Assembly: GCA_029289095.1 (NCBI GenBank)
Contig: JARFUG010000033.1
Coordinates: 1 to 35,656 of the forward strand
Reading direction: 5' to 3'
From: Desulfuromonadales bacterium
Lineage (GTDB): Bacteria; Desulfobacterota; Desulfuromonadia; Desulfuromonadales; JACZKF01
DNA length: 35,656 bases
The position numbers and the translations under genes were made by a program. The notes under the pieces are model-generated. The model saw only the letters and a list, made by a program, of their open reading frames with translations, did no database searches and had not been told where the DNA came from. Shown one piece after another: positions 1 through 35,656 of the stretch; positions within the stretch are counted from its first letter, which is position 1, and each line of letters opens with the position of its first letter.

Positions 1-1
1 C

Positions 2-55
2 GCTCTGGGCCTGCTGCTGGCAGGCATGAACCATCTGGAAGCGCGGATTCGCTGA
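2..55 (+). CDS. C-terminal tail of an unidentified protein, cut by the window start
   Basis: In the second frame the first bases read as a short open stretch ending in a TGA stop at 53-55. The last 17 residues are ALGLLLAGMNHLEARIR: a hydrophobic run followed by a charged amphipathic end. This resembles the C-terminus of a membrane protein such as a transporter permease, but the fragment is too short to assign a family. It is on the same strand as the nuo operon and separated from it by 265 bases with their own candidate promoter, so it is probably a separate transcription unit. Confidence 0.3.
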   Translation, partial: ALGLLLAGMNHLEARIR

Positions 56-182
56 CTGTTGTTTCATTGTGCAAAACAGTGGTGCGAATCATCGTGCGCG
101 CGGAGACAGGCCGGGACTTTCTCAAAGCGATTCCGGCGCGCACAAGTGCCTGATAAACGAACGTTCTATCGGCTGGGATTGC

Positions 183-198
183 ATACAGTATACTGTAT
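183..198. promoter_or_regulatory. Perfect 16-base palindrome upstream of nuoA, candidate operator
   Basis: The sequence ATACAGTATACTGTAT is its own exact reverse complement. It ends seven bases before the -35 hexamer of the candidate nuo promoter, where a dimeric helix-turn-helix regulator could block or recruit RNA polymerase. The two half-sites are ATACAGTA and TACTGTAT. The regulator is not known from the sequence. Geobacter sulfurreducens HgtR, described as a repressor of energy-generation genes during growth on hydrogen, is one candidate by analogy only. Confidence 0.55.
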
Positions 199-205
199 TT
201 TTTCC

Positions 206-234
206 TTGACTTTAGGTTTAGTTTGCCCTAACTT
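206..234 (+). promoter_or_regulatory. Candidate sigma70 promoter of the nuo operon
   Basis: TTGACT at 206-211 (five of six matches to the -35 consensus) is followed after exactly 17 bases by TAACTT at 229-234 as -10. Transcription would start near 241 and give an untranslated leader of about 80 bases before nuoA. The palindrome at 183-198 lies directly upstream. Assigned by consensus and spacing only. Confidence 0.5.
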
Positions 235-320
235 GCCTACGGCCGAATCCGCTGAATTGCGTAAGCACTGTCCGTACAAAACCACATCTGCGAAAAAAAC
301 ACCCTTGGGAGGAGCTGTGC

Positions 321-680
321 ATGCTGCTGGATAGTTATCTGCCGATCCTGGTTCTCATCGCCATTGCCGTTGCCTTTGCCATCGGCTCGGTGGTCTTCTC
401 TCGTCTGGTCGGGCAGAAGAAGCCGACGGCGGTAAAGCTGGCTCCCTACGAGTGCGGCATGCCTCTGGTGGGCACTGCCCGCGAGAGGGTGTCGGTGAAA
501 TTTTATCTCGTCGCCGTCACCTTCATCGTCTTCGACATTGAGGTTGCATTTCTCTATCCCTGGGCCGTCGTCTTCAAGCAGCTCGGGCTTTACGGCGCCC
601 TGGCCATGGGCTTCTTTCTCTTTGTTCTGATCATCGGTTTCGTCTACGAATGGAAAAAAGGAGCACTCGAATGGGAGTAG
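321..680 (+). CDS. nuoA: NADH-quinone oxidoreductase subunit A
   Basis: Small membrane subunit of respiratory complex I, located at the junction of the peripheral and membrane arms next to NuoH and NuoB. The 119-residue protein has the usual three hydrophobic segments (about residues 8-30, 60-85 and 90-112). Between the first two is the conserved loop with YECGMPLVG; its Cys belongs to the quinone-site region. [11 protein letters not shown] in the second helix is a family hallmark. GGGAGGAG at 306-313 is a good ribosome binding site for the ATG. It is the first gene of the operon, and its end overlaps nuoB by 10 bases. Confidence 0.97.
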
Positions 681-1180
681 AAAATACCCTCGGCAACAAC
701 GTCATCGTCACCAGTCTCGACAAGGTCGTCAACTGGTCCCGCTCCAGGTCGATGTGGCCGATGACCTTCGGTCTGGCGTGCTGCGCCATCGAGATGATGG
801 CTGCCGGCGCTGCCCGCTTCGATCTCGACCGCCTGGGCGTCCTCTTTCGTGCCTCTCCCCGCCAGGCCGACCTCATCATCATTGCGGGGACGGTGACCAA
901 GAAGATGCTTCCGGTCATCAAAACGGTCTACGAGCAGATGCCCGAGCCGCGCTACGTCATCGCCATGGGAGCCTGCGCCTGTTCCGGCGGGATCTTCGAC
1001 AGCTACAGCGTGGTGCAGGGAATTGATGAAGAGCTGCCGGTCGATGTCTATGTTCCCGGCTGTCCTCCGCGCCCCGAAGGGCTGATCTACGGCCTGAACA
1101 AGCTGCAGGAGAAGATCATGAAGGAGCGCAACTCCTTCGGCGCCGCCATCGGTATCGGCGAGCGGATCAGCCCGGCCTGA
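671..1180 (+). CDS. nuoB: NADH-quinone oxidoreductase subunit B
   Basis: Peripheral-arm subunit that holds cluster N2, the last iron-sulfur centre before quinone. The protein has 169 residues. [11 protein letters not shown] gives the tandem Cys pair; the remaining cluster ligands come from GACACSGG and [10 protein letters not shown], the order usual for the family. The start at 671 (MGVENTLG) is preferred to an in-frame ATG at 650 because AAGGAG at 658-663 is well placed for it and the family N-terminus fits. The start lies inside the end of nuoA, which suggests translational coupling. Confidence 0.97.
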
Positions 1181-1211
1181 AGGGCCATTCCAACCACAGG
1201 GATGACACGAT

Positions 1212-1694
1212 ATGACTGAGCATGTAGCGGTTTCCAAGCTTAAGGAGAAATTCTCCGACTCCATCCTGAATGTTGCCGAATTCCGGGGTGAAACGACGGT
1301 GACGGTCAAGCGCGACGACATCGTCTCCATCTGTGCCTTTCTCAAGCAGGACATCGGCTTCAATTTCCTTACCGACCTCTGCGGTGTCGATTATCTCGGC
1401 AAGTCGCCGCGTTTCATGGTCGTCTATCACCTCTACAGCATCGGCAACAAGGTGCGTCTGCGCCTCAAGGTTCCTGTTCCCGAGAACGACCCGCGCGTCG
1501 ACACGGTGAGCGGGGTCTGGGGGACCGCGAGCTGGCACGAGCGCGAGTGCTGGGATCTGATGGGGATCTCCTTCAACAAGCACCCCGACCTGCGCCGCAT
1601 CCTGATGCCGGCCGACTGGGAAGGGCATCCGCTGCGTAAGGATTATCCGTTGCAGGGCCCCGACCGCGCCCCCTACCAGGGGCGAGTGTCCTGA
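1212..1694 (+). CDS. nuoC: NADH-quinone oxidoreductase subunit C
   Basis: Hydrophilic 30-kDa-type subunit of the complex I connecting module, which packs against NuoD and carries no cofactor. The protein has 160 residues. The C-terminal signature is clear: WHERECWDLMGISFNKHPDLRR followed by the motif around GHPLRKDYP, the 30-kDa subunit hallmark. It is a separate gene here, unlike the fused nuoCD of E. coli. It follows nuoB by 31 bases and precedes nuoD by 37. Confidence 0.96.
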   Translation: MTEHVAVSKLKEKFSDSILNVAEFRGETTVTVKRDDIVSICAFLKQDIGFNFLTDLCGVDYLGKSPRFMVVYHLYSIGNKVRLRLKVPVPENDPRVDTVSGVWGTASWHERECWDLMGISFNKHPDLRRILMPADWEGHPLRKDYPLQGPDRAPYQGRVS

Positions 1695-1731
1695 TCCGTT
1701 TGCGATTTCATTTCCCGAAAAGAGGCACGTG

Positions 1732-2913
1732 ATGGCAACCAAAGAGACGATGACCATAAACATGGGGCCGCAGCATCCCTCGACCCACGGGGTTCTGCAG
1801 CTTGTGCTCGAACTCGACGGCGAGGTGGTGGTCAAGGCGGTTCCGCATATCGGCTTTCTGCACCGCGGGGTCGAGAAGATCGCCGAGTACCGCACCTACC
1901 ACCAGGCTCTTCCCCTGACCGACCGGCTCGACTACCTGGCCCCGATGCACAACAACCTGGGCTATGTTCTGGCGGTCGAGAAACTGCTCGGAATCACCGA
2001 CATGATTCCGGAGAGGGCCACCACAATCCGCGTGATCATGGCCGAACTCACCCGGCTCAAGAGCCACTTGGTCTGGCTTGCGACGCACGCCCTCGATATC
2101 GGGGCGATGACCGTGTTTATCTACTGCTTCCGTGAGCGCGAGCGCGTCATGGACATGTACGAGAAGGTCTCCGGCGCCCGCATGACCTCCAATTACCTGA
2201 AGGTCGGCGGCCTCATGGCCGATCTTCCGGATGGGATGGAGAAGGAGATCCGCGACTTCGTCAACGAGATGCCCGGTCACGTGGACACCTACGAGGGTCT
2301 TCTCACTGGCAACAGGATCTGGCAGAAGCGCATCCAGGGGGTCGGGGTCATCAGCGCCGAAGCGGCCATCGACATGGGCGTTTCCGGCCCCTCCTTGCGC
2401 GGTTCCGGCGTCGATTGGGATCTGCGTCGAGACGATCCCTACTGCGGGTATGAGACGTACGAGTTCAAGGTTCCGACGGGTACGGGAGAAGGCGACACCT
2501 GGAGCCGCTACAAGGCTCGTCTGGACGAAATGCGCGAATCGTGCAAGATCATCCACCAGGCACTCGACCGTCTCAAGCCCGGTCCCATCCTGGCGGACTG
2601 CCCCAAGATCTGCCTCCCTCCCAAGAAAGACGTCGTCAACTCCATCGAGGGGCTGATCCATCATTTCAAGATCGTCAGCGAAGGCTACAAGCCTGAGCCG
2701 GGCGAGGTCTACGTTGGAGTCGAAAATCCCAAAGGCGAGCTCGGCTTCTATATCGTTTCCGACGGTTCGGCCAAGCCCTATCGGATGAAGATTCGCCCCC
2801 CCTCATTTGTCAATCTGCAGGCCCTTCCCCAGATGGTCGAGGGGAGGCTCCTTGCCGATGTGGTTGCCATCATCGGCACCCTGGATATCGTTCTCGGCGA
2901 AATCGACCGGTAA
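1732..2913 (+). CDS. nuoD: NADH-quinone oxidoreductase subunit D
   Basis: The 49-kDa-type subunit, related to the large subunit of NiFe hydrogenases, which forms the quinone pocket with NuoB. The protein has 393 residues. Visible hallmarks are MGPQHPSTHGVL near the N-terminus (the His and Thr that contact quinone), HRGVEKIAEYRTYHQ, the C-terminal PKGELGFYIVSDG, and the ending DIVLGEIDR. The hydrogenase nickel-ligand cysteines are absent, as expected in complex I. A GTG at 1729 directly precedes the ATG at 1732; the ATG fits AAAAGAGG at 1717-1724 better. Confidence 0.97.
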   Translation: MATKETMTINMGPQHPSTHGVLQLVLELDGEVVVKAVPHIGFLHRGVEKIAEYRTYHQALPLTDRLDYLAPMHNNLGYVLAVEKLLGITDMIPERATTIRVIMAELTRLKSHLVWLATHALDIGAMTVFIYCFRERERVMDMYEKVSGARMTSNYLKVGGLMADLPDGMEKEIRDFVNEMPGHVDTYEGLLTGNRIWQKRIQGVGVISAEAAIDMGVSGPSLRGSGVDWDLRRDDPYCGYETYEFKVPTGTGEGDTWSRYKARLDEMRESCKIIHQALDRLKPGPILADCPKICLPPKKDVVNSIEGLIHHFKIVSEGYKPEPGEVYVGVENPKGELGFYIVSDGSAKPYRMKIRPPSFVNLQALPQMVEGRLLADVVAIIGTLDIVLGEIDR

Positions 2914-2939
2914 CCCTCAGCGAGAAAGAGGTTTCGGCA

Positions 2940-3434
2940 ATGAGCAGCACTGCGGAAAATGTTCAGGAAGAAATCGACCTCGGCCCGGCCAACAAGGTCA
3001 TCGACAAGTATCTGACGATGAAAGGGGCGCTGATGCCGGTCCTGCAGGAAATCCAGGAGGAATACGGCTACATCCCCGAGCCGACGGTTCATCTGGTCGC
3101 CGAGCGTCTTAACGTCTATTCCAGCCAGATTTTCGGCGTTCTCACCTTCTACGCACAGTTCCACCTGGAGCCAAGGGGTAAGTACATCATTCGTGTCTGC
3201 ATGGGAACGGCCTGTCACGTCAAGGGAGCAGGCCGCATCGCAGATACGCTCGAGGAGCGCCTGGGGATCGGCCACGCCCAGACGACCGAAGATCTCAAGT
3301 TCACGGTCGAGCATGTGGCCTGCATCGGGGCCTGCGGCATGGCGCCCGTCATCATGGTCAACGACGCGACTTTCGGGAGCCTGTCGGTTCAGAAGCTCGA
3401 CGAAGTCATCGTCAAGTACAAGGCCATGGACTAG
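2940..3434 (+). CDS. nuoE: NADH-quinone oxidoreductase subunit E
   Basis: The 24-kDa-type subunit with a thioredoxin-like fold and one [2Fe-2S] cluster (N1a), part of the NADH-oxidising module with NuoF. The protein has 164 residues. The four ligands are visible as C87 and C92 in CMGTAC and C128 and C132 in CIGAC, giving the usual Cx4C and Cx3C spacing. The N-terminal helical part contains GALMPVLQEIQEEYGYIP, typical of the family. GAGAAAGAGG just upstream is a strong ribosome binding site. It is followed after 45 bases by nuoF. Confidence 0.96.
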   Translation: MSSTAENVQEEIDLGPANKVIDKYLTMKGALMPVLQEIQEEYGYIPEPTVHLVAERLNVYSSQIFGVLTFYAQFHLEPRGKYIIRVCMGTACHVKGAGRIADTLEERLGIGHAQTTEDLKFTVEHVACIGACGMAPVIMVNDATFGSLSVQKLDEVIVKYKAMD

Positions 3435-3479
3435 AGTCCGTCGTTTTGAAACCATTTACCGAGCGGGGATCATTCTATT

Positions 3480-5261
3480 ATGGCCGCTAATGCTGAACAA
3501 ATAAGAGTTCTCATCTGTACCGGAACCGGGGGTCTGGCATCCGGCGCCCGCGAAGTCGCCGATGCCTTTGCGGCAGAATTCGCCAAGCAGGGGGTCGAGG
3601 CCAAGATCGGCAAACGGTGTCAGGTGGTCGGAACAGGGTGCCGCGGGCTGTGCGCCAACGACGTTCTGGTCGACATCGTCATCCCCGGACAGGAGGCGGT
3701 GACCTACGACTTTGTCACCCCCGAGCTCGTCCCTCAGATCATCGAAGAGCATGTGCTGGGCAACGAGCCGATCGTCAAGAAGAAAGCCGGACCCTACTAC
3801 GCCAAGTTCCTCGAAAAACAGCAGCGCATCATCTTCTCGCGTTGCGGGACCATCGATGCTGAGAGCCTCGACGAATTCCTTGCCCACGACGGTTTCAAGG
3901 GGATCCGCAAGGCGGTCACCATGACGCAGCAGGAGGTCATCGAGGAAGTCAAGAAATCGGGTCTTCGCGGTCGTGGGGGCGGTGGATTTCCCACCGGCGT
4001 GAAGTGGTCGTTCTGCGCTGCTTCTCCGGGAACCGACAAGTATCTCATCTGCAACGCCGACGAAGGGGACCCAGGGGCCTTCATGGACCGCTCCATCCTC
4101 GAGGGGGACCCCTACGGTCTCATTGAAGGGATGATGATCGGGGCTTACGCCATCGGCTGCAAGAACGGGTATGTGTATTGCCGCGCCGAATATCCTCTGG
4201 CCATCAAGCGCCTTCAGAAGGCGATCGACACCTGCTATGAGAAGGGGATCCTCGGCAAGGACTGCCTTGGGCTCGGCTTCGAGTTCAACCTGCGCATCAA
4301 GGCCGGAGCCGGCGCCTTCGTCTGCGGCGAAGAGACGGCGCTGATGGCCTCCATCGAGGGGCACCGCGGCATGTCCCGTCCCCGTCCCCCCTTCCCCGCT
4401 GTTCGCGGTCTCTGGGGGAAGCCGACAAACATCAACAACGTCGAGACCTTCGCCAACATTTCCTACATCTTCTACAAGGGCGCCGACTGGTTCTCCTCCA
4501 TCGGAACCGAGGGGACCAAGGGGACGAAGATCTTCGCTCTCACCGGCAAGGTCAAGCACACCGGCCTCGTTGAGGTTCCCGCGGGCACCACGATGAAAGA
4601 GGTCATCTACGACGTATGCGGCGGGATCCTGAACAACCGCAAGTTCAAGGCGGTTCAGGCCGGCGGACCCTCGGGGGGCTGTCTGCCTGCGGAGGCTCTC
4701 GACGCTCAGGTCGACTACGACTCTCTCATAAAGGCCGGCGCCATGATGGGTTCGGGCGGTCTCGTCGTCATGGACGAGACGACCTGTATGGTCGATATCG
4801 CCCGTTTCTTCCTCAACTTCACCCGCGTCGAGTCGTGCGGCAAGTGCGTCCCCTGTCGCATCGGCCTCAAGATCATGCTCGAGATCCTCGAGCGGATCAC
4901 CAAGGGCGAAGGGCAGGAAGGGGATATCGAGATGCTCGAGGACATGTCCAAGGACATCAAGAAGAGCTCCCTGTGCGGCCTTGGGCAGACTGCCCCAAAC
5001 CCGGTCCTCTCCACCATCCGCTACTTCCGTCATGAGTATGAAGCGCACATCAAGGACAAGCGCTGCCCCTCCAACAGCTGCAAGGAGCTGCTCAAGTTCG
5101 AGGTGGTCGAGGCGGCATGCAAGAAGTGCGGTCTGTGCTACAAGGTCTGCCCGGTCGATGCCATCAAGTGGGAGAAGGGTCAGCTTGCGGTCATCGACAA
5201 GTCCAAGTGCACCTTCTGCACGTCCTGCTACGACGCCTGTCGTTTCATGGCAATCGAGTAG
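3480..5261 (+). CDS. nuoF: NADH-quinone oxidoreductase subunit F, long form with extra Fe-S domains
   Basis: Flavoprotein of complex I that oxidises NADH with FMN and passes electrons to cluster N3. The protein has 593 residues against about 445 in E. coli. The extra length comes from an N-terminal thioredoxin-like domain (about 1-120) and a C-terminal 2[4Fe-4S] ferredoxin domain (about 537-593; C547/550/553/557 and C577/580/583/587). The core shows GLRGRGGGGFP near 161-170, the NADEGDPGAF motif, GAGAFVCGEETAL and the N3 ligands C453, C456, C459 and C499. In the N-terminal domain the usual second Cys is replaced (CTGTGG), leaving C13, C54 and C58, with C47 nearby. This domain order matches flavin subunits of NAD-linked and bifurcating hydrogenases as well as some deltaproteobacterial complexes I. 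Confidence 0.95.
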   Translation: MAANAEQIRVLICTGTGGLASGAREVADAFAAEFAKQGVEAKIGKRCQVVGTGCRGLCANDVLVDIVIPGQEAVTYDFVTPELVPQIIEEHVLGNEPIVKKKAGPYYAKFLEKQQRIIFSRCGTIDAESLDEFLAHDGFKGIRKAVTMTQQEVIEEVKKSGLRGRGGGGFPTGVKWSFCAASPGTDKYLICNADEGDPGAFMDRSILEGDPYGLIEGMMIGAYAIGCKNGYVYCRAEYPLAIKRLQKAIDTCYEKGILGKDCLGLGFEFNLRIKAGAGAFVCGEETALMASIEGHRGMSRPRPPFPAVRGLWGKPTNINNVETFANISYIFYKGADWFSSIGTEGTKGTKIFALTGKVKHTGLVEVPAGTTMKEVIYDVCGGILNNRKFKAVQAGGPSGGCLPAEALDAQVDYDSLIKAGAMMGSGGLVVMDETTCMVDIARFFLNFTRVESCGKCVPCRIGLKIMLEILERITKGEGQEGDIEMLEDMSKDIKKSSLCGLGQTAPNPVLSTIRYFRHEYEAHIKDKRCPSNSCKELLKFEVVEAACKKCGLCYKVCPVDAIKWEKGQLAVIDKSKCTFCTSCYDACRFMAIE

Positions 5262-5265
5262 TTCA

Positions 5266-5337
5266 GTGAGGTGTGAGGTGTGAGGTGTGAGGCAACGAGC
5301 CTTTCTTCCTCACCCCTCACTCCTTACCCCTCACTCC
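5266..5337. repeat. Heptamer tandem repeat forming an imperfect inverted repeat between nuoF and nuoG
   Basis: The left arm at 5266-5292 is GTGAGGT repeated three times plus GTGAGG. The right arm at 5308-5337 is built from two 14-base units CCCCTCACTCCTT(A/G) preceded by CCTCAC and is largely complementary to the left arm. The transcript could fold into a G-U-rich hairpin in a junction that otherwise needs no spacer. It lies in the reading frame of nuoG upstream of its real start, so it can be mistaken for coding sequence. Confidence 0.75.
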
Positions 5338-5355
5338 TTGAACGAGGTTACACAG

Positions 5356-7836
5356 ATGGTAACTCTGACTATCGACGGGAAACAGGTTCAGGTCAAAAAA
5401 ACGGCCACGATCTACGAGGCGGCTGAAGAAGCCGGTATCCAGATCCCGATTCTCTGCTATGCGAAAAAACTCCTCCCCTACGGGGCCTGCAGGGTCTGTC
5501 TTGTGGAAGTGGAACAGATGAAGGGGCGCCTCATTCCGGCTTGCACCACGCCGGTCACCGAAGGGATGGTGGTCACCACCACCTCCGAGGAGATCCGCAA
5601 GGTCCGCAAAACCGTTCTGGAGTTTCTCCTCGTCAACCACGTCATCGAATGTCCCGTGTGCGACAAGGGAGGCGAGTGTGACCTGCAGGATCTGACCTTC
5701 GATTACGAGGTCTATCCCAACCGCTTCACCGGTGAGAAGTTCAACCTCCCCACCGACGAGGTGAACCCTCTTATCGAGCGCAACATGAACCGCTGCGTCC
5801 TGTGCGGGAAGTGCGCAAGGGTCTGCGACGAAATCGTCGCCTACGGATCGTACTCCTTCATCAACCGCGGCTTCGAGTCGAAGATCGCCACCGCCTTCGA
5901 CCGCGGCCTCAACTGTGAGTTCTGCGGCCAGTGCGTCTCGATGTGCCCTGTCGGCGCTATCCTTCCGCGGCCGTTCAAGTTCAAGGCCCGCCCCTGGCAG
6001 CTCAAGGAAGTCGACACCGTCTGCGGCTATTGCGGCAACGGCTGCACCGTGACGCTCGGGGTTCTCAACGACAAGGTCGAGACGGTCCGATTCAATGACC
6101 GCACCGGCGTTAACGACGGCAATCTCTGCATCCGCGGCCGCTTCGGCTACAGCTTCATCAACAGCGACAAGCGTCTCACCCGCCCCTTGGTGCGCAAAGA
6201 CGGCGAGCTCGTTGAAGCCACCTGGCCTGAGGCCATCGAGGCGGTCGTCAGCGGTTTCTCAAAGGCCCGCACCGAAAAGGGGATCGGGATCGTCGCCGGC
6301 GGACGCCTGACCAACGAGGAGTACTTCCTTCTCAAGAACCTTGCCTTGGCGCTGGGGACCTCCAACCTCGACAACTCCGGGGGTGAGTGCTACAAGGGGG
6401 TGACCGAAGGACTCAAAGAGACCCTTGGTGTGGGCGCATCGACCGCGACCTTTCCCCAGGTCGAAGAGTGCGATGTGATCCTTGCGATTCGCTCTGACTT
6501 CTACGAGACGCACCCCGTTTTCGGCATGGTGGTCAACCAGGCGGTCAAGCGCAACCACGCCCAGCTCATCGTCGTGACCGACAAGAAAGGGAAATTCACC
6601 AAACTTCCCGACGCCGAAACGCTCCTGACCCGTCCGGGGCTGGAGGTCAACGTTCTCAACGCCATGGCCCAGACCCTTATTGCCGAGGGACTTGCCGTGA
6701 CCGAAGGAGTCGAGGGTCTCGCCGAGTTGAAGAAGTCCCTCGACGAGTACGCTCCCGAGAAGGTCGAGGCCGTCTCGGGGGTGTCCGCCGAGGCGATCCG
6801 CCAGGCTGCTCGCCAACTGGCCGGTGCCAAGAAAAGCGCCATTCTCCTCGCCTACGGGCTCCCCTACGTTGCGCAGAGTCGCGATCTTGCCGTCGCGGCG
6901 GCCAACCTCACCATACTGACAGGGGCCGCCGGCCGTGAAGGGAGCGGGATTTTCCTGTGCGGCGAGAAGTCGAACAGCCAGGGCGCACTTGACCTCGGCA
7001 TCATTCCTTCCAAGGACGGCCTCGGGGCTCAGGGAATGCTCAAAGCCGCCGCTGGCGGTGATCTCTCGGCCCTCTATGTGGTAGGCGAGGACATGCTCAG
7101 TTCCTACCCCGACTTTGCAGCGGTCGAAGAGGCGCTCAAGAAGGTCCCCTTCCTCGTAGTGCAGGATATCTTCCTCTCCGCCACCGCCCGGCAGGCCGAT
7201 GTCGTTCTGCCCGCTGCCTCCTTCGCTGAAAAGGAGGGCACCTTCACCAACGCCGAGCGCCGCATCCAGAGAGTGCGCCAGGGCGTTCCTCTCCCCGGTG
7301 AAGCGAAGACCGACTATGCCATCTTTGAAACGCTCTGCAGACGTTTCGGCCAGCAGGTGAGCTATACAGGACCTCAGTCCGTCTTCAGCGCCATCACCGA
7401 AAGCGTCGCCGGTTACGCCGGTATCGAATTCAGCGCCATCGGACCTCAGGGGGTCGTCTGGGGAGGCGAGACCCTTCCGGTCTCGCGCAGGAAGCTCGTG
7501 GGCGCAAAAGGCTCTTTTCCTCTCAATTCCCGGTACCAGCTCGTTACGGGGAGCGCCCTGTATCACAGCGGCACCGTCTCGACCCACGCTTCCGGGCCGC
7601 TGGCCGTCGTTCCTTCCGCCTACGTCGAATTGGGTCGCGAGGATGCCTCAGAGCTGAACGTGAAGGAAGGCGACGTCCTTACGCTTGTCGCCGACGGAGC
7701 CGAAGTCAAACTCCCGGTCAAGGTCGATCTGCGCCTGCCCAAAGGGGTTCTGTTCGCCCCCTATCATTTCCCCGGTAGCGGCATCAACCGCCTCTACAAG
7801 GGGCAAGCGGCCGTTGCAGTTGATGTTCGCAAGTAG
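5356..7836 (+). CDS. nuoG: NADH-quinone oxidoreductase subunit G, with an extra [4Fe-4S] motif
   Basis: Large peripheral subunit that wires electrons from NuoF towards NuoI. The protein has 826 residues. The ligand sets in order are C34/C45/C48/C63 ([2Fe-2S] N1b), H95/C99/C102/C108 (His-Cys3 cluster N5), C147/150/153/157 and C187/190/193/197 (two complete ferredoxin-type sets where the canonical subunit has only N4), and C223/C226/C230/C258 (N7). A molybdopterin-oxidoreductase-like domain fills the rest. The start at 5356 (MVTLTIDGKQ) has ACGAGG upstream at 5342-5347 and gives the normal N-terminus. A longer version from 5287 would only translate the repeat. The double ferredoxin set resembles formate dehydrogenase and NAD-linked hydrogenase subunits. 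Confidence 0.95.
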   Translation: MVTLTIDGKQVQVKKTATIYEAAEEAGIQIPILCYAKKLLPYGACRVCLVEVEQMKGRLIPACTTPVTEGMVVTTTSEEIRKVRKTVLEFLLVNHVIECPVCDKGGECDLQDLTFDYEVYPNRFTGEKFNLPTDEVNPLIERNMNRCVLCGKCARVCDEIVAYGSYSFINRGFESKIATAFDRGLNCEFCGQCVSMCPVGAILPRPFKFKARPWQLKEVDTVCGYCGNGCTVTLGVLNDKVETVRFNDRTGVNDGNLCIRGRFGYSFINSDKRLTRPLVRKDGELVEATWPEAIEAVVSGFSKARTEKGIGIVAGGRLTNEEYFLLKNLALALGTSNLDNSGGECYKGVTEGLKETLGVGASTATFPQVEECDVILAIRSDFYETHPVFGMVVNQAVKRNHAQLIVVTDKKGKFTKLPDAETLLTRPGLEVNVLNAMAQTLIAEGLAVTEGVEGLAELKKSLDEYAPEKVEAVSGVSAEAIRQAARQLAGAKKSAILLAYGLPYVAQSRDLAVAAANLTILTGAAGREGSGIFLCGEKSNSQGALDLGIIPSKDGLGAQGMLKAAAGGDLSALYVVGEDMLSSYPDFAAVEEALKKVPFLVVQDIFLSATARQADVVLPAASFAEKEGTFTNAERRIQRVRQGVPLPGEAKTDYAIFETLCRRFGQQVSYTGPQSVFSAITESVAGYAGIEFSAIGPQGVVWGGETLPVSRRKLVGAKGSFPLNSRYQLVTGSALYHSGTVSTHASGPLAVVPSAYVELGREDASELNVKEGDVLTLVADGAEVKLPVKVDLRLPKGVLFAPYHFPGSGINRLYKGQAAVAVDVRK

Positions 7837-7857
7837 GATTTGCCTTCAGGAGCTGTC

Positions 7858-8820
7858 ATGAAGTGTCCAAAGTGCGACGCGGCCCTCACGGCGCGGGCAA
7901 AATTCTGTGACCAGTGCGGGCTGGACCTGACCAGGAACACCGAGTTCCTCCACCAGAAGGCCGTCGACTGCTATCACAGAGGCCTTATCGATGATGCGCT
8001 CAAACTGTGGGACGAGGCCATCTCTCAGGACCATGCGTTCAGCAAAGGATTTTACTACAAGGGACTCGCCCTTTACGACCGGGGAGATCTCAGAGGGGCG
8101 ATCTCCTCGCTGCGCAAAGCTCTGGAAGGGGAGAAGGAGCCCTTCAGGGTCTATTTCAAGCTTGGAATGGCGCAGTACGGCCTGGGCGAACTCGCAGCAA
8201 GCATCGATAGCTTCGAACAGGCGCTCAGACTCAACCCGGGAAGCGCCGAGACCCATTATCGGTTGGGGCTGTGTCACCTGCGCACCTCCGACCTCGACCA
8301 GGCGGAAGAAAAACTCCTGGGAGCTATCAAGCTCAATCCCCAGTACACAAGGGCGCTCTACATCCTGGGGATGGTCTACTCCCAAATGGGAGACAACGCC
8401 CGGGCAATAGACCAGTTCCGCAAGGTCGAGCAGATCAGCCCTTCCTACACCGCGGCGCGCTTCGAACTCGGAATGGCTCTGTTTCGACAGGGCGATCTCG
8501 TCGAAGCCGCCGAGCAGTTCCGCAAGACCCTGGAGTGCAGCGCCCGATTCGCTCCGGCCCACTATATGCTGGGTGAATCACTTCGCAAGGGGGGAGAGTT
8601 CGGGGATGCGATCAGCGCCTACAACGAAGTGCTGAAGATCAATCCCAAGGACGCTGACGTCTATTTTCATCTGGCCGAGTGCAATCTTCAGCTCGACTTC
8701 ATGGATGCCGCCAGGGAGGCGATCTCCAGGGCGCTTGAAATCAACCCTCATCATCGTGACGCCGGGTACCTCCTGACGCAGATCGACAAGATGAGAACTC
8801 CACACAAACCGGGATTCTGA
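7858..8820 (+). CDS. Zinc-ribbon plus TPR-repeat protein inserted between nuoG and nuoH
   Basis: Protein of 320 residues with no signal peptide or membrane segment. C3, C6, C17 and C20 (CPKC and CDQC) form an N-terminal zinc ribbon. From about residue 30 to the end there are roughly eight tetratricopeptide repeats with the usual pattern of G/A and Y/F plus closing N-P (for example ALRLNPGSAETHYRLGLCH and ALEINPHHRDAGYLL). TPR arrays bind other proteins, so a scaffold or chaperone role is likely. CAGGAG at 7847-7852 supports the ATG at 7858. It lies 21 bases after nuoG and 45 before nuoH, on the same strand, so it is almost certainly co-transcribed with complex I. A role in assembling the complex is inference from position; an unrelated hitchhiker is possible. 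Confidence 0.9.
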   Translation: MKCPKCDAALTARAKFCDQCGLDLTRNTEFLHQKAVDCYHRGLIDDALKLWDEAISQDHAFSKGFYYKGLALYDRGDLRGAISSLRKALEGEKEPFRVYFKLGMAQYGLGELAASIDSFEQALRLNPGSAETHYRLGLCHLRTSDLDQAEEKLLGAIKLNPQYTRALYILGMVYSQMGDNARAIDQFRKVEQISPSYTAARFELGMALFRQGDLVEAAEQFRKTLECSARFAPAHYMLGESLRKGGEFGDAISAYNEVLKINPKDADVYFHLAECNLQLDFMDAAREAISRALEINPHHRDAGYLLTQIDKMRTPHKPGF

Positions 8821-8865
8821 CCTTTACGGATTGTCATTTAAACGCACACGAGGAAGAGGATTGTC

Positions 8866-9906
8866 ATGACCCCTGAACTGTTGAGCCTCTCGAACAACCT
8901 CCCATTGTTCCTGGGAACCATGATGGTGAAGATACTGGCCGTTTTCGTGGTGGTAATTCTGATCGTCGCCTACGCCACCTGGGTGGAGCGCAAGGTGATC
9001 GGCCACATGCAGGTCCGCCTCGGCCCCATGGAGACCGGATGGCACGGTCTGCTGCAGCCTATCGCCGACGGTCTGAAGCTCTTCTTCAAGGAGGACATCA
9101 TCCCGGCCCAGGCCAGCAAGGTCACCTTCATTCTCGCCCCCATGATGATTCTGGTTCCGGCGTTCATCACTTTCGCCGTCATCCCCTTCGGGCCTGACGT
9201 CACCATCGGAGGATACGTCGTCCATCAGCAGATCGCCGACCTGAACGTTGGAATCCTCTATATCCTCGCCATGGCAGGTCTCGGGGTCTACGGCATCGTG
9301 CTGGCGGGGTGGTCATCCAACAGCAAGTATTCGCTTCTGGGCGGCATTCGTTCCTCGGCGCAGATGATCTCCTATGAACTCGCCGCCGGCCTCTCCATCG
9401 TCGCGGTTTTCATGCTGGCCGAGACGCTGAGCCTGCGGGGGATCGTCCATGCCCAGATGACCTCCTTCCCCCTGATCCCCTTTCTGCCGAACTGGTACAT
9501 CTTTTCCCAGCCCTTGGCTTTCGGTCTCTTCGTGATCTGCGGCCTGGCTGAAATCAACCGCACCCCCTTCGACCTCCCCGAGGCCGAAACGGAACTCGTA
9601 TCGGGCTTCTGCACCGAATACTCTTCGATGAAGTACGCCCTCTTCTTCATGGCCGAATACGCCAATATGGTGGTTATCTCCGCCATCGCAGCCACCCTCT
9701 TCCTGGGCGGATGGCACGGACCCTTCCCGGGTGCGATCAACCTGTTGCTCAAGATCTTTGCCTTCATGTTTTTCTTCATCTGGTTGCGCGCTACTTTTCC
9801 CCGCGTCCGCTATGACCAGCTGATGTATCTGGGTTGGAAGATTTTCCTTCCTCTGGCGCTGGTCAACATCGTGATCACCGGCATCGTAGTACTTATCCTT
9901 TTGTAA
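8866..9906 (+). CDS. nuoH: NADH-quinone oxidoreductase subunit H
   Basis: Membrane subunit next to the quinone cavity that links the peripheral arm to the proton-pumping subunits. The 346-residue protein has about eight transmembrane helices. Hallmarks include the first loop motif WVERKVIGHMQVRLGPM, LQPIADGLKLFFKED, ERTPFDLPEAE-type INRTPFDLPEAETELV and EYSSMKYALFFMAEY, which carries acidic residues of the proposed proton entry. GAGGAAGAGG precedes the ATG. It is the first of the membrane-arm genes after the inserted TPR gene. Confidence 0.97.
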   Translation: MTPELLSLSNNLPLFLGTMMVKILAVFVVVILIVAYATWVERKVIGHMQVRLGPMETGWHGLLQPIADGLKLFFKEDIIPAQASKVTFILAPMMILVPAFITFAVIPFGPDVTIGGYVVHQQIADLNVGILYILAMAGLGVYGIVLAGWSSNSKYSLLGGIRSSAQMISYELAAGLSIVAVFMLAETLSLRGIVHAQMTSFPLIPFLPNWYIFSQPLAFGLFVICGLAEINRTPFDLPEAETELVSGFCTEYSSMKYALFFMAEYANMVVISAIAATLFLGGWHGPFPGAINLLLKIFAFMFFFIWLRATFPRVRYDQLMYLGWKIFLPLALVNIVITGIVVLILL

Positions 9907-9925
9907 CCCAACCGAGAGGAATGCC

Positions 9926-10321
9926 ATGTTCAAGGAATTCATCAAAGGTCTGAGCATCACCTTCAAGCATATGCTCCCGGGGAACAGCGTCACCGTGCAG
10001 TACCCCCACAGCAAGCTGACGCCCTCCAACCGCTTCCGCGGACTGCACCGGCTGGTTCCGGCGCACGATCGTGAGAAGTGCGTCGCATGCTACCTGTGTC
10101 CCACTGTCTGCCCGGCCAAGTGCATCACCGTCGAATCGGCCGAAAACGAGAAGGGCGAGAAGTACCCCAGGGTCTACAAGATCGACATGCTGCGCTGCAT
10201 CTTCTGCGGCTACTGTGTGGAGGCTTGCCCGGTGGAGGCGCTGGAGATGACCGATTCGTACGAACTGGCCAATTACCGGCGGGAAGACTTCATCTTCAAT
10301 AAAGAGCGGCTGCTCAAGTAA
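9926..10321 (+). CDS. nuoI: NADH-quinone oxidoreductase subunit I
   Basis: Ferredoxin-like 23-kDa-type subunit carrying clusters N6a and N6b, which pass electrons from NuoG to NuoB. The 131-residue protein is near the short end of the family. Two complete CxxCxxCxxxCP sets are visible: C52/C55/C58/C62 with C66, and C91/C94/C97/C101. GAGAGGAA just upstream is the ribosome binding site. It lies 19 bases after nuoH and 21 before nuoJ, in the standard order. Confidence 0.97.
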   Translation: MFKEFIKGLSITFKHMLPGNSVTVQYPHSKLTPSNRFRGLHRLVPAHDREKCVACYLCPTVCPAKCITVESAENEKGEKYPRVYKIDMLRCIFCGYCVEACPVEALEMTDSYELANYRREDFIFNKERLLK

Positions 10322-10342
10322 TCCCTTTAGGAGCGTCGAAGC

Positions 10343-10846
10343 ATGGAACTCATTTTTTTCTATCTGGTCGCCCTGGTCGCCGTCACCTCCGGTTTTCTGG
10401 TCATAACCTGTCAGAACCCGGTCAACAGCGCCATTTCTCTTGTCATGACCTTCTTCTGCCTGGCCGTCTTCTACGTCATGCTCCATGCGCCCTTCATGGC
10501 AGCGGTTCAGATCCTGGTCTACGCCGGGGCCATCATGGTCCTGATCCTCTTCGTGATCATGCTGCTCAACCTCGGAGCAGAGTCCAAGAGGCGCTACGCC
10601 CATAACGTCGTCGGCGGGGCAGCCGCGGGCGTCGTGGTTCTTCTCATCGGCAGTTTCATCGTCCTGAGGGGACAGGTGACCGGTCTGGTCGGGGACATCA
10701 CTCCCCAGGTCATCGAGCAGGTCGGTCACACCGAACTGATTGGGCAGACACTCTTCACACGGTATCTTCTGCCTTTTGAAATCACCTCGATTCTGTTGCT
10801 GGTAGCCATTGTCGGAGCCATCGTCCTGGCCAAGAAGGAAGTCTGA
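10343..10846 (+). CDS. nuoJ: NADH-quinone oxidoreductase subunit J
   Basis: Membrane subunit of 167 residues with five hydrophobic helices, homologous to mitochondrial ND6. The conserved stretch with [10 protein letters not shown] in helix two and [21 protein letters not shown] in helix three (the helix containing the flexible bulge seen in structures) identifies the family. TTTAGGAGCG upstream is a good ribosome binding site. The stop is 22 bases before the start of nuoK. Confidence 0.96.
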
Positions 10847-10868
10847 AGATCCCTACAGGAGAAGGAAC

Positions 10869-11171
10869 ATGTTGACAGTCCATCATTATCTTGTGCTTGG
10901 TGCGATACTCTTCACCCTGGGGACCATCGGAGTCCTGACCCGGCGCAATGCGATCGTTATTTTCATGTGCATCGAACTGATGCTCAACTCGGTGAACCTC
11001 ACGTTTATCGCCCTCTCCCGACATCTGGGGAATCTGGACGGTCAGATATTCGTCTTCTTCGTCATGGCCGTTGCGGCGGCCGAGGCGGCCATCGGGCTCG
11101 CCTTGATGATCACCTTCTTCCGCAATAAAGAATCGGTGAATGTCGAAGACTTCAACTTGTTGAAATCGTAA
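10869..11171 (+). CDS. nuoK: NADH-quinone oxidoreductase subunit K
   Basis: Small membrane subunit of exactly 100 residues with three transmembrane helices, an antiporter-related half module homologous to ND4L. The intramembrane glutamates are visible in [12 protein letters not shown] and in the [10 protein letters not shown] segment. The ATG at 10869 is used because ACAGGAGAAGG lies directly upstream and the family begins this way. A frame opening earlier at 10809 runs inside nuoJ and is not needed. Confidence 0.96.
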
Positions 11172-11215
11172 TAGAAGGAATCCGTTCAGGTTTATTCCGT
11201 CTAGAGGAGAGATAG

Positions 11216-13192
11216 ATGCACAGCTACGACTATCTATGGCTTATTCCGCTCTTTCCCCTTCTGGGAGCACTCATCAACGGGCTTCTGGGGAAGAAGATCA
11301 AGAACGAGACGGTGATCGGCGCCATCGGCACGCTGGCGATCGCTTCTTCCTTCGTGATCTCTGTCATCTACTTCTTCCGCCTGCTCGGTGATTCCCAGAA
11401 GGTCCATGAACAGGTCATCGCCTCCTGGATCTCGGTTGGGACGCTTCAGGTCGACTGGGGTTTTCTCTTCGACCCCCTCAGCGCCCTCATGCTCCTGGTC
11501 GTCACCGGGGTCGGCTCCCTGATTCACCTCTACTCCATCGGCTACATGCACGGGGAAGAGGGGTACTACAGATATTTTTCCTACCTGAACCTCTTCTGTT
11601 TCTCGATGCTGATGCTCGTCCTCGGCAACAACGCCCTGGTGATGTTCATCGGATGGGAAGGGGTCGGGCTCTGTTCCTACCTTCTTATCGGCTATTACTT
11701 CCATAAGAAGAGCGCCGGCGATGCGGCCAAGAAGGCCTTCGTGGTCAACCGTGTCGGGGACTTCGGTTTCCTTCTGGGACTCTTTCTCCTGTTCTGGACC
11801 CTCGGAAGCGCGCACGGCGTCTGGACCGTCAACTTCGTCGAGATCCAGGCCAACGCCCATCTTCTCGGTGCTGGCGGGGCCATCGTGACGGCGATCACAC
11901 TCCTCTTTTTCCTCGGCGCCACAGGCAAATCGGCTCAGATCCCGCTCTACACCTGGTTGCCCGACGCCATGGAAGGTCCCACCCCGGTTTCTGCACTGAT
12001 CCATGCCGCGACCATGGTCACCGCAGGCGTTTACATGATCGCCAGAATGAACGGCCTTTTCGCCATGGCGCCCGATACCATGATGGTCATCGCCATCGTC
12101 GGCGCAGCCACCGCCATCTTCGCCGCCAGCATCGGCCTGGCCCAGAACGACATCAAGCGCGTCCTGGCCTACTCCACGGTTTCGCAGCTCGGCTTTATGT
12201 TTCTTGCCGTCGGGGTCGGCGCCTTTACGGCCGGCGTTTTCCACCTGATGACTCACGCGTTCTTCAAGGCCTGCCTCTTTCTCGGCTCGGGCTCGGTCAT
12301 CCACGCCATGCATCATGCCCTGCACCATGCGCACGTTCACGACGATCCTCAGGACATGCGCAATATGGGGGGTCTGCGCAAGCACATGCCGATCACGCAT
12401 ATCACCTTTCTTGTCGCCACCTTGGCCATCGCAGGCGTTCCTCTCTTCTCCGGGTTCTTCTCCAAAGACGAGATCCTGCACTGGGCCATTGGGTCGACTC
12501 ACGGGCACTGGGGGCTGTGGCTTGTTGCCCTCTTCACTGCCGGCCTGACCGCCTTCTACATGTTCCGTCTCGTCTTCATGACCTTCTACGGACAGGAGCG
12601 CATGGTCGAGAAGGCGAAAAAGCACCTGCACGAATCACCGGCCGTCATCACCATTCCCCTCATCGTCCTGGCCGTCCTTTCGGTCTTCGGCGGTTACGTC
12701 GGGGTTCCGGAGCTGATGTGGGGCGCACATCGCCTCGAGCATTTCCTCGACCCGGTATTCGGTGCGACGATGGCGACCTACGGCATCGGTATGCTGCCGC
12801 ACTCCGCTGCCTTCGAGTGGGGGATGGTCGCCGCTGCCGTCATCGTAGCGACATCGGGTATTCTGCTGGCCGTCTTCATGTACCACATGCGCCCCGACCT
12901 CCCCGGAAAAGTCGTTGCATCCTTCCAGGGGGCCTACAGGACCATTCACAATAAATGGTATGTCGATGAGATCTACGACGCTCTCTTCGTCAATCCCACC
13001 AAGCGCCTCGGCACTTTTCTGTGGAAAGGGTTCGATGTCAAGGGAATCGACGGGATCGTCAACGGCCTCGGCAAACTGGTGCAGCTCTTCTCGGGGGCCC
13101 TTCGAATCACCCAGAGCGGCCTGGTGCATAATTACGCCCTCACCATGGTCCTCGGGATGGTGGTGATCGTCGCCTTCTACGTCTTCAGGTAA
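11216..13192 (+). CDS. nuoL: NADH-quinone oxidoreductase subunit L
   Basis: Largest membrane subunit, an antiporter-like proton-translocating unit at the distal end of the membrane arm, with a long lateral helix. The 658-residue length fits. Conserved stretches include FVGWEGVGLCSYLLIGYY-type FIGWEGVGLCSYLLIGYY with the key Glu, the KSAQIPLYTWLPDAMEGPTP loop, HAATMVTAGVY, and FSKDEI in the C-terminal half. GAGGAGAG upstream of the ATG is a strong ribosome binding site. A His-rich loop follows the FLGSG segment (HAMHHALHHAHVHDD), as in many homologues. Confidence 0.97.
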   Translation: MHSYDYLWLIPLFPLLGALINGLLGKKIKNETVIGAIGTLAIASSFVISVIYFFRLLGDSQKVHEQVIASWISVGTLQVDWGFLFDPLSALMLLVVTGVGSLIHLYSIGYMHGEEGYYRYFSYLNLFCFSMLMLVLGNNALVMFIGWEGVGLCSYLLIGYYFHKKSAGDAAKKAFVVNRVGDFGFLLGLFLLFWTLGSAHGVWTVNFVEIQANAHLLGAGGAIVTAITLLFFLGATGKSAQIPLYTWLPDAMEGPTPVSALIHAATMVTAGVYMIARMNGLFAMAPDTMMVIAIVGAATAIFAASIGLAQNDIKRVLAYSTVSQLGFMFLAVGVGAFTAGVFHLMTHAFFKACLFLGSGSVIHAMHHALHHAHVHDDPQDMRNMGGLRKHMPITHITFLVATLAIAGVPLFSGFFSKDEILHWAIGSTHGHWGLWLVALFTAGLTAFYMFRLVFMTFYGQERMVEKAKKHLHESPAVITIPLIVLAVLSVFGGYVGVPELMWGAHRLEHFLDPVFGATMATYGIGMLPHSAAFEWGMVAAAVIVATSGILLAVFMYHMRPDLPGKVVASFQGAYRTIHNKWYVDEIYDALFVNPTKRLGTFLWKGFDVKGIDGIVNGLGKLVQLFSGALRITQSGLVHNYALTMVLGMVVIVAFYVFR

Positions 13193-13235
13193 GAGTCCGT
13201 TTGATCTGCGACAGAGAATTAAGGAGCTATTTCCA

Positions 13236-14789
13236 ATGACCGACCATCTTCTCAGCCTGATGACCTTCTTCCCGATCCTCGGGATGGTGGCACTCCTTTT
13301 CCTGCCCAAGGAAAACGGAAACCTCATCAAGGGGTTCACCCTGGTGGTGACGATCATCGTCTTTTTCATCAGCCTCCCGTTGGCCTTCAACGACGTCTTC
13401 AAGACCTCGGCCGGGATGCATTACACCGAGTTCGTTCCCTGGATCAGCGTCGGTGAATTCTTCACGATGAACTATTCGGTCGGCGTCGATGGGATCAGCC
13501 TCTGGCTCATTCTTCTGACGACCTTCATCATGCCGATCGCGATCCTCTCCACCTGGCATGCCGTCGACAAGAACGTCAAGGGATTCATGGCCCTGGCGCT
13601 CCTGCTGGAAACTGCAATGCTCGGCGCCTTCATCTCCCTCGATCTCTTTCTCTTCTACATCTTCTGGGAGCTGATGCTGATTCCGATGTATTTCATGATC
13701 GGCATCTGGGGAGGAAAGAATCGCATCTACGCCGCCGTTAAGTTCTTTATCTTCACCGCTGTCGGCTCTCTGCTGATGCTGGTCGCCGTCATCTACGTCT
13801 ACTACTATGCGATCCAGTCCGGCATTGACATGAGCGGCTTCAGCATCACCCAGTTCTACCAGGTCGCCATCCCGGCTGAGATCCAGACCTGGCTCTTCCT
13901 GGCGTTCGCCTTCAGCTTCGCCATCAAGGTGCCGATGTTCCCGGTCCACACCTGGTTGCCCGATGCCCACACGGAGGCGCCGACCGCTGGTTCCGTCATT
14001 CTGGCGGCGATCCTCCTGAAGATGGGGACCTACGGCTTCCTGCGCTTCGCCATGCCGCTCTTCCCCGATGCGACCCATCAGTTCATCCCCTTCCTGGCGC
14101 TTCTCTCGGTCATCGGGATTATTTATGGGGCGCTGGTCGCCATGATGCAGGACGACATCAAGAAGCTCGTCGCCTATTCTTCGGTCTCGCATCTCGGCTT
14201 CGTCATGCTCGGGGTCTTCGCCCTCAACCTTCAAGGGCTCTCCGGCGGGATGATCCAGATGATCAACCACGGCATCACCACCGGCGCGCTCTTCCTTATC
14301 GTCGGATTCCTTTACGAACGACGCCATACCCGTGAGATCGCCCAGTTCGGAGGTCTCGCCAAGAGGATGCCGATTTTCGCCACGATCTTCCTGATCATGA
14401 CCTTCTCCTCCATCGGTCTGCCCGGAACCAACGGGTTTGTCGGTGAATTCCTGATCCTTATGGGCGCTTTCGAGAGCCAACTGCGTTGGTTCGCCGTCTT
14501 CGCAACCACCGGCGTCATTCTTGCCGCCGTCTACATGCTCTGGATGTACCAGCGTGTCATGTTCGGAGAGCTGAAGAATCCGGCGAACGAGAAGCTCAAG
14601 GATCTCTCCGGCAGGGAGATCGCCCTCATGGCGCCGTTGCTTCTGTTCGTCTTCTGGATCGGTCTTTACCCCAACCCGTTTTTCGAGAAGATGACCCCTG
14701 CTCTGGAACAGCTCCTGCAGCAGGTTAACGGTACCGAGATCGTAGCCATGGTCGAACCGGCGCAGATTCAGCTTCCTGAATTGAAATAA
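13236..14789 (+). CDS. nuoM: NADH-quinone oxidoreductase subunit M
   Basis: Second antiporter-like proton-pumping subunit, with about 14 transmembrane helices in 517 residues. Hallmarks are FYIFWELMLIPMYFMIGIWG with the essential Glu, KVPMFPVHTWLPDAHTEAPT, the Lys-containing DDIKKLVAYSSVSHLGFVML segment, and FSSIGLPGTNGFVGEF. It starts 43 bases after nuoL behind a TAAGGAG-type ribosome binding site and ends 36 bases before nuoN. Confidence 0.97.
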   Translation: MTDHLLSLMTFFPILGMVALLFLPKENGNLIKGFTLVVTIIVFFISLPLAFNDVFKTSAGMHYTEFVPWISVGEFFTMNYSVGVDGISLWLILLTTFIMPIAILSTWHAVDKNVKGFMALALLLETAMLGAFISLDLFLFYIFWELMLIPMYFMIGIWGGKNRIYAAVKFFIFTAVGSLLMLVAVIYVYYYAIQSGIDMSGFSITQFYQVAIPAEIQTWLFLAFAFSFAIKVPMFPVHTWLPDAHTEAPTAGSVILAAILLKMGTYGFLRFAMPLFPDATHQFIPFLALLSVIGIIYGALVAMMQDDIKKLVAYSSVSHLGFVMLGVFALNLQGLSGGMIQMINHGITTGALFLIVGFLYERRHTREIAQFGGLAKRMPIFATIFLIMTFSSIGLPGTNGFVGEFLILMGAFESQLRWFAVFATTGVILAAVYMLWMYQRVMFGELKNPANEKLKDLSGREIALMAPLLLFVFWIGLYPNPFFEKMTPALEQLLQQVNGTEIVAMVEPAQIQLPELK

Positions 14790-14825
14790 GTCTCAACGCA
14801 CTACCGCTTCCGGAGGAGCCCTTTC

Positions 14826-16286
14826 ATGGAAAATCTGGTACAAGAGGCTATTGCGAACGTCAATTTCGCGGCGATCATGCCATCGCTGGTATTGACACTG
14901 TTCGGAATGGCGATCCTGCTCGTCAGCGTATTTTTACCTCGCGGGTCGACCACCCCGGTCGCATGGCTCAGCGTCGTGGCCCTGGTCGTCACCGGCTTCG
15001 TCTCCCTCGGCGCCTGGAATAACCCCGAAGTCGGGTTTTACGGGCATGTGGCACTTGATAACTTCGCCACTTTCTTCAACATTATCTTCCTGGTGTCAGC
15101 CGCCCTGACGATCCTGATCTCAGACGACTACCTGAGGCGCGAGGGTTATCCGGTCGGCGAGTATTACCCGCTCATCCTCTTCGCGACGGCGGGCGCGATG
15201 TGGATGGCCTCAGGAACCGACCTGCTCACGATCTTCCTCGGTCTGGAGGTCCTCTCGGTATCGCTCTACGTCCTCGCCGGTTTCTTCAGAGGGCAGTTGC
15301 GTTCCAACGAGGCGGGTCTCAAGTACTTCCTTCTCGGCTGCTTCGCTACCGGTTTTCTGCTCTACGGCATCGCCCTGCTCTATGGTGTGACCGGCACGAC
15401 CAACATCGCCGATATCGGGATGTACTTCGCCCAGAACCCGGCCTACATCTCCAACATCATGACGCTCGGCGGGGTCGGCCTCCTGAGCATCGGATTTCTT
15501 TTCAAGATCGGGGTCGTTCCCTTCCACATGTGGACTCCCGACGTCTATCAGGGCGCCCCGACGCCGATCACCGCCTTTATGAGCGCCGGTCCCAAGGCCG
15601 CAGCCTTTGCCGGTTTTCTGCGGGTTCTCCTCCTCGCGCTCCCGGCTCTTCAGCCCGAGTGGTCGACCATGTTCTGGATCCTGGCAGTCCTCACCATGAT
15701 CGTGGGCAACGTGATTGCCATCAGCCAGACCGACATTAAGAGAATGCTCGCCTTCTCCTCCATCGCTCATGTCGGCTACGCGCTGGTCGGGCTCGTTGCA
15801 GCAAACGAAATTGGTATTTCCGGGATCCTCTTCTACCTTCTTGCTTATACCTTCATGAACATCGGCGCTTTCGCCGTTCTCGTACTGGCCGGCAAGAAGG
15901 GGGAGGACAACCTGACTCTGGACGGAATGGCCGGCTTCGGCTACAAGCGCCCCTTCCTCGCCGTGGCGATGTCCATCTTCCTCGTCTCTCTGATGGGGAT
16001 CCCCCCGACGGCCGGATTCGCCGGCAAGTTCTACATCTTTGCAGGTGCGGTGGAGGCCGGCTATATCTGGCTCGTCGTCATCGGCGTCTTGAACTCCGCC
16101 GTTTCGCTCTATTATTACCTTCGGGTCATGGTTTACATGTACTTCAGGGATCCTGCGGAAGATTTCGGATGGGTTAAAATGCCTGCGGCCGCAGTTGTTT
16201 CCATCGTGCTGTCTGTCGTCGGGGTCCTCTATCTCGGAGTGCTTCCCGGCGCCGTCATGGAGATCGCAAAGCTCGCAATTTTCTAA
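14826..16286 (+). CDS. nuoN: NADH-quinone oxidoreductase subunit N
   Basis: Third antiporter-like subunit and the last gene of the operon; 486 residues with about 14 helices. Visible hallmarks are FLGLEVLSVSLYVLAGF with the key Glu, FKIGVVPFHMWTPDVYQGAP, QTDIKRMLAFSSIAHVGYAL and GIPPTAGFAGKFYIF. CGGAGGAG just before the ATG is a strong ribosome binding site. Its stop is followed after 26 bases by a strong intrinsic terminator. Confidence 0.97.
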   Translation: MENLVQEAIANVNFAAIMPSLVLTLFGMAILLVSVFLPRGSTTPVAWLSVVALVVTGFVSLGAWNNPEVGFYGHVALDNFATFFNIIFLVSAALTILISDDYLRREGYPVGEYYPLILFATAGAMWMASGTDLLTIFLGLEVLSVSLYVLAGFFRGQLRSNEAGLKYFLLGCFATGFLLYGIALLYGVTGTTNIADIGMYFAQNPAYISNIMTLGGVGLLSIGFLFKIGVVPFHMWTPDVYQGAPTPITAFMSAGPKAAAFAGFLRVLLLALPALQPEWSTMFWILAVLTMIVGNVIAISQTDIKRMLAFSSIAHVGYALVGLVAANEIGISGILFYLLAYTFMNIGAFAVLVLAGKKGEDNLTLDGMAGFGYKRPFLAVAMSIFLVSLMGIPPTAGFAGKFYIFAGAVEAGYIWLVVIGVLNSAVSLYYYLRVMVYMYFRDPAEDFGWVKMPAAAVVSIVLSVVGVLYLGVLPGAVMEIAKLAIF

Positions 16287-16312
16287 AAATTTTCTCGCAG
16301 AGCAGTTTTAGC

Positions 16313-16344
16313 ACCCCGGCGCTCTTCGCGCCGGGGTTTTCTTT
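16313..16344 (+). terminator. Intrinsic terminator of the nuo operon
   Basis: ACCCCGGCGC at 16313-16322 pairs perfectly with GCGCCGGGGT at 16328-16337 across a five-base loop, giving a 10-bp GC-rich stem followed by TTTTCTTT. It stands 26 bases after the nuoN stop. Confidence 0.9.
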
Positions 16345-16357
16345 ATGGGAGGTGAGG

Positions 16358-16363
16358 TATAAT
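16358..16363 (+). promoter_or_regulatory. Candidate -10 box for the GH65 gene
   Basis: A perfect TATAAT stands 94 bases before the GH65 start and just after the nuo terminator. No good -35 is visible: the bases 17 upstream are GGTTTT, which lie in the terminator stem and T-run. If used, it would give the phosphorylase gene its own promoter nested against the terminator. Confidence 0.35.
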
Positions 16364-16456
16364 TTTTGCGGGAAACCAAGAAAACTGATATGTTGGAAAA
16401 GCGCCCCCGGATGTTTCAGGTGCTCTTCTGTCCAGCGATTTTCCTGCGAGTGAGAC

Positions 16457-18859
16457 ATGATCCGGCACGAAACCCTGAATCCCCCCCAGCATATCTACCC
16501 CGTCAATCCCTGGAAAATTATAGAAACGTCCTTCTATCCCAGGTTTCTGGCCCAGACCGAAACGATATTCGCCATTGGCAATGGGTATCTCGGTCTGCGG
16601 GGAACCTTTGACGAAGGGCAGCCGGAAGCTCATAACGGCACCTTTATCAACGGTTTCCACGAGACCTGGCCCATCGTCTATGGCGAGGACGCCTACGGAT
16701 TCGCCCGAACCGGCCAGACGATGCTGAATGTCACCGATGCCAAGGTCATCCGCCTTTACGTCGACGACGAACCGTTTTATCTTCCCACCGCAAGCCTTCA
16801 GCTCTACCAGCGCACCCTCGATATGGAAGCCGGAACCCTTGACAGGGAGATCCTTTGGGAAACCCCGTCGGGAAAGCGGGTTCTGATCGAGTCGCGCCGG
16901 ATCGTTTCGCTCGAGCACCGCCACCTCGCCGCCGTCTCCTACCAGGTGACCCTCCTCAATTGCGATGCACCGGTGGAAATTTCGTCAGAACTCAGAGGAA
17001 ACCAACCGAATCCGGGCGGGGTCGACGATCCGCGCAAGGCGCGGGGATTCAGTCGAAAGGTGCTTCACGCCAGGGAGCACTACGCGCGGGATCATCGCCT
17101 CGTGCTGAGTCACCAGGCGGAAAGAAGCCGCATGACCATCGCCTGCGGCGTCGACCACCTCTTCGAAACCGAATGCTCGTGGACGTCAAACGCCGATATC
17201 GGGCCGGATGAGGCGAGGGTCGTCTTCTCTGTCGACGCCCGGAAGGGCAAGCCGTTTCATCTCATCAAGTTCATCACCTACCATTCGTCCCGCCATGCTC
17301 CGACCGCAGAGCTGTGCGACCGGGCGGAACGCACTTTGAACAGGGCCTGCAGGAACGGCTTCGACGCCCTCATCCAGGGACAGAGGAATTATCTGAGGGA
17401 TTTCTGGGACCGGAGCGACATCGAAATCGAGGAAGTGCCCGACGGTAGCAGAACGTGCGGTGAGATGCAGCAGGCGCTGCGCTGGAACCTCTTCCAGATT
17501 CTGCAGGCCGCCGCTCGCGCTGAAGGGGTCGGGATACCGGCAAAAGGGCTGACGGGACAGACCTACGAGGGGCACTATTTCTGGGACACCGAGATCTATC
17601 TCATGCCTTTTCTTACCTACACGGCTCCGAGCATCGCACGCAACCTTCTGCGCTTTCGCCACAGCATGCTCGAACAGGCGCGAAAACGCGCCCGTGAGGT
17701 CAACCAGAAGGGGGCGCTCTTTCCCTGGCGAACGATCAACGGCGAGGAAGCATCGGCCTACTATGCGGCAGGGACAGCCCAGTACCACATCAACGCCGAC
17801 ATCGCCTTTTCACTGCGCAAGTATGTCGACATTACCGAAGACAAGTCCCTGCTGTTCGACGAAGGGGCCGAAATTCTCGTCGAAACCGCCCGACTCTGGC
17901 TCGACCTCGGATTCTACTCCGGTCGGCAGGGGGGCGCCTTCTGCATCCACGGGGTGACGGGACCCGACGAGTACGCTACGGTGGTGAACAACAATGCCTT
18001 CACCAACCTGATGGCCCGGGAAAACCTGCGATACGCCGCAGAGACCGTATTAGAGATGAAAGAGCGCTATCCAGAGCATTTCGCCACCCTGGTGCACCGG
18101 ACCGGTCTCGATCTCTCCGAGGTTTCGCAGTGGCGTCACGCCGCAGAATCGATGTACATCCCGTATGACGAGGCCCTTGGGATTCATCCCCAGGACGACC
18201 ATTTCCTCGATCGGAAGGTCTGGGATATCAAGGGGACGCCGAGGGAACGATTTCCCCTCCTTCTTTTCCATCATCCACTGGTGATCTATCGGCACCAGGT
18301 CATCAAGCAGGCCGACGTGGTGCTGGCGATGTTCCTTCTCGGCAACGCGTTTTCCCTGGAGCAGAAAAAGCGCAATTTCGAGTATTACGATCCCCTGACA
18401 ACCGGCGACTCCTCTCTGTCGGCCTGCATACAGAGCATCATCGCCGCAGAGGTCGGGGACGAGGTCAATGCTCTGAGATACGCCAGATACGCTTTGCTCA
18501 TGGACTTGGCCGACATCGGCGGAAACGTCAAGGACGGCTGCCATATCGCCTCAATGGGGGGGACGTGGATGACGATGGTTTACGGGTTCGCGGGGATGCG
18601 CGATTACGCGGGGGAGATCAGCTTTTCGCCGCGTCTTCCCTCGAATATAGCCAGAATCAGATTTGCACTGATGATCAGGGGGCAGCGCCTGAGGGTGGAG
18701 ACGACGAGGCAAAACGCAACATACACGCTGACCCGGGGAAAGGGGATGGAGATCGTGCACGAGGGAAAAAGGCACAAGCTTGAGCCGAAGATACCTCTTG
18801 CGCTCGCCGTCGAAGGCGGGCATGGAGGAGCTGAAGAAGGGACGAAGGTCGAGGGCTGA
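16457..18859 (+). CDS. Glycoside hydrolase family 65 disaccharide phosphorylase (maltose/trehalose/kojibiose type)
   Basis: GH65 enzymes cleave alpha-linked glucose disaccharides with phosphate, releasing beta-glucose 1-phosphate and glucose. The 800 residues cover the three GH65 parts: N-terminal beta-sandwich (from about residue 15, with GNGYLGLRGTF), the (alpha/alpha)6 barrel and a small C-terminal domain. YEGHYFWDTEIYLMP and GPDEYATVVNNN are family motifs; E505 in the latter is the likely general acid. TTGDSSLSACIQS around 648-656 is the phosphate-binding loop. The exact disaccharide cannot be read from the sequence. There is no fused or adjacent beta-phosphoglucomutase, the usual partner. 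The start has only a weak ribosome binding site (GTGAG). Probably cytoplasmic, as no signal peptide is visible. Confidence 0.92.
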   Translation: MIRHETLNPPQHIYPVNPWKIIETSFYPRFLAQTETIFAIGNGYLGLRGTFDEGQPEAHNGTFINGFHETWPIVYGEDAYGFARTGQTMLNVTDAKVIRLYVDDEPFYLPTASLQLYQRTLDMEAGTLDREILWETPSGKRVLIESRRIVSLEHRHLAAVSYQVTLLNCDAPVEISSELRGNQPNPGGVDDPRKARGFSRKVLHAREHYARDHRLVLSHQAERSRMTIACGVDHLFETECSWTSNADIGPDEARVVFSVDARKGKPFHLIKFITYHSSRHAPTAELCDRAERTLNRACRNGFDALIQGQRNYLRDFWDRSDIEIEEVPDGSRTCGEMQQALRWNLFQILQAAARAEGVGIPAKGLTGQTYEGHYFWDTEIYLMPFLTYTAPSIARNLLRFRHSMLEQARKRAREVNQKGALFPWRTINGEEASAYYAAGTAQYHINADIAFSLRKYVDITEDKSLLFDEGAEILVETARLWLDLGFYSGRQGGAFCIHGVTGPDEYATVVNNNAFTNLMARENLRYAAETVLEMKERYPEHFATLVHRTGLDLSEVSQWRHAAESMYIPYDEALGIHPQDDHFLDRKVWDIKGTPRERFPLLLFHHPLVIYRHQVIKQADVVLAMFLLGNAFSLEQKKRNFEYYDPLTTGDSSLSACIQSIIAAEVGDEVNALRYARYALLMDLADIGGNVKDGCHIASMGGTWMTMVYGFAGMRDYAGEISFSPRLPSNIARIRFALMIRGQRLRVETTRQNATYTLTRGKGMEIVHEGKRHKLEPKIPLALAVEGGHGGAEEGTKVEG

Positions 18860-18889
18860 AAGGAAGAGACGCTGGGGGGAAAGCAATAA

Positions 18890-19024
18890 TCAGTGTGAAA
18901 TGGAACGTTCAGCCAAGAGGTCCGGTGAGGGAGATCCCTTGTGAAGGGTTTCGGCAGAAGAGGCCAGGACAGATACCACCGCTGCAAAGAGGACCGTGAC
19001 AAGGACGAAGCAGATACCTTTCAT
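18890..19024 (-). CDS. Very small secreted or membrane-anchored peptide (44 residues)
   Basis: The minus strand encodes 44 residues starting MKGICFVLVTVLFAAVV, then SVLASSAETLHKGS and a polar tail ending AERSISH. A Lys near the start, a hydrophobic core of about 17 residues and ASS/A are what a cleavable signal peptide with an AxA-like site looks like. AAAGGA stands nine bases upstream of the ATG, and a promoter-like pair lies further upstream. An in-frame ATG 18 bases earlier (19042) would add six residues. It fills the gap between the GH65 gene and hyuA, convergent with the former and divergent from the latter. No family is recognised, and chance cannot be excluded at this length. Confidence 0.5.
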   Translation of the reverse strand: MKGICFVLVTVLFAAVVSVLASSAETLHKGSPSPDLLAERSISH

Positions 19025-19056
19025 TCCGTGGGATCCTTTCATCGTGTGTTTTCAAA

Positions 19057-19084
19057 CTTTTAGCCTATGATGGCGAGTTGTCAA
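19057..19084 (-). promoter_or_regulatory. Candidate promoter of the minus-strand small peptide gene
   Basis: Reading the minus strand, a perfect TTGACA (19084 down to 19079) is followed after 16 bases by TAAAAG (19062 down to 19057). Transcription would start near 19050, about 26 bases before the start codon at 19024, which is a sensible leader length. The site overlaps the upstream region of hyuA on the other strand. Confidence 0.4.
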
Positions 19085-19103
19085 CACTTCTCTGGACTCT
19101 TTA

Positions 19104-21107
19104 ATGACAAAACGCATAGATCAAGAGCAAGAAGTGTTCCCTTCGCATTCGGCAATCCCCCTCATCGGCGTCGACACAGGTGGTACTTTTACCGACTTGG
19201 TGATGGTGCGGGGGGATGAGCTGCGGACCTGGAAGCTCCCTTCCACTCCGGCAGATCCCTCGAGGGCGGTTCTTGAAGGGGTGAGGCGGCTTGTCGGAGA
19301 CGCTCCTGCCTTTGTCTTTCACGGTTCTACGGTGGCGACAAACGCGCTGCTGGAAGGAAAGGGAGCGTGCGTGGCCCTGGTCGTCACAGAGGGATTTCGC
19401 GACCTGCTCCTCATCGGACGACAGAACAGGCCGGATCTCTATGCTCTGCACCCCAGGCGAACCGAACCTCTCGTCCCCGGCGAGCGCGTCGTCGAGGCGC
19501 GCGAAAGGGTCCTGCCCAATGGGGAGGTGGCTGTCCCTCTTTTGGCGGAGCAGATCGCAAAAATTGTCACCGCGGTCTCGAAAACGGGGGCCTCGTCCGT
19601 CGCCGTCTGCCTGCTGCACAGCTATGCGATGCCGGAGCACGAATCGGCTCTGACGGAGGCGCTCGAACGCGAAGGTCTCGAGGTCTCCGCATCAAGCCGG
19701 ATCCTTGTGGAATTCAGAGAGTTCGAACGAGCTTCCACCACCGTCGTCAACGCCTCGGTGTCCCCGATCATGGGGCAATACCTCGAAAGGCTGCAGTCGG
19801 CCCTGCCGGGGAGCACCCTGCGCATCATGCAGAGCAACGGCGGGGCGATTCGGCCAAGGACCGCTGCCAAAGAGGCGGTGCGTACGATTCTCTCGGGGCC
19901 GGCCGGGGGGATGGTGGGAGCCTTCGCAGCAGCCCGCAGGGCGGGTTTCGATCGGATCATCACTTTCGACATGGGGGGAACGAGCACGGACGTGGGGCTT
20001 TGCGCCGGAGAAATCCCCTTTACGGCGGAGGCGGTGGTGGCAGGCTGGCCCGTAAAGGTGCCGATGATCGACATCCACACCGTGGGAGCCGGCGGGGGAT
20101 CGATCGCCCGCCTCGACGAGGGAGGGGCGCTGAGGGTCGGTCCACAGAGTGCCGGAGCTGACCCGGGACCGGCCTGCTACGGTCGGGGAGAAGAGGCGAC
20201 GGTCACCGATGCGAACCTGTGTCTCGGGCGCCTCCTGCCGGAGTCGTTTCTCGGGGGGCGCATGCCGCTCTTCCCGGAGCGGGCGCAAGCGGCGGTGGAG
20301 CGGCTCGCGAGGGGGGCGCGACTCCCTGTGGAGAAGATGGCCGAGGGGATCGTGGAGGTCGCCGAAGAGACGATGGCGGCCGCTCTTCGCGTCGTCTCCA
20401 TCGCCCGGGGGCACGATCCGCGCGATTTCACGCTATTGCCCTTCGGCGGGGCGGGAGGGCTCCACGCCTGTTCGCTGGCCGAGACGCTCGGCATGCGTCG
20501 AATCCTCATCCCTGTCGGTCCCGGGCTCCTTTCGGCTTTCGGTCTGGTGGTCGCCGACACCGTGCGGGACTACTCCCTTTCGGTGCTGATACCGGGAGAG
20601 ACCGGCGAGAAAGCTTTAAAGGAACTTTTCTATCCTTTGGAAGAGCGTGCCCGGCAGGAAATGAAGGACGAAGGCGCCCTTGAGGACGACATAGAGCTGG
20701 TCTTCTCCCTCGATCTGCGCTACCGGGGGCAGTCCTTCGAGGTCAACGTCCCTTTCTCCAAAGATTTCCGCAATGCGTTTCACCGGCGACACGAGGCCCT
20801 TTACGGCTATTGCGACGAGGGGCGGGAGATCGAGATCGTCACCGTTCGCCTTCGCTCCCGCGTACCGGGGCACTCACCGGCGTTCGGGGGGGAACCCCGG
20901 CGAGGCGAGTTGACCCGGTTGCGAGATTCGCAGGTGCGAATCGACGCCGAACTTGTGCACTGTCCGATCTACCTGCGTGAGACGCTGCCGCTGCAGGCGC
21001 AGTTCGAGGGTCCGGCGCTCATCGTGGAGGAGAGCGCCACACACCTCGTGCGTCCCGGATGGAGGGCGAAAATGACCCGGCAGGGGTGCGTGGTGCTGGA
21101 GAGATGA
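19104..21107 (+). CDS. Hydantoinase A/oxoprolinase family protein (HyuA-type ATPase subunit)
   Basis: HyuA-type subunits use ATP to activate a substrate amide, lactam or carbonyl group. Known members are N-methylhydantoinase A, 5-oxoprolinase and the large subunit of acetone/acetophenone carboxylases. The 667 residues show GVDTGGTFTD near residue 23 (ATP-binding fold), HGSTVATNALLE, SNGGAIRP, ILSGPAGGMVGA, DMGGTSTDVGL and TVGAGGGSIA, all standard. The partner hyuB lies two genes downstream, with a Nudix gene between; hyuA overlaps that gene by four bases. The start at 19104 has no good ribosome binding site; an in-frame GTG at residue 11 is an alternative. The substrate is unknown. Confidence 0.9.
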   Translation: MTKRIDQEQEVFPSHSAIPLIGVDTGGTFTDLVMVRGDELRTWKLPSTPADPSRAVLEGVRRLVGDAPAFVFHGSTVATNALLEGKGACVALVVTEGFRDLLLIGRQNRPDLYALHPRRTEPLVPGERVVEARERVLPNGEVAVPLLAEQIAKIVTAVSKTGASSVAVCLLHSYAMPEHESALTEALEREGLEVSASSRILVEFREFERASTTVVNASVSPIMGQYLERLQSALPGSTLRIMQSNGGAIRPRTAAKEAVRTILSGPAGGMVGAFAAARRAGFDRIITFDMGGTSTDVGLCAGEIPFTAEAVVAGWPVKVPMIDIHTVGAGGGSIARLDEGGALRVGPQSAGADPGPACYGRGEEATVTDANLCLGRLLPESFLGGRMPLFPERAQAAVERLARGARLPVEKMAEGIVEVAEETMAAALRVVSIARGHDPRDFTLLPFGGAGGLHACSLAETLGMRRILIPVGPGLLSAFGLVVADTVRDYSLSVLIPGETGEKALKELFYPLEERARQEMKDEGALEDDIELVFSLDLRYRGQSFEVNVPFSKDFRNAFHRRHEALYGYCDEGREIEIVTVRLRSRVPGHSPAFGGEPRRGELTRLRDSQVRIDAELVHCPIYLRETLPLQAQFEGPALIVEESATHLVRPGWRAKMTRQGCVVLER

Positions 21108-21562
21108 GCGGGAAAGGTGAAGAGGTGAGAGAGATCAGGAAAATCGATGTGGCCTGCGCCCTGATCGAACGGGACGGACTCGTATTGGCTGCCCAGCGCA
21201 GCGAGACGATGAGCCTCCCGCTCAAATGGGAGTTTCCCGGCGGAAAGATCGACGCCCACGAGAGTGCCGAGAGTTGCCTGGAGCGTGAAATCGAAGAAGA
21301 ACTCGGAGTCGGCATCCGAATTGTTGCACCCCTTCCCCCCTCCGACTGGTGCTATCCCGATTTCGCCATCACGCTTCACCCCTTCGTCTGCACCCTGGCA
21401 GGCGAAGAGATACGGCTGCTGGAACACAAGGAGATCCGGTGGCTTTCCCCGGCGAGGCTGCACGAGCTAGACTGGGCGGAGGCCGATGCACCGGTGCTGG
21501 AAAATTATTTCAGGTACCTGGAGAGAAGGGGGGAGGCGCCCCGGCGCACCCGGCTGGCTTGA
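21104..21562 (+). CDS. Nudix hydrolase, MutT-like
   Basis: Nudix enzymes hydrolyse nucleoside diphosphates linked to another group. The 152-residue protein has a complete Nudix box, GX5EX7REUXEEXGU, starting at the G of GKIDAHE and ending REIEEELGV. The N-terminal VACALIERDGLVLAAQRS strand and WEFPGGK are typical of 8-oxo-dGTP/CTP pyrophosphohydrolases (MutT/NudG). The start is taken at 21104, overlapping the hyuA stop as ATGA; a GTG at 21125 is also possible. It sits inside the hyuA-hyuB pair. It may be a house-cleaning enzyme trapped in the operon or may act on a nucleotide by-product; nothing in the sequence decides this. Confidence 0.9.
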   Translation: MSGKGEEVREIRKIDVACALIERDGLVLAAQRSETMSLPLKWEFPGGKIDAHESAESCLEREIEEELGVGIRIVAPLPPSDWCYPDFAITLHPFVCTLAGEEIRLLEHKEIRWLSPARLHELDWAEADAPVLENYFRYLERRGEAPRRTRLA

Positions 21563-21652
21563 ACGCCCGTTTCATTGACCCTGCAGCTCTGTGATTCGGC
21601 GTCATCGCCGTCAGGGGCGTCGCCTGATAGCATTGAGAAAAGGCCTGATTCG

Positions 21653-23233
<1,581 letters not shown>

Positions 23234-23276
23234 GTGATCGCGACTGCGGTTCTGTCCTCGACCCCGGAGAGCGGCC

Positions 23277-24686
23277 ATGCCTCTTTCTGACCTGCGAGAC
23301 TTTCTATCCCTGCTGGAGTCCGGAGGCGAGGCGGTGCGGGTCGGCGTCGAGGTCGACCCCGTCCTGGAGATCTCCGCGGTGACTGACCGGGTCTGCAAGT
23401 CGCAGGGGGGCGGTCCGGCGCTGCTCTTCGAAAAGGTCAAGGGACATCCCTTCCGCGTCGCGACGAACCTTTTCGGCTCCGAGGACCGCATGGCGCAGGC
23501 GCTCGAGGTTTCGTGCCTGGATGAACTCAGTGCGCGCATGACGAAAGCCCTGGCCGCACAGCAAGGCGACGCCGCCGAGGAGCGCCTGCGTCGTGCGATG
23601 GAGGGGGAGCAGTTCTCCTTGAGGCGAACGGCACATCCGCCGTGCGCCGAGCTTATTGCAGAGGAGCCGGACCTGCTGAGCCTGCCGGCGCTGAAGAATT
23701 GGCCGGGGGACGGAGGGCGCTTTCTCACCCTCCCCCTCGTCTTCACGCGGGACCCCGAGAGCGGGCGCCCCAATTGCGGCATGTACCGCGTGCAGGTATT
23801 CGACAGTCGCAGTGCCGGGCTGCACTGGAGCCCGCGTTCGGACGGCGCCCGGCATGCAGCGGCGTGGGCGCGGCGCGGCGAGCCCATGCCCGTTGTCATC
23901 GCCTTCGGGGGGCCTCCCGCGCTGATCTACGCGGCTTCGGCCCCTCTTCCGGAGCAGATCGCCGAGGTCGATTTCGCCGCCTGGCTGCGCGGGGAGCCGG
24001 TGCAGATGAGCGCGTGCCAGAGTTGCGATCTGGAGGCGCCGGCCGCAGCAGAGTTTGTGCTCGAGGGCTATATGGTGCCCGGGGAGAGCCGGGCGGAGGG
24101 TCCTTTCGGAAACCATACGGGCTTTTACGCTCCGGCGGCGCCCGCGCCCGTCTTTCGTCTGCTGCGCATGACCCGCAGGGTCGATCCGATTCTCCCCTGC
24201 ACCGTCGTCGGCCCTCCTCCCATGGAAAATCTCTACCTGGGTCGGGCGACGGAGCGGATTTTTCTGCCGCTGCTGCGCTGCGATTTTCCCGAGATCGTCG
24301 ATGTGCATTTCCTGGCCGAAGGGATCTACCACGGTGCGGCCCTCATCGCCGTGCGCCCTGAGGCGGCCGGCTCAGGACTCGAGATCATCCGAGGCCTCTG
24401 GCGAAACCGCCTCTTCCAGGGGTCGCGCCTGCTTGTAACGGTTGATGCCGACGGACCGCCTTCGGACCGCTCCAAGGTGCTGTGGCGTCTTCTCAACCAG
24501 GCGGACCCGACCAGGGACATCCTTGTCGAGGGAGATCGTACGGGGATCGACGCCACCGAAAAGGAGGGGCGCCTGCGCGTCAGGGCCGACAGCGATGTTC
24601 TCAATCTGGTCGAAAGACGATGGGGCGCCTACGGAATCGACGTCGATGTCGAGGTCGATATTGGCGAAAAGCCGCGGGAAGTGTAG
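23277..24686 (+). CDS. UbiD-family decarboxylase (prenylated-FMN dependent)
   Basis: UbiD enzymes decarboxylate or carboxylate aromatic or unsaturated acids using prenylated FMN made by UbiX. The 469 residues match the family length. R171 in MYRVQVFD and E274 in EGPFGNHTGFY are the characteristic cofactor-binding and active-site positions. VVGPPPMENLYLG and the ending IGID-type GIDATEKEG are also typical. Two roles are possible. It could be the menaquinone decarboxylase of the futalosine route (MqnL), given the UbiA, UbiX, MqnE and MqnC genes 7 kb downstream. Alternatively it could work on a substrate shared with the adjacent HyuA/HyuB pair. The UbiX at 32022 could supply the cofactor. Confidence 0.9.
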   Translation: MPLSDLRDFLSLLESGGEAVRVGVEVDPVLEISAVTDRVCKSQGGGPALLFEKVKGHPFRVATNLFGSEDRMAQALEVSCLDELSARMTKALAAQQGDAAEERLRRAMEGEQFSLRRTAHPPCAELIAEEPDLLSLPALKNWPGDGGRFLTLPLVFTRDPESGRPNCGMYRVQVFDSRSAGLHWSPRSDGARHAAAWARRGEPMPVVIAFGGPPALIYAASAPLPEQIAEVDFAAWLRGEPVQMSACQSCDLEAPAAAEFVLEGYMVPGESRAEGPFGNHTGFYAPAAPAPVFRLLRMTRRVDPILPCTVVGPPPMENLYLGRATERIFLPLLRCDFPEIVDVHFLAEGIYHGAALIAVRPEAAGSGLEIIRGLWRNRLFQGSRLLVTVDADGPPSDRSKVLWRLLNQADPTRDILVEGDRTGIDATEKEGRLRVRADSDVLNLVERRWGAYGIDVDVEVDIGEKPREV

Positions 24687-24739
24687 AATTAATGATTCAG
24701 GAGTCGGGAGTCGTCTCCTGCATTCCTTGAGTCGATGCC

Positions 24740-25891
24740 ATGCGCAGATGGTCCAAAGAAAAGAAGGAGCCGGGAGTTCGCCTCGATTCGGCGCAGAGGG
24801 AGGACGGCTCTCTCGTTCTTTCTCTTTCAGGACGTCTCGATGCGACCACTATTGCCGCCATCTGGCAGGATGCCGTCGAAAAGGTCGACAATGCCGCTCG
24901 GCCGAGGCTGATCCTCCAGGCTGAGAAAGTCGAGTATTGCGACGGCGCCGGTGTCGGGCTTCTGGTCGAACTCTGCTGTCGGCAGCACCGCCAAGGCGGA
25001 GCCTTCGAGCTTCAGGGACTTCGGCCCGAGTTTCGCCAGCTCTTTGATCTCTTCAATCCCGCGGCGCTGCCTGAATCCTCCAGGTCGAGGGGGGAGCCTG
25101 TCCACCTTCCCGAGGAGGTCGGCCGGGCCACCTGGCGGGTTTGGGAATGGATCCGCGAGCTCATCGCCTTTCTCGGCGAGCTCACCGTCTCGCTCATCGA
25201 CACCGCCCGCAGACCGCGCCGGATGCGTTGGCGCGAGATCATGCTCATCTCCGAGAAGTCGGGGGTGAACGCCCTTCCGGTCGTTCTGCTGGTAAGCTTT
25301 CTGGTCGGGCTTATCATGGCTTTCCAGGCGGCCATCCCCCTTCGGCAGTTTGGTGCGGAAATCTTTGTCGCCAACCTCATCGGCCTCTCGATGCTGCGCG
25401 AACTGGCGCCGCTGATGACGGCGATGGTCCTGGCGGGGCGTTCGGGCTCGGCCTTCGCCGCCGAGATCGGAACGATGAAGGTCAATGAGGAGATCGACGC
25501 CCTCAAGACGATGGGGCTCGATCCGGTGCGATTCCTCGTCGTCAACCGCGTCATTGCGGTGATGCTGATCATCCCTCTTCTGACCGCCTTCTCCGGCCTG
25601 GTCGGGGTGATGGGCGGCTCTGTCGTCCTGCTCTCTCTCGGCTACCCACTTTCCGCCTATATCAACCAGCTTCTCGGCGCCGTCACCTGGATTGATATCA
25701 GCGGGGGGCTCTTCAAGTCCGTCTTCTTCGGCCTGATCGTTGCGAGCATCGGCTGTCTGCACGGCCTGCAGACGAAGATGGGAGCCAGCGCCGTGGGAGA
25801 CTCGGCGACGCGGGCCGTGGTGAGCGGAAACGTTCTGATCATCATCGCCGACGGCATTTTCGCCGTCATCTTCTTCTATCTCGGAATCTGA
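24740..25891 (+). CDS. MlaE-type lipid ABC permease with an N-terminal STAS domain
   Basis: Permease of an MCE-type ABC transporter that moves phospholipids between inner and outer membrane. The 383 residues are a fusion. A STAS domain (about 12-105; LSLSGRLDATTIAAIW and VEYCDGAGVGLLVEL) corresponds to MlaB, which is a separate protein in E. coli. The MlaE permease follows (about 140-383, five or six helices, with QFGAEIFVANLIGLSMLREL, RSGSAFAAEIGTMKVNEE and DALKTMG). No strong ribosome binding site precedes the ATG. It is followed after only four bases by the ATPase gene. Confidence 0.93.
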   Translation: MRRWSKEKKEPGVRLDSAQREDGSLVLSLSGRLDATTIAAIWQDAVEKVDNAARPRLILQAEKVEYCDGAGVGLLVELCCRQHRQGGAFELQGLRPEFRQLFDLFNPAALPESSRSRGEPVHLPEEVGRATWRVWEWIRELIAFLGELTVSLIDTARRPRRMRWREIMLISEKSGVNALPVVLLVSFLVGLIMAFQAAIPLRQFGAEIFVANLIGLSMLRELAPLMTAMVLAGRSGSAFAAEIGTMKVNEEIDALKTMGLDPVRFLVVNRVIAVMLIIPLLTAFSGLVGVMGGSVVLLSLGYPLSAYINQLLGAVTWIDISGGLFKSVFFGLIVASIGCLHGLQTKMGASAVGDSATRAVVSGNVLIIIADGIFAVIFFYLGI

Positions 25892-25895
25892 GGCG

Positions 25896-26699
25896 ATGGA
25901 GCGGCACGAAACAGAGACCATTCTTCAGGTGGTGGGACTGAGCGCCGGGTACGAAGAAGAGATTCTGCTGGAGAACGTCTCTTTCGAAGTGCGCCGCGGT
26001 GAGGTCTTCGTCATCCTGGGCGGCTCAGGGTCGGGGAAGAGCACGCTTCTCAAGCACATGATCGGCCTCATCCCTCCCCTGGAAGGGACGGTGCTTATCG
26101 ATGGCCGGGACATTGCCGCTGCCCAGGCAAAAGAGCGCAGGGAGATCCTCAGGCGGATCGGCGTCACCTACCAGAGCGGAGCCCTGTTCGGCTCGATGAC
26201 CCTGCTGGAGAACGTCTGTCTGCCTCTGGAGGAGTTCACCGAACTTCCCTCCGAAGCGTGCAGGCGGGTGGGTATGCTCAAGCTCAGCCTGGTGGGGTTG
26301 GAGAACTACGCCGATCATTTCCCCTCGGAGGTGAGCGGCGGGATGAAGAAGCGGGCGGGAATCGCCCGGGCAATGGCTCTCGATCCGGAACTCCTCTTTC
26401 TCGATGAGCCATCGGCCGGTCTCGATCCCATCACCTCTGCCGAGCTCGATCAACTCATCCTTCAGTTGTGCCGTTCGCTCGGAATCACCTTCGTTGTCGT
26501 CAGCCACGAGCTTGCGAGCATCTTCGAAATAGCCGACCGGGTGATCATGCTCGACAAGAAGAGCCGCTCCATCATCGCCGCCGGCACACCGGAGGATCTG
26601 CGCGACCTCAGTGACGATCCCTACGTTCGCCGCTTCTTCCGCCGGGAAGCCGAAGACAGAAACGGCGCTGCAGAAAGGGTGCGAAAATCCCCGACATGA
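25896..26699 (+). CDS. MlaF-type ABC ATPase of the lipid transporter
   Basis: ATP-binding subunit that drives the MlaE permease from the cytoplasmic side. The 267 residues hold Walker A GGSGSGKST (G42-T50, K48), the signature VSGGMKKR near S147, and Walker B LLFLDEP with D170 and catalytic E171, followed by SAGLDP. VSGGMKKR is the signature form typical of MlaF rather than of general importers. It lies four bases after the permease gene, and its stop overlaps the mlaD start as ATGA, so translation is probably coupled. Confidence 0.95.
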   Translation: MERHETETILQVVGLSAGYEEEILLENVSFEVRRGEVFVILGGSGSGKSTLLKHMIGLIPPLEGTVLIDGRDIAAAQAKERREILRRIGVTYQSGALFGSMTLLENVCLPLEEFTELPSEACRRVGMLKLSLVGLENYADHFPSEVSGGMKKRAGIARAMALDPELLFLDEPSAGLDPITSAELDQLILQLCRSLGITFVVVSHELASIFEIADRVIMLDKKSRSIIAAGTPEDLRDLSDDPYVRRFFRREAEDRNGAAERVRKSPT

Positions 26700-27754
26700 G
26701 ACGTCCCAACTATTTCAAAATCGGCCTCTTCGTCATTGCCGCCGCCGCCATCACCGTTGTGGCGATCATCGCCTTCGGCGTCGGCGCTTTCTTCGAGGAG
26801 CGCATCCGCGTCGAAACCTACTTCGAGACGACCGTGCAGGGACTCGATATCGGCTCGCCGGTTAAATACCGCGGCGTCGATGTCGGACGCGTCGAGGAGA
26901 TGACGGTGGTGCGCAACGAGTATCCGACTCAGCACCGCTACGTCCTTGTGCGCATGGCCCTGAACAAGAGAGCCTTTCTCGGAACGACCGAAAGAGACGA
27001 CCTTTCGCAGATCGGGCGGGAAGTCGATGAGGGGCTCAGAGTGCGCCTCGGCTTCCAGGGGGTGACGGGAGCGGCCTACATCGAGATCGATTATCTCGAT
27101 CCCAGGCGTCATCCTCCCCTCGAGATTGACTGGACGCCGCGCTACCCCTATATCCCGGCGTCTCCGAGCATCATCGCCCGCATCGGCGACGCTGTCGACG
27201 GCATCCTGCGCAATCTGGAAGAGATAAACATCCAGGGGATCGCCGCCGCCCTCGAGGAGTCTCTTGTGGGGTTGACCCGGGCGCTGAACGATGTGGATGC
27301 GAGAGAGATCGGCGCCCAGGCGGAATCGCTTCTGCGAGAGCTCAGGGAGACAAACCGACAATTTGCCGAGGCGCTACGCGATCTCGACCTCACTACACTT
27401 CAGGCAGGCGCCGAAACGACCCTGGAGAGTCTTCGGCGGCTCCTCGAGCGCACCGAAGGGCCTCTGCTCGACTTCCTCGAAAACTCCTCCGATGCCGCCG
27501 GGCATCTCGACGAGATTCTCGAACAGCTCGCCCTTTCGGGAGACCTCCCCGAGAGCATGGCGCACCTGAACCGTCTGCTTGGTCGCCTCGACCGGCTCGT
27601 CCACCGTCACCAGGGGCAGGTCGAAGCGACGGTGGACAACCTTCGGGAGATGTCGGAAAATTTCAGAGAGCTCAGTGAATCGGCGCGGGAGAACCCTTCC
27701 CAGTTTCTTTTCGGCGCGCCGCCGCCGCGCAGGTCGCCCGGAGAAATGCCATGA
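26696..27754 (+). CDS. MlaD-type MCE-domain protein
   Basis: MCE proteins form hexameric rings or tubes in the periplasm through which lipids pass. The 352-residue protein has one N-terminal membrane anchor (about 8-30) and an MCE domain (about 37-120) with YFETTVQGLDIGSPVKYRG and VDVGRVEEM. A long helical C-terminal part with repeated charged heptads (about 160-330) could extend the ring into a channel. E. coli MlaD has about 183 residues, so the helical extension is the main difference. It overlaps both neighbours by four bases. Confidence 0.93.
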   Translation: MRRPNYFKIGLFVIAAAAITVVAIIAFGVGAFFEERIRVETYFETTVQGLDIGSPVKYRGVDVGRVEEMTVVRNEYPTQHRYVLVRMALNKRAFLGTTERDDLSQIGREVDEGLRVRLGFQGVTGAAYIEIDYLDPRRHPPLEIDWTPRYPYIPASPSIIARIGDAVDGILRNLEEINIQGIAAALEESLVGLTRALNDVDAREIGAQAESLLRELRETNRQFAEALRDLDLTTLQAGAETTLESLRRLLERTEGPLLDFLENSSDAAGHLDEILEQLALSGDLPESMAHLNRLLGRLDRLVHRHQGQVEATVDNLREMSENFRELSESARENPSQFLFGAPPPRRSPGEMP

Positions 27755-28359
27755 GAATCTTCTCAATCCTCTTTTTGCTCCTTCTTCTCGCCATCGCCGG
27801 GTGCGTGCGCCTGGAGCGGGAGGCGCCGCTTCGCGACTTCTACGGCCTGGAGTCAAATCGCACTGAAGCGCCCGCTGAGTCTCCCCATTTCGGTGCTGTG
27901 CGGGTGTACCGTTTCGATCCCGTGGCGCGATTCGGGGGGGACCGATTCGTCTATCGCTATGAAGGACTGCGCTACGAAGACGATTACTACAACCGCTTCA
28001 TCGCCCCCCCGGGTGCGCTTATCGCCGAGGAGGTGCGCCGCTGGCTCGATCATTCCGGCCTCTTTGCCGAGGTCCTGTCGGGCCCGGCCCGCATCGAACC
28101 GGACTATATGCTGGAGGGGAGAATCGTTGAACTCTATGGCGATTTTCGCAGCGCCGGTGCAGCCGTTCTTTCGCTCGAAATCACCCTCATCCACGATGCG
28201 GCGGCGCGTTCCGAAACCCTTCTGAGGCGCGTTTATCGAAGCGCCCACCCACTGGCAGAGCCCTCCGCGGGAGCTCTGGCGACCGCATGGAGTAAAGCCC
28301 TGGAGGAGATACTGCACAGTTTCGAGGACGACTTGCTTCAACTCACGCAGGACAGATGA
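27751..28359 (+). CDS. PqiC-like transport-associated outer-membrane lipoprotein
   Basis: The 202-residue protein begins with a lipoprotein signal (MRIFSILFLLLLLAIAGC) in which the lipobox LAIAGC gives Cys18 as the acylated residue. The rest resembles the ABC-type transport auxiliary lipoprotein family (PqiC/YmbA): RVYRFDPVARFGGDRFVYR, YYNRFIAPPGALIAEEVRRWL and a C-terminal segment ending in a helical region. Such proteins are thought to dock the MCE tube at the outer membrane. It overlaps the mlaD-type gene by four bases and ends the transporter block. Confidence 0.88.
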   Translation: MRIFSILFLLLLLAIAGCVRLEREAPLRDFYGLESNRTEAPAESPHFGAVRVYRFDPVARFGGDRFVYRYEGLRYEDDYYNRFIAPPGALIAEEVRRWLDHSGLFAEVLSGPARIEPDYMLEGRIVELYGDFRSAGAAVLSLEITLIHDAAARSETLLRRVYRSAHPLAEPSAGALATAWSKALEEILHSFEDDLLQLTQDR

Positions 28360-28453
28360 CAGTCGCCCTATGGTCTGTGTCCCCCCGCGAAGAACAGTAC
28401 CGGAGCCGCATGAGGCCGCTCCGGAGTGAACCGAAAGACATGAGGATGCCGCT

Positions 28454-28858
28454 ATGCCCATGGAATGGAAACCGGAGTACTCGGTCGGCTTCGACCGTAT
28501 CGATCAACAACACCAGGAACTCTTTCATCGCTTCAATTCTCTGATGGAGGCCTGCAAAAGCCGTCAGGGGCGAGACAAGCTCAGGGAACTGCTGCAGTTT
28601 CTCGATGACTACGTCGTATCCCATTTCGACGAAGAAGAAAAACTGATGGCCGCCCATAGCTACCCCGCAATCGCCGAGCACAAGGAGCAGCACCGGATCT
28701 TCTGCCGCAAGCTCGGAGACCTCAAGAAAATTCTCGAGGAAGAGGGGACCTCGATTCACCTGCTGGTAGCCACCAACGAAGCTGTTCTACAGTGGCTCAT
28801 CCAGCATATCCGTCTCATCGATACCGCTTTGGGCGCTTTTCTCCAGAACAAGAGGTGA
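28454..28858 (+). CDS. Bacteriohemerythrin
   Basis: Single-domain hemerythrin of 134 residues that binds O2 at a di-iron site; in anaerobes it is thought to sense, buffer or deliver oxygen. All expected ligands are visible: H20 (DQQH), H57 and E61 (SHFDEEEK), H76 and H80 (EHKEQH), H118 and D123 (WLIQHIRLID). The start MPMEWKPEYSVGF is typical. A 94-base gap with a small GC-rich palindrome separates it from the lipoprotein gene. It is followed after 10 bases by the patatin gene, with which it is probably co-transcribed. Confidence 0.95.
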   Translation: MPMEWKPEYSVGFDRIDQQHQELFHRFNSLMEACKSRQGRDKLRELLQFLDDYVVSHFDEEEKLMAAHSYPAIAEHKEQHRIFCRKLGDLKKILEEEGTSIHLLVATNEAVLQWLIQHIRLIDTALGAFLQNKR

Positions 28859-28868
28859 GACTGCCGCG

Positions 28869-29780
28869 ATGAGTTTCCGTGTCGGAGTTGCGCTGGGAGG
28901 AGGAGCCGCCCGTGCTCTCTCCCATGTCGGCGTTATCGAAGGGCTCGAGGCGCACGGCATCGGCGTCGATATCATCACCGGAACGAGCATGGGGGCGGTG
29001 ATCGGCTCTCTTTACGCTGAGCAGGGGGATATCGCGGCGGTGCGCAGCCAGATCGACGCCTATCTCGCCAGCGAGGCTTTCAAGCGCTCGCGTCTCGCCT
29101 TCATGCGGGACAAGGATGCCCAGGAGGGGGAGGGGATCTTCTGGCGCTTTTCGCAGTTCAGCCGCAAGACCTATTTCTACTGGATATCCATTTCAAGGCG
29201 TGCTTTCGTCCCTGAAGAGATGGCCCGGAAGAATTTCGAGCTCCTGGTGAAAAAAGGGAAACTCGAGGATTTGAAGATCCCTTTTGCCGCCGTGGCCCTC
29301 GATATCGTCTCGGGAAAAGAGGTTGTTCTGGACAGGGGAGAGATCCTTCCCGCGATGATGGCGACCTGCGCTCTACCAGGGATTCTCCATCCGGTGCAAA
29401 TCGAAGGGAAGCTCCTGGTCGATGGCGGGTGGATCAATGCCGTACCCGTCGAGACCGCCATCGGACTCGGGGCCGATTTCGTCATCGGCGTCGACGTCAG
29501 CCGCACCATCGGCGAGTTCGAAGAGCCCGCCAGCGGACTCGATATCGTCTTTCGATGCGACACCATCTCCCGCTACGCTCTCAGCACCGAGAAGCTTCGC
29601 CGGGCCGATATCGTCCTGACCCCCGAGGTGCGGCATCTTCACTGGGCGGACTTCTCTAACGCCGAAGAGGTGATCCGCAAGGGCCGAGAAGAGCTCGAGC
29701 GGAACATCGACGCGATCAGACGCGCTCTTCGAAGGGCACGCATGCGAAGACTTTTTCGTCGCCGAAAACCCGATGGATGA
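28869..29780 (+). CDS. Patatin-like phospholipase (RssA/NTE-type)
   Basis: Serine acyl-hydrolase with a Ser-Asp dyad. The 303 residues show the oxyanion loop GGGAAR (10-15), the nucleophile elbow GTSMG with S40, and D185 in LVDGGW (DGG motif). The N-terminal VGVALGGGAARALSHVGVIEGL is the standard opening. No signal peptide is visible, so it probably acts in the cytoplasm or at the inner membrane on phospholipids or lysophospholipids. It follows the MCE lipid transporter and the hemerythrin, which suggests a role in membrane lipid turnover. This is inference from position. Confidence 0.92.
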   Translation: MSFRVGVALGGGAARALSHVGVIEGLEAHGIGVDIITGTSMGAVIGSLYAEQGDIAAVRSQIDAYLASEAFKRSRLAFMRDKDAQEGEGIFWRFSQFSRKTYFYWISISRRAFVPEEMARKNFELLVKKGKLEDLKIPFAAVALDIVSGKEVVLDRGEILPAMMATCALPGILHPVQIEGKLLVDGGWINAVPVETAIGLGADFVIGVDVSRTIGEFEEPASGLDIVFRCDTISRYALSTEKLRRADIVLTPEVRHLHWADFSNAEEVIRKGREELERNIDAIRRALRRARMRRLFRRRKPDG

Positions 29781-29947
29781 ACACGACTTTCACGGTATTA
29801 TGTAATAAGGAGGCAGGAATTGGGTGAGGCGTCCTCTATTGGAAAAGAAGTCGCCTCCTCCTTGCTCCTCCCCTGACGGCGAGTAAAGCCGAGAAGGAAA
29901 ACGTGCGGTGCCCGGGGTCACGCCCGAACCGAGACAGGAGGCTGGGA

Positions 29948-30139
29948 ATGGAAGGAAAAGAATTCGAAAACTTCTGCAAGGCCGTCGAATCGGGTGAAAC
30001 CAAATACGTGGAAAACAGCGGAAGCCATGAGATCGGCCGGGTCCTGTTCTGCAGCGGCAACCGTCTGGAAGTGGAGGTCGGGGGAGACAAGAGAGAGACG
30101 TGGGGGGCCGAGTTCTGCAGTGAGGCCGAGGCCCGGTAA
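29948..30139 (+). CDS. Small conserved-looking hypothetical protein (63 residues)
   Basis: The protein begins MEGKEFENFCKAVESGETKY, is acidic and soluble, and ends in a Cys-containing tail (WGAEFCSEAEAR). It has Cys residues at 9, 41 and 57 and a stretch VEVGGDKRETW that looks like beta strands. AGGAGG at 29936-29941, six bases before the ATG, is one of the strongest ribosome binding sites in the window and fixes the start. An earlier in-frame ATG at 29903 lacks such a site. No family is recognised. The 167 bases upstream hold a TATTAT at 29796-29801 but no convincing -35. Confidence 0.75.
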   Translation: MEGKEFENFCKAVESGETKYVENSGSHEIGRVLFCSGNRLEVEVGGDKRETWGAEFCSEAEAR

Positions 30140-30149
30140 TCCGTTCTTC

Positions 30150-30170
30150 AAGGACCGCAATTCGGTCCTT
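30150..30170 (+). promoter_or_regulatory. Upstream hairpin able to compete with the following terminator
   Basis: AAGGACCG at 30150-30157 pairs perfectly with CGGTCCTT at 30163-30170 around a five-base loop. The same CGGTCCTT is also the 5' arm of the terminator that follows, whose 3' arm is an identical AAGGACCG at 30190-30197. The two hairpins cannot form together, which is the layout of an antiterminator/terminator switch. Confidence 0.5.
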
Positions 30171-30203
30171 CCCCCTCACTCGGAGGGAGAAGGACCGTTT
30201 TTT
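30163..30203 (+). terminator. Intrinsic terminator, possibly conditional, upstream of the NfeD-like gene
   Basis: CGGTCCTT at 30163-30170 pairs with AAGGACCG at 30190-30197. Inside, CCCTC at 30173-30177 pairs with GAGGG at 30183-30187 around a five-base loop. Six Ts follow at 30198-30203. The end is only 11 bases before the ATG of the NfeD-like gene, so it either ends transcription of the 63-residue gene or controls read-through. Confidence 0.8.
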
Positions 30204-30214
30204 ATCGGACGGAA

Positions 30215-30625
30215 ATGAAATCGACTCCCTGGTCTCCCCGCACCGTGGGGAAATACATCCTTCTGCAACTCCCCGGCTACCTTCTGCTGTTCGCCCTTCT
30301 GTTGCTGGCTCTGAATCTTGCAGATTTCCCCCGCTGGGTGCTGTGGGCCGTCCCGGCGGCGTGGCTCCTCAAGGATCTGCTCCTCTACCCTTTCGTCTGG
30401 CGCTCCTATTCCACAGAGAGTCCTCCTCCCCCCATGGTCGGCCTTTCGGGAGAGGCCGGAGAACGCATCGATCGGAAGGGATACGTCAGGGTGCGGGGTG
30501 AACTGTGGCGTGCGGAGTTGGCCCCGGGGGCGCCCCCCGTCGAGGCGGGCGAGACGATCCGGGTGCGCGATCAGCACGGGCTGACGCTGATTGTGACGGG
30601 GGAAAGGGAGAAAGAGTGCTCGTGA
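30215..30625 (+). CDS. NfeD-like membrane protein
   Basis: Protein of 136 residues with two adjacent hydrophobic segments (about 12-37 and 41-60) and a C-terminal soluble OB-fold-like domain (about 73-130). That domain carries GLSGEAGERIDRKGYVRV, GELWRAEL, the EAGETIRVRD turn and GLTLIV, the NfeD C-terminal pattern. NfeD proteins usually pair with a stomatin/flotillin-type SPFH protein and act in membrane organisation; no SPFH gene is adjacent here. The ribosome binding site is weak (GGACGGAA) and lies just after the terminator T-run. It ends 20 bases from the convergent zinc-ribbon gene. Confidence 0.72.
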   Translation: MKSTPWSPRTVGKYILLQLPGYLLLFALLLLALNLADFPRWVLWAVPAAWLLKDLLLYPFVWRSYSTESPPPPMVGLSGEAGERIDRKGYVRVRGELWRAELAPGAPPVEAGETIRVRDQHGLTLIVTGEREKECS

Positions 30626-30645
30626 AACGAGCCGGGACGTCTGCT

Positions 30646-30906
30646 TCAGTACCGGTCCATGTCGTCTCGCCTGGGGGCGCCGGGCTCGTTCAGAACACGG
30701 AAAGGCTCATCCTCTTCTGCCGTGTTTTGCCTCTCTTCGTCTACGGGCTCAACCTCCATCATCTCATAGGCGCTCTCTTCCTCAATCCACCGCAGAGTAT
30801 AGGTCTGGCCGCAGGTGTGGCAGCTGACGATATCGGTGTTGTAGGGATCTTCGACCTCGATGTCGGCGTCGCATTGCCGGCAGGTGAACATCTTATCGCT
30901 CCTCAT
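30646..30906 (-). CDS. Small zinc-ribbon protein, acidic tail
   Basis: An 86-residue minus-strand protein. CRQC and, after about 16 residues, CHTC form a zinc-ribbon (FTCRQCDADIEVEDPY, then DIVSCHTCGQTYTL). The remaining half is rich in Glu and Asp and ends DDMDRY. The ribbon resembles LysW-type carrier proteins, but the C-terminal EDWGE motif of LysW/ArgW is absent, so that role is unlikely. GGAG stands eight bases before the ATG at 30906; a second ATG five codons later also has an AGGAG. Only two convergent or divergent neighbours adjoin it. The function is unknown. Confidence 0.82.
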   Translation of the reverse strand: MRSDKMFTCRQCDADIEVEDPYNTDIVSCHTCGQTYTLRWIEEESAYEMMEVEPVDEERQNTAEEDEPFRVLNEPGAPRRDDMDRY

Positions 30907-30986
30907 GGCGTCAACTCCTTTCGCTTTGTCTCAAGTATGCCGGGGAGGGTCGGGAGCGCAACCATCCTGGGGGAGGCAAAAGGTCC

Positions 30987-31016
30987 TTGTCGGGGCGGGG
31001 AGGGGCGGTGTACACT
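30987..31016 (+). promoter_or_regulatory. Candidate promoter of the menaquinone gene block
   Basis: TTGTCG at 30987-30992 and TACACT at 31011-31016 are spaced by 18 bases; transcription would start near 31022, about 40 bases before the UbiA-type start. TACACT overlaps a GTGTACAC palindrome at 31008-31015. The interval between the divergent zinc-ribbon gene and this block is only about 150 bases, so a promoter must lie here or be shared. Confidence 0.35.
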
Positions 31017-31062
31017 GTCCGACTGAACAGGCGTTCATGACGATTGCAAGGTGAATCAGGAG

Positions 31063-31935
31063 ATGACTGCCGCCGTGCTGGAAAAGACCCGTTCCCTTCT
31101 GGAGATGATCAAGTTCTCCCACACCGTCTTCGCTTTCCCGTTCGCTTTGATGGGGGTGGTTCTGGCGTCGATGGCCAACCAGGCCCCGCCGACGCTGGCG
31201 CAGATTCTCTGGATCTCGCTTGCCATGGTGGGGGCGCGAAGCGGGGCGATGGGACTCAACCGCATCATCGATGCGAAGATCGACGCCGACAACCCCCGCA
31301 CCGCGTCCCGTCACATCCCGGCAGGGAAGGTTTCGGCTGCCGAGGCCTGGATTCTGGTCGCAGCCTCCTTCGCCCTCCTTCTGTTCGCCGCCTGGATGCT
31401 CAACCCCCTGTGCTTCTATCTCTCGCCGATCGCCATTTTTTTCCTGGCGCTCTACTCCTATTGCAAGCGTTTCACCGCCCTGGCCCACATCGTCCTGGGG
31501 ATCTGCCTTGCCGCCGCCCCCATCGGCGCCTGGATCGCCCTGCGCGGCGACATCTCCTGGCCCATCGTGGCTCTCGGGCTGGCGGTCCTTTTCTGGGTGG
31601 CCGGATTCGACATCTTCTACGCCCTGCAGGATCTGGAGTTCGACCGGGCGAGGGGTCTTCACTCCATTCCTTCCCGGCTGGGGGTGGAGCGCTCCTTCGT
31701 CCTCGTGCGGGTATTTCACGTGGCGATGGTGGCGCTGCTTCTCCTTCTGCCGCTGGGGACCGATCTCGGGGGGATCTATCTTCTGGGGGTCGCCGTGGTG
31801 GCGGGGCTCCTGCTGTACGAGCACCGGCTGGTGAGGCCGGGGGATCTCTCGCGCCTCGACGCCGCATTCTTCAACATGAACGGCTACATCAGCGTGACGA
31901 TCTTCGCCTTCACCCTGGCCGATGCGCTGATGTAG
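31063..31935 (+). CDS. mqnP: UbiA-family prenyltransferase, probable menaquinone (MqnP-type) enzyme
   Basis: Integral membrane enzyme that attaches a polyprenyl tail to an aromatic acid. The 290-residue protein has about eight or nine helices. The two Asp-rich motifs are clear: NRIIDAKIDADNPRT (N66, D70, D74) and DIFYALQDLEFD (D183, D190, D194), followed by GLHSIPSRLG. The proximity to UbiX, MqnE and MqnC supports the prenyltransferase of the futalosine pathway rather than ubiquinone synthesis. AAGGTGA at 31049-31055 suits the ATG at 31063. A GTG at 31051 is an alternative start with a poorer site. The symbol is assigned by context. Confidence 0.88.
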   Translation: MTAAVLEKTRSLLEMIKFSHTVFAFPFALMGVVLASMANQAPPTLAQILWISLAMVGARSGAMGLNRIIDAKIDADNPRTASRHIPAGKVSAAEAWILVAASFALLLFAAWMLNPLCFYLSPIAIFFLALYSYCKRFTALAHIVLGICLAAAPIGAWIALRGDISWPIVALGLAVLFWVAGFDIFYALQDLEFDRARGLHSIPSRLGVERSFVLVRVFHVAMVALLLLLPLGTDLGGIYLLGVAVVAGLLLYEHRLVRPGDLSRLDAAFFNMNGYISVTIFAFTLADALM

Positions 31936-31939
31936 ATTG

Positions 31940-32010
31940 TGTAGGGGCGATCCTTGTGATCGCCCTTTCCTGGTGATCGCACAAGGGCGAATACAAGATT
32001 CGCCCCTACA
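31940..32010. repeat. 71-base intergenic element with perfect 11-base terminal inverted repeats
   Basis: TGTAGGGGCGA at 31940-31950 and its exact reverse complement TCGCCCCTACA at 32000-32010 bound the element. Inside are further self-complementary parts: GGGCGATCCTTGTGATCGCCC on the left and GGGCGAATACAAGATTCGCCC on the right each form a hairpin. Elements with these TAGGGGCGA ends are scattered between genes in many bacterial genomes and resemble REP or MITE sequences. It fills the whole gap between the prenyltransferase and UbiX genes, and its last base is the A of a possible upstream ATG for ubiX. Confidence 0.85.
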
Positions 32011-32021
32011 TGGGGGATGCC

Positions 32022-32630
32022 ATGAAACAGATCGTCGTCGCCATCACCGGCGCCTCCGGTTCGATCTACGGTCTGCGCCTCACCGAAGAGCTCCTTCGGG
32101 CCGACTGCCGGGTGACGCTCCTACTCACCCGCTCGGGGCTCGACGTGCTGCGCTACGAGACGGGGCTCGAATGGGAGGGGACGACCTCCGAGCGCAAGGG
32201 GCTCATGCGCGACTACTTCGGCGGAACGCGCAGGCTCGAGCATTTCGGCGAGTCGGACCTCTTCGCCCCGGTGGCGAGCGGCTCTTCGGCGCCGGACGCC
32301 GTCGTTGTCGCCCCCTGCTCCATGGGGACGGCGGGGCGCATCGCAGCGGGGATCGGCGCCAACCTCATCGAGAGGGCGGCCGACGTGGCGCTCAAGGAGG
32401 GGCGCGACCTCGTCCTCGTCCCCAGGGAGACCCCCTTCAACGAAATCCACCTGGAGAACCTGCTTCGCCTCTCCCGCGCCGGCGCCCGCATCGTCCCCGC
32501 CATGCCCGCCTTCTATCACCGCCCCAAGCGGATGGAGGACCTGGTCGACTTCATGGTCGGAAAAATCCTCGACACCCTGAAGATTCCTCACAGCCTCTTC
32601 CAGAGGTGGGGGGAGGATGGGGGGGAGTAG
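32022..32630 (+). CDS. ubiX: UbiX flavin prenyltransferase
   Basis: Makes prenylated FMN from FMN and dimethylallyl phosphate, the cofactor of UbiD decarboxylases. The 202-residue protein has the flavodoxin-like N-terminus VVAITGASGSIYGLRL, then VVAPCSMGTAGRIAAGIGANLIERAADV and the C-terminal LVPRETPFNEIHLENL and MPAFYHRPKRMEDLVDF, all typical. The start at 32022 (MKQIVVAITG) has GGGGG just upstream; an ATG at 32010 lies in the preceding repeat and is less likely. In the futalosine pathway the matching gene is called mqnM. It would also serve the UbiD-family gene at 23277. Confidence 0.94.
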   Translation: MKQIVVAITGASGSIYGLRLTEELLRADCRVTLLLTRSGLDVLRYETGLEWEGTTSERKGLMRDYFGGTRRLEHFGESDLFAPVASGSSAPDAVVVAPCSMGTAGRIAAGIGANLIERAADVALKEGRDLVLVPRETPFNEIHLENLLRLSRAGARIVPAMPAFYHRPKRMEDLVDFMVGKILDTLKIPHSLFQRWGEDGGE

Positions 32631-32632
32631 GG

Positions 32633-32665
32633 CAATTTTGAATTTTGATGTTGAATTTTGAATTG
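32633..32665. repeat. AT-rich TTTTGAA repeat between ubiX and mqnE
   Basis: A 33-base tract of TTTTGAA units separated by TGATG, starting CAATTTTGAA and ending TTTTGAATTG. The ends CAATT and AATTG are complementary. It is far more AT-rich than its surroundings. Similar tracts occur between genes in other genomes; it has no coding frame of its own. Confidence 0.6.
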
Positions 32666-32743
32666 AATGCCTGCATTGGTTTTAGCGTCGCGTCGTCGCG
32701 TGAGGCCGGTTTTCGAATTTATCTCATTTTGGATTGTCCGTTT

Positions 32744-33823
32744 ATGAATAATCTCCTCACGCGGGTCCGCGCCAAAATCGAAAACGGCGCCCGCGTTTCC
32801 GATGCCGAGGCGCTGGATCTTTTTCGCTGCGACGATCTTCTTGCCGTGGGGGAGCTGGCGGCGCTGGCCAATCGCCTGAAGAACGGCGACAAGGTCTACT
32901 TCAACGTCAATCGCCATATCAACTACACTAACATCTGCGTCAACCGCTGCACCTTCTGCGCCTTCAGCAAGGGGGTCGAGGACGAGGGGTGCTACACCCT
33001 GGCCCTGAACGACATCCTCGCCAAGGCGGCCGAGGCGTCCGCCGCCGGGGCGACGGAGATCCACATGGTGGGGGGGCTTCATCCCGATCTCCCCTTCGAC
33101 TTCTACCTGGAGATGCTCGCCGCCCTGAAGGCCGACAACCCCGAGCTTCACATCAAGGCTTTCACCGCCGTGGAGATCGACTACTTCGCGCAGATCACCG
33201 AACAGCCGGTTGAAACCGTCATCGCAGCCCTCAAGGAGGCCGGTCTCGGCTCGATGCCCGGCGGAGGGGCCGAGATCCTCGGAAAGAAGGTGCGCGACCA
33301 GATCTGCCCCGAGAAGATCTCCGGCGAGCGCTGGCTCGACGTCATCGAGGCCGTCCACCGCTCGGGCCTGAAGACCAACGCCACCATGCTCTTCGGGCAC
33401 GTGGAGGAGCTCGAGGACCGCGTCGATCACCTCTCGCGTCTTCGTCGCCTTCAGGACCGCACCGGCGGCTTCCAGGCCTTCATTCCTCTGGCCTTCCAGC
33501 CCGACAACACGCGCGTCCCCGGCGCCCGAGGAGTCGGCGGGGTCGACGCCTTGAAGACCCTCGCCGTCAGTCGCATCTATCTCGACAACTTCCGCCACGT
33601 CAAGGCGTACTGGGTCATGCTCGGTCTCAAGATCGCCCAGGTCGCCCTCGCCTTCGGGGTGAACGATCTCGACGGCACGGTGGTCGAGGAGAAGATCGGG
33701 CACGACGCCGGCGCCGACTCTCCCCAGGCCCTCGAAAAGGAGAAGCTCGTCGAGCTCATCCGAAAGGCCGGGAAAGCGCCGGTGGAGCGCGATACGCTCT
33801 ATAACGAAATCGGCATGCGCTAG
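32744..33823 (+). CDS. mqnE: Aminofutalosine synthase, radical SAM
   Basis: Radical SAM enzyme of the futalosine pathway to menaquinone that joins the enolpyruvyl benzoate product of MqnA with S-adenosylmethionine to give 6-amino-6-deoxyfutalosine. The 359 residues carry the CxxxCxxC motif C65, C69, C72 (ICVNRCTFCAF), preceded by YFNVNRHINYTNI. GGLHPDLPFDFY, SMPGGGAEI and AFQPDNT are family features that separate it from MqnC. The start at 32744 (MNNLLTRVRAK) is preferred to one at 32645, which would translate repeat sequence. The ribosome binding site is weak. Confidence 0.93.
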   Translation: MNNLLTRVRAKIENGARVSDAEALDLFRCDDLLAVGELAALANRLKNGDKVYFNVNRHINYTNICVNRCTFCAFSKGVEDEGCYTLALNDILAKAAEASAAGATEIHMVGGLHPDLPFDFYLEMLAALKADNPELHIKAFTAVEIDYFAQITEQPVETVIAALKEAGLGSMPGGGAEILGKKVRDQICPEKISGERWLDVIEAVHRSGLKTNATMLFGHVEELEDRVDHLSRLRRLQDRTGGFQAFIPLAFQPDNTRVPGARGVGGVDALKTLAVSRIYLDNFRHVKAYWVMLGLKIAQVALAFGVNDLDGTVVEEKIGHDAGADSPQALEKEKLVELIRKAGKAPVERDTLYNEIGMR

Positions 33824-33847
33824 CGCTGGACAAAAAACACCTTTTTT

Positions 33848-33924
33848 CACCACCAAGTCACAAAGACACCAAGAACATCCTTCATAAATAATGCTTTTCT
33901 TGGCGTCTTGAAGTCTTGGTGGTG
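33848..33924. repeat. Imperfect inverted repeat of the CACCACCAAG type between mqnE and mqnC
   Basis: The left arm at 33848-33875 starts CACCACCAAG and contains AAGACACCAAGAA. The right arm at 33897-33924 starts TTCTTGGCGTCTT and ends CTTGGTGGTG. They match at 23 of 28 positions with a 21-base loop. The arms themselves hold degenerate CCAAG units. It fills most of the gap between the two genes. No T-run follows, so it is not a plain terminator. Confidence 0.85.
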
Positions 33925-33938
33925 GGATTAATCGAGCG

Positions 33939-35003
33939 ATGCTGGAAGATATACGAAGTAAAATCGGAAACGGAAAACCTATCGCCCACGCCGAGGCCCT
34001 CTTTCTCCTCACCGAGGCCGACCTCCTTTCCGTGGGGAAACTGGCCGACGCCATCCGCCGGCGCAAGCATCCCCACGGCAGGGTGACTTTCGTCGTCGAC
34101 CGCAACGTCAACTACACCAACATTTGCCAGTCGCAGTGCCGATTCTGCGCCTTCTATCGCACCGCGGACGCCACCGACGCCTACGTCCTTCCCTACGAGA
34201 CGATCTTCCGCAAGGTCGCGGAGCTCGTCGAGAAGGGCGGGACCCAGCTCCTCATGCAAGGGGGGCTTCACCCTGATCTCAAGATCGAGTGGTTCGAGGC
34301 GCTCTTCCGCGAACTCAAGGGGCGCTTCCCGCAGGTGCAGATCCACTCCCTCTCCCCCGCCGAGGTGATCCATCTCGCCGCTCTCTCGGGCCTCTCCATG
34401 CCCGAGTGCCTGAGGCGCCTGCAGGCGGCCGGGCTCGATTCGGTCCCGGGAGGGGGGGCCGAGGTGCTGGTCGACGAGGTGCGCAAGGAGATCTCCCCCA
34501 ACAAGATCGGCTGGCGCGAGTGGGCCTCGGTCATGGAGGAGGCCCATCGCCTGGGAATGCGCACCACCGCGACGATGATGTTCGGCTCGAAGGAGGGGCC
34601 CTCGGACATCGTCGAGCATCTCTTCCGGGTGCGGGAGATCCAGGCGCGAACCGGCGGCTTCACTGCCTTCATCCCCTGGACCTTCCAGCCCGAAAACACC
34701 GAGCTCGGCGGCGAGACGGCGGGAGGGGTCGACTACCTCAAGGTCCTCGCCCTCTCGCGCATCGTCCTCGACAACGTGGAGAACATCCAGGCGAGCTGGG
34801 TGACCCAAGGGGCGATGATGGCCCAGGTCGCCCTCTTCTTCGGGGCCAACGACCTGGGGGGGACGATGCTCGAGGAAAACGTCGTCGCCGCCGCCGGCTG
34901 CTCCTTCCGTCTCTCCGTCGACGAGGTCATCGAGATCGCCCGGGGAGCGGGATTTGTCCCGGCGAGGCGAACGACTGGGTACGAAATACTTGAGGAATAT
35001 TGA
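33939..35003 (+). CDS. mqnC: Cyclic dehypoxanthinyl futalosine synthase, radical SAM
   Basis: Radical SAM enzyme that cyclises dehypoxanthinyl futalosine, the step after futalosine hydrolase (MqnB). The 354 residues carry C63, C67 and C70 in ICQSQCRFCAFY, the motif context typical of MqnC. GGLHPDLKIEWFE, SVPGGGAEV, IPWTFQPENT and GGTMLEENVV also fit. It is a paralogue of mqnE upstream, with which it shares the fold and many motifs. It starts 15 bases after the preceding repeat and stops just before the next one. MqnB and MqnD genes are not in this window. Confidence 0.93.
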   Translation: MLEDIRSKIGNGKPIAHAEALFLLTEADLLSVGKLADAIRRRKHPHGRVTFVVDRNVNYTNICQSQCRFCAFYRTADATDAYVLPYETIFRKVAELVEKGGTQLLMQGGLHPDLKIEWFEALFRELKGRFPQVQIHSLSPAEVIHLAALSGLSMPECLRRLQAAGLDSVPGGGAEVLVDEVRKEISPNKIGWREWASVMEEAHRLGMRTTATMMFGSKEGPSDIVEHLFRVREIQARTGGFTAFIPWTFQPENTELGGETAGGVDYLKVLALSRIVLDNVENIQASWVTQGAMMAQVALFFGANDLGGTMLEENVVAAAGCSFRLSVDEVIEIARGAGFVPARRTTGYEILEEY

Positions 35004-35008
35004 TTTAA

Positions 35009-35085
35009 ACCGCGGAGGACGCGGAGATCGCGGAGACAGACCCAAAGAAGGTTTTCTCCGCGACCTCCGCGCTCTCCGCGGTAAA
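35009..35085. repeat. Imperfect inverted repeat of CGCGGAGA units between mqnC and hisC
   Basis: The left arm at 35009-35036 is built of three CGCGGAG units. The right arm ends CTCTCCGCGGT and is its complement at 25 of 28 positions, with TTTA and TAAA outside on each side. The arms are each an internal tandem repeat of about nine bases. The loop is about 20 bases. It lies right after the mqnC stop and 17 bases before hisC. Confidence 0.85.
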
Positions 35086-35102
35086 TACTTTTGGAGAAAT
35101 CA

Positions 35103-35656
35103 ATGACTACCCTTCGTCGCAACATCGCCGAGATGGCCGGCTACGTCCCCGGGTATCAGCCCGAGGACGAATCGGCCTGGATCAAGCTCAACACCAACGA
35201 AAACCCCTATCCCCCTTCACCGAAAGTCTTCGAGGCGATCCGCGCCGAGCTCGGCAATGAGGGGGGAAGTCTGCGCAAGTACCCCGATGCCGCTAGCCGA
35301 AAGGCCCGGGACGCTGCGGCGCGCCTCTACGGTTTCGATCCCGAGTGGATCGTCATGGCCAACGGCTCCGACGAGGTGCTGAACAGCCTCATTCGGGCCT
35401 TCGCCGGCGAAGGCGAGGAGATCGCCTACGTGCACCCCTCCTACTCCTACTACGCCACTCTGGCCGAGATCCAGGGGGCGCGGGTGCGCACCTTCGCCCT
35501 GAACCCCGACTATTCCCTCAAGGACTTCCCCGAGCGTTACGAGGGAAAGCTCTTTTTTCTCACCAATCCCAATGCACCCCTGGGGGTCCTCTTCCCCCGA
35601 GAGTTCGTCGAGGAGCTCTCCGAGCGCGTCGCCGGGACGCTGGTAGTCGATGAGGC
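35103..35656 (+). CDS. hisC: Histidinol-phosphate aminotransferase, N-terminal part cut by the window end
   Basis: PLP enzyme of histidine biosynthesis, which transfers an amino group from glutamate to imidazole-acetol phosphate. The 184 visible residues are the first half: the start [20 protein letters not shown], the [12 protein letters not shown] motif, the [14 protein letters not shown] segment, the [10 protein letters not shown] turn, and VVDEA near the end of the window. The PLP lysine lies beyond the edge. GGAG precedes the ATG by nine bases. Other HisC-like enzymes act on phenylalanine or tyrosine, but the N-terminus fits HisC well. Confidence 0.88.

Follow-up and report, generated by a model that had tools for sequence, protein, structure and literature searches.

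Closest described systems

Among described proteins with tetratricopeptide repeats (TPRs), LapB (YciM), which acts in the FtsH-mediated turnover of LpxC, combines a TPR array with a small Cys4 metal module. In LapB a membrane anchor occupies the N-terminus and a rubredoxin-type metal site the C-terminus. MamA is a TPR scaffold of the magnetosome, and both the consensus CTPR designs and the TPR domain of O-GlcNAc transferase form a continuous eight-repeat superhelix in a 34-residue register. On the side of complex I, the relevant comparison is with its accessory subunits and assembly factors. Loss of a whole operon is documented for Pelobacter carbinolicus, in which the fourteen structural genes of one complex I are all gone while a second complex I persists (PMC2923632); the text of that paper makes no mention of tetratricopeptide proteins or of an embedded fifteenth gene. 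A described TPR protein within a nuo operon was not found in the literature searched, which bears out the view of the first-pass annotation of this DNA that such a protein is undescribed.

Operon membership is often taken as shared function, and the locus presented here offers a natural test. It lies in a stretch of 35,656 nucleotides, termed the window (contig JARFUG010000033.1 of assembly GCA_029289095.1, Desulfuromonadales bacterium), in which a gene for a zinc-ribbon/TPR protein, named TPRZ here, is embedded in the operon of complex I. Like the CTPR designs and the O-GlcNAc transferase domain, TPRZ is modelled as a continuous eight-repeat superhelix in 34-residue register; the superhelical match covers residues 28-299 and not the zinc ribbon, and the shared fold is silent on function. 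The MamA family (NF040959) gives the best NCBIfam score (139.1 bits, E 1.3e-40), and a MamA-type fold is also matched (3vtx, Z 22.6, 170 residues). TPRZ is nevertheless not MamA: the score lies below the family cut-off of 200, no magnetosome genes are seen in the window, and a zinc ribbon is present. LapB shares the combination of a TPR array and a Cys4 module, an analogy of working only, with 47.1 bits against a cut-off of 363; the metal site of TPRZ is N-terminal rather than C-terminal and begins at residue 3, leaving no space for an anchor. The accessory subunits and assembly factors of complex I resemble TPRZ in nuo operon position, but unlike them TPRZ is untied to the presence of complex I in both directions.

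The gene and its product

The features that concern the gene itself are as follows.

321..7836, plus strand: nuoA-nuoG (Pfam, NCBIfam, tblastn)
7858..8820, plus strand: TPRZ, zinc-ribbon/TPR adaptor gene, 320 residues (open reading frame, Pfam, orthologues, AlphaFold2 model)
7858..7920, plus strand: predicted N-terminal zinc ribbon, residues 1-21 (C3, C6, C17, C20 and G21 invariant)
7939..8754, plus strand: eight TPRs, residues 28-299 (AlphaFold2 model, exact 34-residue register)
8797..8817, plus strand: C-terminal tail TPHKPGF, residues 314-320 (no ordered structure in the model; conservation at the protein level)
8866..16286, plus strand: nuoH-nuoN (Pfam, NCBIfam, tblastn)

The window thus holds a complete nuoA-N operon in standard order. 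The reading frame of TPRZ runs on the plus strand from ATG to stop (7858-8820), and the protein begins with MKCPKCDAALTARAKFCDQCG. A gap of 21 bp separates it from the end of nuoG (7836), and a gap of 45 bp from the start of nuoH (8866). The first-pass annotation had described these points correctly, including the gene order, the length of 320 residues, the four cysteines, about eight TPRs and the tight spacing on one strand. Judged from spacing alone, TPRZ and the nuo genes are probably co-transcribed; a consensus scan of the plus strand gave no promoter-like site in the nuoG-nuoH interval, and a search of the entire window gave zero matches to Rfam families.

The product is a TPR protein, with tandem 34-residue helix-turn-helix units recognised by the TPR models and Pfam TPR_1/TPR_2 matches well above the cut-off (E down to 4e-48). 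Zinc-ribbon models respond weakly (E 3.7e-5; Pfam Zn_Ribbon_1 at 23.8 bits against a cut-off of 25). C3, C6, C17 and C20 are invariant in all 37 orthologues aligned, and these conserved CxxC-x10-CxxC knuckles mark a predicted metal site. An AlphaFold2 model built from the 37 orthologues (mean pLDDT 94.9) consists of a compact zinc ribbon, eight TPRs starting every 34 residues (28, 62, 96, 130, 164, 198, 232 and 266), a capping helix at 300-311 and, last, a tail that is disordered. Overall it has the usual shape of a TPR superhelix, and the closest structural match is 8chy (Z 29.6, 1.8 A over 272 residues). As a guide to the client, the fold search was uninformative, retrieving only generic TPR superhelices.

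Distribution and descent

TPRZ is a real gene family restricted to one order. Orthologues are present in 40 of the 98 genomes of the order, with that of the window counted, and they are 49-70% identical and, with one exception, full length. Outside the order, none was found in the rest of the 277 genomes of the class (E 1e-60) or, by profile search, in an evenly drawn sample of 395 genomes of the phylum (E 1e-45). A single-sequence, pattern-based contig scan yielded just generic TPR proteins of 23-31% identity and no orthologue. The class-wide result agrees with the statement of the first-pass annotation that Geobacter sulfurreducens has no gene at this position.

In 28 of the 40 orthologues nuoH lies directly downstream, mostly 40-90 bp away, and in one genome (G045) the stop of TPRZ falls on the start of nuoH. 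The other twelve belong to a single family, f4, which is treated below. Outside f4, all 28 orthologues are found between nuoG and nuoH and nowhere else, and because the same site recurs in every case the placement is more than chance. The conserved gene stands at the boundary between peripheral-arm and membrane-arm genes, to which the first-pass annotation had drawn attention. A full reading of sixteen operons, those of the window and of 15 relatives, gave the order nuoA-G, TPRZ, nuoH-N every time.

The operon, on the other side, does not require the gene. When nuoH genes of at least 73% identity are counted as type 1, a comparison of TPRZ and NuoH coordinates gives 75 such genomes among the relatives, 28 with TPRZ and 47 without it. 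In 14 operons lacking TPRZ, nuoG adjoins nuoH with short gaps in 12, and nuoD adjoins nuoH in two, both from family f18. These two f18 loci (L071, 9928-10026, from G041; L155, from G032) run from nuoA-D to nuoH-N with no nuoE, nuoF or nuoG between them, the gap in L071 being 98 bp, suggesting a complex I at the type-1 locus that would lack the NADH-oxidising module.

The presence and absence of TPRZ needs at least eight changes on the rpoB tree and at least six on the concatenated-Nuo tree, and it changes even within families f5 and f12, which is well supported in both. Trees alone cannot separate gain from loss, and their best reading is early presence followed by repeated loss. In the tree of TPRZ itself, f4, f12, f14 and f19 each group together, f6, f1 and f5 are split or unresolved, and the f5 copies sit on long branches. 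Horizontal spread was considered, but this mainly family-wise tree suits mostly vertical descent with repeated loss. TPRZ diverges faster than NuoH, at 50-70% against about 74-88% identity in the same genome pairs. In genus g24 (L065 from G036, L066 from G025) the branch is very long (1.31) and the tail is gone, with the gene still between nuoG and nuoH; an f5 relative of g24, G005, has lost TPRZ altogether.

Family f4, in which the operon is gone and the gene is kept

Family f4 is monophyletic in the rpoB tree (98/98) and in the TPRZ tree (99/99). Twelve of its genomes keep TPRZ, in all twelve it is unlinked to nuo, and none has a type-1 nuoH. The first-pass annotation had named homologues without nuo linkage as grounds for refuting its proposal, and this whole family supplies them; the link to nuo stands for the other 28 of the 40. 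Most f4 genomes retain a second, distant complex I, with a NuoH about 50-54% identical to that of the window, and one of them (G004) repeats the pattern described in PMC2923632, with one complex I gone and a second kept. In three others, searches with the Pfam families of NuoH and NuoD returned no match of any type, the controls being positive; these genomes are 99% (G035), 100% (G066) and 89% (G078) complete. In f4, the embedded fifteenth gene was spared when the operon went, and it stayed under selection. Between G035 and G078, both free of complex I, dN is 0.03, dS 0.43-0.53 and the ratio w 0.06-0.07. For nuo-embedded pairs w is mostly 0.05-0.08, with 0.12-0.20 in the close pair G025/G036, and all TPRZ pairs tested are under purifying selection (w 0.04-0.20).

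The surroundings of TPRZ in f4 recall two further segments of the window.

19104..24686, plus strand: hydantoinase/caprolactamase-like alpha and beta genes, then a ubiD-family gene (homology; the flank remaining beside TPRZ in nuo-deleted f4)
32010..35003, plus strand: ubiX, mqnE and mqnC, for menaquinone synthesis by the futalosine pathway (homology)

To the right of TPRZ in f4 stand hydA-hydB-ubiD or ubiD alone, the genes found 3' of nuo in the window. To the left stands pcnB, named by reading of the sequence (poly(A) polymerase/CCA-transferase family); TPRZ follows it at about 40-70 bp in L055, L057, L061, L063 and L064, and in L055 miaA is located upstream on the opposite strand. The f4 locus looks like the nuo locus minus nuo. 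One simple deletion does not fully account for the layout, as the right flank matches the window and the left one does not. Elsewhere, with few exceptions among the genomes checked, pcnB is unlinked to nuo, so that a second rearrangement on the left side is needed.

The concave groove and the favoured reading

Conservation is concentrated on the concave face of the superhelix. The concave sites (helix A positions 2, 5, 9, 12 and 13) have a mean entropy of 0.62, compared with 0.87 at TPR core positions and 1.54 at the remaining TPR sites (concave versus remaining, p 7e-8). Within the groove, fifteen residues do not vary across the 37 sequences, whether these are nuo-embedded or come from f4 (H32, H40, Y66, Y73, D74, R97, Y107, E131, Y134, R142, R165, Q176, F202, P233 and E240), and the same holds for G108 and L138. 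When 18 concave positions invariant among nuo-embedded copies are followed into f4, 17 are identical in every copy, and E274 is retained in 7 of 10. The conservation extends mainly over repeats 1-7 and is highest in repeats 2-5. Together with the fold class, it suggests a peptide- or protein-binding adaptor.

The reading that we favour, with some reservation, is a soluble zinc-ribbon/TPR adaptor that is housed in the nuo operon and has a core function independent of complex I. The groove of the eight-repeat superhelix would bind a peptide or protein present with or without complex I, and the zinc ribbon may serve as a second contact surface. On this reading, the gene has been passed on mainly by vertical descent within the nuo operon, and is probably co-expressed with it. 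It can nevertheless be lost without the operon, just as the operon can be lost without the gene. Retention under selection where complex I is missing shows that the core client of TPRZ is something else, barring a change of purpose in f4. Family f4 separates TPRZ from complex I and points to a client common to cells with and without the complex. Two points can be set against the adaptor reading, namely that TPRZ in f4 may have acquired a new role once the operon was lost, and that the strict adherence to the nuoG-nuoH site outside f4 exceeds what a pure passenger would need, with a tail that is itself nuo-associated.

The C-terminal tail and complex I

The specific link of TPRZ to complex I that remains is the tail TPHKPGF. 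It is exact in 23 of the 28 nuo-embedded copies and recognisable in two more (G045 and G092); that of G021 ends in PGY. It is absent from the nuo-embedded f5 copies G025 and G036, apparently also from G054, and from all 11 full-length f4 copies. In each of nine tail-bearing genomes tested, the PHKPGF-stop pattern has one match, always at TPRZ. Conservation of the tail as DNA, as in an overlapping regulatory element, is ruled out by codons that vary at synonymous sites. Most positions at which the residue switches between the nuo-embedded group and the f4 group lie from repeat 8 onward (Q278, D280, D283, Y304 and the tail).

Such a distribution leaves room for an extra contact with complex I, and hence for a dual role, in which repeat 8, the cap and the tail would let a general adaptor also dock on type-1 complex I, or help to assemble it, with the groove given over to a different client. 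This proposal is possible but doubtful. It is favoured by a tail kept as protein, confined to TPRZ and to nuo-embedded copies, and by the clustering of switching sites around it, and is weakened by the embedded copies without a tail. Moreover, the tail was probably lost in a single event on the f4 stem, so that its correlation with nuo reflects few events. The partner offers little sign of such a contact. Across all 14 Nuo subunits of 16 operons with and 14 without TPRZ, a single column (NuoM 445) tracks the gene, no C-terminal tail or subunit length does so, and no Nuo subunit displays a matching change. Any narrower accessory role in complex I through the tail is weakly indicated. Slightly more tentative is the idea that the groove takes a general client and that the unique C-terminal peptide, as a separable second surface, couples this client or its process to type-1 complex I; when the operon was deleted, the tail would have been discarded and the rest kept.

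Other explanations and the right-hand flank

The first-pass annotation had proposed a factor dedicated to complex I that would link its two arms in assembly or regulation, and the strict and tightly spaced position in the 28 orthologues outside f4 lends this some colour. An assembly factor or accessory subunit should be present only with complex I and be required by its cognate operon type. TPRZ persists in three genomes that have neither NuoH nor NuoD (G035, G066, G078), with purifying selection measured between G035 and G078, and is missing from 47 of the 75 type-1 operons, and a dedicated arm-joining factor is accordingly very improbable and largely refuted.

A factor tied to menaquinone metabolism instead of complex I, as its UbiD, UbiX and Mqn neighbours might suggest, is about as improbable and ranks just below. 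In f4, TPRZ lies at most about 150 bp upstream of ubiD (L057, L059-L061) or precedes hydAB-ubiD, and mqnE/mqnC homologues occur further downstream in several f4 genomes, as they do 3' of nuo in the window. The adjacency can, however, be a mere leftover of the nuo deletion, and a ubiD-family gene also stands beside nuoN where TPRZ is missing. The proximity of ubiD and mqn genes in f4 offers no more than a lead. Least credible of all is a neutral passenger with no selected function, which frequent loss would suit and which is refuted by the dN/dS values of every pair, the zinc cysteines and groove being invariant as well.

Some minor observations concern the flank itself. A ubiD-family gene immediately after nuoN is common in the order, TPRZ-free genomes included (L072-L074). 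In the window, nuoN is followed at 16457-24686 by a glycoside hydrolase family 65 gene, the caprolactamase/hydantoinase-like pair and the UbiD-family gene. The interval 24740-29780 holds Mla-type lipid ABC transporter genes (permease, ATPase, one unassigned open reading frame and an ABC-associated lipoprotein), after which come a bacteriohemerythrin gene and a patatin-like gene. Finally, ubiX, mqnE and mqnC of the futalosine pathway share one window with complex I.
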